DNA of 64,000 bases from Thermoanaerobaculia bacterium (GCA_022071945.1 JAJVIN010000034.1:1-64000), one strand, 5' to 3'; counted from the first letter of the stretch, positions 1-64,000 are shown. Notes: generated from the sequence alone by a model not told the origin. A program made the numbers and translations.

Positions 1-121
1 GTCTCGCTCCACGCTTCCTTCAGACGGTCGCTCGCGCTTCCGCCCTTGCGCTTCGCTCTGGTCGGTGTGATCTCCTTCCTACGGGTCTTTCACCCGCTAG
101 CTGATGCCCATGCTGGGCGTA

Positions 122-165
122 CACCCGCCTGCCGGCACCCTCTCCCCGCTCGCGCGGGGCGAGGG
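122..165. repeat. Dispersed GC-rich palindromic repeat, copy 1
   Basis: A run beginning CACCCGCC and containing CACCCTCTCCCCGCT, then CGCG, then CGGGGCGAGGG. The arms CCCTCTCCCCG and CGGGGCGAGGG pair almost perfectly around a short loop. A near-identical copy lies at 35373-35417, also just beyond the end of a gene. This pattern fits a REP-like extragenic element. The rest of positions 1-280 shows no convincing coding sequence; frames open there have no recognisable motif. Confidence 0.55.
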
Positions 166-280
166 GAGGAGCGGGGGGCCTCTCGTCTCGCCAGACCCCC
201 ACTCACGCGGCTGACGTGGGGCGAGGGAAGGGGGTTCGGGGATATCCCGCTCACGCGGCGCGGAGCGAGGAAATCATCCC

Positions 281-769
281 TCACTCCGGCCGCGCCGGTC
301 GCGGCCGCGTAAACAGAAAGAACACCCCGGTCCCCAGCGCCCGGAGCAGAAGGAAGAGCGCGATCGCCTGACCGAGGAACGGAAGCAGGTTCACCACCGA
401 TAGGAGCGCGCCGGCCCAGAGCGTCCGGCCAACGGGCCCCATCTCTCCGGCTCCTGGAAGGCCGCCCGCCACCGCGGGCAGCTCCGCCACCAGCCCCAGC
501 ACGATCAGGAACATCAGCCCCAGAAGCAGCAAGAACCCAGGGAGCTTTCCGGGCTCGCTTTTCAACAACAGGATCGAGACCAGAAGCAGCGCCGGACCGT
601 TGAAGAGCCCCATCAGGAACCGGCGCCCGTCGCCGTGCTGCTCCACGACGTCGTCCAGCCTCGCGGCGGTTGCGGGCATCAGCGCCCGCAGGATCAATGC
701 CGCCGCCACTGTCCCGGCCAGGACGAAGAGCGCCAGGACGCCCGCAAGGATGAGCTGGCCACTGCTCAC
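281..769 (-). CDS. Hypothetical multi-pass membrane protein in the sigma/anti-sigma operon
   Basis: A 162-residue protein starting at a GTG that overlaps the stop of the upstream anti-sigma gene in a GTGA arrangement, which argues for translational coupling. It has about four hydrophobic segments: near residues 4-26, 50-65, 70-90 and 115-150 (the last probably containing two). The frame stays open much further upstream, but that extension is arginine- and glycine-rich and antiparallel to the neighbour's coding, so I reject it. No family is recognised. Its place as third gene after an ECF sigma factor and its anti-sigma factor suggests an envelope role or membership of the stress regulon, which is an inference from context only. 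Confidence 0.65.
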   Translation of the reverse strand: MSSGQLILAGVLALFVLAGTVAAALILRALMPATAARLDDVVEQHGDGRRFLMGLFNGPALLLVSILLLKSEPGKLPGFLLLLGLMFLIVLGLVAELPAVAGGLPGAGEMGPVGRTLWAGALLSVVNLLPFLGQAIALFLLLRALGTGVFFLFTRPRPARPE

Positions 770-1260
770 GCGGCCCCCCTGCGTCTCCCGAGCAGAAGCG
801 TCACACCCGCGACCTGGATCCCCAGAAGAGCCACGACCAGCCAGCCGAGCCGCGGGATCTCTGGCGACCCCCACTCCACATCGAACGAGAGTCGCGGAAC
901 CTCCAGCGAGAGCGCCGGGACAGCCCACCGCTCCACCAGGCCAGCCCACTCCTGGGACCCGACCACACCGGCCAGAAGCAGCACCACCACGCCCACTATC
1001 AGAATCGCCCTCTCTGCCCCCGTGAACGGGGCGGAGGACCGCCGCCTCTCGATGGCAAGGACCAGCCGGGAATCGATCCCCGAGGGTTTCGATGTCACGA
1101 AGGCCCGGCGGAGAGCCGCGTCGGTTCCATCCTCTCGCCCCGCCACTTCCCGGCAGGCGGAGCATCCTTCGAGATGACGCTCCAGGTCTGCCGACCAGCA
1201 CGGATCCAGCTCACCCAGCGCCTTCTCCGCAAGCAGCGGGCGGACCTCGTCACAGCGCAC
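766..1260 (-). CDS. Zinc-finger anti-sigma factor, single-pass membrane protein
   Basis: A 164-residue protein. The N-terminus carries the zinc-finger anti-sigma signature: Cys3, then His29 followed by Cys33 and Cys36 (HLEGCSAC), as in the zf-HC2 family that binds region 4 of ECF sigma factors. Hydrophobic segments lie at about residues 83-102 and 137-157, so the domain would sit in the cytoplasm on a membrane anchor. The gene overlaps the end of the sigma factor gene by 11 bp, the standard arrangement for a sigma and its antagonist. Family knowledge says it holds the sigma factor inactive until an envelope or redox signal arrives; the signal here is unknown. Confidence 0.85.
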   Translation of the reverse strand: MRCDEVRPLLAEKALGELDPCWSADLERHLEGCSACREVAGREDGTDAALRRAFVTSKPSGIDSRLVLAIERRRSSAPFTGAERAILIVGVVVLLLAGVVGSQEWAGLVERWAVPALSLEVPRLSFDVEWGSPEIPRLGWLVVALLGIQVAGVTLLLGRRRGAA

Positions 1261-1909
1261 CGGACAGCTCCTTTCTCAGAATCTCGCGGGCCCTGAGAAT
1301 CCAGGTCTTCACCGTGTTCCTCGGAACCCCCATCAACTCCGAGATCTCCTCGCTCGTCAGGTCCTCCTGGTACTTCAGGGCAACGGCCAGCCGCTGCCTC
1401 TCCGGCAAGCGCGCAAGCGCTTCATTCAGCAGCCGGTCCCGCTCGGTCGTCTCGAACGCCACTGCCGGATCCGGCCGGGGATCCTTCACCCGAAGGGCTG
1501 CCTCCGTCGTCTCCAGCGGCGCTTCCCGCCGGCGCGGTCCTCTCTCCAGACGGTTCAGGACGTGCCGCACCGCGATTCTGCGGACCCACGGTTCGAGCGG
1601 CCGGAGCCGGTCGAATCGCGGAAGCCCGTCCAGGACGCGCATCAGGACTTCCTGACAGAGGTCTTCCGCCTCTGCGGCGTTTCCCGTCAAGCGGTACGCA
1701 AGCCCGAAGATCCGGCCGCTGAACCGCCGGACGAGCGTCGCGGTCGCCTCGGGATCGGACTCCAGGACCCTGAGGACCAGGTCCGAATCCGGACCCTCCT
1801 TCACATCGAGCCCCAAGACCATCGAAACAAGCGCATCGAAACTCACGGCGATCGTCTCGCGCAGTCTATTCGCTCGGAGGTGTCGTCCATCTCGCTCTCC
1901 CCAACCCAT
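1250..1909 (-). CDS. ECF-type RNA polymerase sigma factor (sigma-70 family)
   Basis: Up to 219 residues. Region 2 is seen in the stretch with ATLVRRF, then AYRLTGNAAEAEDLCQEV (the usual DAEDLxQEVF core-binding motif) and WVRRIAVRHVLN. Region 4 is ERQRLAVALKYQEDLTSEEI followed by the helix-turn-helix GVPRNTVKTWILRAREIL. There is no region 1 or 3, so it is an ECF sigma factor. The start is uncertain: an in-frame ATG at 1822, just before the conserved part, gives 190 residues, and neither start has a clear Shine-Dalgarno. It overlaps the anti-sigma gene, which probably encodes its own antagonist. Target promoters cannot be read from this window. Confidence 0.9.
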   Translation of the reverse strand: MGWGERDGRHLRANRLRETIAVSFDALVSMVLGLDVKEGPDSDLVLRVLESDPEATATLVRRFSGRIFGLAYRLTGNAAEAEDLCQEVLMRVLDGLPRFDRLRPLEPWVRRIAVRHVLNRLERGPRRREAPLETTEAALRVKDPRPDPAVAFETTERDRLLNEALARLPERQRLAVALKYQEDLTSEEISELMGVPRNTVKTWILRAREILRKELSGAL

Positions 1910-2053
1910 ACACGGCCTGGCCCGGAATGGGTTCAGGACCGGCGGCAGATTCGCCGTTTCTCCGTTCCGGCCGTCGAACCCGTCTGCGTTCCCCGCGCCG
2001 GCCGGGGAACTCGGCCCGCCCGAAAACGATCCGCCAGAATCCCCGAAGCCGGG

Positions 2054-2599
2054 TCACTTGCTGCCGAAGACGCCCCCCACCGCGTTCCCGAACTTGTCCG
2101 TGCTCCCGATCGCCACGGTCCGCAGGACCTTGAACGCCAGGGCCGCGTCCCCGCGCATGTTCGGGACGTAGATCTGCTCGATCTCGGGCCACCCCTTCAG
2201 CGTGACCGTCATGCCGTTGGGAAGGACGTCCCGGTACTGGGCCGAGCCCTGCCCCCTGTACGCCTGGACATCACTCGTCAGCTTGGCCATCAGCAGGAGA
2301 TCCATGTCACTCCAGGTCCACTGGACGGCGGCGGCGCTGCGGGCGATCGTACCGAGATTGAGGCTGTTGGCCCGGTAGGTCTCGTAGATCCTCTCGAAGG
2401 CGGCCTGGTCGATCCACCATGCTCCCTGGACCAGCTTCGAGGGGTCGACCGCCTTGCCCGTCCTGCCGTCCCTGGAACTGCAAAACCGGTAGAGGACTTC
2501 GCCCTGGGACAGAACGACCACCCTCGGGTTCTTCATCCCCATCGCGGCGCGGTTGAACTCCAGCTTGCTGCTGTTCAGATCGAAATTCACGGGCGTCAT
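2054..2599 (-). CDS. Protein of unknown function, 181 residues
   Basis: The start is supported by GGGAGGG about ten bases upstream of the ATG. The product is soluble, with no signal peptide, membrane segment or cysteine cluster apart from one Cys (FCSSRDGR). It contains several tryptophans (GAWWID, VQWTWSD) and a segment ending EIEQIYVPNMRGDAALAF. I do not recognise the family. It is divergently placed from the cupin gene at 2698, with 98 bp between them holding both promoters. The alternative frame running leftward from 3731 through the cupin gene is a shadow. Confidence 0.7.
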   Translation of the reverse strand: MTPVNFDLNSSKLEFNRAAMGMKNPRVVVLSQGEVLYRFCSSRDGRTGKAVDPSKLVQGAWWIDQAAFERIYETYRANSLNLGTIARSAAAVQWTWSDMDLLLMAKLTSDVQAYRGQGSAQYRDVLPNGMTVTLKGWPEIEQIYVPNMRGDAALAFKVLRTVAIGSTDKFGNAVGGVFGSK

Positions 2600-2697
2600 G
2601 CCAGGCTTCCCTCCCGGATTGATCGGCGGATGAGCCGAACCCTATCAGCGTCCCCCAAACATGAGTCCACCCAGCCCGTTTTGCTAGGCTCGACAGC

Positions 2698-3063
2698 ATG
2701 CCGATAAAGATAGAAGCGCCGACCGTCATCCAGGCCGCCGGAAACAAGCCAAAACGGATCGAGGAATTCATCGGTCGAGTGAATTCCCGGACGAGCGCCC
2801 TGTCGGTCGCGAAGATGACGAGCCCTCCTGGCTGGGTCGAGCCAGGACAGACACCGGAGTTCGATGAGTACACCGTGGTCCTCGCGGGCAGCCTCCGGGT
2901 GACGTCGCGATTTGGAGTTCTGGACATCGAGGCCGGCCAGGCGGTCATCGTCCCGGCCTGGGAGTGGGTGCAGTACAGCACTCCGGATCCCCGCGGCGCC
3001 GAGTATGTCGCGGTCTGCCTGCCCGCCTTCTCCCCGATGACGGTCCACCGGGACCCGGAATGA
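2698..3063 (+). CDS. Small cupin-fold protein
   Basis: 121 residues with a single cupin barrel. The first cupin motif lies around PGQTPEFDEYTVVLAGSLRV (residues 49-68) and the second around the IEAGQAVIVPAWEWVQY segment (residues 78-94). The usual metal histidines of motif 1 are missing: only Glu54 and Glu57 remain, so metal binding would be weak or different. Families of this kind bind small ligands or act as sugar- or metabolite-related isomerases and dioxygenases; the substrate here is unknown. It reads divergently from the orphan gene at 2599 and precedes a secreted protein. Confidence 0.75.
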   Translation: MPIKIEAPTVIQAAGNKPKRIEEFIGRVNSRTSALSVAKMTSPPGWVEPGQTPEFDEYTVVLAGSLRVTSRFGVLDIEAGQAVIVPAWEWVQYSTPDPRGAEYVAVCLPAFSPMTVHRDPE

Positions 3064-3140
3064 GGCCTGAACCAAGACGAGGAGTCCAGAGCAAAAGCTA
3101 GGGGGCCTTCTCGACACTCCCTCCTGGAATAGGTCTCGAG

Positions 3141-4247
3141 GTGGGTGTGGTGCGCGACAAGACTTTGACGAAGACCGCGGTACGGCTCGCTCCCTTCAGC
3201 ATTGCGCTTCTCCTGGTCTGGCTCTCTGCCGGGAACCTGAAAGCGGCCGGACCAGCGGCCTCCTTCCCGGGCATCGAGCCGGTCCTCTACCCCGTGGATC
3301 CCGTTGCCGGCGAGCCGGTCTGGATGCGGCTCACGGGCTACTGGCCCAGCGGCTGCCTCCCGGGCGGACCCTCGGTCTTCCGGCCGGACGGGGTCATCTC
3401 GATCCGGTTCGTCGTGCCGAATACTCCGTGCCCCGCCGTGATGAGGCCCATCGACTACAAGGTCTTTCTCGGGACTCTCTCCGCGGGGACGTACGGGGTC
3501 CAGCTCGTCACGGAGCTCGACGATGCCAGCGCCCCCCCGCAGGCCTTCCCCCTCAAGTCGTTCGAGGTCCGTCCCGCCTCGACCGGCGAGGACCTCCCGA
3601 CCGCCATCGTCCAGGTTTCCCCCGCCGCCCCCTCCCCCCGGGATGCCGTGAGCGTGACACTCGGGGGCATCTGGCCAGACTCGTGTATCCCCACTCATGG
3701 ACACGTGACGCGGGAAGGTTCCGTCATTCACGTGACGGTTGCGGCGAGCGGTCAGGTCTGCAAGGACGCCCTCACCAACTGGAGTCTCATCCTCCCGGCC
3801 GGGTCGTTCCCCGAAGGCCTCTACACCCTCAGCGTCGAGCCCCAGTTTCCCGACTCCAGGACAGTCAAGCCCGTTCTCTTCAGGTTCGCTGTCCTCGACC
3901 TGGTTTCGGCGACCGAGACGAGCCTGCAGAACGGCCGTTACCAGGTCTCGTGCCGCTGGAAGAGCCAGTTCGACTCGAAGATCGAGGGGTGGCTCAAGGG
4001 ATACGCGCTCGCCACGACCACGGCCGCCTTCTGGTACTTCGACCCCGACAAGACCGAGGTCTTCGTCAGGCTCCTGACCCCGGCTGACGGGACCAACAAC
4101 GGGAAGACCTGGGTGGCGATCTCATCCCTGACGGACATCCAGTTCTGGGTCTTCGTCACCGACACCAAGACCGGACAGTCGAAGGAGTACCACAGCCCGC
4201 CAGGAAGCGGATCTCTCATCATCGACACCCGCTCTTTCGCCTACTGA
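3141..4247 (+). CDS. Secreted two-repeat protein with Acidobacteriota-type C-terminal domain
   Basis: 368 residues, GTG start. A signal peptide is visible at residues 1-35 (basic start, hydrophobic SIALLLVWLSAG, then LKAAGPA). Two related beta-rich repeats follow at about residues 45-145 and 155-255. Each has a Gly-x-Trp-Pro/Ser motif and paired cysteines (YWPSGCLP and IWPDSCIP; NTPCPAV and GQVCKDA), probably forming disulfides outside the cell. The last 100 residues (QNGRYQVSCRW ... FWYFDP ... KTWVAISSLTDIQFWVFVTDT) match a C-terminal module I have seen repeatedly in secreted Acidobacteriota proteins. The function is not known. It is followed after 4 bp by the CitE-like gene. Confidence 0.75.
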   Translation: MGVVRDKTLTKTAVRLAPFSIALLLVWLSAGNLKAAGPAASFPGIEPVLYPVDPVAGEPVWMRLTGYWPSGCLPGGPSVFRPDGVISIRFVVPNTPCPAVMRPIDYKVFLGTLSAGTYGVQLVTELDDASAPPQAFPLKSFEVRPASTGEDLPTAIVQVSPAAPSPRDAVSVTLGGIWPDSCIPTHGHVTREGSVIHVTVAASGQVCKDALTNWSLILPAGSFPEGLYTLSVEPQFPDSRTVKPVLFRFAVLDLVSATETSLQNGRYQVSCRWKSQFDSKIEGWLKGYALATTTAAFWYFDPDKTEVFVRLLTPADGTNNGKTWVAISSLTDIQFWVFVTDTKTGQSKEYHSPPGSGSLIIDTRSFAY

Positions 4248-4251
4248 CCCG

Positions 4252-5145
4252 TTGGCCGGCATCCTCCCGCCTCCTGAATTGGCCGCGCGCCCCCGGCGGA
4301 GCGCGCTTTACGTCCCGGCTGCAAACGAGCGCGCCTTGGGGAAGGCGACTTCTCTGGACGCCGACGTCCTGATCGTCGACCTCGAGGACTCCGTGGCCCC
4401 GCAGATGAAGGCCGCCGCGCGCGATTCCGCCGTGGCCTTCATCAGGAAGAACGCCGGCGGCCGCCACGAGATCGCTCTACGCGTCAACTCCCCGGTGACC
4501 GAGTGGGGCAGAGACGACCTCGCCGCCGCCATCGAATCGGCTCCGGATGCCATCCTTCTGCCGAAGGTCGAAACCGTCGAGGAAGTCCGGTCTTGTACCG
4601 CGCTCCTCGACGAAGCACGGGTCGAGTCCAGACTCTGGCTGATGATCGAGAGCCCAAGGGCCGTTCTGGGTGCCCTCTCCCTCGGCGAGACAAGCCACCG
4701 GGTCTCGGGTCTCGTGATGGGAACATCCGACCTCGTGAAGGACCTCAGGGCCCGGCACACGGCGGACCGATCCTCAGTTCTGACCAGTCTCTCGCTCTGC
4801 GTTCTGGCCGCCCGGGCCCTGGGGATCGCGGCGCTGGACGGCGTCCATCTGGACTTGAGCGACGAGGCGGGATTCGAGGCCGCTTGTCTTCAGGGGAGAG
4901 ACCTCGGCTTCGACGGCAAGACGTTGATCCACCCTCGCACGATCGCGGTGGCCAACCGCGTCTTTTCGCCGTCCAGCGAGGAGCTCCTCTTTTCGCGCCG
5001 TGTCATCGAAGCCCACGAAGCCGCCGTTCGCGATGGGAAGGGGGTCGCCGTCGTCGATGGCCGCCTCGTGGAGTCCCTTCACGTCGCCGAGGCCCGTCGA
5101 CTGCTGGCCATCGGCCAGAGGATCGGGGCGCCCCTTCCCGGCTAG
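4252..5145 (+). CDS. HpcH/HpaI-CitE family lyase (citrate lyase beta / malyl-CoA lyase-like)
   Basis: 297 residues from a TTG start 4 bp after the preceding stop. The TIM-barrel CitE family is clear: RRSALYVPAANERALGKA (substrate Arg) at residues 15-32, DVLIVDLEDSVAP (metal-adjacent acidic pair) at 38-50, LPKVETVEEV, the conserved Glu in LWLMIESPRAV, MGTSDLVKDL, and GFDGKTLIHP near residue 222. Family members cleave or form C-C bonds of beta-hydroxyacyl-CoA or related esters with Mg2+. No citrate lyase alpha or gamma subunit is nearby, so a stand-alone malyl- or citramalyl-CoA type lyase is more likely than citrate lyase. The gene end overlaps the convergent gene at 5142 by 4 bp. Confidence 0.85.
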   Translation: MAGILPPPELAARPRRSALYVPAANERALGKATSLDADVLIVDLEDSVAPQMKAAARDSAVAFIRKNAGGRHEIALRVNSPVTEWGRDDLAAAIESAPDAILLPKVETVEEVRSCTALLDEARVESRLWLMIESPRAVLGALSLGETSHRVSGLVMGTSDLVKDLRARHTADRSSVLTSLSLCVLAARALGIAALDGVHLDLSDEAGFEAACLQGRDLGFDGKTLIHPRTIAVANRVFSPSSEELLFSRRVIEAHEAAVRDGKGVAVVDGRLVESLHVAEARRLLAIGQRIGAPLPG

Positions 5146-5846
5146 CGCGGGCACTCGCGCCGTGACACCCCCGGGACTGACTTCTCGAAAGCGGCGATCG
5201 ATGCGGACTCGATCGTCTCGAGCCCACTTCTCGGGCGGCGGGCCCGGTCGAGAAGACAGGCGGCCACGGCCCGCGCCTCAACGGGCCGGAACCGCGCCGG
5301 AAAGAGAAAACCCAGGCGCTTGCCGATCTCTTCTCCCAGGCGGAACTCCCGTCTTTCTCCGGCCAAAAGCGATGGTCTGAGAATGGTCAGTTGCCGGAAC
5401 CCGAGCCCGATCAGAGCGTCCTCGAGCTCACCCTTCACCCGGTTGTAGAAGATCCTCGAGCCGGGGTCCGCCCCGAGAGAGCTCACGAGCAGGAACTGGC
5501 TGGCTCCCCCGTCTCGTGCGAGCCTCGCCGCCTCGAGGGGGAAGTCGAAGTCGACTCTGCGGAAGTTCTGCTCCGAGCCAGCCTTCTTGATGGTCGTTCC
5601 GAGGCACGAGATCACCAGGTTGACCTCGAAGAGACCCGCGTTGAGAGAGAGCGCCGAGAAGTCAATGACGTGGTTCTCGAAAACGGTGCCGGGCGCGATC
5701 TGCGCGCCGGCCGGCGTCAAGGCCCGTCTCGTCAACGTGACGACACGGTGAAAGGACCCGTCCGCGAGAAGGAGCGACAGGCACTCGCCTCCGACGAGGC
5801 CCGTCGCCCCGAGGAGAAGGACGTCTCTGCGAGCCTTCTTCGTCAT
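5142..5846 (-). CDS. NAD(P)-binding Rossmann oxidoreductase, HTATIP2/NmrA-like
   Basis: 234 residues. The N-terminal LLLGATGLVGGE (residues 10-21) is the GxxGxxG dinucleotide-binding loop of the atypical SDR group. VNLVISCLGTTIKKAGSE and FLLVSSLGADPGSRIFYNRVKGELE follow; the YNRVKGE segment is the usual Tyr-x-x-x-Lys of this family. Length and motif order match the HTATIP2/'NAD(P)H-binding' proteins of bacteria. The reaction is not known. It converges with the CitE-like gene, overlapping by 4 bp, and lies 36 bp downstream of the YchF-like gene on the same strand. Confidence 0.8.
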   Translation of the reverse strand: MTKKARRDVLLLGATGLVGGECLSLLLADGSFHRVVTLTRRALTPAGAQIAPGTVFENHVIDFSALSLNAGLFEVNLVISCLGTTIKKAGSEQNFRRVDFDFPLEAARLARDGGASQFLLVSSLGADPGSRIFYNRVKGELEDALIGLGFRQLTILRPSLLAGERREFRLGEEIGKRLGFLFPARFRPVEARAVAACLLDRARRPRSGLETIESASIAAFEKSVPGVSRRECPR

Positions 5847-5882
5847 CCGTTCCTCCCCCTGCCGTTCACAGGGACAACCGCC

Positions 5883-6956
5883 TCACACGTTGAAGCGGAA
5901 GTTGATGACGTCGCCATCCTTGACCACGTAGTCGCGGCCCTCGAGCCGCAAGGATCCGTGCGTCCGGCACGCGGCGATCGAGCCCGCCTCCACGAGGACG
6001 TTCCAGGGAACCACCTCGGCCCGGATGAAGCCCTGCTCGATGTCGGAGTGGATGACACCCGCCGCCTTCACGGCGTGGGTTCCGACGGCGATCGACCAGG
6101 CCCGGCACTCGTCTTCTCCCGCCGTGAGGAACGACATGAGACCGAGAAGGTGGTAGGCGGCGCGCAGGAGCCGGTCGAGCGCGCGGTCCGGAAGTCCCAT
6201 CCCCTTCAGAAACTCGGCCTGCTCTTCGGCGGGGAGCTCCGAGATCTCCTCCTCGAGGGTGGCGCAGACGGCGCTGAAAGCCACCTTGGGCTGCCCCTTC
6301 CACTTGTCGAAACCGGCCCGGTCGAGCTCGCCCGCAAGGTCCGAGGTGCTCTCCTCGCCGCAGTTCAGGATGACGAGGAGGGGCTTGAGCGTCAGGAGCG
6401 CGAATCCCCTGAGGGTCTTGGCCTCTTCCGCGCTGATCGGGATCTGGCGAAGCGGGGTTCCCGCGTCGAGGGCCTTCAGACAGCGTTCGAGGAGTTCCTT
6501 TTCGGCCAAAAGCTCAGGCGATTTCCTCTTCGGGATCTCCTTGATGACCCGGTCCAGGCGTCCGCTGACGAGGGTGTGGTCGGCGAGGAGGAACTCCGTC
6601 TCGAGGAGATCGAGGTCCCGCGAGGGATTGACGTCCCCTTCCGGGTGCGGGATCGCGTCGGACTTGAAGGCCCTCACGACGACGGCGAGGCCGTCCATGT
6701 TTCTGAGCTCGGGGAGGTTGAGGCTTGCCGAACCGCCCTTCACGACGCCCGGAACGTCCGTGAACTTGACCGTGGCGGGCGTGTGCTTCTTCGGCTTGAA
6801 AAGGGCCGTCAGCTTGTCGAGTCGAGGGTCCGGGACATGGGCGATGCCGACGTGGGCCTCGCGCTTGTGGGTGGCGGGTCCGCCCTTCTGTCCGGTGAGG
6901 AGCGAGAAGATGGTGGTCTTTCCGGAGAGTTCGAGTCCCAGGATGCCGAATTCCAT
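5883..6956 (-). CDS. YchF/OLA1-related P-loop GTPase with TGS domain
   Basis: 357 residues, close to the usual YchF length of about 363. The G1 loop reads GLELSGKTT (residues 7-15) in place of YchF's GLPNVGKST; G3 reads DVPGVVKGG. The G4 position has ILNCGEES, not NKxD, as YchF proteins also lack NKxD and often prefer ATP. The C-terminal third is very YchF-like: FLTAGEDECRAW, AAGVIHSDIEQGFIRAEV, and the TGS end RLEGRDYVVKDGDVINFRFNV. Family members act on or near ribosomes and in stress responses. The divergent G1 suggests a paralogous subfamily, not the housekeeping copy, which is not in this window. Confidence 0.85.
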   Translation of the reverse strand: MEFGILGLELSGKTTIFSLLTGQKGGPATHKREAHVGIAHVPDPRLDKLTALFKPKKHTPATVKFTDVPGVVKGGSASLNLPELRNMDGLAVVVRAFKSDAIPHPEGDVNPSRDLDLLETEFLLADHTLVSGRLDRVIKEIPKRKSPELLAEKELLERCLKALDAGTPLRQIPISAEEAKTLRGFALLTLKPLLVILNCGEESTSDLAGELDRAGFDKWKGQPKVAFSAVCATLEEEISELPAEEQAEFLKGMGLPDRALDRLLRAAYHLLGLMSFLTAGEDECRAWSIAVGTHAVKAAGVIHSDIEQGFIRAEVVPWNVLVEAGSIAACRTHGSLRLEGRDYVVKDGDVINFRFNV

Positions 6957-7006
6957 GACTTAGCCTTTCGAAACGAGAATAAAGCGAAAGAAGGAAAGCG
7001 GAGCGC

Positions 7007-8371
7007 CTAGCTCCCAGGAGCCCTTCGCGACAGCTCTTCCCGGAGTCTCCGGATGGCTCCGAGGCGCTCCTTGATGGCGGCCTCGTGACCCCGGCCCGCG
7101 GGCTCGTAGTACCGGCGCCCGGCCAGCGAATCGGGCAGGCAGGAAAGCCCGGCCGTTCCTTCTTCCGTGTCGTGAGCATAGACGTATCCCGCGCCGTATC
7201 CCGCGCCCTTCATCAGAGCCGTGACCGCGTTGCGGATGGCCAGGGGCGGGCCCTCATTCGGGAAGTTCTGGACGTCTGCGACGGCGGAGGAGTACGCCAC
7301 GTAGATCGCGTTGGATTTGGGCGCCAGGGCAAGATGGACGACGAGCTCCGCCAGAGCCAGGGCCCCTTCTGGAAGGCCAATGAAATGGACGGCGTCCTTG
7401 GCGGCCACGGCGAGCGTCAGGGCCGTGGGATCGGCGAGCCCGACATCCTCGGAGGCGAACCGGATCAGGCGTCTGGCGACGTAGAGCGGGTCCTCGCCAG
7501 CTTCGAGCATCCTGGCGAGCCAGTAGAGCCCGGCGTCGACGTCGGAGTCACGCAGGGACTTGTGGAGCGCCGAAATCAGGTTGAAGTGCCCTTCCCCGGC
7601 CCGGTCGTAGAGGAGGACCTTCTTCTGGAGGAGCCCCTCGAGGAACTCGACCGTGACCTGGCCGCCGGGGTCCGAATTCTGGGCGGCGATTTCGAGAGCG
7701 TTGAGGGCCCGGCGAGCGTCCCCGTCGGAGAACCGGACCAGCCACGAGCAGGCTTCCCGCGTGAGGGCCACCGACCCGCCGAGTCCGCGTTCCGGGTCCG
7801 CGAGGGCCCGTTCGATGAGGCGCTCGACACTCTCCTCCGCGAGCGGCGGGAGGATGACGACCCTCAGGCGCGACAGAAGCGCGCCGTTCAGCTCGAAGGA
7901 CGGGTTCTCGGTCGTCGCCCCGAAGAGGATCACGTCTCCTGCCTCGACGAACGGCAGGAAGACGTCTTGCTGGGCCCGGTTGAAACGGTGGATTTCATCC
8001 AGGAAGACGATCGACCGCTGACCTCGCCGCCTGAGCTTGCGGGCGTTTTCGAGCTGTGCCCGGGTTTCCTTGACCCCACTTGTGACGGCGGACATCTCGA
8101 CGAAAAGGGCGTTGGCGGTGGCGGCGAGGATCCGCGCGAGGGTCGTCTTGCCCGATCCGGGCGGGCCCCAGAAGACGATCGAGGGCGGACTGCCGGTGGC
8201 CGCGGCCCTTCCCAGAAGCGAGTCTCTCCCCGTCAGGCCGGGAGGGGCCTCGAACTCGTCGAGCGAGCGGGGACGCATCCTCTCCGCCAGGGGGGAGCGA
8301 ATGGAAGTGGAAAGAGCCGGAGCGGCAGGCTCCGGCTCTTCCTCGAAGAGTCCCCGATTCTCCGGAATCAC
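7007..8371 (-). CDS. rarA: Replication-associated recombination protein A (MgsA/RarA AAA+ ATPase)
   Basis: 454 residues. Walker A GPPGSGKTT at residues 69-77, Walker B IVFLDEIHRF at 121-130, sensor ATTENPSFELN and the arginine finger in LLSRLRV. The C-terminal part has the family's HKSLRDSDVDAGLYWLARMLEAGEDP and PLAIRNA segments, which form the tetramerisation domain. RarA acts with DNA polymerase, SSB and recombination proteins at stalled forks. The family usually carries LARRLRPxxxDEFVGQ near the N-terminus; here it is LAERMRPRSLDEFEAPPG, a small variation. The ATG overlaps the end of the upstream gene by 4 bp (ATGA), so translation is coupled to the TPR protein gene. Confidence 0.93.
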   Translation of the reverse strand: MIPENRGLFEEEPEPAAPALSTSIRSPLAERMRPRSLDEFEAPPGLTGRDSLLGRAAATGSPPSIVFWGPPGSGKTTLARILAATANALFVEMSAVTSGVKETRAQLENARKLRRRGQRSIVFLDEIHRFNRAQQDVFLPFVEAGDVILFGATTENPSFELNGALLSRLRVVILPPLAEESVERLIERALADPERGLGGSVALTREACSWLVRFSDGDARRALNALEIAAQNSDPGGQVTVEFLEGLLQKKVLLYDRAGEGHFNLISALHKSLRDSDVDAGLYWLARMLEAGEDPLYVARRLIRFASEDVGLADPTALTLAVAAKDAVHFIGLPEGALALAELVVHLALAPKSNAIYVAYSSAVADVQNFPNEGPPLAIRNAVTALMKGAGYGAGYVYAHDTEEGTAGLSCLPDSLAGRRYYEPAGRGHEAAIKERLGAIRRLREELSRRAPGS

Positions 8372-9102
8372 TTCTTCGCGGAGCTCCCGAGCGCCTCTTC
8401 CAGCCGCTCGAGCGGCGGAATCTCGGGGTTCTTCTCCCTCAGCTTCTTCAGCTCCGAGAGGATCTCCCGGGCCTTGCCGGGATTCCCCTGATCGATCCCG
8501 ATCACGATGACCTTGTTGAAGAGGGCCTGCCAGTGACCGGGCTCCACCGCCAGAGACTCATCGAAAAGAGCCAAGGCCTTGTCAGCCTTACCCTGATTCC
8601 GATAGCTGACGCCGAGGTCGGTCAGGACGTTGACGTCCGTCCGCTTCAGGGAGAGCGCCTTTTCGTAGCTCTCCACGGCGAGGGGCCAATTCTCGACGTC
8701 GAAGGCGGTGTTGCCCAGCTGGACGAGGAGTGCGTAATCGCCCGGCTTCTTCTCGAGCTCGGCCCTCAGATCCGCGATCCTCTTCTCCAGTGCCATGTTT
8801 GGCGGCGGCATGGCGGCTTGATCACCCGGCATTCCCCCCTGGCCGAAGCCCGGGATGCCGGCGTGCGGGTCGGCCTCCGCCTGATCGTGCACGTGAGCGG
8901 CAGGCCCGGGGAACTTGTCCAGATAGAGGTAGGCGGCCGTGAATCCCGCCAGGATCCCCGCAGCCAGGAAGAGGACCCTTTCTCCCCACCTGGGGCCGGT
9001 CCCGGACGGGACGGGGTGGGCGTCTCTCGACGGCTTTCCGGACTTCTCCGCCGGCGCCGCCGGCGGAGGGAGATGGTCATCGTTCGCTGTCTCGTTGCTC
9101 AT
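8368..9102 (-). CDS. Membrane-anchored TPR protein
   Basis: 244 residues. A cytoplasmic basic/proline-rich start is followed by one membrane segment at about residues 43-62 (VLFLAAGILAGFTAAYLYL). A His/Asp/Glu-rich patch (HVHDQAEADPH) and a Gly/Met/Pro stretch follow. Three to four TPR repeats occupy residues 110-235 (ALLVQLGNTAFDVENWPLAVESYEKAL and DVNVLTDLGVSYRNQGKADKALALFDESL are two clear units). The architecture resembles CcmH/NrfG-type TPR proteins, but no cytochrome c biogenesis gene is present here. Its stop overlaps the rarA start and its start overlaps the previous gene's stop. Confidence 0.8.
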   Translation of the reverse strand: MSNETANDDHLPPPAAPAEKSGKPSRDAHPVPSGTGPRWGERVLFLAAGILAGFTAAYLYLDKFPGPAAHVHDQAEADPHAGIPGFGQGGMPGDQAAMPPPNMALEKRIADLRAELEKKPGDYALLVQLGNTAFDVENWPLAVESYEKALSLKRTDVNVLTDLGVSYRNQGKADKALALFDESLAVEPGHWQALFNKVIVIGIDQGNPGKAREILSELKKLREKNPEIPPLERLEEALGSSAKK

Positions 9103-9872
9103 TTCTGCTCTTCTCTACCGCTGGAATCGTCATCCTCGGTCTCGGGAACGATGGATCCGGTCCACGTCCCGCCTGACGGACCCGTGGCCGGCGCCAAGGC
9201 CGTGGCCTCCCAGGTCCCTGCAATCCTTTTCTGCTGAGAGTTGACCCGCCCGTAAAAGTTGGCGTCGATCCCCTGCTCCGAATCGACCCTCTGCAAGCTG
9301 AGCTTGTCCCCGATGAAGGTACCGCGGAGAGAGCCGCGGAAGCCGCCATCGAGGACATAGTCTCCGCTCACGAGCGTGCCGTCGAGGACGATCCGCATCT
9401 CGCCCTTTCTCGGGCCGGGATTGATGAGGAGCGTCCAGCGTCCGGTAACCGGATCGGCGTACGGGGCGCCACTGCTCCTCTTTTTTCGGAGTTCCTCCGA
9501 CAGCATCGCGATGCGGCGAAGCCGCTCGAGGAGCCGGGAAGACGCGGTGCGCCGCTGGTCTTGCAGGGTGCGAAGGCGCCCCTCGGCGTCCGCCAGATCG
9601 TCTTCCGCCGTGTCGAGCGCCACAGCGTCGGCGTCGGGACGCTCGACGAGACGCATCAGGCGGCTTCGGTGCCCCGCGACGAGGCTCTCGGCGCGCTCCA
9701 GATCGCGCGTCAACGCCTGAAGGGCCTTCTGGTCCTCGAGCCGGCCCTTTTTCTCCAGGTCCAGGTTCAGCAGGAGGAGTTCGACCGACGGACCAGATGA
9801 ACGGGGAGGTGCTGCGGCACCGGGTCCGGAACTCAGAGCCGCGACCAGAAGGAGGAAGGCTGCGCCTCTCAC
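9099..9872 (-). CDS. Secreted coiled-coil protein of unknown function
   Basis: 257 residues with a signal peptide at 1-20 (FLLLVAALSSGPGAAA). A coiled-coil stretch runs from about residue 30 to 130, rich in Leu, Arg and Glu heptads. A beta-rich C-terminal domain of about 110 residues (DPVTGRWTLLINPGPRKGEMRIVLDGTLVSGDYVLDG and the GTFIGDKLSLQRVDS segment) has repeated 'G-x-hydrophobic' strands, resembling a small lipocalin-like or calycin barrel. I do not recognise a named family. It overlaps the TPR gene by 4 bp, so 9872-7007 probably forms one transcription unit. Confidence 0.7.
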   Translation of the reverse strand: MRGAAFLLLVAALSSGPGAAAPPRSSGPSVELLLLNLDLEKKGRLEDQKALQALTRDLERAESLVAGHRSRLMRLVERPDADAVALDTAEDDLADAEGRLRTLQDQRRTASSRLLERLRRIAMLSEELRKKRSSGAPYADPVTGRWTLLINPGPRKGEMRIVLDGTLVSGDYVLDGGFRGSLRGTFIGDKLSLQRVDSEQGIDANFYGRVNSQQKRIAGTWEATALAPATGPSGGTWTGSIVPETEDDDSSGREEQK

Positions 9873-9911
9873 ACTTCGAATATACGAGAGTTCGCGCGCT
9901 TTCGCTTGCCG

Positions 9912-10430
9912 CTACGACTGCCGGGGCTTCACGGGGGGCTTGCCGAGCCCCTTCTCCAGGGCTCTTTCGATCGCGGTTTCGACCTCCGCCTCGGGCGAGG
10001 AGTTCACCTGGGCGATCTCGGAGACCAGCATGTGACGGGCGCGGTCGAACATCTTCTTTTCCCTGAAGCTCAAGGCCTTCTTTCGCTGCACGAAGGCCAG
10101 GATCCTCAGGACTTCCGCGATCTCGTCGAGCCGGCCGGTCTTCATCTTGTCCAAGTTCTGCTTGTAGCGGTCCTTCCAGTCCACGGATGAGGACTGGTAG
10201 GTCTCGGCAAGCTGGGACAGGACGGCATTCACCGTATCCGGCTGCGCCAGGGGCCGCAACCCCACCCTCTCGGAGTTGTCGACGGGGACCATGACTCTCG
10301 AGTTCGTCGCCAGGAGCCGCAGCTCGTAGCAGGGGTGAGACTGACCCTCGAGATCGGATTCGACGACCCGCTCGACGATTCCCACTCCGTGATTGGGATA
10401 AACCACCCGCTCGCCGACGCTGAAAGCCAC
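9912..10430 (-). CDS. CarD-family transcription regulator
   Basis: 172 residues from a GTG at 10430, chosen because AGGGGAG lies six bases upstream and because it places FSVGERVVYPNHGVG at the N-terminus as in known CarD/CdnL proteins; a GTG at 10472 would add 14 residues. The CarD_TRCF domain (residues 1-70) binds the RNA polymerase beta subunit. The helical C-terminal domain (SSVDWKDRYKQNLDKM, then RKKALSFREKKMFDRARHML) binds DNA at the upstream edge of the transcription bubble. Family members stabilise open complexes at housekeeping and rRNA promoters. The tRNA-Leu gene lies 52 bp upstream on the same strand. Confidence 0.9.
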   Translation of the reverse strand: MAFSVGERVVYPNHGVGIVERVVESDLEGQSHPCYELRLLATNSRVMVPVDNSERVGLRPLAQPDTVNAVLSQLAETYQSSSVDWKDRYKQNLDKMKTGRLDEIAEVLRILAFVQRKKALSFREKKMFDRARHMLVSEIAQVNSSPEAEVETAIERALEKGLGKPPVKPRQS

Positions 10431-10481
10431 GAGGTTCTCCCCTTCCGCCCGGGCTCCGGTGCCCGGTTCCACCTAGAAGAC

Positions 10482-10569
10482 TGGTGCCGGAGGAGGGAAT
10501 CGAACCCTCACGGCCTCAGAGGGCCGGGGGATTTTGAGTCCCCTGCGTCTACCATTCCGCCACTCCGGC
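10482..10569 (-). tRNA. tRNA-Leu (anticodon CAA)
   Basis: Read on the minus strand. The acceptor arm GCCGGAG pairs with CTCCGGC, followed by discriminator A and an encoded CCA. The D arm is GCGGAATGGTAGACGC. The anticodon stem GGGGA/TCCCC encloses loop CTCAAAA, giving anticodon CAA, which reads UUG. There is a long variable arm, as expected for a class II leucine tRNA, and the T arm has GGTTCGATTCC. Total length is 88 nt. Confidence 0.96.
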
Positions 10570-10601
10570 GTTTTCCGGTCATTGTACCCGGATTCATCCC
10601 G

Positions 10602-11069
10602 TCAGTCCCAGACGACGCGAATTTCCTCCTCCAGCCGGGCGAGGAATGCCCCCGTCATCGTGCCCAGGATGTTCCACAGGACGTCGTCGACATCCGCCGC
10701 TCGGGTCGGCAGGAAAAGCTGGATCGCCTCCACTCCCAGGCTGAGAAGAAGCCCGAACAGGAAGACGTCCAGATGCGTCCGGAATGCCGTCCTGTCCTTC
10801 TCCCGCAAATACTTGAACGCGAAGAACGCCCACGGCGCAAAGAGGAGGAGATTGCCCGCGATGCCCAGGACCGCCAGGAGGACCCGCGAGGAGAAGTACT
10901 CGCCCCCCTGAACACGGACCACGATTCTCCCCAGGCTCTCGAACGGCAACAGATTCGTCCGGACCCCGGCCGGCCGTCCCTCGAAGACCAGCGTGACCAG
11001 GAGGATCATCGCCGTGCAGGAAAGGAGGAGGATCAGCTGTGCTGGCTTTCGTATCCGGACGGTCCGCAC
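10602..11069 (-). CDS. VanZ-like membrane protein
   Basis: 155 residues with four predicted membrane segments, near residues 10-28, 60-85, 100-117 and 130-148. It has the VanZ-family pattern NLLPFESL, then GNLLLFAPWAFFAF, then the characteristic LSLGVEAIQLFLPTRAADVDDVLWNILGTMTG. VanZ proteins lower teicoplanin binding in enterococcal clusters, but homologues are common in genomes without van genes and their role there is unknown. None of the other van genes is nearby. It lies downstream of the asparaginase gene on the same strand (23 bp). Confidence 0.85.
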   Translation of the reverse strand: MRTVRIRKPAQLILLLSCTAMILLVTLVFEGRPAGVRTNLLPFESLGRIVVRVQGGEYFSSRVLLAVLGIAGNLLLFAPWAFFAFKYLREKDRTAFRTHLDVFLFGLLLSLGVEAIQLFLPTRAADVDDVLWNILGTMTGAFLARLEEEIRVVWD

Positions 11070-11092
11070 GTCTGCTCCCAGAATGGCGGCCT

Positions 11093-12190
11093 TCAGGCCG
11101 GCGACTGCCTGGCGGCCATCGGAACCGGGCCTTGCAAGGCGATCGCCGGCCGCATCTCACCGACCCTGTCGCCGCGCACGTTCCTCACATCTCGAGGTGC
11201 CAGCTCTTCGACCCGCGAGATGAGCCGCTCGGGGACCAGGCCAAGAAGACGCAGAAGCGAAACGACGATCAGATCCCGGCACCGCTCGCCGCCATCCTCG
11301 ATCTTCAGGGCAATCCCGAGGGCCTTCCCGTTCGTCATGTGGCCCGCCAGCTCGGGCGCCACGGAAACCCCGTACACCCCGTCGGCCCCCTCCTTGGCGA
11401 GGAGCTTCCCTTCGAACGCTTGCATGATGCGGGTCGTGAACCGGCTCGTGCCCGCGACCATTTCCGGATGCGCCGCCATCGCCGCCGCGATCTTCGCACG
11501 GGCGAGGGCCTCGGATTCGGTCTCGCGGGGCGTTCCCGATCCAAAGAGACGCCCGTAGCCCAGGGCCAGATTTCGCAGCGGCATCCTGAAGACGGGAACC
11601 GAGCAGCCGTCCACCGCCAGACTCAACCTCGAGGACTCCGTTCCGGTCGCCCGCGACACGAAATCGATCACGATCCTCTGGTACGGATGGTCCGGCTCGT
11701 GATAGCCCGTGGCCGGGAACCCCAGCATCTGGCATCCGAGCAGCATGGCGGCGTGCTTGCCCGAACAGTTGTTGTGGAGTTGAGTCGGGGCCTCTCCCCG
11801 CCGGATGAGGTCGGCAGCGGCCGCCTCGAAAAGGGGCGGATGGGCTCCGCAGTGGAGATCCGATTCCGAAAACCCTCCCTTCTGCAGCATCGACAGAGCC
11901 CGCGAGGTGTGGGAAGGTTCCCCTCCATGCGACGCGGCGGCCAGGGCGAGGTCGGCGGGCGAGAACCCGTAGCGCAAAGCGCCACCCCGGGAAACGAAAG
12001 GGTTGAGCTGAAAGGGTTTGGCCGCCGAACGGAGGTACGTGAGGCGCTCGGGGTCGCCCGCCTGCCACAGAAGCGTTCCATCTTCGGAGACGACCGCGAT
12101 CGACCCGGAATGAGAGGATTCCACGTGCTCGCCGCGCAAGACGAACGCCAGGGCAGCGGCCGGACGGCCAGAAGAATCAGAAAGCGACAT
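11093..12190 (-). CDS. Asparaginase, type II-like (AnsA/Asparaginase_II family)
   Basis: 365 residues. It belongs to the serine beta-lactamase-like asparaginase family seen in Rhizobium (Pfam Asparaginase_II), not the E. coli type: the N-terminal VLRGEHVESSHSGSIAVV, the RSAAKPFQL motif containing the Ser-x-x-Lys pair, LAAASHGGEP, LHNNCSGKHAAML and DGCSVPVFRMPL are all present. Family members hydrolyse asparagine to aspartate and ammonia in the cytoplasm. There is no signal peptide. It reads divergently from the outer-membrane protein gene at 12322; an AT-rich island (GCTTATATTAATCAG, 12243-12257) sits between them and is a likely site of promoters. Confidence 0.88.
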   Translation of the reverse strand: MSLSDSSGRPAAALAFVLRGEHVESSHSGSIAVVSEDGTLLWQAGDPERLTYLRSAAKPFQLNPFVSRGGALRYGFSPADLALAAASHGGEPSHTSRALSMLQKGGFSESDLHCGAHPPLFEAAAADLIRRGEAPTQLHNNCSGKHAAMLLGCQMLGFPATGYHEPDHPYQRIVIDFVSRATGTESSRLSLAVDGCSVPVFRMPLRNLALGYGRLFGSGTPRETESEALARAKIAAAMAAHPEMVAGTSRFTTRIMQAFEGKLLAKEGADGVYGVSVAPELAGHMTNGKALGIALKIEDGGERCRDLIVVSLLRLLGLVPERLISRVEELAPRDVRNVRGDRVGEMRPAIALQGPVPMAARQSPA

Positions 12191-12321
12191 CGTCCCCTAG
12201 CTTACCCGCCAGGGCCACGGCACCGAGGCGGGAATGAACGTTGCTTATATTAATCAGGTCCCCGAACCGGCGAGAATGTGCGGGCACTTTTGGGGACATT
12301 CAGAATCCGACGGAGGTTCAC

Positions 12322-12978
12322 GTGACACGACGTATCTTGACTCTGGCTCTCCTCCTAGCAACCGCCCTCGCCCTGCCAGCCGCCGCCCAGAACCGGGCCG
12401 GTAGCGTCGAGATCACCCCGTTCGGCGGCGCGTATTTCGGCGGCACCCTCTACGCGGGCTCGAACGCCCTGTTCAACCGGGATGTCGAGGTCGACACCGC
12501 GCCCGTCTGGGGGATCAGGATCGCGGGGAACTTCAACCGCAACTTCGGGCTCGAGGGCAGCTTCTCGATGGCCACGGCCGACATCACGACACCGAACTCC
12601 GAGCTCTTCAGCCCCGATCGAAAGCTGGGCGAGATGGATGTGAGGAACTACGAGCTCGCCGCGATGTTCAACTTCGGCAGCGGCCGGGTGGTGCCCTACA
12701 TCACCCTGGGAGCGGGCGCGACCTACCTGAAGGCTTCGGTGCCCGGCATCCCCTCGACCTCCGACACGCGCTTTTCCGGAGTCCTCGGCGCGGGTCTGAA
12801 GGCCTTCTTCACGCCCCAGTTCGGGTTCCGGTTCGACGCTCGCGGACGCTCGACTCTCGTCGACAATAGCTGCGGCTCCTACTACGACGACTGCCACGGC
12901 GACTACTGGGACGACAACGACGACAACCACTGGTACTGGTCGGGCGAGGTCACGGGCGGTCTCACCTTCGCCTTCTAG
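12322..12978 (+). CDS. Outer-membrane beta-barrel protein, OmpA/opacity-like
   Basis: 218 residues from a GTG with GGAGG five bases upstream. A clean signal peptide (residues 1-21, LTLALLLATALALPAAAQ) is followed by alternating beta strands: GSVEITPFGGAYFGG, FGLEGSFSMATADI, VRNYELAAMFNFGSGRVVPYITLGAGATYLKA, RFSGVLGAGLKAFFTPQFGFRFDARG, and a C-terminal GEVTGGLTFAF ending in Phe, the outer-membrane sorting signal. An Asp/Tyr/Trp-rich external loop (YYDDCHGDYWDDNDDNHWYW) near residues 188-207 could bind a cation; its two cysteines are worth noting. An upstream ATG at 12241 would add 27 residues that do not look like a signal peptide. Confidence 0.83.
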   Translation: MTRRILTLALLLATALALPAAAQNRAGSVEITPFGGAYFGGTLYAGSNALFNRDVEVDTAPVWGIRIAGNFNRNFGLEGSFSMATADITTPNSELFSPDRKLGEMDVRNYELAAMFNFGSGRVVPYITLGAGATYLKASVPGIPSTSDTRFSGVLGAGLKAFFTPQFGFRFDARGRSTLVDNSCGSYYDDCHGDYWDDNDDNHWYWSGEVTGGLTFAF

Positions 12979-13057
12979 CCCGAGATCGAATGGGTTCCGG
13001 GGAGACCGGCCCCCGCCGGCCTTCCCCGGGAGCCCCCCGCTTCTTCGATCGTGTCTT

Positions 13058-13558
13058 TCAGACGGGCGCCCGAGCCCCCTCGGCATCGGGCGGAGAGATC
13101 CGGATGGCCCTCGTGTTTTCGTCCACGACGGTGACCACCACCTTCCAGCCCGGCCAGGAGACGAAGGGGCCCGAAGGCCATTCGATGGCCACGACGGCTC
13201 CCCCCGCGATGAGGTCTTCGAGACCCAGCTCGGGAAGCGTCTTGCGGCTCTCTTCCTCGCCGAGACGGTAGAAGTCGGCGTGAGCCAGGACCGGGCGGCC
13301 CGGATCCGGTCCGTACTCGTGAACGAGGGCAAACGTCGGGGAGGCGACCTCGAGAGGGTCCGCTCCGAGGCCCTCGGCAAGCCCCCGGACAAAGCAGGTC
13401 TTCCCCGCACCGAGTCCGCCCATGAGAAGGACGAGGGCTCCGGGAGCGAGCCGGGACGAAAGCGCCCGCCCCGCGGCCGCGGTCTCGGCCTCGCTGTGGG
13501 ACAGCACCTCGTAACGACCGGCCTTTCCGGAAAGGTCTTCTCCTAAGGAACTCGACAT
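13058..13558 (-). CDS. tsaE: tRNA threonylcarbamoyladenosine biosynthesis ATPase TsaE
   Basis: 166 residues starting at ATG 13558; the frame is open further but that part is antisense to the next gene. Walker A MGGLGAGKTCFVRGLAEGLG lies near residues 45-64, then VASPTFALVHEY, HADFYRLGEEES and VAIEWPS, all TsaE hallmarks. TsaE drives the TsaB/TsaD complex that makes t6A37 in ANN-decoding tRNAs. It overlaps the end of nnr by 16 bp; the nnr-tsaE pairing is frequent in bacteria. No tsaB or tsaD is in this window. Confidence 0.93.
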   Translation of the reverse strand: MSSSLGEDLSGKAGRYEVLSHSEAETAAAGRALSSRLAPGALVLLMGGLGAGKTCFVRGLAEGLGADPLEVASPTFALVHEYGPDPGRPVLAHADFYRLGEEESRKTLPELGLEDLIAGGAVVAIEWPSGPFVSWPGWKVVVTVVDENTRAIRISPPDAEGARAPV

Positions 13559-15045
13559 CGCGAAACCTCCTCGAGGGCCGCGGGCAGCATCTCGATCACT
13601 TCCGAAGCCACCACGCTCTGCCCGCCCCTTCGCTCCAGGGCCAGGTCTCCGGCCGTTCCATGGAGCCAGGCTCCCGCCACCGCGGTCGAAAAGGGGCTCA
13701 ACCCTCGCGCGAGAAGCGCCCCGCACACTCCAGAAAGCGCATCCCCCATCCCGCCCGTCGCCATCCCCGGGTTCCCGGCCAGAACCGGAAGCGGCAGGTT
13801 GACCGGACTTGCGCACAGCGAACGAAAACCCTTCAGAACGACCGCGGCGTCGAACCGGCACGAGAGCTCCCGCGCCGCCTCCGTCCGGTTCTGCCTGATC
13901 CAGGCGGTCTCTTTCCCGAGGAGCCGGGCCGCCTCGCCGAGATGAGGCGTCAGCAAGAGCCGGCAGCGCCGCCCTTTCAGCACGAGGGGTTCTTTCGCGA
14001 TGAGATTCAGGGCATCGGCGTCAAGGAGGACGGGGCCGGAAAACGCCAGGGCCTCCTCCAGGACCGCGAGCGCGTCACGGCTCTGCCCAAGGCCCGGTCC
14101 CGCGACGATGGCGTCGAACCCCGCGAGCCCGTCTCCCCACGCCCGGACGGTCGACTCCGCCGAAAGGGAGTGAACCGCCACGCGGGACTCCTCCTCGACG
14201 ACGGCCGTTACTTTCCCGGCTCCCGCGCGGTGCGCCGCTCGGGCGGCGAGTCCGGCCGCGCCCGCCATTCCCCTCGCTCCCCCGGCGATCCCCACGGTCC
14301 CGAACGAGCCCTTGTGGCTTTCCGGGTCCCGGGGCGGGAACACGCTCACGAGGTCCCCGGCCGTGACGGCCTCGGGACCGGGAGGGGGAAGGGCCGAAAG
14401 GCCAATTCCAGCCACCACGACGCGTCCGCAGGCCCCGGCCGCGGGCAGCTCGACGTGAGCGACTTTCGGATAGCCGAAGGTGACGGTCAGGCCGGCCCGC
14501 GTGTGGGGGCCCGGGATCTCGCCCGAAGCGGCGTCGAGACCGGACGGGAGATCGACCGCGACGACGAACGCCGGGGCGTCCCGGATCGCGAGAATCGCCT
14601 GGCCGGCGAGAGAGGAGGCATCGACGCCCCGGGAAAGTCCCGTCCCGAAGACCGCGTCGACGATGAGCGAGGCCTGGCGCACGGGCGATAGATCCGTGGC
14701 CGAGACCACGTCCCGAGGGGGTCCGAAGGACTTCGAGAGCCGCGCCAGAGTCGCTTCCGCATCGCCTCGTACCCTCGTCTTGTCGCCAACCAGGAGAGTC
14801 TCCACGCGGCCGGCTCCGAGGGCGATGGAGAGCAGACGGGCCACCTCGAAACCATCTCCTCCGTTGTTGCCGGTCCCGGCCACGACGACGATGCGGCTCG
14901 CGAGAGACGCCCGGGCGGAAACGAGCTCGAGGATCTCTCTCTGCACGGCGGCCGCCGCGCGCTCCATCAGAGTGAGCCCCGAAGTCCCCGATGCGATCGT
15001 TTCCTCGTCCAGGAGCCGTGCTTGATGCGAAGTGAGAACTCTCAT
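13543..15045 (-). CDS. nnr: Bifunctional NAD(P)H-hydrate epimerase / ADP-dependent dehydratase
   Basis: 500 residues starting at ATG 15045, whose ATGA overlaps the stop of the upstream gene. The N-terminal YjeF_N epimerase half (1-215) has ARLLDEETI, GTGNNGGDGFEVARLL and VDAVFGTGLSR, then FVVAVDLPSGLDA. The C-terminal carbohydrate-kinase-like half (225-500) has GSFGTVGIAGGARGMAGAA, AGPGLGQ, LLLTPHLGEAARLLG, VLKGF and NPGMATGGMGDALSGVCGALL, the ADP/ATP-binding end. It repairs hydrated NADH and NADPH. Both halves look intact. An upstream frame extension beyond 15045 is rejected because it runs over the neighbouring gene. Confidence 0.95.
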   Translation of the reverse strand: MRVLTSHQARLLDEETIASGTSGLTLMERAAAAVQREILELVSARASLASRIVVVAGTGNNGGDGFEVARLLSIALGAGRVETLLVGDKTRVRGDAEATLARLSKSFGPPRDVVSATDLSPVRQASLIVDAVFGTGLSRGVDASSLAGQAILAIRDAPAFVVAVDLPSGLDAASGEIPGPHTRAGLTVTFGYPKVAHVELPAAGACGRVVVAGIGLSALPPPGPEAVTAGDLVSVFPPRDPESHKGSFGTVGIAGGARGMAGAAGLAARAAHRAGAGKVTAVVEEESRVAVHSLSAESTVRAWGDGLAGFDAIVAGPGLGQSRDALAVLEEALAFSGPVLLDADALNLIAKEPLVLKGRRCRLLLTPHLGEAARLLGKETAWIRQNRTEAARELSCRFDAAVVLKGFRSLCASPVNLPLPVLAGNPGMATGGMGDALSGVCGALLARGLSPFSTAVAGAWLHGTAGDLALERRGGQSVVASEVIEMLPAALEEVSRCRVP

Positions 15046-15707
15046 GGCGACCTCCGTGACGCGAGCCACATTCTCGTCCTCGGAGCGGCCGAGCTGGGGG
15101 CGGATTCGAGACAGCGGGCGAGGTGGTCGAGATCCGCGAGCTCGTCCACATCGTCCAGGGGCTCGAGGCTGCGGCAGGGTAAGGAGAGTTCCGAGCTCCG
15201 CTCCTCGAGCCGCCGGCGGGTATGGGCCGTCGACCACGGAATTCCATCGAAGAGGGCCCCGGGACGGGCCGGCCGCCGCAACCCGACAAGGGAGAACCCG
15301 CCATCCCGCGCCGGGGACAAGACGACGGCATGAGTGACGAGTGCGCGGAGAGCCTCCTCGATGTGGCGCGTCTGCAGCAGAGGGGCATCCGTGCCACAGA
15401 TCACGACCGGGCCCCCCTCCGCGAGGGCGTTCTCCGCCGCGCGCGCTAGCCGGCTTCCGAGATCATCTCTCCCCTGCGGAACGAAACGCCAGGGGGGCGG
15501 GAAGATCCGCGGGAGCAAGCGAGGGGGCAGGTCCGGCGTGTATCTCACCTCGAGCGAAAGTCTGAGCAGGCCCAGTTCCGCGGACAGGTCCTCGAGGAAG
15601 GCCCGGTAAAGTGAGGCGGCCTCGTCCGGTCCGAGCGCGGCCGCGAGACGGGACTTGACTCGTCCCGCCTCGGGCTCGCGTGCAAAGAGAACGACCCGGG
15701 CCGGCAC
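15042..15707 (-). CDS. TIGR04282/DUF2064-family nucleotide-sugar-transferase-like protein
   Basis: 221 residues. VVLFAREPEAGRVKSRLAAALGPDEAASLYRAFLEDL is the family start; CGTDAPLL (near residues 109-116) replaces the usual GSDxPxL metal motif, and VLSPARDGGFSLVGLRRP is the conserved acceptor region. The fold is GT-A-like, related to CofC/MobA proteins; the substrate is unknown. Genes of this family often lie beside glycosyltransferases or lipid genes, but here it is coupled to nnr by a 4-bp overlap and follows the VWA protein gene by 3 bp. Confidence 0.8.
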   Translation of the reverse strand: MPARVVLFAREPEAGRVKSRLAAALGPDEAASLYRAFLEDLSAELGLLRLSLEVRYTPDLPPRLLPRIFPPPWRFVPQGRDDLGSRLARAAENALAEGGPVVICGTDAPLLQTRHIEEALRALVTHAVVLSPARDGGFSLVGLRRPARPGALFDGIPWSTAHTRRRLEERSSELSLPCRSLEPLDDVDELADLDHLARCLESAPSSAAPRTRMWLASRRSP

Positions 15708-15710
15708 GCT

Positions 15711-17456
15711 TCAGCGGCCGGAGGTCCCCGGCTTGGCCGAAGGGAGGACGGAGACGAAGATCGACTGCTGGATGTAGCTCACCGAGTTCGTGATCTCGTC
15801 CCGGACTGCCAGCGAGAGCCGGTGCGGTCCGGGGAGCATCTCCAGTTTCGTCTCGTAGATGAAGTCGGTCCGAGAGACGAGATTGAACTTCTTCGCGTCG
15901 ATCTGAACGGCCAGGGGCATCTGGACGAGGTCCGACTGCTTGTCGTTGGCGTCGACCACGACGAAGTAGAAGAGGAGCCGGCCCTTGTACTTCTCGCCGT
16001 CCGGAAGAAGGGTGATGCGCGAGTAGGGCACCCGGATCTGGACGGGGACGTGGTAGTTCTCGCGGTACGGGACGGGCTGCCCCGTCTCGAGGGCGATCCC
16101 GAGCGGGTTGTCATCGCGCTGGAAAAAGAGACCCGAGACGACGGCTTCCGCGATCCGGGTGTCGAAGCTCTTTTCCTGATAGGTCCGGCGGGCCCTCACC
16201 CGCAGCCCCTTCTTCTTGACCTTGACCTCGACCGAATGCGGGCGGTCTCCGCCGGACCTCAGGCTGCGGTAGCCGAGCGAGTAGTAGGAGGTGTAGTCCC
16301 GCTCGATCTCCTTGAGGGGAATCGAGATGTCATTTCGGTTCAGGAAGGCGGCGCCGCCTGTCTCCTCCGACATCAGGGTGAGCATGGACTGGAGGTTCTG
16401 CCGTTCGATGAACGTGTTGATCCGGGCCTTGGTCGTGGCGTGCTCGGCCGAGACATTCGAGTCATCGGCCAGCCCCATGGCATCGACGGCGTAGATCGTG
16501 ACGCCGGCCGCGTTGGCTTCCTTGATGATCCCGAGGTACTGGCTCGTGGCGTCGAACTCGAACTGGTAGGTTCCGACGCCCTGGCTCCTGAACCTGTCCT
16601 GGATGTACGTCCAGAGCTCCGCTCCGGGAGACTGGGGCAAGCCGTCGGAGACGTGCAGAAGGATCTTGCGGCCATCCAGGCCGGCGAGCTGGTTGATCGT
16701 CGTCTTGAGGGCGTTGATGGTGAACTGCAGATCGTTCTGCAGAGAGAGGACGTGGGAGCGGGCTCGCTGCACGGCCGTGGCCTCGGATTCCGCCTCGTCG
16801 ATCGATTTCAGGACGTCTCGCCTCTCGGCCGCCTTCTGGACGCCGAGCGCGGAGACTTCCTCGACCTGCTTGAGCACGTCCGAGATGTCGCGGCCGTCGT
16901 TCGTGAACTTCTTTCGGACCTTCAGGGAGCGGTCCCACGTCACGACCATCGCTTCGACATTGCCCTTGATCGACTCCCGGGCCCAGGCTTCGACACTTCT
17001 GAGAACCCGGTTTCTGTTGAACGGCGACAGGCTGAGGTTGTCGACGAAGATCACGATCCGGGTCTTCGGGATGGGCAAGGGCGCAACGGCCGGATCGGGC
17101 ACCGCCGTGGGGACGGGCACCGGCGCAGCCGCGGCCGTGGGAGCGGGCGGCGGAGTGATGACCTCGTCTCCGAACATCGTGACCTGCCCCCCCTCGACCG
17201 CAAAGAAGTTCGTGAGGTTCTGCTTGAGGCCATCCTCGACGACCTCGAAGTCATCCTTGGTCAAGCCCCGGATCCGGTTGCCCTTCGAGTCAGTGACGAC
17301 GACGTCGAGGTTCGTGACCGAAACGTCGACGTTTTTCACGACAGGTCCGACGTCTCCGCGTGGTTTCTCGGGGGGGGCCTTCTGGGAGAAGGCGGAAGGG
17401 GTGACCAGAAAAAGGGAAAGCCAGAGGGCGAGACCCGCCCGAAGAGGAGTCCTCAT
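15711..17456 (-). CDS. Secreted VWA-domain protein of Acidobacterial type (TIGR03436-like)
   Basis: 581 residues. Signal peptide at 1-25 (GLALWLSLFLVTPSAFSQ). Early strands DVSVTNLDVVVTDSKGNRIRGLTKDDFEVVEDG (residues 44-76) are the hallmark of the 'VWFA-related Acidobacterial domain' family. A Pro/Ala linker precedes the VWA fold (about 130-390), where IVIFVDNLSLSPFNRNRVL carries a MIDAS-like Asp-x-Leu-Ser and LLHVSDGLPQSPG the later Ser/Asp. The C-terminal 170 residues are beta-rich. These proteins are abundant and paralogous in Acidobacteriota; their ligands are unknown. No strong Shine-Dalgarno is seen before the ATG. Confidence 0.87.
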   Translation of the reverse strand: MRTPLRAGLALWLSLFLVTPSAFSQKAPPEKPRGDVGPVVKNVDVSVTNLDVVVTDSKGNRIRGLTKDDFEVVEDGLKQNLTNFFAVEGGQVTMFGDEVITPPPAPTAAAAPVPVPTAVPDPAVAPLPIPKTRIVIFVDNLSLSPFNRNRVLRSVEAWARESIKGNVEAMVVTWDRSLKVRKKFTNDGRDISDVLKQVEEVSALGVQKAAERRDVLKSIDEAESEATAVQRARSHVLSLQNDLQFTINALKTTINQLAGLDGRKILLHVSDGLPQSPGAELWTYIQDRFRSQGVGTYQFEFDATSQYLGIIKEANAAGVTIYAVDAMGLADDSNVSAEHATTKARINTFIERQNLQSMLTLMSEETGGAAFLNRNDISIPLKEIERDYTSYYSLGYRSLRSGGDRPHSVEVKVKKKGLRVRARRTYQEKSFDTRIAEAVVSGLFFQRDDNPLGIALETGQPVPYRENYHVPVQIRVPYSRITLLPDGEKYKGRLLFYFVVVDANDKQSDLVQMPLAVQIDAKKFNLVSRTDFIYETKLEMLPGPHRLSLAVRDEITNSVSYIQQSIFVSVLPSAKPGTSGR

Positions 17457-18147
17457 GATGACCCGATTGTACGTAGAAGGGGGCCGATGGATTCCAGACC
17501 GCGGGGAGAGAGGGGAGGATGTCCTTGCGAGGATGTCCTTGCCAGGATGTCCTTGCGAGGATGTCCTTGCCAGAATGTCCTTGCCAGGATGTCCTTGCCA
17601 GGATGTCCTTGCGACGCCCGCGCCGCTCTCCGGCCCGGGGGGTCCGCGTGTCCTGCTGGGGCAGGAGCTCCGAAGGTCCGTTGCCCGTGGCCCCGGGGGA
17701 AGAAACTTCTTGAAGTTTTCAGGGGAGTCCCGGAAAATCCTCCGGCGATAGAAGGTCGGCGAGGCGTGTTAACAGGCTCCTGGGGTCACAGTCCCTGTCA
17801 CAGCATCAGAATCGGGACCACGTGGGAGCACCTGCGGTCGATCCTGTGCCGCCAGCCTGCGGCGGATGCCAGGGCGCGAGGTGGACAGAACCTGCTTCGC
17901 GGGCGTTCCATACCTGTCCTGACGAGGGGAAGGGACCGTTTGCCGCCCCTTCATTTCCCGGATTCCCACTCGAGGTGGGCTTGACGCTGGCTCGAAGCCC
18001 TCGCGCGACCCAGAACCGCCCGGACCGGGGCGGCTCATTCATCTCTGAGTCAATTTTCTCACCCTCGCGCTCCCGATCCGGGAACCAACTGCGTCGTTGA
18101 CGGATCTAACCTGGGAAGCGAGGATGAGTCCGAAAGGAGTAAGGTAC
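17457..18147. other. 691-bp intergenic region
   Basis: This is the longest gene-free stretch in the window, lying between divergent genes at 17456 (minus) and 18148 (plus). It holds the 14-bp tandem repeat array described separately and a pair of GTCACAG heptamers near 17785. Open frames exist but are arginine/proline/glycine-rich, mutually overlapping and motif-free, so I call no gene. The two divergent promoters must lie here; I could not place them with confidence. Confidence 0.6.
17516..17613. repeat. Seven tandem 14-bp repeats
   Basis: Seven consecutive units of AGGATGTCCTTGC followed by G or C, starting at 17516, 17530, 17544, 17558, 17572, 17586 and 17600. Only unit 5 deviates inside the core (AGAATG). 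The final base runs G,C,G,C,C,C,G, so the first part has a 28-bp higher-order period. A 14-bp unit is not a multiple of three, so the array cycles through all frames and is unlikely to be coding. It sits about 60 bp upstream of the VWA gene start. Confidence 0.9.
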
Positions 18148-19044
18148 ATGGCGGAGACGATCAAAGCCGGGCAGTCTTACCGGCGCGGTCCTGGACGCCG
18201 CCGGTGGGCTGCGATCGCAGCGATCCTCGTCCTTTCCTTCACGGCGGGGGGGTGTGACAAATTCAAGTCGCGCCAGCTGGCTCGTCAGGGGAACGCCTAC
18301 TTCAAGGAGCAGATGTACGAGGACGCGCTCCGGAAGTACGAGGAAGCGTACAAGTTGGACCCCAACGAGGTCCGGCTCGTGAAGTTCCTCGCGATGGCTC
18401 ACATGGCCCTCTACAACCCAGGGTCGACCCACGCGAAGGACCAGGAAGCCCTGGACAAGGCGATCAAGTACTTCAAGGAGTATCTGGCGGCCAAGCCAGA
18501 CGACGAGAAGGCCTCGAAGTATCTCGTGACCACCTACATGAACGCGGCGCGGTACGACGACGCGATCAACTACTTCAAGGAATGGTTCACGAAGCACCCC
18601 ACCGACGCCCAGGCCGTCCAGACGCTGGCGATGCTCTACGCGAAGAAGGGTGAGTTCGACCAGTCGATGAACTGGCAGAAAAAGCGCGCCCAGCTCGAGC
18701 CGGACAACGCCGAGATCTTCTACACGATGGGCGTGACCTGCTGGGAGAAATCGTTCCACACGCCTCCCGACCAGCTGGACGGCGAGAAGCGGAAGGAGAT
18801 CGTGGACTTCGGCATGGCCCAGCTCCAGAAGGCGCACCAGCTGAAGACCGACTACTTCGAGGCGATGCTCTACGTGAACCTCATGTATCGCGAGCTCGCC
18901 AAGCTCGAGAACGACGAGGCGAAGAAGGCGGAGCTCATCGCGAGCGCCGAAGAGTGGCGCAAGAAGGCGCTGGAGGCCCGCGAGCGGTCGATCAAGAAGG
19001 ACCGCGAAGAAGCCGCGAAGAAAAACCCCCTGGAAGCGATGTGA
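18148..19044 (+). CDS. TPR-repeat lipoprotein at the head of the ton cluster
   Basis: 298 residues from the ATG at 18148, chosen for AAAGGAGT 8-15 bases upstream; two upstream ATGs in frame are less well placed. A basic stretch (RRGPGRRRW) and hydrophobic AAIAAILVLSFTAGGC end in a probable lipobox Cys36. TPR repeats fill residues 40-200: units beginning ARQGNAYFKEQMYEDALRKYEEAYKLDP, then KASKYLVTTYMNAARYDDAINYFKEW, then QTLAMLYAKKGEFDQSMNWQKKR are visible. The C-terminus is a charged Lys/Glu helix. It is likely a periplasm-facing scaffold working with the TonB/ExbBD motor whose genes follow at once; the role is inferred from context. Confidence 0.82.
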   Translation: MAETIKAGQSYRRGPGRRRWAAIAAILVLSFTAGGCDKFKSRQLARQGNAYFKEQMYEDALRKYEEAYKLDPNEVRLVKFLAMAHMALYNPGSTHAKDQEALDKAIKYFKEYLAAKPDDEKASKYLVTTYMNAARYDDAINYFKEWFTKHPTDAQAVQTLAMLYAKKGEFDQSMNWQKKRAQLEPDNAEIFYTMGVTCWEKSFHTPPDQLDGEKRKEIVDFGMAQLQKAHQLKTDYFEAMLYVNLMYRELAKLENDEAKKAELIASAEEWRKKALEARERSIKKDREEAAKKNPLEAM

Positions 19045-19068
19045 GGAACGAGGACTGAAGAGGGGCCC

Positions 19069-19812
19069 ATGTTCGAGCAATCTCTGATCGAGTCCCAGAA
19101 GCAGAAAACCAACACGAAGCGCTGGCTTTCGGTGCCGATATCGGTTCTCCTGCACGTGATCGTATTGGGCTCCAGCCTGGCGGTTTCGATGTGGTACATC
19201 GAGGAAATCCCGGAGCCACCGATTCCCGTGCAGTTCTACTCGGCGGCGGCTCCGCCCCCTCCCCCACCCCCGCCTCCTCCCAAGGCGGCCGCGGCTCCGA
19301 AGGCGGCCCCCAAGGTCGAGCCGGTGAAGCCGGTGGAGGTGAGCCAGCCCGTCATCGTGCCTGACGTGGTGCCTGTCGCGCCTTCGGCGCCAGAAACGAC
19401 GTCCTCCGGCGCCGAAGGGGGTGTCGAGGGTGGCGTCGAGGGCGGCGTCGAGGGCGGCGTGATGGGAGGCGTCCTCGGCGGAGTCAAGGGAGGCGTCCTT
19501 GGCGGAGGCGGAGAAGTCGAGGAGCCGATGCGCGTCGGCGGCGAGGTCAAGGAACCCGTCGAGATCTCGCGCGTCCAGCCGACTTATCCCGAGGCCGCCC
19601 GCAAGGCCCGGCTGCAGGGGATCGTGATCCTCGAGGCCATCATCACGAAGGACGGGAACGTCGAATCCGTCCGCGTCCTGCGCGGCATCAACCCGCTCCT
19701 CGACCAGAGCGCGATGAGGGCCGTGCAGCAGTGGAAGTACAAGCCGGCGACGTTCAACGGACGTCCCGTGCCCGTCTATCTGACCGTCACGGTGACCTTC
19801 AAGCTGCAGTAG
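19069..19812 (+). CDS. tonB: TonB-family energy transducer with polyproline and GGVx linker
   Basis: 247 residues. A cytoplasmic start is followed by one membrane anchor at about 20-44 (LSVPISVLLHVIVLGSSLAVSMWYI). Then come ten consecutive prolines (62-71), an Ala/Pro/Lys stretch, a valine-rich VSQPVIVPDVVPVAP segment, and an unusual GGV-x repeat at 117-147 (x is Glu, Met, Leu or Lys). The C-terminal TonB domain spans 160-247 (VQPTYPEAARKARLQGIVILEAIITKDGNVESVRVL, and AVQQWKYKPATFNGRPVPVYLTVTVTF). TonB spans the periplasm and passes proton-motive energy to outer-membrane receptors. The exbB and two exbD genes follow on the same strand, consistent with one operon. Confidence 0.93.
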   Translation: MFEQSLIESQKQKTNTKRWLSVPISVLLHVIVLGSSLAVSMWYIEEIPEPPIPVQFYSAAAPPPPPPPPPPKAAAAPKAAPKVEPVKPVEVSQPVIVPDVVPVAPSAPETTSSGAEGGVEGGVEGGVEGGVMGGVLGGVKGGVLGGGGEVEEPMRVGGEVKEPVEISRVQPTYPEAARKARLQGIVILEAIITKDGNVESVRVLRGINPLLDQSAMRAVQQWKYKPATFNGRPVPVYLTVTVTFKLQ

Positions 19813-19889
19813 ACGGTATCGAATCAAGTACGGAACCGGCCGCGGCCGGAGACCTGTAGAGAAAAAAGAAACGGAGATAAGGAGGAACC

Positions 19890-20567
19890 ATGGAATTCAC
19901 ATTTAGCGCGATCTGGGCGACCATGACGCCACTGGTCAAGGGGATCACCATCCTGCTGTGCATCATGTCCGTCTACTCCCTTGGCCTGTCGATCGAGCGC
20001 TGGTGGAACTTCAACAAGGCGAAGAAGCAGTCCGTGCGGTTCGCCCTCGAGATCGCTCCCCTTCTGAAGCAGGAGAAACTGAAGGAGGCGATCGACCTCT
20101 CGAAGAAGTACAAGTTCAGCCACGTCGGGAAGGTCCTCTCGGCCGGACTCCTCGAGTTCGCGTACGAGGCTCACGGCGGCTCCGTTTCCGGCCATGACAC
20201 CGTCGCGGCCGCCGAGCGGGCCATCGAGCGCGCCACCATGATGACCACGGCCGAGATGAAGCGCGGCCTGGGCGGCCTCGCGACGATCGCGACGACCTCG
20301 CCCTTCATCGGCCTTCTCGCCACCGTCATCGGCATCATCAACGCCTTCCGCGGCATGGCTGCCTCGGGCGCGGGCGGCCTCGGAGCCGTCTCGGCCGGTA
20401 TCGCCGAGGCTCTCGTCGGCACCGCCATCGGCCTCTTCGTCGCCATCCCGGCCGTCTGGCTCTACAACTACTTCCTGAACAAGATCGAGCGCTTCCAGGT
20501 CGAGATGTCCAACTCGTCGTCGGAACTCATCGACTACTTCCTCAAGCGCCAGGGCTCTCGCGCCTGA
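19890..20567 (+). CDS. exbB: MotA/TolQ/ExbB proton channel protein
   Basis: 225 residues with AAGGAGGAACC directly before the ATG. Three membrane segments are visible: near 10-32, 125-147 (ATIATTSPFIGLLATVIGIINAF) and 165-190 (VSAGIAEALVGTAIGLFVAIPAVWLY). The TSPFIGLLGTVxGIINAF and EALxxTAxGLFVAIPAVxxYN blocks are the family signature that lines the proton path with ExbD. It forms the pentameric stator of the Ton motor. It lies 77 bp after tonB and 67 bp before the first exbD. Confidence 0.95.
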   Translation: MEFTFSAIWATMTPLVKGITILLCIMSVYSLGLSIERWWNFNKAKKQSVRFALEIAPLLKQEKLKEAIDLSKKYKFSHVGKVLSAGLLEFAYEAHGGSVSGHDTVAAAERAIERATMMTTAEMKRGLGGLATIATTSPFIGLLATVIGIINAFRGMAASGAGGLGAVSAGIAEALVGTAIGLFVAIPAVWLYNYFLNKIERFQVEMSNSSSELIDYFLKRQGSRA

Positions 20568-20634
20568 GATGCCCCTTGCGCGTCATGCGCGAGGGACCGG
20601 GCGAGAAGTAACGACGTAGCAGGGAGAGACGCCT

Positions 20635-21054
20635 ATGGGTATGGAATCTTACGGGGGACGGCAGAGCCTGAAGAGTGACATCAACGTCACGCCTCTCGTC
20701 GATGTCTGTCTCGTCCTTCTCATCATCTTCATGGTCGTCACCCCGATGCTTCAAAAGGGCAAGCCCGTCATCCTGCCGAAGACGGACAGGCCCGAGAAGA
20801 AGCCGGAGACGCCCAACGAGCTCCTCATCTCGGTCGAAGCCGACAAGAACATCTTCATCGACACGAAGTGGTTCCCTGACAAGGATTTCCAGGCCAAGAT
20901 CAAGGAAATCGGGGAGCGCAATCCGAACAGGGAAATCATCATCAAGGCCGATCAGCGCCTCAACTACGGGGATGTGCGCCGCGTCATGCGCTACCTCAAG
21001 GACGGCGGATTCGAGAAGGTCGGCCTGATCACCGAGAAGCGCGAAGCCAAGTAG
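20635..21054 (+). CDS. exbD: ExbD/TolR-family biopolymer transport protein, copy 1
   Basis: 139 residues. A short cytoplasmic start with SDINVTPLVDVCLVLLIIFMVVTPML (residues 15-40) gives the single membrane segment with its proton-accepting Asp (the D of PLVDV). The periplasmic domain has LPKTDRPEKKPETPNELLISVEADKNIFID and NREIIIKADQRLNYGDVRRVMRYLKDGGFEKVGLITE. The typical partner is the ExbB channel above. The unusual point is that a second exbD follows within 33 bp. Confidence 0.95.
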   Translation: MGMESYGGRQSLKSDINVTPLVDVCLVLLIIFMVVTPMLQKGKPVILPKTDRPEKKPETPNELLISVEADKNIFIDTKWFPDKDFQAKIKEIGERNPNREIIIKADQRLNYGDVRRVMRYLKDGGFEKVGLITEKREAK

Positions 21055-21087
21055 CGGGCCGGAAGACGAGAGAGGGAGAAAAGCACT

Positions 21088-21528
21088 ATGGGCATGGACA
21101 TGGGGGGGGGAAGCGGACCGCGGTCGGAGATCAACGTCACGCCGCTCGTCGACGTCACCCTCGTTCTTCTGATCATCTTCATGGTCTTGCAGCCGCTCCT
21201 GCAGATGGGGTACGACGTCAACGTTCCGCCGAACGTGTCGTCCCCCACGCCTCCGCCAACGCAGCAGGATCAGATCGTCATCACCTTGACCGGGTCCAAG
21301 GAGATCTACCTCAACAAGGAGAAGGTCGAGCAGTCGAGCCTCGCCATTCGCCTCCAGGAGGTTCTCCGGAACCGCGGGAACAAGGTCGTGTTCTTCTCGG
21401 CAGCGGATGAGGCCGGATACGGCGACGCGATGCAGTTGATGGACATCGTCAGGAACAACGGCGCGAAAAACATCGGGATCGTCATGGAGTACGTCGATCC
21501 GACGGCTCCCTCGGCGGCCCCGCAGTAA
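21088..21528 (+). CDS. exbD: ExbD/TolR-family biopolymer transport protein, copy 2
   Basis: 146 residues. Again SEINVTPLVDVTLVLLIIFMVLQPLLQ gives one membrane segment with the conserved Asp; the periplasmic part has DQIVITLTGSKEIYLNKEKV, VVFFSAADEAGYGDAMQLMDIVRNNGAKNIGIV. It differs clearly from copy 1 outside the membrane region, so the two probably form a mixed ExbD dimer or serve different states. Paired exbD genes are common in Acidobacteriota and Myxococcota ton clusters. A strong terminator follows at 21572. Confidence 0.94.
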   Translation: MGMDMGGGSGPRSEINVTPLVDVTLVLLIIFMVLQPLLQMGYDVNVPPNVSSPTPPPTQQDQIVITLTGSKEIYLNKEKVEQSSLAIRLQEVLRNRGNKVVFFSAADEAGYGDAMQLMDIVRNNGAKNIGIVMEYVDPTAPSAAPQ

Positions 21529-21571
21529 GAAACCTTCGATCCAGCATCGCCGTTTTTCCAGCGGCGTTCTA

Positions 21572-21605
21572 AAATCCCCGGCTGACCCCAGCCGGGGATT
21601 TTTCC
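21572..21605 (+). terminator. Rho-independent terminator after the ton cluster
   Basis: Stem AAATCCCCGGCTG pairs with CAGCCGGGGATTT around the loop ACCC, running straight into a T-rich end (ATTTTTCC). It closes the exbD2 transcript 44 bp after its stop and separates the ton cluster from hppA. Confidence 0.9.
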
Positions 21606-21693
21606 ATTACGGGGTTGTGTACATCCGCAATCGCGGGGGGAGTTTCTCTCCCCCGAATTCACACGCACTACCAGGGAAAGGATCCGTTTCCGC

Positions 21694-23904
<2,211 letters not shown>

Positions 23905-23928
23905 GCCAGGCTAGACGACGATCTGGAA

Positions 23929-23956
23929 GCGGGGTGGCGTCACGGCGCCACCCCGC
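23929..23956. terminator. Bidirectional hairpin between hppA and the beta-lactamase-like gene
   Basis: GCGGGGTGGCG pairs with CGCCACCCCGC over a six-base loop, placed between convergent genes (hppA stop at 23904, beta-lactamase-like stop at 23976). The T-tract is weak on both sides, so termination efficiency is uncertain. Confidence 0.6.
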
Positions 23957-23975
23957 CCTGCTTTCAGGAGCCCCT

Positions 23976-24956
23976 TCAGCGAAGTGCGGCGACCACGCCG
24001 CGAGCGATCTGGGCGATGGCGGACTCGACCTTCTCGGTTGGATGGCTCGAGTGCTTCACGAAGACGACGATCGCCACGTGCCCCTTCTTCTCCGGCAGCG
24101 TCACGACCCCCGCGTCGTTCACACAGCCGTAGCCCGTCCCGGTCTTTGCGGCGGTGACGTGACCCTTCGGCAGAAGAGCCCGGATCCGTCTCTGGCCGGT
24201 CGGAGACTCGATCATCCAGCCCTCGAGCTTCTTCCACGACTCCGCTTTCAGGAGTTCGCCCTTCTGGAGCCTCGTCAGCATCCCGGCAAGCGCCTCGGGC
24301 GAGGCGGAGTTCCTGGTGTCGGCGCGGAAGGCTTCCAGTGCCGTCTTTCGCTCCGCCGCCGGCACGGCCTCGGTCAGCCGTTTCAGGCATTCCGGCGAGC
24401 ACTTCTCATCCGCCGGCAGATTCTTGACGCCCCGCGGCTCGGCCATCAGTCGAAGCTCCGAGATGCTGATGTCGATGCCCGCCAGTCCCATCGAGACGAG
24501 CTTGGCCTCGACCGCTTTCGGACCACCCATCCTCCTCAACAGGATGTCCGCCGCGGAGTTGTCGCTCTCGATGATCATTCGCTTCATCAGGTCTTCGATC
24601 GTGAACGTCACGCCGGGTTTCCAGGTTGCCTCGACCGAGCCCACGGGACGCAGGTCGTCCTTTTCGACCGTGATCTCCTCCGAGAGCAGGAGCTTCCCTT
24701 CCTCCACGCTCTTGAAGATGGCGACCGAGAGCGGCAGCTTGAAGACGCTCTGCATCGGAAACCTCTCGTTTGCATTCCAACCAACACTCCGACCGGACTC
24801 GAGGTGCACTGCCTTGACTCCCACCGTGCCTCCCGCAGCCCGCGCCAGTTCCGCAAGCTGCTTGTCGATTTCCGGAGGATTTGCATCCGCAACCGATACC
24901 AGCGGTAACGCGAGGAGCCAGAGAGCCATGACGATCGCCTTGGGACCCATTTCCAA
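23976..24956 (-). CDS. Class A beta-lactamase-like serine hydrolase
   Basis: 326 residues. Signal peptide at 1-25 (IVMALWLLALPLVSVADA). Active-site Ser70 and Lys73 (QSVFK), the Ser131-Asp132-Asn133 loop (ESDNSAA), and Lys271-Thr-Gly (AAKTGTGYG) are in place. Glu167 (SELRLM) falls where the class A catalytic Glu is expected, but the Asn of the E-x-x-L-N motif is Met171. About 35 extra residues, including two cysteines (KCSPEC, 186 and 190), follow before RADTRNSASPEAL, which corresponds to the usual RDTTTP. It could hydrolyse beta-lactams or be a penicillin-recognising relative. No ampR-type regulator is adjacent. Confidence 0.85.
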   Translation of the reverse strand: MEMGPKAIVMALWLLALPLVSVADANPPEIDKQLAELARAAGGTVGVKAVHLESGRSVGWNANERFPMQSVFKLPLSVAIFKSVEEGKLLLSEEITVEKDDLRPVGSVEATWKPGVTFTIEDLMKRMIIESDNSAADILLRRMGGPKAVEAKLVSMGLAGIDISISELRLMAEPRGVKNLPADEKCSPECLKRLTEAVPAAERKTALEAFRADTRNSASPEALAGMLTRLQKGELLKAESWKKLEGWMIESPTGQRRIRALLPKGHVTAAKTGTGYGCVNDAGVVTLPEKKGHVAIVVFVKHSSHPTEKVESAIAQIARGVVAALR

Positions 24957-25029
24957 CGTCTCCCTTCAACCGGTCCGGGGCCTCGCCGCGCCCCCGCGTT
25001 CTGGTCCCCCCGGCCGGCCGGACTATAGT

Positions 25030-25194
25030 CGCCTCGATGCGGAGTGGCTGAGGTGGCGTGACGCCGCCTTGGTCGTCATCCCGACAGGAGCCGAGAGGGC
25101 CGAGATCGAACGGCAAAAGGCCGAGGCGGAACGCGAGCGCGCGGACCGGCTCTCCGCGCGCCTGAAGGCCCTCGGGATGTCCCTCGACGAGTAG
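25030..25194 (+). pseudogene. Remnant resembling the C-terminal tail of a Uma2-family protein
   Basis: An open stretch translating to LRWRDAALVVIPTGAERAEI, then a Glu/Arg-rich helix (KAEAERERADRLSARLKALG) ending at a stop. This is like the tail of Uma2-family putative nucleases (a short RWRD ... VIPTxxER segment followed by an Ala/Glu/Arg coiled coil). The catalytic PD-(D/E)xK core is absent: upstream sequence belongs to the antisense beta-lactamase-like gene. It could also be a chance open frame, though the composition differs from the shadows nearby. Confidence 0.4.
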
Positions 25195-25203
25195 CGGCCG
25201 GCC

Positions 25204-26076
25204 TCAGAGCGCGGCGTCGATGGCCCGCAGCGCCGCCAGCGCTCCCATCCCGATTCCGACAAAGCCCGGGAGATTCCCTTCGCGCCACGGGAACTCCGCG
25301 GGGCCCTGGGCTTCACGCGGGTTGATCCTCACGAGTACCGAGTCCTTTTCTCGCATCTGGGTTTCCGAGAACCATCTCACGGACGGGATCGCCGTCCCCG
25401 CCCCGCACTCGATGACGACGAAGGGACCCGGCGTCATCTGCCCGCGGCGCCAGGCCTCCAGACGCGCCCGCTGACGCCGGGAGGGAACGTCCTGCCACCC
25501 GCCGTCGCCGAACATCAGGATGTTGGGTCTGAGCCCTCCCCTGCAGCGGGGGCACTTCGGGAGAGGCGGACGCGCCCGAAACGTCGTCTCATCAACTTCC
25601 ACAACGATTCCGTCCGCGGGGAACGGCTCGCGATCGCAGCGCCCGAGGCACTGGACGAGGTGAATACTCCCGTGGATCTCCACGATTCGGAGGGGATCGA
25701 AACCTGCCTTCTGGAACTGCCCATCGACGTTCGATGTCAGGACAAAGCCTCCTCCGGGCTTCGAATCGGCCCACCTCTTCAGGATCGAGAAGCCTTCGTG
25801 CGGCTCGGTCTTCCGGTAGAGACCAAGCCGGTGCCCGTAGAACCCCCACGCCAACTCCGGATCCCTCTCGAACCAGTACGGATTGGCCATCTCCTCGAAG
25901 ACGAGGCCGAGCTCCCGGTAAGCCGGATACGCCCGCCAGAACCCCTCCGGCCCCCGAAAATCCGGAAGCCCCGAGTCGACGCCCATGCCGGCGCCCGCCG
26001 TGATCACCACCGCGTTGGCGCGCCTCACCGCTCGCGCGGCCAGCTCGATTTCCCTACCGTTCGTCTCGTCCTTCAC
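25204..26076 (-). CDS. SIR2-family NAD+-dependent protein deacylase
   Basis: 290 residues. NAD+-binding GAGMGVDSGLPDFRG at residues 28-42 (family GAGxSxxSGIPxFR; the first Ser is Gly here), TSNVDGQFQKAG at 115-125, and the catalytic His135 in EIHGSIH. Zinc cysteines are 143 and 147 (CLGRC) and 175 and 178 (CPRC). The C-terminal region has RPNILMFGD, the family's RPxVVxFGE segment. It removes acyl groups from lysines, making nicotinamide and O-acyl-ADP-ribose. The start overlaps the end of the ClpA-RF fusion gene by 23 bp, so the two are probably co-translated. The GxSGxxS change may lower activity. Confidence 0.88.
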   Translation of the reverse strand: MKDETNGREIELAARAVRRANAVVITAGAGMGVDSGLPDFRGPEGFWRAYPAYRELGLVFEEMANPYWFERDPELAWGFYGHRLGLYRKTEPHEGFSILKRWADSKPGGGFVLTSNVDGQFQKAGFDPLRIVEIHGSIHLVQCLGRCDREPFPADGIVVEVDETTFRARPPLPKCPRCRGGLRPNILMFGDGGWQDVPSRRQRARLEAWRRGQMTPGPFVVIECGAGTAIPSVRWFSETQMREKDSVLVRINPREAQGPAEFPWREGNLPGFVGIGMGALAALRAIDAAL

Positions 26077-28870
26077 TCTTCAACCCTCCGCCGGAAAGAC
26101 GCCGCCACCCCTCGAGAAACGGATCGAGCTCTCCGCGCAACACGTCTTTCAATCTCGGCACAACGGCTTCCGTTCTGGGATCCCGGCCGCCCGTTCCCGA
26201 GTGGCCATAGAGCCGCACGACTCGCGGCGATTCGGGTGACACCACGGAGCGGCTCTTGCGGAAGGCCGACAGGAACCACTCGAGAGTCTCGGCATGGGAC
26301 CCGTGGAACTCGGCCGTGAGGCCGGTTTCGGGCACGTCGATCCGGCCGAATGCCCGGACCTCGACTCCGAGGAGCCCTTTCCGTGCCTTGCGCGCTTCCA
26401 CACGCGGCGAGGACGGCCTCGAGGCCGTCTCCTGTTCGAAAAGCTCGATGCGGACCCGGGAGTCGTGACCCTCGCGCCGGTAGAGGCGGTGAACTCCAAC
26501 CTCCATCGAGAGGAGGCGCGCCGCTCCGGATCCCTCCACGTCGAGTACCACGCGGACCGGCCTGCCGTCGGCCTCTTCATAGGCCAGGACCGAGGAGGTC
26601 AGTCCGCATCGCGCGCACCAGGCCTCCTCCATCTTCACGAGATCCTCCAGAAAGCGGTCGCCACTCCCGCCATCCTGGGACTCCAGGAGAAGCCACACGC
26701 TTCCTGGTCCCTCGCCGGCGACTCTCTCGTCCCAGTGTCTGAGAGCGTCCGCGGCCTGCTCGTACAAGCGCACTCCGGCCGAAAGCGCACCCGGACGGCT
26801 TGCGGACTCCAGGAATCTCGAGAGGTTCTCCAGGGCCGAGGCCAGGCGGCCGCCCCCCTGGATCGCGACGTCGAGCTCCCGGTAGCGATCCAGCGCCTCC
26901 TGCGTGCGAGAACCGCCGTCCCAGAAACCAGCCCGGTTCATTTCCTCCAGGAGGTGCCGTGCCTCGGCCCTTCTGTCCTCGAGAGCGGCGAGGTGAGGTC
27001 CGGCGCGCTCTAGAAGCTCCGCGGTCCGGCTCCGCAAGTCCTCGAGGTCGCCGATCGAGATCGCCAGACGCGTCGACCCGTAGGGAACCACCGCACGCTC
27101 CGGCTTTTCTTGAAGGGTCGCCGGAGAAAGTGCCGAGGCGTGGACGCGGTTCTTCCTGACACCGAGTTCTATGACCGAGCCCGGTGCCGGGGTCGAACGA
27201 ACGACCAGATCCGCGACGGCCCCCGTCACTTCCCGCTCGAGGACGCGTTTCAAGAAGCGCGCCCCGAAATGCGGGTCGTAGCCGTTCACGGCCAGCCAGT
27301 CGATGACGCTCTCATCGACCTCGAGCCTCAGGTTCTTTCTCTTCAGACCGCTTCTCATCGAGAGCTCGGACAGCTGCCGGCGCGCGATCGTCCGGACGTG
27401 ATCCCTTCCGAGAGGACGAAACACCACGACCTGATCGAACCGGTTGAGGAACTCGACTCGAAAGACCCCCGCCAGACGCCTCTCGGCCTCTCGGGCGAGC
27501 GCCTCCATGCTCGAGTCGGGCCAAAACCCCAGGGGCTTTGCCTGAAAGACGTCGGCACCCGCGTTCGTCGTGGCGATGACGATCATGGACCGGCACGAGA
27601 CGGTCTCCCCGGCTCCGTTGATGAATCGCCCCTCGTCGAAGAGTTGCAGGAAGCGGTCGTGCACCTTCGCGTGGGCCTTCTCGAACTCGTCGAGAAGAAG
27701 GACGGCAAAAGGCTGTCCCGAAACCCGTAGGGTCAAGACGCCCCGCTTCTGATGCGGCCGGCTGTCGTTGGGGTCGCCAAACAACACTTCGGCCGCGGTG
27801 TCTCCCTGGTGATCCGCCATGTTGAGCCGGACCATCCGGTCCTTGCTCCCGAACAGGTACTCCGCCAGAAGCTGCGCGACGTGGGTCTTCCCCACCCCCG
27901 TCGGTCCGGCGAAGAGGAAGACGCCAAAGGGGCGTCTGAGGTCGGTCAGGCCGGACTTGATCCGTCCGATCATCCTCACAACCGCCTCGACGGCCTCTTC
28001 CTGGCCAAGGACCTTCTCCACGAAGCGCTGCTCGATCTCGGAAAGGTCCAGGGGCAGGTCGGGGTCGACGAGATTCCGCGGGACGCGATGGGTGACCGAG
28101 AACCGGTCGATAACCGCACCTCCCGTGACCGTCCCCCCGGCTGGGGTGAGGCTCGCAACCTGGCCGAGAAGGTCGATTGCCTTCCTGGGCTGGTGGCTTC
28201 GCGCCAGGAAGCGGTGGGTCAGGTGGACGGCCTCCTCGAGTGCCTCGGCCGTGAACCGCTTCCCGTTCCGCGCGGAGGTCTCCGCCGACCACCCCGCGAG
28301 AATGCGCAGGGTCTGCTCCATTCCGGGCTCCTCCACAAAGAGCGGAACGAAGTGCTTCTCGAGCTCCGGCCAGTCCTCGAACATCGAAGCGACAGCCGTG
28401 GAATCGCCCTCGCCCAGGACCTCCCCGGGGCGCCTGACGCCCAGCTGCTGCAGGAGGTTCGACATCCCGTAGATGTCGGCGACGTGGACGTCCCTGAAGA
28501 ACGGGACGAGGTCCTTCCTTTCCGAAAGAAGCTCGATGAGTTTCTGGAACTCGGGCCGGATCTGGTTGGCGTCCTTCAGGCTCGCGATCCGTCCCAGGAT
28601 CGAGAACTGCAGGACGGTCTTTCCGAGCAGGGCCGCGGGACCCTTGCCGTCCTCGAGCCGCCGCACGATCTCGCCGATGAGGGCCGTCTTCCCGACCCCG
28701 GGTTCACCCGTCAGGATCAGTCCACGGCCCGAGTGGAGGATCTCCGTCGCCTGAGCGAGGGGATCCTCCATCTCGAACGCCGTTCCGACTTCACCACTCC
28801 GGACCGCTGCCGTCAGGTCCCGCTCGACCCAGACCGCCAGGACGTTCTCGGAGGCGGCCTTCTTCGTCAT
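26054..28870 (-). CDS. ClpA/B-like AAA+ protein fused to a GGQ-less release-factor-like domain
   Basis: 938 residues from ATG 28870, two bases after the preceding stop. AAA-1: Walker A GEPGVGKT (55-62), but the Walker B position reads PFFRDVHVA (123-131) where ClpB has LFIDELHTL, and the arginine-finger region reads LEKHF (170-174) where ClpB has LERRF, so it looks degenerate. AAA-2 is intact: Walker A GPTGVGKT (322-329), Walker B LLLDE (391-395), Arg finger LNR (475-477), sensor 2 GAR (536-538). No middle domain separates them, as in ClpA. Residues about 640-925 match class-1 release factors: GFWDGGSRTQEAL, VHRLYRREGHDS (RF2 has SPF where EGH stands), and RDPRTEAVV followed by LKDVLRGELDPF. 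The GGQ motif is missing. Adjacent genes encode a peptidase and a sirtuin. Confidence 0.85.
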   Translation of the reverse strand: MTKKAASENVLAVWVERDLTAAVRSGEVGTAFEMEDPLAQATEILHSGRGLILTGEPGVGKTALIGEIVRRLEDGKGPAALLGKTVLQFSILGRIASLKDANQIRPEFQKLIELLSERKDLVPFFRDVHVADIYGMSNLLQQLGVRRPGEVLGEGDSTAVASMFEDWPELEKHFVPLFVEEPGMEQTLRILAGWSAETSARNGKRFTAEALEEAVHLTHRFLARSHQPRKAIDLLGQVASLTPAGGTVTGGAVIDRFSVTHRVPRNLVDPDLPLDLSEIEQRFVEKVLGQEEAVEAVVRMIGRIKSGLTDLRRPFGVFLFAGPTGVGKTHVAQLLAEYLFGSKDRMVRLNMADHQGDTAAEVLFGDPNDSRPHQKRGVLTLRVSGQPFAVLLLDEFEKAHAKVHDRFLQLFDEGRFINGAGETVSCRSMIVIATTNAGADVFQAKPLGFWPDSSMEALAREAERRLAGVFRVEFLNRFDQVVVFRPLGRDHVRTIARRQLSELSMRSGLKRKNLRLEVDESVIDWLAVNGYDPHFGARFLKRVLEREVTGAVADLVVRSTPAPGSVIELGVRKNRVHASALSPATLQEKPERAVVPYGSTRLAISIGDLEDLRSRTAELLERAGPHLAALEDRRAEARHLLEEMNRAGFWDGGSRTQEALDRYRELDVAIQGGGRLASALENLSRFLESASRPGALSAGVRLYEQAADALRHWDERVAGEGPGSVWLLLESQDGGSGDRFLEDLVKMEEAWCARCGLTSSVLAYEEADGRPVRVVLDVEGSGAARLLSMEVGVHRLYRREGHDSRVRIELFEQETASRPSSPRVEARKARKGLLGVEVRAFGRIDVPETGLTAEFHGSHAETLEWFLSAFRKSRSVVSPESPRVVRLYGHSGTGGRDPRTEAVVPRLKDVLRGELDPFLEGWRRLSGGGLKSEGRDER

Positions 28871-28872
28871 CC

Positions 28873-30219
28873 CTACGCCGCGAGCATCTCGTCGATCGTC
28901 ACCACATCGACGACACCCCGGCACCCGTAGAGGATCGGGAGGATCTCCTCCGGCGGGTGTTCCCGGCGCAGCGCCGCCACCTTCTCCGTTCCGAACCGGT
29001 ACGCGGGAAGGTACATCCGGCCCAGCAGCGGATGCTGCCCCCAGGCGCCGGAGAGCTTATCGGCTCGCTCCTCCGAGACGAGAAACTCGTTGCGCAGGAC
29101 CCTTGCGACCTCGTCTTTCGGCAAGCCTTCCTTCCACGTCAGGTAGGCCGACTGGTTCTTCGCGTCATCTTGCAAGAGTGCCAAGAGGAGCCCGATCCTC
29201 AGGTCCACGTCCGGGAGGTCCTCGATGGCCGTCACGCCGTGAGCCATCAGCACCCCGTTGTTGGCGATCCCCTCGAAGAGAGCTGCCGCCCTCGTGTTCA
29301 TCGTCAGGACGCTCGCCTCGAAACCCGCTTCGCCCCTGAAGAAGAGATTCTGCAAGTACGCAAACGTCGTGACGTGCCCGGGCACGACCTCGTGGCTGAC
29401 GAGCTGCTGGAACTCCGGAACCGAGATCTCCAGGGCGGCGTTGAGCTCGTAGCTCGCCTCGTACTCGGGGGACCCGTCGGCCTTGCGCGCGCGGCCCAGG
29501 TAGTTCATCGAACCCGAAAACCAGGCGTTCTCGATCGGAAGGAACGCGACGTTCGCCCTCGGGACCGCATGCATCTCTTTCGGGATGTAGGGGAGGACAT
29601 TCTTGACGGTCAGCGCATCGAGCTGGGCGATGAAGGCCTCACCCAGAGCCGGGATCGATCTTCTCGGCACGAGGCGCGCCGCCCTCCAGGAGTCGATGGC
29701 CGACAGGAGGCTCTCTCCCTTCAACCGTTCGTGCCGGGCCTCGAGGAGATCCGCCACCTGCTCGACCTTCTCCCGGGGCGAGGAGGGAACGGGGCCGCTC
29801 CCCGTCACGGCGGTGACGCACGTCTGAAACGCCACCGGCTGGCCACGGTCCGCAACCTCCAGAGCGAGGTCCCACATCACCCCAAAGCAGAGGCCGAGCC
29901 CTGAAAGGTACCGGCCCCTGAGCCCCCCGAGCGCCTCCCCGGAGCCGCGGACGCGATCGATCGCTCCTTTCACGTCGATCTCCGCCAGATACTCATCGAG
30001 GGCCGCGCCCGCCTCGGCGGATTTCGAGACTCCGCCCAGGACTCGAAGCCGGGCGGCGGCCGCGTGGTGATAGGCGGCAGGCAGCGGTTCATCCGAGAAC
30101 CAGGAATCCGCGATGAAGCGGCCCATTCCCGAGGGGTTCATGACGTCGCCGCCCCACATCGTGTCGATTCCCAGAATGGCCGTCGCGAGGTCTTGTGTCA
30201 GCGATCCGTTCCCTTCCAT
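28873..30219 (-). CDS. Metallopeptidase-like protein with HEVVPGH motif (DUF885-related)
   Basis: 448 residues from ATG 30219, five bases after the transporter stop; a longer open frame upstream overlaps the transporter and is rejected. No signal peptide. The helical protein carries SHEVVPGHVTTF near residue 284, matching the H-E-x-x-P-G-H zinc motif of DUF885-type peptidases; downstream MNTRAAALFEGIANNGVLMAHG supplies a plausible Glu ligand (family members have E-GWA). The family hydrolyses short peptides or is of unknown specificity; distant similarity to M2/M3/M32-type folds is expected. It sits between a peptide transporter and the Clp-RF fusion, so cytosolic peptide cleavage is a reasonable inference. 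Confidence 0.75.
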   Translation of the reverse strand: MEGNGSLTQDLATAILGIDTMWGGDVMNPSGMGRFIADSWFSDEPLPAAYHHAAAARLRVLGGVSKSAEAGAALDEYLAEIDVKGAIDRVRGSGEALGGLRGRYLSGLGLCFGVMWDLALEVADRGQPVAFQTCVTAVTGSGPVPSSPREKVEQVADLLEARHERLKGESLLSAIDSWRAARLVPRRSIPALGEAFIAQLDALTVKNVLPYIPKEMHAVPRANVAFLPIENAWFSGSMNYLGRARKADGSPEYEASYELNAALEISVPEFQQLVSHEVVPGHVTTFAYLQNLFFRGEAGFEASVLTMNTRAAALFEGIANNGVLMAHGVTAIEDLPDVDLRIGLLLALLQDDAKNQSAYLTWKEGLPKDEVARVLRNEFLVSEERADKLSGAWGQHPLLGRMYLPAYRFGTEKVAALRREHPPEEILPILYGCRGVVDVVTIDEMLAA

Positions 30220-30224
30220 GATCC

Positions 30225-32261
30225 TCACTCCTCCTCGGCCTTGGCCCGGCACGAATCCCAGAACATGTAGGCCGCGAGACCGGCGTACAGGACGAGCGCC
30301 AGAAGCTCGGCCCCCGTCCCCTCGGCGTTGCCGAAGGAGAATCCGAGCGGTCCGAGGTTCATTTTCATCTTCAGGAATTTCAAGAGGGCCGCGACGACAC
30401 CCATGATGGCGCCCCCGGCTATGAAGCCCGAGGCGATGAGCATCCCGCGGGACGATCGCGCGGACCTCAGCTTCTCGTCCTTTCCGGCCGATTTCTGGAC
30501 CCACTCGGCCACGAGGCCTCCGACGACGAGGGGCGTGTTGAGCTCCATCGGGATGTACATGCCGAGGGCGAAGGCCAGGGCCGGTACTCCGATCATCTGC
30601 ATCGTCAGCGCGATGAGGGCGCCGATGCCGTAGAGCAGCCAGGGAACCGGCTCGTTGGACATCAGGGTCTTGATGACGGCCGCCATCGCGTTGGCCTGGG
30701 GCGCCACGAGAACCTCACTCGCCGAGTGCTCGGCGGACGGCACGAAACCGTACGCCTGGTTCAGGAGCAGGATGACCGATCCCACGGTGAAGGAGGCGAC
30801 GAGCGTCCCGAGGATCTTCGACCGCTGCTGGATCGCGGGAGTCGCCCCGATCCAGTACCCGACCTTGAAGTCCGTGATCGCGCCGCCCGCCATCGACAGG
30901 GCGGTGCAGACGACTCCTCCCATCAGGAGCGCGGCGAGCATCCCATCCCGGCCCGTCAGTCCAGCCTGCGCGAGGAAGACCGAGGTCAGGATGAGGGTCA
31001 TCAAGGTCATGCCAGAAACGGGGTTCGTGCCCACGACCGCGATCGCGCGGGCCGCGACCGTCGTGAAGAGGAACGAGATGATGACGACGATCCCGAGGGC
31101 GATCAGCGAGAGCTTCAGGGGCGAATCGAGGTGACCGACGACGCCGAAACGGAAGAACACCCAGAGCGCGATCGCGGTGATGATGAGACCGATCAGCACG
31201 TTCTTCATCTGGAAGTCCCGATCGGTCCGCTCCCGGCCGTCAGCGGCCGCGGCTGCCTTGCCGCCGAGGAGTTCCTTGAAGCCGAGGCTGAAGGCCTTGG
31301 CGATGATGCGCCAGCTCCTCAGGATCCCGAGGATGCCGGCCGCGGCGATCCCGCCAATTCCGATGTGCCTCACGTACGTGCGGAAGATCTGCTCGGCCGA
31401 CATCGCGCCGATCAGGGTGCCGTCGGCGGCCGGGGGAATCGCGACGGTCAGCTGGGCCCCGAAGTGCCCCACCATCGGAACCAGGAGGAACCAGGAGAGG
31501 AACGACCCGGCGCAGATGATGGCCGAGTACTTCAGACCGATGATGTAGCCGAGACCCATCACGGAGGAGAGGACGTCGAGCTTGAAGACGACCTTCGACT
31601 TCTCGGCGAGGACGTCGAGCATCTTGACCGACCGCGTCGTGAAGACCTCGGCGAAGGCCTCCATGTGGATGATCAGGAAGTCGAAGATGCCGCCGACGGC
31701 CGCCGCCAGGGCGAGGACCTTGGCCTGCTTGCCTCCCGCCTCGCCCGCCACCAGGACCTCCGTCGTGGCGGTCGCCTCGGGGAACGGAAACTCCCCGTGC
31801 ATCTCCCTGACGAAGTAGCGCCTGAGCGGTATCAAGAAGAGGATCCCAAGGATGCCTCCCAGAAGGGCCACGAGCGACAACTTCACGAGGTTGACGTCGA
31901 GGCCGAGGATGAAGAGGGCCGGAAGCGTGAAGATCGAGCCCGCCACGACCAGACCGGACGCCGCGCCCACGGACTGGACGATGACGTTCTCGAGGATGGT
32001 CGAGCGGCGCCGGAACGCGTAACCGAGACCCACGGCGAGAATCGAAATCGGGATCGCGGCCTCGAAGACCTGCCCGACCTTCAGCCCCAGGAAGGCGGCG
32101 GCCGCGGAAAAGACGGCCGCCATCACCAGGCCGAGAGCGAGGGAGCGGCCGGTGAACTCCGCGATCGTCGAAGAGGCGGGGACGATCGGGGCGTACTCCT
32201 CGCCAGGGTTGAGGGTTCGGTAGGCATTCTCGGGAAGGGACTTCTTGGACGACGCTTCCAT
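30225..32261 (-). CDS. OPT-family oligopeptide transporter
   Basis: 678 residues from ATG 32261 with CAGGAGCC just upstream (an upstream ATG at 32285 would add eight residues). NAYRTLNPGEEYAPIVPAS is the conserved bacterial OPT start. About 14-16 membrane segments are visible, with blocks such as AFLGLKVGQVFEAAIPISILA, the segment FPFPEATATTEVL, TNPVSGMTLMTLIL, and MELNTPLVVGGLVAEW. OPT proteins import oligopeptides or metal-peptide chelates using the proton gradient. The downstream peptidase gene is five bases away, which supports a peptide-uptake role. Confidence 0.93.
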   Translation of the reverse strand: MEASSKKSLPENAYRTLNPGEEYAPIVPASSTIAEFTGRSLALGLVMAAVFSAAAAFLGLKVGQVFEAAIPISILAVGLGYAFRRRSTILENVIVQSVGAASGLVVAGSIFTLPALFILGLDVNLVKLSLVALLGGILGILFLIPLRRYFVREMHGEFPFPEATATTEVLVAGEAGGKQAKVLALAAAVGGIFDFLIIHMEAFAEVFTTRSVKMLDVLAEKSKVVFKLDVLSSVMGLGYIIGLKYSAIICAGSFLSWFLLVPMVGHFGAQLTVAIPPAADGTLIGAMSAEQIFRTYVRHIGIGGIAAAGILGILRSWRIIAKAFSLGFKELLGGKAAAAADGRERTDRDFQMKNVLIGLIITAIALWVFFRFGVVGHLDSPLKLSLIALGIVVIISFLFTTVAARAIAVVGTNPVSGMTLMTLILTSVFLAQAGLTGRDGMLAALLMGGVVCTALSMAGGAITDFKVGYWIGATPAIQQRSKILGTLVASFTVGSVILLLNQAYGFVPSAEHSASEVLVAPQANAMAAVIKTLMSNEPVPWLLYGIGALIALTMQMIGVPALAFALGMYIPMELNTPLVVGGLVAEWVQKSAGKDEKLRSARSSRGMLIASGFIAGGAIMGVVAALLKFLKMKMNLGPLGFSFGNAEGTGAELLALVLYAGLAAYMFWDSCRAKAEEE

Positions 32262-32335
32262 GCTGGCTCCTGTCTCAGGGCGCAATTCTCGCAGGGAAAG
32301 GGCCCGTTTCGGCCGGGCTGAATCATTTGTTTCAG

Positions 32336-32364
32336 TTACAGGAAAGCCGGATGCAGCCTATAGT
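32336..32364 (+). promoter_or_regulatory. Possible sigma-70 promoter for the M16 peptidase gene
   Basis: A TATAGT hexamer (32359-32364) is 17 bases after TTACAG (32336-32341). It stands out as an AT-rich patch in a GC-rich region, about 100 bp upstream of the M16 start and divergent from the OPT gene. Confidence 0.3.
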
Positions 32365-32462
32365 TAGCGCCCCGGGAGAGCCGCTCTTGCTCCCGGCCCA
32401 GATTCCCTCATGACCGCTCCCTTTCTCCACGCTCCAGAAGCTCACATCCAAGAGGTGATCCC

Positions 32463-35354
32463 ATGCGTCCTGCCGCCCGTGGCTGGCTCCTGCCAGTCCT
32501 CTGTCTCGGAATCGCTGCCATGACCGCAAACGCGCAAGCGGAAAAGGCCCCGGCCAAGCCGGCGGCGAAGGCGCCCGCCGCCGCCAAGGCCGCCCCGGCG
32601 AAGGCAAAACTCCTTCCCTTCAAGGTGACAGAGAAGACCCTCGCCAACGGCCTGAAGGTGATCGTCGTCCCCACCGGATTCCCGAACATCGTGTCCCTGC
32701 AGATCCCCGTCCAGACGGGGTCGAGAAACGAGATCGAGCCCGGAAAATCGGGATTCGCCCACTTCTTCGAGCACATGATGTTCAGGGGGACGAAGCTCTA
32801 CCCGCCCGACAAGTACAACGAGATCATCACCAAGGCGGGGGCCCGGCAGAACGCCTATACGACCGACGACTACACGAACTACCACATCACGTTCTCCAAG
32901 GACGACCTGGAGACGATGCTGAAGATCGAGGCGGACCGGTTCCAGAACCTCGCCTACAAGGAAGAGGACTTCAAGACCGAGGCCCGCGCCGTCCTGGGCG
33001 AGTACAACAAGAACAGCGCCCAGCCGCTGGCCAAGCTCGAGGAAGCCATCCGCGAGGCCGCCTACACGACTCACACCTACAAGCACACGACGATGGGCTT
33101 CCTGAAGGACATCGAGGACATGCCCAACCAGTTCCAGTACTCGAAGACGTTCTTCGATCGCTGGTACCGTCCGGAATACGCGGCCATCATCGTCGCGGGC
33201 GACGTGGATGCGGGCAAGGTCATCCCGCTCGTCGAGAAGTACTTCGGGTCCTGGAAGCGCGGCAGCTACAAGGTCGAGATCCCGAAAGAGCCCGACACCA
33301 AGGGTCCCTTCTACACCCACGTCGCCTGGAACGCTCCGACCCTCCCGTGGCTGACGGTCGCCTTCCACGGCCCGGCCTTCTCGGAAAAAGAGAAGGACTT
33401 CGCCGCCATCGACCTTCTCTTCGAGCTGTACTTCGGAGAGACGTCGGCTCTCTTCAAGCGTCTCGTGCAGGACGAGCAGAAGGTCGACCAGCTCCTGTAC
33501 GACACGTCCCCGACGGCGGACCCGGGTCTTTTCGGCGTCTACGCCCGGGTCAAGAAGATCGAGGACACGACATACGTGAGGGACGCGATCCTCGAGACGT
33601 TCGCAAAGGCGAAGTCCGAGATGATCGACGCAAGGAAGCTGGCGGATGCGCAGTCCAACGCCCGGTACTCGCTGGCCCGATCCCTGGACAACACCGACCG
33701 CATCGCTTCGATCCTGGCCCGGTACGTCCGCCACCACCGCTCGTTCGACACGCTCAACAACTTCGTCGACCTGCAGAGCTCGCTCTCCTCGCCCGATCTC
33801 TCCGCGGCCGCCAAGAAGTACTTCACGACCAGCCGCCTGGCCGTCTGCACGCTCTCGAGAGAGCCGATGCCCGAGAGCGTCAAGGCGAACCTCGCCGTCT
33901 CGGAGACGAAGGCTCAGGTGGCCGCCGTCTCATCCTCGGTCGTCAAGCAAGAGAGCCCTCTGCCCCAGCTGATGGTCAAGCTCCTCTTCTCGAGCGGATC
34001 GGCCCACGACCCGGCCGGCAAGGAAGGCCTCGCCTCCCTGACCGCCCAGTCCCTCACGCGGGGCGGATCGAGCGAGAAGTCGATCGACGAGATCGACCGG
34101 ATTCTCTTTCCGATGGCGGGCCTTTTCCGCGCCCAGACCGACAAGGAGATGACGACCTTCACCCTTTCGATCCACAAGGACAACTGGAAGACCTTCCTCG
34201 ACACGGTCCTGCCCCAGATCCTTTCGCCCGGCTTCCGCGAGGACGACTTCAGGCGGAACAAGGACCTGCAGAAGAATGCCCTCATCCAGGACTTGCGGAC
34301 CAATAACGAGGAGGAACTCGGCAAGGAACGGCTCGTCGAGAACATCTTCGCGGGCTCGACCTATCGCCACCCCGTCCTCGGAACGGTCGCCGGGATCGAC
34401 TCGATCACTCTGGACGACGTCAAGAAGTTCGCGGCGGCGTTCTACACCCAGAAGAACTTGACGATCGGGCTGTCGGGAGACGTCCCGGCCGACGCCGAAG
34501 CGTACCTGAAGGCCACCCTGGCGAAGCTCCCGGCCGGAGCGGCCGCGCCGTCCGTGACGCCCGCCCCGAGAAAACCCGTGGGACTCGAGGTGGAGATCCT
34601 CCAGAAGGAAACACGCGCCACGGCGATCTCCTTCGGCCATCCGATCGAGGTGAACCGGGCCCACGCGGACTTCGCGGCCCTCTCGATTGCCCGCAGCTGG
34701 CTCGGAGAGCACCGCTCGTCGAGCTCCCATCTCTACCAGCGGATCCGCGAGGTCCGCGGTATGAACTACGGCGACTACGCCTACATCGAGGCCTTCCCGC
34801 GCGGGATGTACCAGTTCTTCCCCGACGCCAACATCGCCCGGCGCTCCCAGATCTTCGAGGTGTGGATCCGGCCCGTCGTTCCGCAGAACGCGCACATGGC
34901 CCTCAGGATCGCCCTTTACGAGCTCGACAAGCTCATCGAGAACGGCATCTCACAGGGAGACTTCGAGACGACCCGCGACTACCTGATGAAGAACGTCTTC
35001 CTGCTGACAGCCACCCAGAATCACCAGCTCGGGTACGAGCTCGACTCGAAGTGGTATGGCATCCCCGAGTACACGAAGTACATGAGGGAGAAGCTCGCGA
35101 AGCTCACCCGCGAGGACGTCAATAAGGCCATCAAGAAGCACTTCTCGGCCAAGAACCTCTCGATCGTCATCATCACCAAGGACGCGGAAGGGCTGAAGAA
35201 GGCCCTTCTTTCGGACGAGTTCTCTCCCATCAAGTACGACGCCGAAAAACCGGCGGAGCTCCTGGCGGAAGACAAGGTCATCGGCGCCCTGAAACTCGGG
35301 ATCAAGCCCGAGAACGTGAAGATCACCCCCATCGATTCCGTCTTCGAGAAGTAA
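32463..35354 (+). CDS. M16-family (pitrilysin/insulinase) zinc metallopeptidase, two-domain
   Basis: 963 residues with a signal peptide at 1-26 and a Lys/Ala/Pro-rich linker. The inverted zinc motif HFFEH is at 100-104; the third ligand is probably Glu180 in TEARAVLGEYNKN, the usual spacing. Two M16 halves are present: the first (50-500) is catalytic and the second (500-963) lacks HxxEH and has the family's RNxVYQRIREVRGMNYGDYAY type segment for the inactive partner. These enzymes are clamshell proteases for peptides, exported to the periplasm here. The upstream spacing to the divergent OPT gene is about 200 bp, so both could respond to peptide supply, which is inferred. Confidence 0.93.
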   Translation: MRPAARGWLLPVLCLGIAAMTANAQAEKAPAKPAAKAPAAAKAAPAKAKLLPFKVTEKTLANGLKVIVVPTGFPNIVSLQIPVQTGSRNEIEPGKSGFAHFFEHMMFRGTKLYPPDKYNEIITKAGARQNAYTTDDYTNYHITFSKDDLETMLKIEADRFQNLAYKEEDFKTEARAVLGEYNKNSAQPLAKLEEAIREAAYTTHTYKHTTMGFLKDIEDMPNQFQYSKTFFDRWYRPEYAAIIVAGDVDAGKVIPLVEKYFGSWKRGSYKVEIPKEPDTKGPFYTHVAWNAPTLPWLTVAFHGPAFSEKEKDFAAIDLLFELYFGETSALFKRLVQDEQKVDQLLYDTSPTADPGLFGVYARVKKIEDTTYVRDAILETFAKAKSEMIDARKLADAQSNARYSLARSLDNTDRIASILARYVRHHRSFDTLNNFVDLQSSLSSPDLSAAAKKYFTTSRLAVCTLSREPMPESVKANLAVSETKAQVAAVSSSVVKQESPLPQLMVKLLFSSGSAHDPAGKEGLASLTAQSLTRGGSSEKSIDEIDRILFPMAGLFRAQTDKEMTTFTLSIHKDNWKTFLDTVLPQILSPGFREDDFRRNKDLQKNALIQDLRTNNEEELGKERLVENIFAGSTYRHPVLGTVAGIDSITLDDVKKFAAAFYTQKNLTIGLSGDVPADAEAYLKATLAKLPAGAAAPSVTPAPRKPVGLEVEILQKETRATAISFGHPIEVNRAHADFAALSIARSWLGEHRSSSSHLYQRIREVRGMNYGDYAYIEAFPRGMYQFFPDANIARRSQIFEVWIRPVVPQNAHMALRIALYELDKLIENGISQGDFETTRDYLMKNVFLLTATQNHQLGYELDSKWYGIPEYTKYMREKLAKLTREDVNKAIKKHFSAKNLSIVIITKDAEGLKKALLSDEFSPIKYDAEKPAELLAEDKVIGALKLGIKPENVKITPIDSVFEK

Positions 35355-35372
35355 CCAGACCACGAGACCCCT

Positions 35373-35417
35373 CACCCGCCCTTCGGGCACCCTCTCCCCG
35401 CTGCCGCGGGGCGAGGG
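35373..35417. repeat. Dispersed GC-rich palindromic repeat, copy 2
   Basis: CACCCGCCCTTCGGGCACCC, then TCTCCCCGCTGCCGCGGGGC, then GAGGG. It shares the core CACCCTCTCCCCGCT with the copy at 122-165 and has the same pairing arms. It lies 19 bp after the M16 stop. It could fold as a transcript-end hairpin as well as being a REP-like element. Confidence 0.55.
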
Positions 35418-35538
35418 CAAGGGGGACGGGGGACGGCAAGACCAACCCAGGGGGCCAGTTCATTCCTGTCTCGCGAATTGCAAGAGGTGGAGGGGGCCGG
35501 GACCTGTCACAGAAGTCCGCCAGCCCAGGAGGCCACGG

Positions 35539-37185
35539 ATGCCAGATCCCAACAACGGCGTAGACACCGAACCGGTCGGTTCGCCGCGGCCCGCGCTCGC
35601 CTGGCACCACCGGCTCAGCCTGAGGCTGTCGGTTGCGATCGTGGCAACGAGCCTCCTCGGCATCACCGTTTTCACAACTCTGACCGTGCGCCTCTACAGG
35701 GAGCAGCTCGTCGAGGAGGCGATCCGGGGGGCCGCCCTGTTTTCCGACGCGATCAAATCGAGCACCCACGACGAGATGTTGAAGGGGACGAAGGCAGGCG
35801 CCTATCGCGTCATGTCCCTCATCGGCAAGCAGGAGAAGATCGAAAAAGTCAGGATGTTCAACAAGGAAGGCACCGTCACCTACTCGACGAATCCCGCCGA
35901 GAAGGGAACGGCTGTCAACAAGAAGGCGGAGTCCTGCTACGCCTGCCATGCCGCGGGCAAGCCGATCGTCAGGCTCGCCATACCCTCCCGCGCCCGCATC
36001 TACCGGGCACAGGACGGTCACCGGGTCCTCGGGATGGTCACGCCCATCTACAACGAACCCGGCTGTTCGGAGGCGGACTGTCACGCTCACCCGGCGAGCA
36101 TGCGCGTTCTGGGCGTCGTCGACGTGTCGATCTCGCTCGCCGAGGCGGACGCATCGGTTCGCAATCTGACCGCCAACATCCTCGGAATCTCTTTCCTGGC
36201 CGTCCTTCTCGTCGGCACCTGTGTGCGCATGGCCACACGTTCCTTCGTTCTCAAACCGGTCGCCGCCATGATGGAGGCAACGGCCCGCATGGGGAGCGGC
36301 GACTTGAAGGCGCGCGCCGTCGTCCACTCGAAAGACGAGCTCGGCCTCTTGGCGAACTCGGTCAACGACATGGCGGCCTCGCTCTACGCCATCCGCAAGG
36401 AGAAGCTCAAGATCCTCGAGGGTCTCGAACGTCAAGTCGAGGAACGAACCGCCGAGCTCAGGAAGGCCCAGGCGCAGCTCGTGCAGACGGAAAAGCTCGC
36501 CTCGCTCGGCAAGCTCGCCGCATCCATCGCCCACGAGATCAACAATCCCCTCGCCGGGATCCTGACGTTCTCAAAGACGCTGATACGGACACTCGACGAA
36601 GGCCCGCTCTCCGAGAAGGTCCAGGCGACCTGTTCCAAGCACATCAAGCTCATCCAGCGCGAGACGGAGCGCTGCACGGCCATCGTCCGGAACCTCCTGG
36701 ACTTCGCGCGCCAGCGTCCGCTTGACCTGAAGGACCTCGATGTCCATGGCCCCCTGGAAGAGGCCCTTTCGCTCTGCACCAACAAGATCAGTCTCCAGGG
36801 GATAGAGCTGAGGAAGAACCTGGGCCCGCCGTTTTCCGTCAACGCGGACTTCGGCCAGCTCCGGCAGGCGTTCCTGAACGTCCTGCTCAACGCGTGCGAC
36901 GTCATGCCGAAGGGTGGGGTCCTCGAGATCTCGTCCCGCCCAACGAAATCGGGAATCGAGATCGTCATCGCCGACAGCGGTCCGGGGATTCCTCCCGAGA
37001 TCCTCTCGAAGATCTTCGACCCCTTCTTCACGACGAAGGAGAAGGGAACGGGACTCGGTCTGTCGGTCGTCTACGGAGTGATGGAAAAACACGGCGGCAC
37101 GATGAGGGCCGAGAGTGAGCCGGGCAAGGGGACCCGGATGATCTTCGCGCTCCCGCGGTCGACGGAGAAGCCCGCCGGAGCATGA
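35539..37185 (+). CDS. Membrane sensor histidine kinase with CxxCH-bearing periplasmic domain
   Basis: 548 residues; GGAGG ten bases before the ATG. Membrane helices at about 28-50 and 212-230 enclose a periplasmic domain of 160 residues. That domain holds [12 protein letters not shown] (CxxCH at 133-137, the c-type haem attachment motif) and a second CSEADCHAH (176-184, a CX4CH spacing). HAMP follows at 231-285, then a coiled coil, HisKA with His332 ([14 protein letters not shown]), and the ATPase boxes [33 protein letters not shown] haem-linked redox, NO or CO signal is plausible. The stop overlaps the next start by 4 bp (ATGA), and the NtrC-type regulator follows after one more gene. Confidence 0.93.
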
Positions 37186-37739
37186 GCGGCGTGCGACTGT
37201 GGTGGATGGCGGGCGGCGCGGCCGACACCTCCTTCCTCTCGCCGGCCGTGACGGCCATCGGCTCGGTGTACAAGCTGCCCGTGAGGCTCGAGACCGTCAA
37301 CGCCCGTCCAGATGGGGCCTTCGACCCCAGACGCAATCAGCACTCCTCGACCCGGATCCTCAACTGGCTCTCCCACCACTACCCGAAGGGCGCCACCCGC
37401 CTTCTGGCCGTGACGGACTACGACCTCTTCATCCCCATCCTGACCTTCGTCTTCGGGGAGGCCGAGCTCAACGGCAAGACCGCCATCGTGTCGTTTGCCC
37501 GGCTTCTCGTGCAGGATGGCGCGCTGATCCCCAGGGACAGAGCAGCCCGCCGCCTCGCCAAGGAGGCCGTTCACGAGCTCGGCCACACCTTCGGTCTGCT
37601 GCACTGCAAGAGCTACCGCTGTGTCATGGCCCGTTCGGCGAGCCTGAAGGACGTCGACATGAAGGAGCCGGCGCTCTGTTCCGACTGCACCGCCCGCTAC
37701 GCTGAAACCGGAATCGGTAAGGAACCCTCAGATGAGTAA
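37182..37739 (+). CDS. amzA: Archaemetzincin-family zinc metalloprotease
   Basis: 185 residues. The extended metzincin motif is complete: HELGHTFGLLH at 131-141, followed at once by Cys142, and Cys147, Cys166 and Cys169 (HCKSYRCVM ... CSDC) which in archaemetzincins bind a second structural zinc. There is no signal peptide, so it is cytosolic. Archaemetzincins are widespread in archaea and occur patchily in bacteria; substrates are poorly known. The gene starts inside the stop of the histidine kinase (ATGA) and its end overlaps the response-regulator start by 8 bp, so all three are almost certainly co-translated. Confidence 0.93.
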   Translation: MSGVRLWWMAGGAADTSFLSPAVTAIGSVYKLPVRLETVNARPDGAFDPRRNQHSSTRILNWLSHHYPKGATRLLAVTDYDLFIPILTFVFGEAELNGKTAIVSFARLLVQDGALIPRDRAARRLAKEAVHELGHTFGLLHCKSYRCVMARSASLKDVDMKEPALCSDCTARYAETGIGKEPSDE

Positions 37740-39105
37740 ACGCACCACCCGCATCCTGGTCGTCGATGACGAAGAAATCGTCCGCGAATCCCTGGTGAGC
37801 TGGCTCGAGAAGGACGGCTACACCATGGATACGGCCGAGGACGGCCCGACCGCCCTCGGAAAGCTCGATTCGGCTTCATGGTCGATCCTCCTCTGCGACC
37901 TCAAGATGCCAGGAATGGATGGTCTGGAGGTTCTCGACCGGGTCAAGAAGGCGCAGCCCGAGGCCGCGGTCGTGATCATGACCGCCTATGCCACGGTCGA
38001 TACCGCGGTCAAGGCGATGAAGCTCGGGGCCTACGACTACCTCGTCAAGCCGTTCGATCCGGAAGAGCTGTCGATCATGATCCAGAAGATCGTCGCGCAG
38101 CAGGCCCTCCTCCGGGAAAACGTGATCCTGAGGAAGGCCCTCAAACGCGACTACCGCTTCCGCGACATGGTCTCGAAGAACTCCTCGATGCAGCAGCTGT
38201 TCGAGCTCGCCAAGACGGCCGCGCGAAGCAGCTCCACCGTCCTCGTCCTCGGCGAGAGCGGGACCGGCAAGGAGCTGATGGCCCGGGCGATCCACGCCGA
38301 GAGCCCGAGGCACGCCGCTCCGTTCGTCGCCGTGTCGTGCGCCGCCCTCACGGAAACCCTCCTCGAGTCCGAGCTCTTCGGCTACGAGAAGGGAGCCTTC
38401 ACCGGCGCAATGACGCGCCGAGAGGGCAAGTTCGAAGCCGCGAATCGAGGGACCCTCTTCCTGGACGAGATCGGCGACATCAGCCCCAAGCTCCAGATGG
38501 ACCTCCTGCGCGTCCTGGAAGAGCGGCGCGTGACACGCGTCGGCGGCACCGAATCCCTGCCGGTCGACGTGAGGATCGTCGCCGCCACGAACAGGGATCT
38601 TCCGAAGGCCGTGCACGAAGACCGGTTCCGCCAGGATCTCTTCTACAGGCTGAACGTCATCACGATCCACATCCCCTCCCTGCGGGAGCGCAAGGAGGAC
38701 ATCCCCCTTCTCGCCGAGACCATCCTGGAACGCCTGAGCGTGGAAATGCACAAGGAAGTCGATGGCCTCTCGAGCGAGGCCATGGCGCTCCTGGTGACGC
38801 ACAGCTGGCCGGGGAACGTCCGTGAGCTCAGGAACGTCCTCGAACGCGGTCTCGTGGTCTCCAAGGGCCCCCTCATCCAGGCCGCGGATCTCGGGCTCAC
38901 CCTCTCACCCGCCAAGGAGGTCCGGCCCGCTCACCCCGCTTCCCTGGCGGAGGTCGAGAAGGAGCACATCGCCATGGTGATCTCGCAGACCGGGGGCAAC
39001 ATCAGCCAGGCCGCGAGAATCCTGGACATCGACCGCGTCACTCTCTACAACAAGCTCAGGAAATACGGTCTGAGGAGGGATGGCGAGGAGATCGAGGAGA
39101 CCTGA
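37732..39105 (+). CDS. NtrC-type sigma-54-dependent response regulator
   Basis: 457 residues. Receiver domain 1-125 with VDDEE (11-15) and phospho-acceptor Asp56 (LLCDLKMPGMDG). The sigma-54 AAA+ domain spans about 145-380, with GESGTGKE, the GAFTGA loop (EKGAFTGAMT) that contacts sigma-54, and LFLDEIGDI. A Fis-type helix-turn-helix ends the protein (NISQAARILDIDRVTLYNKLRKYGL). It is the evident partner of the sensor kinase at 35539, with the archaemetzincin between them. Targets should have -24/-12 promoters; I saw none in this operon. Confidence 0.95.
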   Translation: MSKRTTRILVVDDEEIVRESLVSWLEKDGYTMDTAEDGPTALGKLDSASWSILLCDLKMPGMDGLEVLDRVKKAQPEAAVVIMTAYATVDTAVKAMKLGAYDYLVKPFDPEELSIMIQKIVAQQALLRENVILRKALKRDYRFRDMVSKNSSMQQLFELAKTAARSSSTVLVLGESGTGKELMARAIHAESPRHAAPFVAVSCAALTETLLESELFGYEKGAFTGAMTRREGKFEAANRGTLFLDEIGDISPKLQMDLLRVLEERRVTRVGGTESLPVDVRIVAATNRDLPKAVHEDRFRQDLFYRLNVITIHIPSLRERKEDIPLLAETILERLSVEMHKEVDGLSSEAMALLVTHSWPGNVRELRNVLERGLVVSKGPLIQAADLGLTLSPAKEVRPAHPASLAEVEKEHIAMVISQTGGNISQAARILDIDRVTLYNKLRKYGLRRDGEEIEET

Positions 39106-39171
39106 GGTAGCCTCCGCTCTGACGGGTCATCCCGAAACCCGAAGAGAAGCCCGGCTGGTGCGAGGTGAAAC

Positions 39172-40218
39172 ATGCCGCCAAGAAAGGCCGTCCCAGAAAA
39201 ACTGCTCCCGCCTCGTGAAGAAAGACCGAAGAGGAGCCGCGCCCGCCGTCTCGTCCGCCTCGAGGGAATCGCGGCATCGGCGTACGAGCACCCCGCTGAC
39301 GCCGCGGCCCTCGCGGCCCTGAAGAAGGTCCCGGGTTTCGACCTGGTTCTCCGGAAGCTCTTCGGCCTCGTCGGAGACCGTTCGCTCAGGCTCGCCTTTC
39401 TGGCTTCGTCGGTGAGGGTCACCCCTCACCAGTTCCCCAAGCTCCACGCCCTCTACCGCGCCACGGCGGAGGTTCTCGACATCCGGCCGCTCCCGGAGCT
39501 CTTCGTCGCGCAGACGCCCCTCGTCAACGCGGGAACGATCGGCCTCGCCCAGCCCTTCATCGTGGTCAAGTCCGGGATGCTCGAGCTCCTGACCGAAAAG
39601 GAAATGGCCTTCATCCTCGGCCACGAGCTCGGGCACGTCCTGTCGGGCCACGTCCTCTACAAGACGATGTTGAGGATCCTCCTCCGGCTCTCCTCGGCAA
39701 TGGTTTCGGTTCCGCTCGGAGGCGCGGCCCTGGCCGCCATCTCGTTCGCCCTCCTCGAATGGGACCGCAAGAGCGAGCTGAGCGCCGATCGAGCGGGCCT
39801 GTTGGCTGTCCAGGACCTCGACCTTGCCATGCAGGTCCAGATGAAGCTCGCCGGGGGCGGCCGCACGTCCGAAATGAGCGTCGTCGAGTTCCTCGAGCAG
39901 ACCCGGGAATACGAAGAGGGCGGAACGATGCTCGACTCCCTGATGAAGCTCATCCAGCTCACGGGTCAGACACACCCGTTCCCCGTCATAAGGCTCGCGG
40001 AGCTCAAGAAGTGGGCCGAGTCGGGGGCCTACGAAGAGATCCTCTCCGGCCACTACCCCCACCGGACCGATGAGGCCGAGACCCTCGTCGAGCAGCTGAA
40101 GAGAACCGCCGAGAGCTACAAGGACTCGGTCGAATCGAGCCAGGATCCGCTGGCTCGATTCGTGCGCGAGACCATCCGGGACCTGAAGAGAAGAGCCAGA
40201 CCGAACGACAAGGAATAG
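39172..40218 (+). CDS. M48-family zinc metallopeptidase (HtpX/Oma1-like)
   Basis: 348 residues; GAGGTGAAAC precedes the ATG. HELGHVLSGH at 151-160 and SELSADRAGL at 201-210 give the two zinc histidines and the downstream Glu202. There is no obvious signal peptide. A hydrophobic stretch at 175-195 (AMVSVPLGGAALAAISFALL) suggests one membrane contact. The C-terminus contains the HPFPVIRLAELKKW block that is seen in bacterial M48 proteins. M48 enzymes take part in membrane protein quality control. It follows the regulator gene by 66 bp and could be part of the same transcription unit. Confidence 0.9.
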   Translation: MPPRKAVPEKLLPPREERPKRSRARRLVRLEGIAASAYEHPADAAALAALKKVPGFDLVLRKLFGLVGDRSLRLAFLASSVRVTPHQFPKLHALYRATAEVLDIRPLPELFVAQTPLVNAGTIGLAQPFIVVKSGMLELLTEKEMAFILGHELGHVLSGHVLYKTMLRILLRLSSAMVSVPLGGAALAAISFALLEWDRKSELSADRAGLLAVQDLDLAMQVQMKLAGGGRTSEMSVVEFLEQTREYEEGGTMLDSLMKLIQLTGQTHPFPVIRLAELKKWAESGAYEEILSGHYPHRTDEAETLVEQLKRTAESYKDSVESSQDPLARFVRETIRDLKRRARPNDKE

Positions 40219-40309
40219 CCCGCTCCGGGCCCCCGGACCACCCAGAAGACCGAGTCAGCCGAAATCGGTCATCCCGTTGCTGATCCAGGCAGAATCGGAG
40301 AACTTTCTC

Positions 40310-40338
40310 TTGCCGGAACAGACCGGACTTTCTATCCT
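40310..40338 (+). promoter_or_regulatory. Possible sigma-70 promoter for the hybrid kinase gene
   Basis: TTGCCG (40310-40315) and TATCCT (40333-40338) with a 17-base spacer, each four of six matches to consensus. It lies 63 bp upstream of the GTG start at 40402 in the 183-bp gap. Confidence 0.4.
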
Positions 40339-40401
40339 TGAACAGGAATTGCAGCTCTGAACAGACACGGACCGATCGGGACGCCTGGGGAGGAGAAGGG
40401 A

Positions 40402-42720
40402 GTGATTGGGCGCGGGAGGAAACGGAGGGTCACGCGGTCACACGCCGGAGCGCGTGCATCCCGGCTTGCCTGGCAGGCGGGCAGCGTCGAGCGAGACCGG
40501 AGCCGTCACCGGACAGAGGCTGCCCTGGAGGCTTCCGAGCGGAAATTCCGAGAGCTCTACGAGAACCTGCGTGACGGGGCTGCCGCCGTCGACACGAACG
40601 GCCGGATCGTCGAGGGAAACAGGGCCTTTGCGTCGATGCTCGGGTACACGCCCGAGGAACTCGGCTCGCTCGACTTTCGGTCGATCACGCCCGCGCGGTG
40701 GCACGACATGGAGGAGAGGATCATCCGCGAGCATGTTCTGACTCGCGGCTACTCGGGTATCTACGAGAAGGAGTACATCCGGAAGGATGGGACGGTCTTT
40801 CCCGTCGAGTTGAGCACCTACGTGCTTCGCGATGGCGCGGGTGCCTTCGTCGGGCTCTGGGCCTTTGTCCGCGACATCACGTCGCGGCGGGGCGCCGAGA
40901 GGGCCCTTCTGAGCTCCCAGAGGCGGCTCGCCGACATCATCGACTTCCTGCCCGACGCAACGCTCGTCATCGACATCAACGGCCGCGTGGTGGCCTGGAA
41001 CAGGGCCATCGAGTTGATGACGGGCGTGCCGGCCTCCCAGATGCTGGGCGAAGGCAACTACGAATACGCCCTCCCCTTCTACGGCGAGAGGCGCCCGATC
41101 CTCATCGACCTGGTCTTGCGGCCAGAGGAAGAGGTCGAGAAGCGCTATTCCCGGGTGAGACGCGAGGGTCCGGTCCTCTTCGGCGAAACGTACCTTCCAC
41201 TTCGAGGCCGGCCGGCCTTCCTCGTCGGGCGAGCGGCCCAACTCCGAGACGAGGCCGGGAACGTCGTGGGCGCCATCGAGATCATTCGGGACCACACCGA
41301 CCGAAAGCATGGCGAGGAGGAGCTGGTTCGGGCCAAGGAGGCAGCGGACGCGGCCAACCGGGCAAAGAGCGCCTTTCTCGCCAACATGAGCCACGAGATC
41401 CGGACGCCCCTCCACGCCATCCTCGGGTTCTCGCAGATCATGCAGCGCGACCCGGCCCTCTCACCGGAACAGCGCATGCGCCTGGAGACGATCAACAGGA
41501 GCGGCGAGCACCTCCTGACCCTCATCAACGACATCCTCGAGGTCTCGCGCATCGAGGCCGGGCGGGCCCGGCTGAACGACGCTCCCTTCAATCTGCATCT
41601 CCTCCTGTCCGAGATCGAGAGCCTCTTCAGGGTCCGCGCCCAATCGAAAGGGCTTCTCCTCACCGTCGAGCGGGGTCCGGAGGTGCCCAGAGATGCCGTG
41701 GGTGATGCCGGCAAGCTCCGCCAGATCCTCATGAATCTTCTGGGAAACGCGGTCAAGTTCACCGAGGAAGGGGGAATCTCCCTGTTCGTGAGCGCGACAC
41801 GGCCAGAGCCGGGCCGGCTGCGGCTCGTGGTCGACGTCGAAGACACGGGAGTCGGCATCGCAAGTGAAGACCACGGACGCCTCTTTGCGTACTTCGAGCA
41901 AGCTTCCCCCGGGATCCAATCCGGCGAGGGAACGGGACTCGGCCTGGCGATCAGCCGCGAGTTCGCACGGCTCATGGGGGGCGAGATCACCGTCAGGAGC
42001 ACCCCGGGAATGGGGAGCTGTTTCACCCTCACGGCCGACCTCGGCCAGGCCCTGGACCCGGCGGAGGAGGCGGCGCCCCTGCCCGCCGGCATCCTGAGGC
42101 TCGCTCCCGGGCAGGGTCCCTTCCGGATCCTCGTCGCCGACGACAGAGAGGCGAATCGCATCGTCATGCTCGAGACCCTCGATTCAGCCGGGTATGACGT
42201 CCATCTCACGATCAACGGCGAGGACGCCGTCGCCGAGTTCGAGGCGTGGCAACCCCATCTGATCTTGATGGACCTCCGGATGCCCGTCCTGTCGGGGTGG
42301 GACGCCATCAGCCTCGTCCGGGCCACATCCCAGGGAGAGAAAGTCCCGATCATCGCCGTCAGCGCCAGCGCCTTCGACGACGATCGCACCCGGGCGCTCG
42401 CCGCCGGGGCGAACGACTTCTTGGCAAAGCCCTATCGCGAAGCCGACCTCCTCGGCAAGGTGGGCCGGCTCCTCGGCGTCACCTACGAACGGGTCGCTCA
42501 CGAGATGCCTCCCGCCATCAACGGGATCTCCGCGGCCGGGCTGCCCTCCCAGGTCGTCGAGAACGTCCGGGACGCCACCCTCGCCGGAGACCTGGATCGC
42601 GTCCTGACGATTCTCGATGCGGCCGCGCCCGCCCATCCCGAGTCCGCCGCGCGACTCCGCGAGCTCGCGACGAGCTTTCAGTACGACGTCCTGCTCGGCA
42701 TCCTGGCGCAGAAACGGTGA
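40402..42720 (+). CDS. Soluble PAS-PAS hybrid histidine kinase with receiver domain
   Basis: 772 residues from a GTG with GGAGAAGGGA upstream. No membrane segment. Two PAS domains at about 40-165 (ENLRDGAAAVDTNGRIVEGN) and 170-300 (FLPDATLVIDINGRVVAWN), each followed by a PAC-like tail. HisKA has His331 (SHEIRTPLHAIL); the ATPase has NLLGNAVKF, DTGVGI and GTGLGLAIS. A receiver domain with Asp624 (ILMDLRMPVLSGWD) follows, and a 100-residue helical end that could be an HPt-like module, though I see no clear phospho-His motif there. It is followed by a second hybrid protein after 10 bp; together they form a cytosolic phosphorelay unit without an obvious DNA-binding output. Confidence 0.93.
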   Translation: MIGRGRKRRVTRSHAGARASRLAWQAGSVERDRSRHRTEAALEASERKFRELYENLRDGAAAVDTNGRIVEGNRAFASMLGYTPEELGSLDFRSITPARWHDMEERIIREHVLTRGYSGIYEKEYIRKDGTVFPVELSTYVLRDGAGAFVGLWAFVRDITSRRGAERALLSSQRRLADIIDFLPDATLVIDINGRVVAWNRAIELMTGVPASQMLGEGNYEYALPFYGERRPILIDLVLRPEEEVEKRYSRVRREGPVLFGETYLPLRGRPAFLVGRAAQLRDEAGNVVGAIEIIRDHTDRKHGEEELVRAKEAADAANRAKSAFLANMSHEIRTPLHAILGFSQIMQRDPALSPEQRMRLETINRSGEHLLTLINDILEVSRIEAGRARLNDAPFNLHLLLSEIESLFRVRAQSKGLLLTVERGPEVPRDAVGDAGKLRQILMNLLGNAVKFTEEGGISLFVSATRPEPGRLRLVVDVEDTGVGIASEDHGRLFAYFEQASPGIQSGEGTGLGLAISREFARLMGGEITVRSTPGMGSCFTLTADLGQALDPAEEAAPLPAGILRLAPGQGPFRILVADDREANRIVMLETLDSAGYDVHLTINGEDAVAEFEAWQPHLILMDLRMPVLSGWDAISLVRATSQGEKVPIIAVSASAFDDDRTRALAAGANDFLAKPYREADLLGKVGRLLGVTYERVAHEMPPAINGISAAGLPSQVVENVRDATLAGDLDRVLTILDAAAPAHPESAARLRELATSFQYDVLLGILAQKR

Positions 42721-42730
42721 AGGGTGACGA

Positions 42731-43871
<1,141 letters not shown>

Positions 43872-43873
<2 letters not shown>

Positions 43874-43937
43874 GGCCTCAGTCCCGTGCCGAGGCCTCAG
43901 CACGGAGCTGAGGCCTCAGCACGGAGCTGAGGCCTGG
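43872..43937. repeat. 19-bp tandem repeats with a palindromic core
   Basis: Three 19-bp units starting at 43872, 43891 and 43910, plus a partial fourth: GAGGCCTCAG followed by TCCCGTGCC in the first unit and CACGGAGCT in the next two. Each junction forms CTGAGGCCTCAG, a perfect 12-bp palindrome, in units 1, 3 and (partly) 4. The array starts inside the kinase stop codon. It could end transcription or bind a protein; no T-tract follows. Confidence 0.8.
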
Positions 43938-43967
43938 AGGAGCCCGGCGCACGAAAAACAGGCCCGC

Positions 43968-44516
43968 TCAGCCAGTCTTCCGACGCTGCCTCCAGGGCCA
44001 GACCGCCGAACCGAGGGGGCGGAGAAGGGACCAGCCCATCCACGTGGTTCCGGCCAGGAGAAAGGGACTCGGTCCGCCTACCCAGAAAAACCACGGCAAG
44101 AGAGGGGTGCCCGGCCCCCCGCTCTTCAAAAGGCTGATGCCGAGCGTCAGATGCAACAGGCAAACCACCACGGCACCCGCCAGGAAGCCGATCCAGCCCG
44201 AGATCCGGGGCGTCAGACGCCGGCCGAACACCGCCGAGACCGCCCCGATCGCGAGCCCGGCCACGCCGCCCAGGATGGCAGCGGGGATGATCCCGAGAAA
44301 GACCGCGAAGATCCAGGCGAACGCCGCCACCCCCGAGCCCACCACGAAGGCTCCCGGGTTCCCGAGATCGCGGCCACCCGTCGCGACAACCAGGAGGAAG
44401 GCGGTCGTGGCCAGACTCGTGTAAGAAACGGCCAGTCCGGCTCCGGCGAGAGCTCCTCTCGACAGGCCGCGCAGCACGAGCGTGCCCGCCCCGGGTGAGT
44501 CGATCCGATCTTCCAC
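43968..44516 (-). CDS. Hypothetical multi-pass membrane protein
   Basis: 182 residues from a GTG. Four or five membrane helices: near 22-44, 55-80, 78-98, 105-130 and 138-160. Glycine- and alanine-rich with no charged motif inside the membrane. No family is recognised. It lies 51 bp downstream of the GT39 gene on the same strand and could share its transcript. Confidence 0.6.
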   Translation of the reverse strand: MEDRIDSPGAGTLVLRGLSRGALAGAGLAVSYTSLATTAFLLVVATGGRDLGNPGAFVVGSGVAAFAWIFAVFLGIIPAAILGGVAGLAIGAVSAVFGRRLTPRISGWIGFLAGAVVVCLLHLTLGISLLKSGGPGTPLLPWFFWVGGPSPFLLAGTTWMGWSLLRPLGSAVWPWRQRRKTG

Positions 44517-44567
44517 GGCTTCAGACGGCGGATGATATCCGGAACCAGACGCCCGCCCCCAAGACCC

Positions 44568-46313
44568 TCAACGGGTGCCGGGTTCGGGATCCAGCCGGTA
44601 GATCGCGGTCCCCTTCCCTCGATACCTGAAAACCGCCGGCAGCAGGAGGTCCCGGGGCGAGACGATGAAGGGAATCCCCCCCGCCCTCCTCACACGCTCC
44701 GCCAGCCTCTCCACGCTTCTCCATTCCATCGCATACGAGGTCCGGTTTGAGTAGAAGAGGATCGGCATGTGCTCGTACTCCGAGCGCACCTCGCAGAGAA
44801 GTACGGCGTTTTTCGGGAGCTTTTCCCGCGCGTAGAGGCCGAGCTCCAGGCTGACCGGATCCTCGAGGTTCCTCTCGGTCACGCGCCACGAATCGAGAAG
44901 CTGCCTCGATCCCAGCGTGGCGAGCAGAAGCCCCGAGACGGCGATGCCGGCCGTCTCCAGCCCGCGGGAAGAGACGGCCCCGTTTTCCCTCCCACGCCTT
45001 GTGAGAAAGAGCCACAGGGCGCAAAAGAAGAGCGAAAGGACGGCCGCTCCGGCGACGTGGGCGGGAACCCACATCGCCTCGCGCATGACTCCGCCGAAGA
45101 CGGGCGGCCGTGACGGTCCCTGTCCCGTCCGCCGAATCACGGCGGGGACGAGAAGGCTCATCACGAGAACGCCAGAAAGAGATGCGAGAAGCCAGCCCCT
45201 GTTCCGCAACGCCTGAAGGACGAAGTGAGAGAGGAGCAGGAGGACGGGCGGGAGCGCGATGAGAGTTGCCGACGGAGTCTTCGTGACGGCGAACGTGAGC
45301 GGCACGATCACACCGAGCGCCCAGGAGAAACCCAGCCACAGTCCGCGATGCCGGCTCGCGACGGCTTTGCCGGCAAGGACCACCATCGCGACGATCGCGG
45401 GCGTGTACAGGTGGCCGTGGATCGCGATCAAGTAGTCGAAGATCAACCTGTCCCAAGGCGCGCCCCAGTTTTCGATGCTGGAGTGCACGTGGAGCCAGAC
45501 GTGCCAGTTCTCCCAGGCGAATTCGGCCGGGTAGTGGAGCCAGCAGTACAAAAGCCAGGGCGCCGAGACGGCGAAGCTGATGACCGGAAGGGCGAGGACG
45601 CGCCGCCAAGTGAGACGGCAAGTCGAGCGCTCACAAAGCCCCAATATCGGAAGGAACCATGCAGCCAGGGCGACACCGAAGATGATGGCGGAAAGCGCGC
45701 TCTTGGCGAGAAACGCGAGGCCCTGGCAGACTCCGGCCACGACGACGCCGAGCCGTGAACCTGTGTCGAGGGACCGGATCAGGAAGTAGAGCCCTGCCTC
45801 CACCCAGAACAGGAGCGCGGCGTCGACGTGGTCGACGAACTGATAGCCCTGCACGACCGCGACGACGAAGGGATTCACCGCCTGCAGCGCGGCCGCGAGG
45901 AGAGCCGTTTTTCGGTCGAAGAGCCTCTTGCCGATCGCGTACGTGAAAAAGACCGCGCCCGTGGCCATCAGGGCAGACGGAAGACGAAGGGCGAAGGTGC
46001 TGACCCCGAGAAGCCCGAACGAGAGCGCGATCTGCCAGAACGTGAGGATCGGCTTGTGCAGCCAGACACTGTTGAGCCACCAGACCCGGTAGTCGTAGGG
46101 CAGGTAGGGATCCGCGATCAGGGCAGGCCTGAGCGGGTTCTCGAGGACGTTCTGGGCCACGACCGCGTGGAACGATTCGTCCCATCTCCAGAGGGCGGTG
46201 TGATCGAGGTTGTGAACGAGGATTCCGAAGGTACCAGCCAGAATCAAGGTGAGGAGAAGCCCGGCCCTTCGGCGTTCCCCCCTCTCTTTCTCCGGCGCGA
46301 GCGGGTCAGGCAC
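44568..46313 (-). CDS. GT39/ArnT-like membrane glycosyltransferase
   Basis: About 581 residues from a GTG at 46313, chosen because the frame further upstream runs through a strong hairpin and into the previous gene; no clear Shine-Dalgarno helps. Early catalytic loop WRWDESFHAVVAQNVLENP (the family's DExxY/H motif with Asp-Glu) sits near residue 40, after the first membrane helix. About eleven more helices follow, with HKPILTFWQIALSFGLLG and FALRLPSALMATGAVFFTYAIGKRLFDRKTALLAAAL typical of PMT/ArnT enzymes, which use a polyprenyl-phosphate sugar donor. The C-terminal 110 residues are periplasmic. The acceptor is unknown; lipid A or protein are both possible. Confidence 0.85.
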   Translation of the reverse strand: MPDPLAPEKERGERRRAGLLLTLILAGTFGILVHNLDHTALWRWDESFHAVVAQNVLENPLRPALIADPYLPYDYRVWWLNSVWLHKPILTFWQIALSFGLLGVSTFALRLPSALMATGAVFFTYAIGKRLFDRKTALLAAALQAVNPFVVAVVQGYQFVDHVDAALLFWVEAGLYFLIRSLDTGSRLGVVVAGVCQGLAFLAKSALSAIIFGVALAAWFLPILGLCERSTCRLTWRRVLALPVISFAVSAPWLLYCWLHYPAEFAWENWHVWLHVHSSIENWGAPWDRLIFDYLIAIHGHLYTPAIVAMVVLAGKAVASRHRGLWLGFSWALGVIVPLTFAVTKTPSATLIALPPVLLLLSHFVLQALRNRGWLLASLSGVLVMSLLVPAVIRRTGQGPSRPPVFGGVMREAMWVPAHVAGAAVLSLFFCALWLFLTRRGRENGAVSSRGLETAGIAVSGLLLATLGSRQLLDSWRVTERNLEDPVSLELGLYAREKLPKNAVLLCEVRSEYEHMPILFYSNRTSYAMEWRSVERLAERVRRAGGIPFIVSPRDLLLPAVFRYRGKGTAIYRLDPEPGTR

Positions 46314-46345
46314 CCCGGGACGCGGATCTGGGCCTGATGGGGTAA

Positions 46346-46383
46346 GGGCCCCTTCGGAGGCTTTGTCGCCTCCGAAAGGGCCC
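46346..46383 (-). terminator. Long hairpin after the metzincin gene
   Basis: GGGCCCCTTCGGAGGC pairs with GCCTCCGAAAGGGCCC with one mismatch around the loop TTTGTC. It begins 35 bp after the metzincin stop in the minus direction. No T-run follows, so it may act as a weak or Rho-dependent terminator, or an mRNA 3' end stabiliser. Confidence 0.5.
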
Positions 46384-46417
46384 AGGTTGAAAACCCGCCG
46401 TGTCAGGACGGGAAGAC

Positions 46418-49400
46418 TCAGGGGTTGGGCACGAGCCCGATCGCGCGTGCCAGGAACTCGGCGATCTCGGCGCGGATGACGTTGTTGGTGGCACACATCG
46501 TCAAGCCCGCTCCGGGAGCGCCCGCGCAGCCGACGGTGAGGCGGTCCGCGAAGGCCACGTTGCTCTCACGCCGCGGGTAGCCCGCCGTCTGCATGACAGG
46601 GTCCGTCCAGCCGGAGCACGTGGGCCAGGGTTGGGCGCATCCCGGGTCGATCTCGCCCACTGTCGAGAGCAGAGTGGACAAAAGAGTTCCCTGTTTCAGC
46701 CGGTCGAGGAACGTCACCATTTCCGCGCGGCTGAGGGTGTTGGCGGGCAAGAAGCAGAGGCCCTCCGCGCACGGAGACCCGATCGTGACGCCCCAGAACT
46801 TGATCCAGTGGATGTAGAGCCAGCGCGGATGGCTACAGGAAACGTCCGGGAAGTCGGTCGATCCGGCTCCGCTCGGAACACACGTGGCGGCTGGAAGGGA
46901 CGTCGAGCCGGTTCTCCACCACTGGTAGGCCTTCGCCAGGTACTCGGCCATTTCCGCGCGTGACACCGGCGTGAGCGGGGCGAACTGCGGTCCGGCCGTC
47001 ACGCCATCGAAATCAGCTTCCATGATCCCGGCGTTGACGACACGGTCGGAGGACTCGTAGTAGTAGTCGTTCTCGACGACGTCGGAGAAGGAGCGAACCG
47101 CAAGACCCGAGACGAGCCGGCCTCGCTCGACACCGAAGTTGGAGATCCCGATGTCGTACCGCCCGGCCCGCTGGTTCTCGAGACCGTTCAGGGTTCCCGA
47201 GAACAGGGTCGGGGTCGCGCTCGAGAGACTGAAGGTCCCGGCGGACTGACCTTCCCTCTCGCAGAAGACGGTTCCCGGAGAGAGGTTCGTACCCGAGATC
47301 TCGAGAGCTCCGCCCGTCCATTTGTTCACGAAGGCCGGTGTCACGGAAGCGATCCGGCTCGAGGACGTCTGGGTCGTGAAAGACGAGACCGAAGACGAGG
47401 CGGCGCCGGTGGCCCCGCAGACGGGGTGGGCCAGAACCTTCCAGTAGTACGTGGTCGCCGGGTTGAGCTTCACGCTCAGGGAAGACGTGGTCGAGCCCAC
47501 GGAGCGGAAGCGCTGTGTGGGCGGGTTCGTGGTCCCGAGGTAGACGTCGTAGTGGGCCGTGCCCGCAACAGTCGTCCAGGTGAGTGTCGTCGACGTCGCG
47601 ACGGCACCCGCGCCATTGGAAGGAGCCGTCAGGGCCGGGGCCGCTCCCGTGAAGGGGCACGCTCCCGTCGTGAAGCTGTAGACGGCGGACTGCGCTGTCC
47701 CGCAGGCTGCCGTACCCGAGACCCTCCAGTAGTAGGTCGTGCTCGGGAACCAGATCGGCAGGGAGACGCTCGTCGAGTTCGTCGCGGCAAGCCGCTTCTC
47801 GGGCGGGTTCTGCGTGTCGTAGAGAACCTGGTAGGGGCCCGCGCCGCTGAACGTCCAGCTCAGCGTGCTCCCCGTGTAGCCCGTCGCCCCGTTGGCGGGA
47901 ACGGCCGCGGACGGTCCCGGGTCGGGAGGCGCGATCGTGACCGACTTGGATCCGTTCGTGCTGCAACCGGGGCTCGTGATCGCGATCGTCAACCCGACGG
48001 AGCCGGAGGCGCCGGCCGTGAACGTGATGGCGTTCGTTCCGGTCCCGCCCGTGATGGTCCCGTTCGTGATCCCCCACGTGTAGGTCGCTCCGCTGACCGG
48101 AGTGACGGAGGCGGCATTGCCGGTCGAATTCGCACAGACGGACGAGGGCGCGGTGATGGGCACGACGGCATCGGCCGTCACATTGACGGTGAGCGCCGCG
48201 TCGACGTTGTACGTCCCGTCATTCACACGAAGCGTGACCGTGTTCGATCCGACCGGTGCCGGGCAGATCGCCGAGACGTCCGCGCGGATCGTCCCGCTCG
48301 TGTTCGTGATGTTCGTGACACCGATCCCTGCCGGAGCCGAAACGACCGTGACCGCCAGCGAGCCGGCGGGCGTCTCGAGGTCGGAGACCGTGGCGATCTG
48401 GAGGTTCGAGGCGGCCGCGCCGCGCTGAACGCTGACTCCGCCGGGCTGCGGGGTAATGGTGGGCGGGTTGTTCCCGCCTCCCGCCGTCACCGAGAAGCCG
48501 CTGGAGATGTGGAAGAAGATGTTCCCCACGCACTCCACCTTGATCCGGGCGGTCGTGGTGTTGAGGTTCGGGGCGGTGACTTGCTCGGCGCCGTCGTTGG
48601 CCGTGCTGGCCGAGAGCGTCGTCGGGAACGTGTTGCCGCCGTCGGAAGAGAACGAGATCTTCACGTTCGCGCAGCTGACGGGAGAGGAGCTGGTGTTGGC
48701 GACGTTCCAGCCCACGGAGACGAGCGTCCCACCCGGCCAGGTCGTACCCGTCGTGGGGGTGGTCACGCGGAACGGCCCCGCGGTCGAGGTGACGTTGACG
48801 GTGGTGCTGGCCCAGTCGAGCCCGCCGCCCCCCGCCTTGTTGTCGCGGGCGGTGAGACGGAAGGTCATCGTGCGGGTCCGGGCGGGAAGGGCTTCGCCAA
48901 GGGTGCTCGTGTTGTTGAGGATGTCCGCGAGCTTGGGGAAGGTCCGGGACGTACCCGAGACGGGCGTATAGGACCGGAAGATCGGCCGCTCGGCGCCCAC
49001 GTCGTCATTCGGCGGCGCCGCCGTTCCGAGGTCGTATTCCTCCCAGCAGTAGACGAGCGGATCGCCGTTCGGATCCGTGGCGGAACCCGTCATGGTGAAG
49101 GGCGTCTGCATCGGGATCGTGAAGGAGCCTCCCGCGTTGACCGTGGGAGCGCCGTTGCCCGTCGCGCTCTGCGTGGGGCAGGTGTTCCCGGACCCCCCGG
49201 TCGAGTACTGGAGGATCTGGTCGAGGCTCTTGACATGGAAGTAGGCGTCGCTGTTGTTCTGGATGTTCTCGGCGCCGCAGATCCCGGCGTAGGCCATGAT
49301 CGTCGTGCCGCTTCCGGGCTCGTACGCGGCACTGGAGGACCGGTTGCCGCCGCCACAAGATCCGGTCGTTCCGTTGAACGTGTGGTAAGCGCCGAACTGG

Positions 49401-50518
49401 TGCCCCATCTCGTGAGCCACGTAGTCGATGTCGAAGGCGTCGCCGGTCGGATTCGGTGAGCCCGTGACCCCGCGAGCCTTCGACCCTCCGACGCAGGGGA
49501 CTCCGAGGGAGGCCACGCCGCCGCCGCCCGTCGAGAAGACGTGCCCGAAGTCGTAGTTCGCCGATCCGATCACGTTGTCGACGTTGGTCTGGTTCTGGGA
49601 GAGCATCGCGAAGCCGTCGTTGTTGGTGTAGGGGTCCGCCGCGCCGTTCGTGTAGACGAGGAGGTCGTTGTTGGCGATCAGGACCATCCGGATCGCCACG
49701 TCCTTCTCATAGACACCGGTGACGCGGTTGACCGACGTGACCATGGCGGCGAGTCCGCAAGCCACGGCCGGCGAGCCGCCGCAGACCGCGGTCGTGTATT
49801 CACCCGTGCCCGCGAGAGCGAGCCGGTAGGTGCGCAGCGTCGCGCCCGAGGGTGTTGACGGGACGGGCATCGAAGCCCTGCTCGGTCTCGGCTCCGTTGA
49901 CTCGTCGAGCCGGAGCGTTCCCGGATTCACGGCCTCGAAGTCACACCGGAAAGGCGTCGAGCCGAGGGGCCGCTGATAGTCGTTGCGGAAGTAGCTGATG
50001 TAGTGGCGGGAGTCCTTCCGCTGGTAGGGGTCGATGAAGACGGTCCCGCCGGACCGGAGGATCATCCCGTGGAAGCCCTCGGGGGTCGTATCCAGGACGG
50101 CCAGGGTTCCGGGCTCGTCGAGGCCTTGCCCGCGGTACGTCCTGAGCTCCGGGAACTTCGAGGCGAGTCCCGGCTCCATCATCGAGATCTCGAAGACGGC
50201 GAACCGCTGGTAAGTCCCGTCGGGCATCGGGAGCGCCAGGACGGTTCCCGCTGTTCCCGAACGGTAGAGCTCCTCGGCGGGAGCAGAGGCGAGCTGCCGA
50301 AAGAGCGCGGCCTGGTCGAGCGCGAGAGTGCGGTACGCCCTGGGTGAGAGCGTCCGGCCGGTCACGTTCGGGATCGCCTGTTCAGAAATGTCGCGCCACA
50401 GATCACTGGCCGCGGCCGTCAGGGACACCGCGGCAAGGGAGGTCACGACCACCAGTCTGGTGAGGGTGCGAGAAAGGGCTTGGGACAAGGTACCTCCAGA
50501 AGGTCGCGTCCGATCCAT
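46418..50518 (-). CDS. Large secreted metzincin (reprolysin-like) with Ig/Fn3-like and SLH domains
   Basis: 1366 residues from ATG 50518, chosen because the next 37 residues form a signal peptide (LTRLVVVTSLAAVSLTAAAS). A propeptide-like region precedes the catalytic domain, whose HEMGHQFGAYHTF at about residue 368 is the metzincin zinc motif (HExxHxxGxxH), followed by IMAYAG as the Met-turn. After it come beta-sandwich modules: a PKD/cadherin-like segment, Ig-like and fibronectin-III-like repeats (AHYDVYLGTTNPPTQRF is one), and an IPT/TIG-like module. The end has three SLH repeats (VENDYYYESSDRVVNAGIM and later SRAEMAEYLAKAYQWW, SRAEMVTFLDRLKQG). It probably anchors at the cell envelope. Confidence 0.88.
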   Translation of the reverse strand: MDRTRPSGGTLSQALSRTLTRLVVVTSLAAVSLTAAASDLWRDISEQAIPNVTGRTLSPRAYRTLALDQAALFRQLASAPAEELYRSGTAGTVLALPMPDGTYQRFAVFEISMMEPGLASKFPELRTYRGQGLDEPGTLAVLDTTPEGFHGMILRSGGTVFIDPYQRKDSRHYISYFRNDYQRPLGSTPFRCDFEAVNPGTLRLDESTEPRPSRASMPVPSTPSGATLRTYRLALAGTGEYTTAVCGGSPAVACGLAAMVTSVNRVTGVYEKDVAIRMVLIANNDLLVYTNGAADPYTNNDGFAMLSQNQTNVDNVIGSANYDFGHVFSTGGGGVASLGVPCVGGSKARGVTGSPNPTGDAFDIDYVAHEMGHQFGAYHTFNGTTGSCGGGNRSSSAAYEPGSGTTIMAYAGICGAENIQNNSDAYFHVKSLDQILQYSTGGSGNTCPTQSATGNGAPTVNAGGSFTIPMQTPFTMTGSATDPNGDPLVYCWEEYDLGTAAPPNDDVGAERPIFRSYTPVSGTSRTFPKLADILNNTSTLGEALPARTRTMTFRLTARDNKAGGGGLDWASTTVNVTSTAGPFRVTTPTTGTTWPGGTLVSVGWNVANTSSSPVSCANVKISFSSDGGNTFPTTLSASTANDGAEQVTAPNLNTTTARIKVECVGNIFFHISSGFSVTAGGGNNPPTITPQPGGVSVQRGAAASNLQIATVSDLETPAGSLAVTVVSAPAGIGVTNITNTSGTIRADVSAICPAPVGSNTVTLRVNDGTYNVDAALTVNVTADAVVPITAPSSVCANSTGNAASVTPVSGATYTWGITNGTITGGTGTNAITFTAGASGSVGLTIAITSPGCSTNGSKSVTIAPPDPGPSAAVPANGATGYTGSTLSWTFSGAGPYQVLYDTQNPPEKRLAATNSTSVSLPIWFPSTTYYWRVSGTAACGTAQSAVYSFTTGACPFTGAAPALTAPSNGAGAVATSTTLTWTTVAGTAHYDVYLGTTNPPTQRFRSVGSTTSSLSVKLNPATTYYWKVLAHPVCGATGAASSSVSSFTTQTSSSRIASVTPAFVNKWTGGALEISGTNLSPGTVFCEREGQSAGTFSLSSATPTLFSGTLNGLENQRAGRYDIGISNFGVERGRLVSGLAVRSFSDVVENDYYYESSDRVVNAGIMEADFDGVTAGPQFAPLTPVSRAEMAEYLAKAYQWWRTGSTSLPAATCVPSGAGSTDFPDVSCSHPRWLYIHWIKFWGVTIGSPCAEGLCFLPANTLSRAEMVTFLDRLKQGTLLSTLLSTVGEIDPGCAQPWPTCSGWTDPVMQTAGYPRRESNVAFADRLTVGCAGAPGAGLTMCATNNVIRAEIAEFLARAIGLVPNP

Positions 50519-50551
50519 GGGCGCGGCAGGGCGTATCTTAGCGATGGGAAG

Positions 50552-50583
50552 AAAAAAGGGGCGCCCGAACCCGGGCGCCCCTT
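50552..50583 (-). terminator. Rho-independent terminator after icd
   Basis: On the minus strand GGGGCGCCCG pairs with CGGGCGCCCC around GGTT, followed by TTTTTTC. It lies 36 bp after the icd stop and separates icd from the metzincin gene. Confidence 0.9.
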
Positions 50584-50618
50584 CAAATTCTGTGTCTCGC
50601 GAAAGGCCAGGCACCGGA

Positions 50619-51923
50619 TCAGTCGGCCATGTGCCGGATGATGGCGTCGCCGAACTCGCTGCACTTCACCTCGGTCGCGCCTTCCATGAGGCGGGCGAAG
50701 TCGTACGTGACGGTCCGGGCATTGATGGCGCCATCCATTCCCTTGACGACCAGGTCGGCGGCCTCGGTCCAGCCCATGTACCTCAGCATCATCTCGCCCG
50801 ACAGGATCACCGAGCCGGGGTTGACCTTGTCGAGGTTCGCGTACTTCGGCGCGGTGCCGTGAGTGGCCTCGAAGACGGCGTGGCCGGTGGTGTAGTTGAT
50901 GTTGCCTCCCGGCGCGATGCCGATCCCGCCGACCTGCGCGGCCAGGGCGTCGGAGAGGTAGTCGCCGTTCAGGTTGAGGGTCGCGATGACGTCGAACTCG
51001 TCGGGACGCGTCAGGACCTGCTGGAGCGTGATGTCGGCGATGGCGTCCTTGACGAGGATCTTCCCGGAGGCAAGGGCCGCCTTCTGCTCGGCGTTGGCCT
51101 CTTTTTCTCCCGAGTCCCTCTTGGTCCGCTCCCACTGCTCCCACGTGTAGCAGGCGTCGCCGAACTCCTTCTCCGCCAGGGCGTAGCCCCAGTTCCGGAA
51201 GGCTCCCTCGGTGAACTTCATGATGTTGCCCTTGTGGACGAAGGTCACGCTCTTTCGCTTGTTCTTCAGCGTGTACTGGATGGCAGCCCGGACGAGGCGC
51301 TCGCTCCCCTCCTGAGAGACCGGCTTGAATCCCACGCCGGTCGACGCCGGGAAGCGGACCTTCTTGAACTGGGCCGGAAAGCTTTCCTTGAGGAACTCGA
51401 GCACCTTCTGGGCATCCTCGGAACCCGACTGAAACTCGATGCCGGCGTAGATGTCCTCGGTGTTCTCGCGGAAGATCACCATGTCGACCTTCTCCGGGTG
51501 CTTCACGGGAGACGGGACTCCCTTGAACCAGCGGACGGGACGCAGGCAGACGTACAGATCGAGGAGTTGACGAAGAGCGACGTTGAGAGACCGGATTCCG
51601 CCGCCGATGGGCGTCGTGAGAGGGCCCTTGATCCCGACCAGGTACTCACGGAACGCCTCGATCGTCTCGTCGGGGAGCCAGCTCTTGAAGTTGTCGAACG
51701 ACTTCTGGCCCGCGTAAACCTCCGTCCAGGCGATCTTCTTCTTTCCACCGTAGGCCTTTTCGACCGCGGCATCCAGGACCCTGACGGACGCTCTCCAGAT
51801 ATCGGGGCCGGTCCCGTCTCCCTCGATGAACGGGACGATGGGGTGATCCGGGACGGTCAGGATGCCGCCCGAGAGGGTGATCTTCTCTCCCCCTTCCGGG
51901 ACGATGGGCTTTGCTTCGGGCAT
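50619..51923 (-). CDS. icd: NADP+-dependent isocitrate dehydrogenase
   Basis: 434 residues. The substrate and phosphorylation segment [24 protein letters not shown] is clear, with Ser112 at the position of the E. coli regulatory serine. [52 protein letters not shown] and [33 protein letters not shown] follow; the Lys-Tyr of APKYA are the NADP-specificity residues. It converts isocitrate to 2-oxoglutarate and CO2 in the TCA cycle. The presence of aceK immediately upstream on the same strand (56 bp) and a conserved Ser112 indicate that the enzyme is switched off by phosphorylation. A strong terminator follows. Confidence 0.97.
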
Positions 51924-51979
51924 TTCGTGTTTCCTCCTTCGCGCTGAATGATGCCACCAGAGGGGCCGGATCTGGCTTT

Positions 51980-53728
51980 CTAGCCGAGGGCCCCCTCGAA
52001 TCCACTCTTCTGTGCGTGCAGGCGCAGCGCCGGACGGTACGGAAAGACGTCCAGAACCTCGCCTGCCTTGTGCCGTTTCTTGATCCCGTTCCAGAACGCC
52101 GGGGTCAAGAGGTCTCCGTGTTCCTTCAGGAATGCTTCCCGGAGCTCTCCTCTCAGTCCCAGGAACGTCATGAACTCCTCCGGGAAGATGTCGTTCTCAC
52201 CCACGTAGAACGAGGGCTCGGAGTAGCCGTACTCCTCGTCGTCCTCGGCCTGTGGCATCTCGCGGAAGTTGCATTCCGTGACGAACGTGAGCTCGTCGTA
52301 GTCGTAGAAGACGATCCGGCCATGCCGGGTCACGCCGAAGTTCTTCAGGAGGAGGTCGCCGGGGAAGACGTTGTTGGCGGCCAGTTCCTTCAGTCCCTCG
52401 CCGAAATCGAGGATGGCCTCGCGGGCCCGTTCCTCGCCGGCCTCCTGAAGGTAGATGTTGAGGGGGGTCACGCGCCTCTCGGTGTAGAGGTGCTTGATGA
52501 TGACCTGATCTCCCTCCAGGCGAACGGTGCTGGCCGCTTCCCTCAGAAGGGCCTCCAGGAGCGCCTCGTCGAAGCGGCCGCGGTCGAACTCCAGGTGCTC
52601 GAACTCCTGCACGTCCACGAGCCGGCCGGCCCGGGTGTGAGAGAAGACGAGCTGGTACTTCTGCATGACGTCCTTTCTCGACGTCGTCTTCGGGTAGGCA
52701 AACGAGTCCCGGATGATCTTGAAGACCACGTCGTAGGACGGAAGGGTGAAGACGAGCATGACCATCCCGCGTTCGCCGGGAGCGAACACGAACCTGTCAT
52801 CCGTTCGCGACATGTGGGCCAGGAAGTCCCTGTAGAGCTCGGTCTTTCCGTGCTTGTTCTGCCCGATCGCCGTGTAGAGCTCGGCCACCGGCTTTCTCGG
52901 CATGATCGACTTCAGAAACGCCACGAGCTCGCGCGGGACCTCGATGTCGACGTGGAAGTACGAGCGGGTGAAGCTGAAGACGATCGAAACGTCGTCTTCC
53001 TCGACCATGACGGCGTCGACCACGACGGCGCCCGCGGGGTTCACGAGCGAGATCGCCAGAGGCACGATGTGGCCGCTCGAGACGATCCTCCCGACGAGGT
53101 AGGCGCCCTTGTTCCGGAAGAAGACGGGCCTGAGGACCTCGGCGAAATCCCACGATGGGGTTCCGCAGATCTGGGCGAGCCGCTCGTCGATGATGCGGGC
53201 GGCCAGTGCCGCGTCGCGTTCCAGGTCTTCGTAGCCGATCGAAAAGGGATGGTCCTCGAGGATCTGGCGCACCATCGCCTCGCTGCCGGTGCCCCGCGGG
53301 TACTCCCAGACGACGAGGAAACGGGCCTTTCCGCTCGAATCGAGCGAGGGATCGAGCGAGACGAACTCGATGCCGGGATCGACGCCGACGGTGTGGTAGA
53401 TCCGGCGGGTGGCGGAGTTGAAGAAGGTCTCGGCCAGCTCGACGTCCGTCGTCCCGCGCAGGATGCGCGAGTAGACGTCCTTCATGAGGCTCCAGACGGA
53501 GTGGTCGCGGGTCGCCTCCCCCAGAATCGCTCCGAGCTCGGCGATCGCCTTGTCCAGAACCTTCCGGTACAGGCCGAGCCGCTCGACGGAATCCCGCTGC
53601 ATGGCGTGCCACTCGGCCCCGCAGAACCGTCGCGCCGCCCGGCGGGTGATCTCCTCGTACTGGGCCTTGTACGCCTCGTAGGCCTCCGCCAGGAGAGCAG
53701 CTCCGCGGATGGCAAGGTTACGACTCAT
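51980..53728 (-). CDS. aceK: Isocitrate dehydrogenase kinase/phosphatase
   Basis: 582 residues, the E. coli AceK length. It shows the family's ATP-binding region [37 protein letters not shown] (about residues 310-345, including the Lys in VVFKII), [40 protein letters not shown] with the metal-binding Asp of DYDEL, and [12 protein letters not shown] near the end. AceK phosphorylates and dephosphorylates isocitrate dehydrogenase, diverting isocitrate into the glyoxylate shunt. In many bacteria it lies after aceBA; here its partner gene is icd, 56 bp away, and no aceA or aceB is present in this window. Confidence 0.96.
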
Positions 53729-53771
53729 GAGACGGCTCCCCGTTCACGAAAAGACCGGTGGTGTTTCATCA

Positions 53772-53802
53772 AGAGAGCCCGGCGGTCCCCGCCGGGCTCT
53801 CT
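53772..53802 (-). terminator. Hairpin terminator after the flavoprotein gene
   Basis: AGAGAGCCCGGCGG pairs with CCGCCGGGCTCTCT around TCC, a 14-bp perfect stem between the flavoprotein gene stop (53834) and the aceK start (53728) on the minus strand. The following T-tract is short (TTGATG). Confidence 0.7.
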
Positions 53803-53833
53803 GGGTTGATTCGGATCGAAGAGTCGAGACCCT

Positions 53834-54826
53834 TCAGAACTTCCAGCTCTGAAGGAGGTGCATGTAATTCGCCCTCTCGTAGGCCTTCGGGTCGGGGCAC
53901 GCCATCAGGTCCATGTTCCCGCGCATCTGCTTGAGCGACTCGTACTCGTGCTCCTCGAGGAAGCGGGCGAGCTCGCCCCTCAGGACACGGATGTATTCGG
54001 GGCCGCGCTGCAGAAGGGCCGAGACGACCTGGACGGCGTGGGCGCCCGCCATGATGGACTTGACCACGTCGAGAGGCGTGTGGACGCCGCCGCTGACGGC
54101 GAGCGACGGACGCACCCGGCCGGACAGGATGGCGAGCCAGCGCAGCCGGAGCGGGAGCTCGGAGGAATTCGAGAGGTGGAGCGTCCGCTCGACCTCGAGC
54201 TCCTCGACGTTGATGTCGGGCTGATAGAACCGGTTGAAGAGGACGAGTCCGTCGACTCCCGTGTGATCGAGCTGCCGGGCGAAGTTCGAGAGCGACGAGT
54301 AGAACGGCGACAGCTTGACCGAGACCGGAATGGTCACCGCCTGCTTGATGGCGCGGATGACGTCGATGGCCCGGTCCTCCACGCGCTCCCCGCTCTCGTT
54401 GAAGTCGGTCTGGAGCTCGTAGACGTTGAGCTCGAGCGCGTCAGCGCCAGCCTCCTGGATGAGGCGGGCATACTCGAGCCATCCGCCCCGCGTCGTTCCG
54501 TTCAAAGAGCCGATCACGGGAACCTTGACGGCCGCCTTCACCTTGCGGACATGCTCGAGGTACTCGTCGGGGCCGAGCTGGAAGTCGGGCGGTTCGGGCA
54601 GGTAAGAAGAGGCCTCGCCCGAGGCCCCCTCGTGCATCTCCATGGTGTGGTAGGTGGCGACCTCCTCGCCGATGATCTGCTCCTCGAAGAGCGAGTTCAT
54701 CACGACCGCGGCGGCCCCCGCGTCCTCGAGGCGGCGAAGCCGGTCGAAGTCCAGGACCATCGGGGAGGCGCCCGGCATCAGGGGATGCTGGAGCTCGAGG
54801 CCGAGATAGGTGGTTTTCAGATCCAT
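53834..54826 (-). CDS. Dihydroorotate dehydrogenase-like FMN protein
   Basis: 330 residues from ATG 54826 with GAGGAG nearby; an upstream ATG would overlap nifJ. MDLKTTYLGLELQHPLMPGASPMVLDFDRLRRLEDAGAAAVVMNSLFEEQI is the typical DHOD start, and PVIGSLNGTTRGGWLEY, LELNVYEL, PVSVKLSPFYS and SGGVHTPLDVVKSIMAGAHAVQVVSALLQRG form the FMN-binding barrel. The family's catalytic Cys/Ser segment and orotate residues are not clearly conserved, so it is probably not the pyrimidine enzyme. Such 'DHOD-like' genes are often found beside pyruvate:ferredoxin oxidoreductase genes, as here, suggesting electron exchange with ferredoxin. It lies 10 bp after nifJ. Confidence 0.87.
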   Translation of the reverse strand: MDLKTTYLGLELQHPLMPGASPMVLDFDRLRRLEDAGAAAVVMNSLFEEQIIGEEVATYHTMEMHEGASGEASSYLPEPPDFQLGPDEYLEHVRKVKAAVKVPVIGSLNGTTRGGWLEYARLIQEAGADALELNVYELQTDFNESGERVEDRAIDVIRAIKQAVTIPVSVKLSPFYSSLSNFARQLDHTGVDGLVLFNRFYQPDINVEELEVERTLHLSNSSELPLRLRWLAILSGRVRPSLAVSGGVHTPLDVVKSIMAGAHAVQVVSALLQRGPEYIRVLRGELARFLEEHEYESLKQMRGNMDLMACPDPKAYERANYMHLLQSWKF

Positions 54827-54836
54827 GATGCTCTCC

Positions 54837-58451
<3,615 letters not shown>

Positions 58452-58556
58452 GAAGTCACTCCCTTTCTGAGCGCATGGGAACCTGAGGAGAGGAGGAGAG
58501 GAAGGTGAGGGTGCGGGACCAGGTGCGTCGCCCGAAAGGGGGACTTGGGCCTGGTC

Positions 58557-58802
58557 TCAACTCCTGGAGGCTGCGGCTCCCGCCGGCAGGGGGGTGGCCT
58601 GGGTGGCCTTTTCCTGCAGCCGCTGACGAAGGGCCTCAACGACCTGAGCCTCGAAACGCCTGTGGCCTCCGAGAGTCATCTGAAACGGAACCCGGCCCTC
58701 GCGGGCCCAGCGGGTCACGGTATTCGGGGAAACCCCAAGAGCTGAAGCCACTTCGGCGGGGGTCAGGAAGAGTTCGAGGTTGACGGCGTGCGAACCTGGC
58801 AT
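58557..58802 (-). CDS. Small MerR/BldC-type helix-turn-helix DNA-binding protein
   Basis: 81 residues with AAGGAGGG about ten bases before the ATG. LFLTPAEVASALGVSPNTVTRWAREGRVPFQMTLGGHRRF is a winged HTH_17 domain (residues 11-50), the BldC/excisionase fold, with the wing motif GGHRRF. The C-terminal tail has no effector domain. It lies upstream of nifJ on the same strand and beside the palindrome at 58876-58908, so it may regulate the PFOR unit or itself. An alternative is a role unrelated to nifJ. Confidence 0.8.
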   Translation of the reverse strand: MPGSHAVNLELFLTPAEVASALGVSPNTVTRWAREGRVPFQMTLGGHRRFEAQVVEALRQRLQEKATQATPLPAGAAASRS

Positions 58803-58875
58803 CGGGGTACGCCCTCCTTCGGCACCCCGTAGCTTGCCGGAGGACTTGCACGTTTTGAATGACTCAGATGTTTCA

Positions 58876-58908
58876 CCCCGTATGAGCCATATGGTTCATG
58901 CCCCGTAT
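58876..58908. promoter_or_regulatory. Palindrome flanked by direct repeats upstream of the HTH gene
   Basis: TGAGCCATATGGTTCA (58883-58898) is an inverted repeat with one mismatched pair centred on CATATG. It is flanked by two copies of CCCCGTAT, starting at 58876 and 58901, 25 bp apart. The site is about 80 bp upstream of the HTH gene start and 120 bp after the sigma-54 activator stop. It looks like a protein-binding site. Confidence 0.5.
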
Positions 58909-59028
58909 CCATCTCACCGGGAGCCCTCCTCGAGCGAACGGACCGCACCAGGAGTGGTCGCAGGCGCCACCAAAGCGCCACCGGCCCACGCCACCGGTCT
59001 GGGGAGACCGCCGGGCGAGCCCCGCCCG

Positions 59029-60408
59029 CTACTCCTGCCCGATCCCCAGCTCTTTCATCCGGCGCCAGAGCGTCGTGCGGCTCATCCCGAGGTCACGCGC
59101 CGCCTTGCTGTGATTCCAGCGGGCGCGCTCCAGAACACCGAGGATCCGGACGGCCTCGTTTCCCTCCGGCTCGACTTCTGCCGCTGGAACCCGTGCCGGA
59201 ACGGGGTGTTCTGGCCTTCGAATCGGCCCCTCGAACTCCCGGATCTCCACCGGCAGGTCCTCGAGCTGGATGTTCTGCCCCCGGCAGAGCGCCACCGCGT
59301 ACTCCAGGGCGTTTTCGAGTTCCCGGACGTTGCCCGGCCACGGGTAGCGCTCCAAGACGTGGAGGGTATCGGGTGAGAGCCGCAGGGCTCGCCCCTCCCG
59401 CCCGCCGATGTGGGCCAGGAGGTGCTGCGCGATCAGTCCGATGTCCTCCGTGCGTTCGCGCAGGGGCGGGATGTGAATGGGTACCACCCTCAAGCGATAG
59501 TAGAGGTCCTCGCGAAAACGCCCGCCCCGGATCGCCTCCTTGAGGTCGACGTTGGTCGCCGCGATCAGGCGTGCCTCCAGACGGCGGTGCGTGCTCTCCC
59601 CCAGCCTCTCGAAGACCTTCTCCTGCAGGACCCTGAGGAGCTTCACCTGGATCTCAGGGGGAATGTCTCCCACCTCGTCGAGGAAGAGGGTTCCGCCCCT
59701 GGCCAGATCGAACCGGCCGATGCGGTCCTTCACCGCGCCCGTGAACGCGCCTCTGACGTGCCCGAACAGCTCGCTCTCGAGGAGCTGCGCCGGAAGGGCC
59801 GCGCAGTTGACGGCCACGAAGGCGCCTCCACTGTGGGGCGACTGTGCGTGGAGCGCCCGCGCGATGACCTCCTTGCCGACACCGCTCTCCCCCGTGATCA
59901 GGACTGTCGCGTCACTGTGGTGGAGCGTCTCGACCAGGTGGACGATTCTCCGCATCGCGGGGGAACGCGTGACGAGGCCGTGGGTGACGATCGCGCTCTG
60001 CAGCAAGTGGTCGTCCTCTTCGGCGGGCCGGATGACAACGAGGTAGCGGGCTCGCGGATCGCAGTGATTGAACGCCCCCTCCGCGACCGGCGCGGCCGTG
60101 ATCGAGACGAGCCGCGCCGAATCGTTCCCGCAGAGAAGGACGCCCCGCCTCCCTTCCTCCCGCCTGCGCGCCATCAGGGCTTCCCGCAGGGTCCCCGTCG
60201 GGCCGAAGAGCCGGGCGCCGATCAGATCCTCGACCGGCCGTCCGATCACGTCGACCGAGGCTCCAGGCTCCACGAGGTGATCGAGGCTCCGGCTCGCCCG
60301 GATGATCTGAAAGCTGGCATCGAGGACGATCAGAACGCGGCCGAGCGATTCGAAAACCGTCTCGAGGTTCGACCAGCCAGGACTCACGGAGAGAACCGCC
60401 TCGCTCAT
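59029..60408 (-). CDS. Sigma-54-dependent transcription activator with PAS-like sensor
   Basis: 459 residues from ATG 60408; a GTG at 60507 would add 33 low-complexity residues and no Shine-Dalgarno decides it. The N-terminal PAS-like domain (about 15-130, [21 protein letters not shown]) has no receiver Asp. The AAA+ domain spans 165-400: [17 protein letters not shown] (sigma-54 loop), LFLDEVGDI, then [13 protein letters not shown]. The C-terminal Fis helix-turn-helix reads [25 protein letters not shown]. It senses through its PAS domain, not by phosphorylation. It is divergent from the sulfur amino acid lyase gene and upstream of the HTH-nifJ unit, either of which may be its target. Confidence 0.92.
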
Positions 60409-60587
60409 CAACGCGGCCAAATGATACGGGAACCCGGCCCCGGCAGCCGAACCCGAGGACGCGTCACTGTGAGACCGCTTCTCATTTACGCGCCGGTGGG
60501 ACGGCACCGCCGGTCTTCAGTCGCCAGGCGTCGGCTCGACTGTGGAAACGCGGCTTCGGGGCTGCTACAGTGCGCGCGGAGGAAACC

Positions 60588-61796
60588 ATGGCGACGAACG
60601 CGAAGGGATTCAACAGCAAGACGATTCACGAGGGCTTCGACCCGGCCGATCACAAGGGCGCTGTTTCGATCCCGATCTACCAGAGTTCCACCTTCGCCTT
60701 CCCCTCGGTGGACGAAGGTGCCGCTCGATTCGCGGGCGTCTCCGACGGACCGATCTACACGCGGCTCGGCAACCCCACCGTCCAGGCCCTCGAGCGATGC
60801 GTCGCCGAGCTGGAGGGCGGTTGTGGAGCGATCGGAACGGCCACCGGCATGGGCGCCGTGACCGCCGTTCTCTTCTCTCACCTGCGGGCGGGTGATCACC
60901 TCGTTGGAACACACCCGCTCTACGGGCCCTCCCGCGGGATCGTCGACAAGTACCTGTCGCGCCTCGGTGTCCTCTCGACCTTCGTTCCGGCGGCCGACCA
61001 CGAGGCGCTCGCGGCGGCGATCCGGCCCGAAACCCGCCTCGTCTACGTCGAGTCCCCCGCCAACCCGACCCTGGACATGGTCGACATCGAGGCCGCGGCC
61101 ATCGCCGCGCACGCGGCGGGGATCCCGCTCGCCGTCGACAACACCTTCGCCGGGCCGAGACTCCAGCGCCCGATCGAGCTGGGTGCCGACATCGTTCTCC
61201 ACTCGATGACGAAGTCGCTCAACGGCCACGCCGACGTCGTCGCCGGAGTCGTCGTCGCCCGCGAGCCCAGGGCTCTCGCCGAGTGCCGCGAGGTCGCCAA
61301 GACCTTCGGCCTCACCATGGACCCGCACCAGGCCTGGCTCGTCCTGCGGGGCATTCGCACCCTCGGCATGAGAGTCGAGAGGGCTCAGGCCAACGCCATG
61401 ATCCTCGCCGAGTGGCTCGAGACCCACCCCGAAGTCGCCTGGGTGAGGTACCCGGGGCTGCCGTCGCACCCGCAGTACGCCCTCGCCCTGAAGCAGATGA
61501 AGGGCCCCGGCTCAGTGATCTCGTTCGAATTGAAGGGCGGTGTGGAGGCGGGCAGCCGGCTCATGGACGAGGTGAAGCTCATTACTCTCGCGGTCTCCCT
61601 CGGCGGGGTTGAATCCCTCATCGAGCACCCGGCCTCGATGACGCACAAGGGCGTCTCCGTCGAGGAACAGAAGAAGCAGGGGATCACTCCGGGTCTCGTT
61701 CGCCTCGCCGTCGGTTGTGAGGACGTGGAGGACATCCGCGCCGACCTTCAGCACGCCTTCGCACAGGTCGAGGCGGGCGTGCTCGCGAGGGAGTAG
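60588..61796 (+). CDS. PLP-dependent sulfur amino acid lyase (methionine gamma-lyase / cystathionine gamma-lyase type)
   Basis: 402 residues from ATG 60588 with GGAGGAAACC just upstream. Cys/Met metabolism family: FNSKTIHEGFDP, PIYQSSTFAFPS, YTRLGNPTVQALE, the PLP Lys near residue 208 (SMTKSLNGH), and VRLAVGCEDVEDI at the end. The tyrosine that stacks the PLP is present in THPLYGPSRG (LYG), but the Cys of true Pseudomonas-type methionine gamma-lyase (LYGCT) is Pro here, so methionine gamma-lyase activity is uncertain and cystathionine or homocysteine substrates are possible. The divergent sigma-54 activator suggests regulated expression. Confidence 0.88.
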   Translation: MATNAKGFNSKTIHEGFDPADHKGAVSIPIYQSSTFAFPSVDEGAARFAGVSDGPIYTRLGNPTVQALERCVAELEGGCGAIGTATGMGAVTAVLFSHLRAGDHLVGTHPLYGPSRGIVDKYLSRLGVLSTFVPAADHEALAAAIRPETRLVYVESPANPTLDMVDIEAAAIAAHAAGIPLAVDNTFAGPRLQRPIELGADIVLHSMTKSLNGHADVVAGVVVAREPRALAECREVAKTFGLTMDPHQAWLVLRGIRTLGMRVERAQANAMILAEWLETHPEVAWVRYPGLPSHPQYALALKQMKGPGSVISFELKGGVEAGSRLMDEVKLITLAVSLGGVESLIEHPASMTHKGVSVEEQKKQGITPGLVRLAVGCEDVEDIRADLQHAFAQVEAGVLARE

Positions 61797-61847
61797 CCCC
61801 CCTCAGCTGCCTCGGCCGCCAAACGCCAGCTCGGAAAGAGGTCCCAG

Positions 61848-62081
61848 ATGTCCCTTCTCGACAAGGTCCCCTGGTCGATCGTGGTGATCCTCTGTCTCAC
61901 ACTCGGCCTGGCCCCGTTCTCGCCCCCTCACATCTGGGAGAAGCTCCAGATGCTCTTTCGCGGGCAGCTCGTCAAGCCGATCGACTGGTTCGACCTCTTG
62001 TTTCACGGCGTTCCGTGGCTCCTCCTGATCGCCAAGGCGATCGCCGCGGCCGTGGGGAGGGCCCCGGCCGGTCCAGGGTGA
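61848..62081 (+). CDS. Small two-helix membrane protein
   Basis: 77 residues with two membrane helices, at about 8-28 and 52-71 (WSIVVILCLTLGLAPF and LLFHGVPWLLLIAKAI). AAGAGGT lies a few bases before the ATG. Small proteins of this layout, with PFSPPHIWEKLQMLFRGQLVKPIDWFDLLFHGVPW, are found in many bacteria and are sometimes labelled 'RND transporter', without evidence. It follows the lyase gene by 51 bp. Confidence 0.7.
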   Translation: MSLLDKVPWSIVVILCLTLGLAPFSPPHIWEKLQMLFRGQLVKPIDWFDLLFHGVPWLLLIAKAIAAAVGRAPAGPG

Positions 62082-62218
62082 GTGGTCGCCGGGAGGTCTT
62101 GCGAGTCCGGCGTCAAACCGGTGCTGCATCACCAGCTCCGTTCCCGTGGAAAACGCAGGACATGCCGAGGTTCACCTGCCTTTGCGCCGGCCTTGACCGT
62201 GGCTCTCCGGATGAGCCC

Positions 62219-62246
62219 TTGACACGGCGTCTCATTTTGTTAGAGT
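62219..62246 (+). promoter_or_regulatory. Sigma-70 promoter for the DtxR-FeoA/FeoB unit
   Basis: TTGACA (62219-62224) and TAGAGT (62241-62246) with a 16-base spacer. The expected transcription start is around 62252-62256, at or immediately before the ATG at 62256, so the transcript may be leaderless. The -10 element lies inside the operator at 62239-62254. Confidence 0.6.
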
Positions 62247-62254
62247 TCTCTAAC
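62239..62254. promoter_or_regulatory. DtxR/IdeR-type operator overlapping the promoter
   Basis: GTTAGAGTTCTCTAAC is an inverted repeat with 7-bp arms (GTTAGAG/CTCTAAC) around TT. It covers the -10 element and ends one base before the first ATG. This resembles the TTAG...CTAA palindromes bound by iron-dependent DtxR proteins, so the downstream regulator probably represses its own operon when iron is sufficient. Confidence 0.65.
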
Positions 62255-62255
62255 G

Positions 62256-63005
62256 ATGTTCCCAGCCGCGAATACGGTCCCGGCTTCCATGAGTGAGCCG
62301 CTCGAGGACTACCTGGAGACGATCTACCTCCTCGTTCAGGAACACGGATTCGCCCGGGTCCGGGACATCGCCAAGGCCCGCGACGTGAGGGCCGCCACGG
62401 TCTCGATCTCACTTCGGAAGCTCTCTGAAGCGGGCCTCGTGAACTACGTGCGCCGTGAGTACATCGGGCTGACGGAGAAGGGAGAGGAGGCGGCGCGGAG
62501 AATCCTGACGCGGCACCGCCTCCTGACACGGTTTTTCCAGGAAGTGCTCGGGATGTCCCCGCACGCGGCAGGCCAGCAGGCGTGCGCCATGGAGCACAGT
62601 CTCACGGACGAGGCGATGGACCGGATGGTCCGGTTCTTCGAGTTTCTCGGAACATGCCCTTCTGTCGTCCAGGCGTTCGGTCAGTGCCCGATGGGCGTCA
62701 GGCCGGGCGACGAGGCGCCTTGCGGTGCCGGCTCCGAAACCTGTGCGAAATGCGCCCTGAATCACAAGGAGGCATCCATGAGTGTTTCCAGGTTGAAACC
62801 CGGCCAGCGCGCCGTCGTCACGCAAATTACGGCCACCGGCCCTCTCCGCCAGCGCCTTCTCGACATGGGAATCCTCCCCGAAACGACCATCGACGTGGAG
62901 CGGTCCGGACCTGGAGGCCACCCTCTCTGGATCCGTTGCCAGGGCGCGCAGCTGGCCCTTCGCCGCGCCGAAGCGGATTGCATCCGTGTTCGCCAGGCAT
63001 CCTGA
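62256..63005 (+). CDS. Iron-dependent DtxR-family regulator fused to FeoA domain
   Basis: 249 residues if started at ATG 62256; ATG 62289 would give 238 and place MSEPLEDYLETIYLL at the N-terminus, as in most DtxR proteins. Neither start has a Shine-Dalgarno. The DtxR winged helix (about 12-75) has ATVSISLRKLSEAGLVNY; the metal and dimerisation region follows with HRLLTRFFQEVLG and CAMEHSLTDEAMDRM. A Cys-rich linker (CPSVVQAFGQC, CGAGSETCAKC) joins to a FeoA/SH3-like domain (175-249). Inside the gene, AAGGAGG CATCC ATG at 62766-62780 is an excellent ribosome site in frame and would make a free 76-residue FeoA. feoB follows after 30 bp. Confidence 0.9.
   Translation: MFPAANTVPASMSEPLEDYLETIYLLVQEHGFARVRDIAKARDVRAATVSISLRKLSEAGLVNYVRREYIGLTEKGEEAARRILTRHRLLTRFFQEVLGMSPHAAGQQACAMEHSLTDEAMDRMVRFFEFLGTCPSVVQAFGQCPMGVRPGDEAPCGAGSETCAKCALNHKEASMSVSRLKPGQRAVVTQITATGPLRQRLLDMGILPETTIDVERSGPGGHPLWIRCQGAQLALRRAEADCIRVRQAS
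62778..63005 (+). CDS. feoA: Possible free FeoA made from an internal start of the DtxR-FeoA gene
   Basis: 76 residues, the usual length of stand-alone FeoA, in the same frame as the DtxR-FeoA fusion. AAGGAGG ends five bases before the ATG, a better ribosome site than either start proposed for the full protein. The product MSVSRLKPGQRAVVTQI ... GPLRQRLLDMGILPETTIDV carries the FeoA core and the LLDMGI motif. FeoA aids the FeoB ferrous iron channel. Whether translation really starts here cannot be settled from sequence. Confidence 0.5.
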   Translation: MSVSRLKPGQRAVVTQITATGPLRQRLLDMGILPETTIDVERSGPGGHPLWIRCQGAQLALRRAEADCIRVRQAS

Positions 63006-63035
63006 CTTCACCCCTTTTTTTGCCCGGAAAAGTAG

Positions 63036-64000
63036 ATGACCCTAACAGCGGTAGCTCCTACGACCAAAACACCTCTCCCCGAATCGCCGCGCCGATTTCG
63101 CGTCGCCCTCGCCGGAAACCCGAATTGCGGGAAGACATCGCTCTTCAACGCCCTCACGGGCGCCCGGCAACACGTCGCCAACTACCCTGGGGTCACCGTC
63201 GAGAAGCGAACGGGACAGTGTGAGATCGGAGGCAGCCCGGCGGAAATCGTCGACCTCCCCGGAACGTACAGCCTCAACTCGTACTCGCCTGAGGAGCGTG
63301 TCGCAGAGCGGGAACTGGCCAGCCGGCCCGACGTCGTTGTCGTCGTGGCCGATTCCATGCAATTGCAGCGGAATCTCGTCCTTCTCGTCCAGATTCTCCA
63401 GACCGGCGCGAACCCGGTCCTGTGTCTCAACATGGCCGACGAGGCGCGCGCGGCCGGCCAGAGGCTGGATGTCGCCATGATGGAACGGCTCCTGGGCCTC
63501 CCCGTGGTGGAGACGGAAGCCAACACGGGGCGCGGCGTTGCGGAACTTCTCGCCGCCATCCGGCGCGCCTCGCTCGCGCCGATCGCACGGCACAGGGTGG
63601 TCTTGGGCGAGGACCTGGAAGGGGCCATCGCTGCCGTCAGCGAACACCTTCCCGAGGATGGGGCCCTGATGCTGAGTGGTGAGTGGACGGCGGTGCGGCT
63701 CCTGCTCGGCGATGTCGAACTGTCGAGAAGGGTCGCGGAGATGCCGGCAGGGGGCGAAGCCGTCTACGAGGCCCAGCGCCAGCGCGCCCGCCTGGAGGCC
63801 GTGACCGGCCTCGAGATCCCGGTTTTCGTTGCCGAGCGGACTTTTGGCTTCGTGGACGGCTTGCTCCGCGAGACCCGCACCCCGCCACCTCGAATCGACG
63901 CCCGAGCCCTCTCGGACCGACTCGATGACGTGGTGGCCCACCCGATCTTGGGGCTTCCGATCTTCGGAGCGGTTCTCTACGCGATCTTCTGGCTGACCTT
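63036..64000 (+). CDS. feoB: Ferrous iron transport protein FeoB, cut off by the window end
   Basis: Partial: starts at ATG 63036 and reads through the last base. The cytoplasmic G domain has RVALAGNPNCGKTSLFNALTG (G1), YPGVTVEKRTG (G2), DLPGTYSL (G3) and LNMADEA (G4, family NMxD). A helical region follows, and the first membrane segment (PILGLPIFGAVLYAIFWLTF) begins at the window edge. A full FeoB has about 600-750 residues, so roughly half is missing. It lies 30 bp after the DtxR-FeoA gene, sharing the iron-responsive promoter. Confidence 0.95.
   Translation, partial: MTLTAVAPTTKTPLPESPRRFRVALAGNPNCGKTSLFNALTGARQHVANYPGVTVEKRTGQCEIGGSPAEIVDLPGTYSLNSYSPEERVAERELASRPDVVVVVADSMQLQRNLVLLVQILQTGANPVLCLNMADEARAAGQRLDVAMMERLLGLPVVETEANTGRGVAELLAAIRRASLAPIARHRVVLGEDLEGAIAAVSEHLPEDGALMLSGEWTAVRLLLGDVELSRRVAEMPAGGEAVYEAQRQRARLEAVTGLEIPVFVAERTFGFVDGLLRETRTPPPRIDARALSDRLDDVVAHPILGLPIFGAVLYAIFWLT

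What the first reader, a model, noticed from the sequence alone, without database searches (positions are those of the whole stretch)
26054..28870. AAA+ unfoldase fused to a release-factor fold that lacks both SPF and GGQ
The first 580 residues are a ClpA/B-like double AAA+ protein. From about residue 640 the sequence follows class-1 release factors: GFWD..., VHRLYRREGHDS where RF2 has the VHRL..SPFDS segment, and RDPRTEAVVP then LKDVLRGELDPF, which matches the RF end DxRTG...VLDGDLDPF. The SPF stop-recognition tripeptide is replaced by EGH and the GGQ peptidyl-hydrolysis segment is absent. The domain could bind the ribosomal A site without releasing peptide, bringing an unfoldase to stalled ribosomes or nascent chains. 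I know of no described protein like this; that is a limit of memory, not a search.
Basis: partly seen in the sequence, partly recalled or inferred. Interest (0 to 1): 0.82.

Follow-up and report, generated by a model that had tools for sequence, protein, structure and literature searches.

The report
Chaperone motor fused to pseudo-release factor
This bacterial gene joins a protein-remodelling ATP motor of the Clp/Hsp100 kind to a dead copy of the factor that ends protein synthesis, which suggests a motor steered to ribosomes; the fusion recurs in scattered relatives, is kept by selection and appears undescribed.

Summary
Window 26054-28870 (-) encodes 938 residues: a Clp/Hsp100-type double AAA+ protein followed by a module homologous to release factor 2 (RF2). 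A profile of the family's C-terminal modules hits only release factors in the PDB (RF2 E=1.4e-29); the predicted fold matches E. coli RF2 (VIA Z=20.2, 276 residues). SPF and GGQ are both gone. It is not a one-off: 13 of 396 evenly drawn genomes of the phylum carry the fusion, and four more were found otherwise. The D2 tree gives a single origin (100/99). In one genus the RF2-like module has dN/dS about 0.09-0.11. The motor is unusual too: D1 has lost its Walker B DE pair; D2 keeps its ATPase motifs but lacks the GYVG pore loop that all five Clp controls have. One member lies in a dnaK-dnaJ-hspR gene string. Best explanation (about 0.42): a stress-linked Hsp100 remodeller docked on ribosomes by a catalytically dead RF2 module. 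Ribosome binding is inferred, not shown. I found no description of such a fusion in the open-access library.

The parts
26054..28870 (-). Whole fusion gene, 938 aa: Hsp100-type AAA+ D1-D2 followed by an RF2-derived pseudo-release-factor module
28136..28822 (-). AAA+ D1 (about residues 17-245): Walker A present; Walker B DE pair, RRF (Arg-finger) stretch and pore-loop Tyr lost
   Evidence: alignment against ClpA/ClpB controls
28685..28708 (-). D1 Walker A GEPGVGKT (residues 55-62)
28547..28570 (-). D1 pore-loop position ANQIRPEF where controls have xKYRGEF or xRYRGDF (residues 101-108)
28484..28501 (-). D1 Walker B position FFRDVH where controls have FIDEIH or FVDEIH (residues 124-129)
27143..28048 (-). 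AAA+ D2 with D2-small (about residues 275-576)
   Evidence: Pfam AAA_2 and ClpB_D2-small
27884..27907 (-). D2 Walker A GPTGVGKT (residues 322-329)
27740..27784 (-). D2 pore-loop position: LFGDPNDSRPHQKRG replaces the PPGYVG segment (residues 363-377)
   Evidence: absent in all family members, present in 5 of 5 aligned Clp controls
27674..27703 (-). D2 Walker B VLLLDEFEKA (residues 390-399)
27524..27535 (-). PLGF, at the position of the LGF-type ClpP-docking loop of ClpA/ClpC (residues 446-449)
   Evidence: GF in all 14 members with this region, preceded by L, V, I or P in 13; meaning of LGF loops from PMC10149685
26717..27046 (-). RF domain 1-like helical domain (about residues 609-718)
   Evidence: AlphaFold2 model and RF2 match
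26435..26701 (-). RF domain 2/4, first half (about residues 724-812), includes GVHRLYRREGHDS with SPF replaced
26252..26353 (-). Remnant at the place of RF domain 3 (about residues 840-873), no GGQ loop; low model confidence
26093..26221 (-). RF domain 2/4, second half and tail RLYG...RDPRTEAVV...DVLRGELDPF (about residues 884-926)

Best explanation
A single ancestral fusion put an RF2 copy behind the C-terminal end (the ClpP-side face) of a Clp/Hsp100 protein. The RF2 part then lost stop-codon recognition (SPF) and peptide release (GGQ; the whole domain 3 in the long type) but kept the RF2 fold under selection. I propose that it is now a docking module: domain 1 and domain 2/4 place the AAA+ ring at the A site or factor-binding region of stalled, damaged or idle ribosomes during stress, without releasing the peptide, and ATP hydrolysis in D2 remodels or removes something there (nascent chain, bound factor or the module itself). 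Shown here by computation: RF2 ancestry, loss of both catalytic motifs, D2 ATPase motifs intact, D1 motifs lost, single origin, purifying selection, and one gene string with dnaK-dnaJ-hspR. Inferred: ribosome binding, A-site position, the substrate, hexamer formation and use under stress.
For: RF2 ancestry: PDB profile search, all 41 hits are release factors, RF2 1.4e-29 against RF1 5.1e-21; hhalign of the short type against RF2 1.6e-26 over 298 columns, against RF1 6.1e-13; long type against RF2 3.2e-16; models match RF2 1GQE best, Z 20.2 (276 residues, 3.7 A) and Z 20.5 (273 residues, 4.7 A), with pLDDT 71.0 and 88.5. PCRF is over its gathering score in six other members (E 1e-5 to 2.9e-14) and just under it in G006. 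Single origin: D2 tree 100/99. Selection: RF2-like module dN 0.06-0.09 with dS 0.70-1.1 in one genus. Stress link: G345 has dnaK, dnaJ, an HspR-type repressor and the fusion in a row on one strand. Precedent that release-factor-like proteins without GGQ bind the A site under stress: Balon (PMC10901736). Precedent for pairing an RF-fold protein with an AAA+ motor: Vms1 with Cdc48 (PMC6514570).
Against: No ribosome-binding data. The residues that read the stop codon are lost, so A-site affinity may be lost as well. The dnaK-hspR neighbourhood is seen in one member only; other neighbourhoods differ. Member genomes are not short of rescue systems: tmRNA, RF1, RF2 and usually an ArfB-like protein are present. 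A related protein in G077 (802 aa) ends after D2 without the module. Long-type members carry an N-terminal hydrophobic segment, which suggests membrane attachment rather than a free ribosome factor.
Confidence: 0.42

Rival explanations
1. The RF2-derived module has been recruited as a plain protein-protein domain (substrate adaptor or oligomer-stabilising domain) and no longer touches ribosomes.
For: All catalytic and decoding motifs are lost; strong divergence from RF2, with long branches; a G077 relative does without the module; no translation genes recur next to the gene.
Against: The RF2 fold is kept end to end, domain 1 and domain 2/4, more than a small adaptor would need; the RF2-type tail (VRRYRExPSPLVRD...GDFD) is among the best-conserved parts of the long type.
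Confidence: 0.3
2. A hibernation-type factor: the module plugs the A site of idle ribosomes and the AAA+ part serves to take it off again when ATP returns.
For: Balon, an aeRF1-type protein without NIKS and GGQ, does the plugging part in other bacteria (PMC10901736); loss of GYVG argues against bulk polypeptide threading by D2.
Against: No starvation or cold-shock gene neighbourhood seen; sporadic distribution; RF2 and Balon are unrelated folds.
Confidence: 0.13
3. A ClpP partner: the conserved xGF loop docks ClpP and the module delivers ribosome-linked substrates for degradation.
For: GF in 14 of 14 members at the LGF-loop position, a marker of ClpP partners (PMC10149685); no ClpB-type M-domain.
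Against: The RF2 module is attached after D2, on the face that would meet ClpP, and could block docking (inference); the D2 pore loop needed for threading is altered.
Confidence: 0.1
4. Part of a type VI secretion machine (a ClpV-like recycling ATPase).
For: In G327 the fusion gene stands before tssK, tssM and other T6SS-type genes on the same strand.
Against: Eight of 14 genomes with the fusion or its AAA+ relatives have no TssC/VipB, six of them at least 96% complete; no T6SS genes beside the other members examined.
Confidence: 0.03

Closest known systems
Class-1 release factor RF2 (PrfB)
   Same: C-terminal module: domain 1 and domain 2/4 fold, GFW, GVHR and the KDxRT...VLDGDLD-like tail
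   Different: SPF and GGQ lost, domain 3 reduced or excised, fused to an AAA+ motor
Clp/Hsp100 AAA+ proteins (ClpA, ClpB, ClpC)
   Same: D1-D2 order, D2 Walker A and B, sensor 1, Arg finger, sensor 2, D2-small; LGF-like loop as in ClpA/ClpC; no M-domain, as in ClpA
   Different: D1 lacks the Walker B DE pair, D2 lacks the GYVG pore loop, no Clp N-domain found, RF2-like module at the C-terminus; forms its own clade
Balon hibernation factor
   Same: Release-factor-like protein without codon-reading and GGQ motifs; works in stress
   Different: aeRF1/Pelota fold, unrelated to RF2; no AAA+ part
Vms1/ANKZF1 with Cdc48/p97
   Same: An RF-fold protein coupled to an AAA+ motor in ribosome quality control
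   Different: Two proteins, eRF1-type fold, and Vms1 acts as a hydrolase; no homology to this fusion
PrfH
   Same: Divergent bacterial release-factor relative with a special role on damaged ribosomes
   Different: Keeps the catalytic Gln and lacks domain 1 (PMC6514570); not fused to AAA+

Membership tests
Class-1 release factor | PCRF/RF2 fold and sequence homology | tested here: met
Class-1 release factor | Stop-codon tripeptide (SPF in RF2, PxT in RF1) | tested here: not met
   EGH at the place of SPF in the window protein, other residues in relatives
Class-1 release factor | GGQ in domain 3 | tested here: not met
   no PF00472 match; no GGQ in the aligned modules
Hsp100/Clp | Two AAA+ modules of Clp type with D2-small domain | tested here: met
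Hsp100/Clp | ATPase motifs in D2 | tested here: met
   Walker A, Walker B, sensor 1, Arg finger, sensor 2 present
Hsp100/Clp | ATPase motifs in D1 | tested here: not met
   Walker A kept, Walker B DE replaced by RD, PD, PN, TD, PR or PG in the ten members aligned
Hsp100/Clp | Aromatic pore loops (D1 KYRG, D2 GYVG) | tested here: not met
   D2 GYVG absent in all; D1 Tyr or Phe kept in most relatives but not in the window protein
Hsp100/Clp | Hexamer formation and ATP-driven remodelling | not testable with these tools
   needs biochemistry
Type VI secretion ClpV (TssH) | Occurs with a T6SS | tested here: not met
   8 of 14 genomes searched lack TssC/VipB
Ribosome rescue or hibernation factor | Binds ribosomes | not testable with these tools
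   needs co-sedimentation or cryo-EM

The most novel reading that the evidence does not exclude
A bacterial ribosome-associated remodelling machine in which a pseudo-release factor, evolved from RF2, docks an Hsp100 motor at the A site; an independent, single-polypeptide counterpart to the eukaryotic pairing of an RF-fold protein with Cdc48.
Probability: 0.35. Interest if true: 0.9.

Novelty: new variant of a known kind. Interest (0 to 1): 0.73.

Why it matters
It would show a catalytically dead bacterial release factor turned into a targeting device, and link chaperone machinery directly to ribosomes in one polypeptide. It offers natural test material: two subtypes, one with a domain-3 remnant and one with domain 3 excised, an Hsp100 with one degenerate ring and a D2 without its normal pore loop, and closely related species for comparison. 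If the ribosome link fails, it is still a clear case of a core translation factor re-used for another purpose.

Tried and rejected
Moritella loci from the genome-contig scan are an ordinary ClpV-type gene with GYVG in a T6SS-like cluster. Viral contigs: no relative. Plasmids: only partial Clp-type matches, no record covers 80% of the query. A defence role: PADLOC hits cover AAA+ segments only. A T6SS role: rejected apart from G327. A substitute for missing rescue systems: rejected, tmRNA and RF-1 proteins are present. Taking the place of clpB in a dnaK-hspR-clpB operon: not supported, since in the relatives examined dnaK-(dnaJ)-hspR is not followed by clpB. The RF tree does not resolve where the module branches (long branches); profile scores favour RF2. 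Structure matches to designed helical bundles are common-arrangement noise. Net charge of the module, slightly less acidic than RF2, says little. G081 belongs to the clade by its D2, but its C-terminus is too diverged for me to call it RF2-like. Distribution outside the phylum could not be surveyed: the scan of named genomes used exact peptide words from one protein and would miss distant members.

Full report
Observation. The gene lies at 26054-28870 on the minus strand, 938 codons from ATG. Pfam gives AAA_2, ClpB_D2-small and PCRF (E=3.7e-8, above its gathering score); NCBIfam gives ClpB, ClpA and prfB (2.5e-9). The C-terminal part alone gives PCRF 4.2e-9 and nothing for RF-1, the GGQ domain.

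Homology to RF2. The genome has its own ordinary release factors, so the module is an extra copy. In the same family of organisms, G006 has an ortholog split over two contigs, about 50% identical. A profile from three C-termini found more members in the phylum, and an 11-sequence profile found 13 of 396 genomes. G006, G520, G527 and G530 were found in other searches. Short-type and long-type C-termini compared with RF2 and RF1 profiles made from the same phylum: RF2 wins by a wide margin for both. Against PDB sequences the 13-row profile hits 41 sequences, all release factors, RF2 first at 1.4e-29. AlphaFold2, given only family sequences, builds a helical domain 1 and a split domain 2/4; the best structural match of the window module is RF2 1GQE, Z 20.2. 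The long-type module of G394 is predicted with high confidence (pLDDT 88.5, pTM 0.86) and again matches 1GQE best under VIA-align, Z 20.5; one helix stands where domain 3 was.

Two subtypes. Short type (window, G006, G442, G345; 938-971 aa for the three whole ones, G442 and G345 counted stop to stop): a domain-3-sized remnant is left. In G345, the least diverged (prfB 5.3e-25), the remnant still resembles the RF2 stretch that follows GGQ. Long type (about 1,110-1,210 aa stop to stop; G301, G394, G327, G338, G376, G432, G355, G032, G280 and others): an N-terminal hydrophobic segment and extra N-terminal region, with domain 3 excised. No aligned module keeps SPF or GGQ.

Motor. Against ClpA and ClpB from the same phylum, D2 keeps Walker A, Walker B, sensor 1, Arg finger and sensor 2, but the GYVG pore loop is gone in every member and present in all five controls. 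D1 keeps Walker A but not the Walker B DE pair, so D1 is expected not to hydrolyse ATP (inference). The window protein and G006 also lost the D1 pore-loop aromatic residue that most others keep. All 14 members with the region keep GF at the LGF-loop position, preceded by L, V, I or P in 13; LGF loops mark ClpP partners (PMC10149685). The spacing of the P-loops shows no ClpB-type M-domain.

Origin and selection. In a D2 tree the family separates from ClpA and ClpB with 100/99 support, which means one origin and later spread or loss. All four searched genomes of genus g208 have the gene; there the module has dN 0.06-0.09 against dS 0.7-1.1, at or below the D1 ratio and far below the N-terminal region. 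The module is therefore maintained, not decaying, in that genus. In G077 a relative ends after D2.

Neighbourhoods. There is no common partner. G345: dnaK, dnaJ, an HspR-type repressor (NF047375, 92.5 bits, just under its cut-off of 105) and the fusion follow each other on one strand. In the other genomes examined dnaK-(dnaJ)-hspR is followed by other genes. G327: the fusion precedes T6SS genes, but T6SS is missing from eight of 14 genomes searched. In the window the gene lies 2 bp behind a gene with a weak DUF885 match, and a Sir2-like gene overlaps its 3' end by 23 nt. Members also have tmRNA and RF-1 proteins.

Literature. Searches of the open-access library for a fusion of a release factor with an AAA+ or Clp protein found none. 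The survey of release factors PMC6514570 describes no such bacterial fusion in the parts read. The closest ideas are Balon, a release-factor-like hibernation factor without GGQ (PMC10901736), and Vms1 with Cdc48 (PMC6514570). Subscription papers are not covered.

Taxonomy.

Verdict. A real, recurrent, selected and apparently undescribed fusion. RF2-type ancestry of the module is as good as certain; ribosome docking is the likeliest use, at about 0.42.

Noticed in passing
window 25204-26076 (-): Sir2-family gene (PF02146 E=1.9e-18) overlapping the 3' end of the fusion gene by 23 nt, so possibly co-translated.
   Followed up: partly
window 28873-30504 (-): Gene directly upstream of the fusion, weak DUF885 match (E=0.035), same strand, 2 bp gap.
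   Followed up: no
L037 (G077:C328), ORF 77-2482 (+): Close relative of the long type that stops after D2 and has no RF2-like module; natural loss or a break.
   Followed up: partly
L164 (G345) 5909-12346 (-): dnaK, dnaJ, HspR-type repressor and the fusion in a row on one strand.
   Followed up: yes
L216 (G327) 1162-13001 (+): Fusion gene is followed on the same strand by tssK, a tssL-like gene, tssM, and tagF-like and tssA-like genes of a T6SS; only tssK and tssM were tested with Pfam.
   Followed up: partly
L127 (G301) 13061-16300 (+): Large ORF just upstream of the fusion resembling a bacterial polynucleotide kinase-phosphatase (Pnkp) RNA-repair protein; read by eye only.
   Followed up: no
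G000:C48 and G000:C31: Own genome has two TssC/VipB-type genes on different contigs.
   Followed up: no
G432:C12 and G432:C49: Two tmRNA matches over the cut-off on different contigs; the genome has 6% contamination.
   Followed up: no
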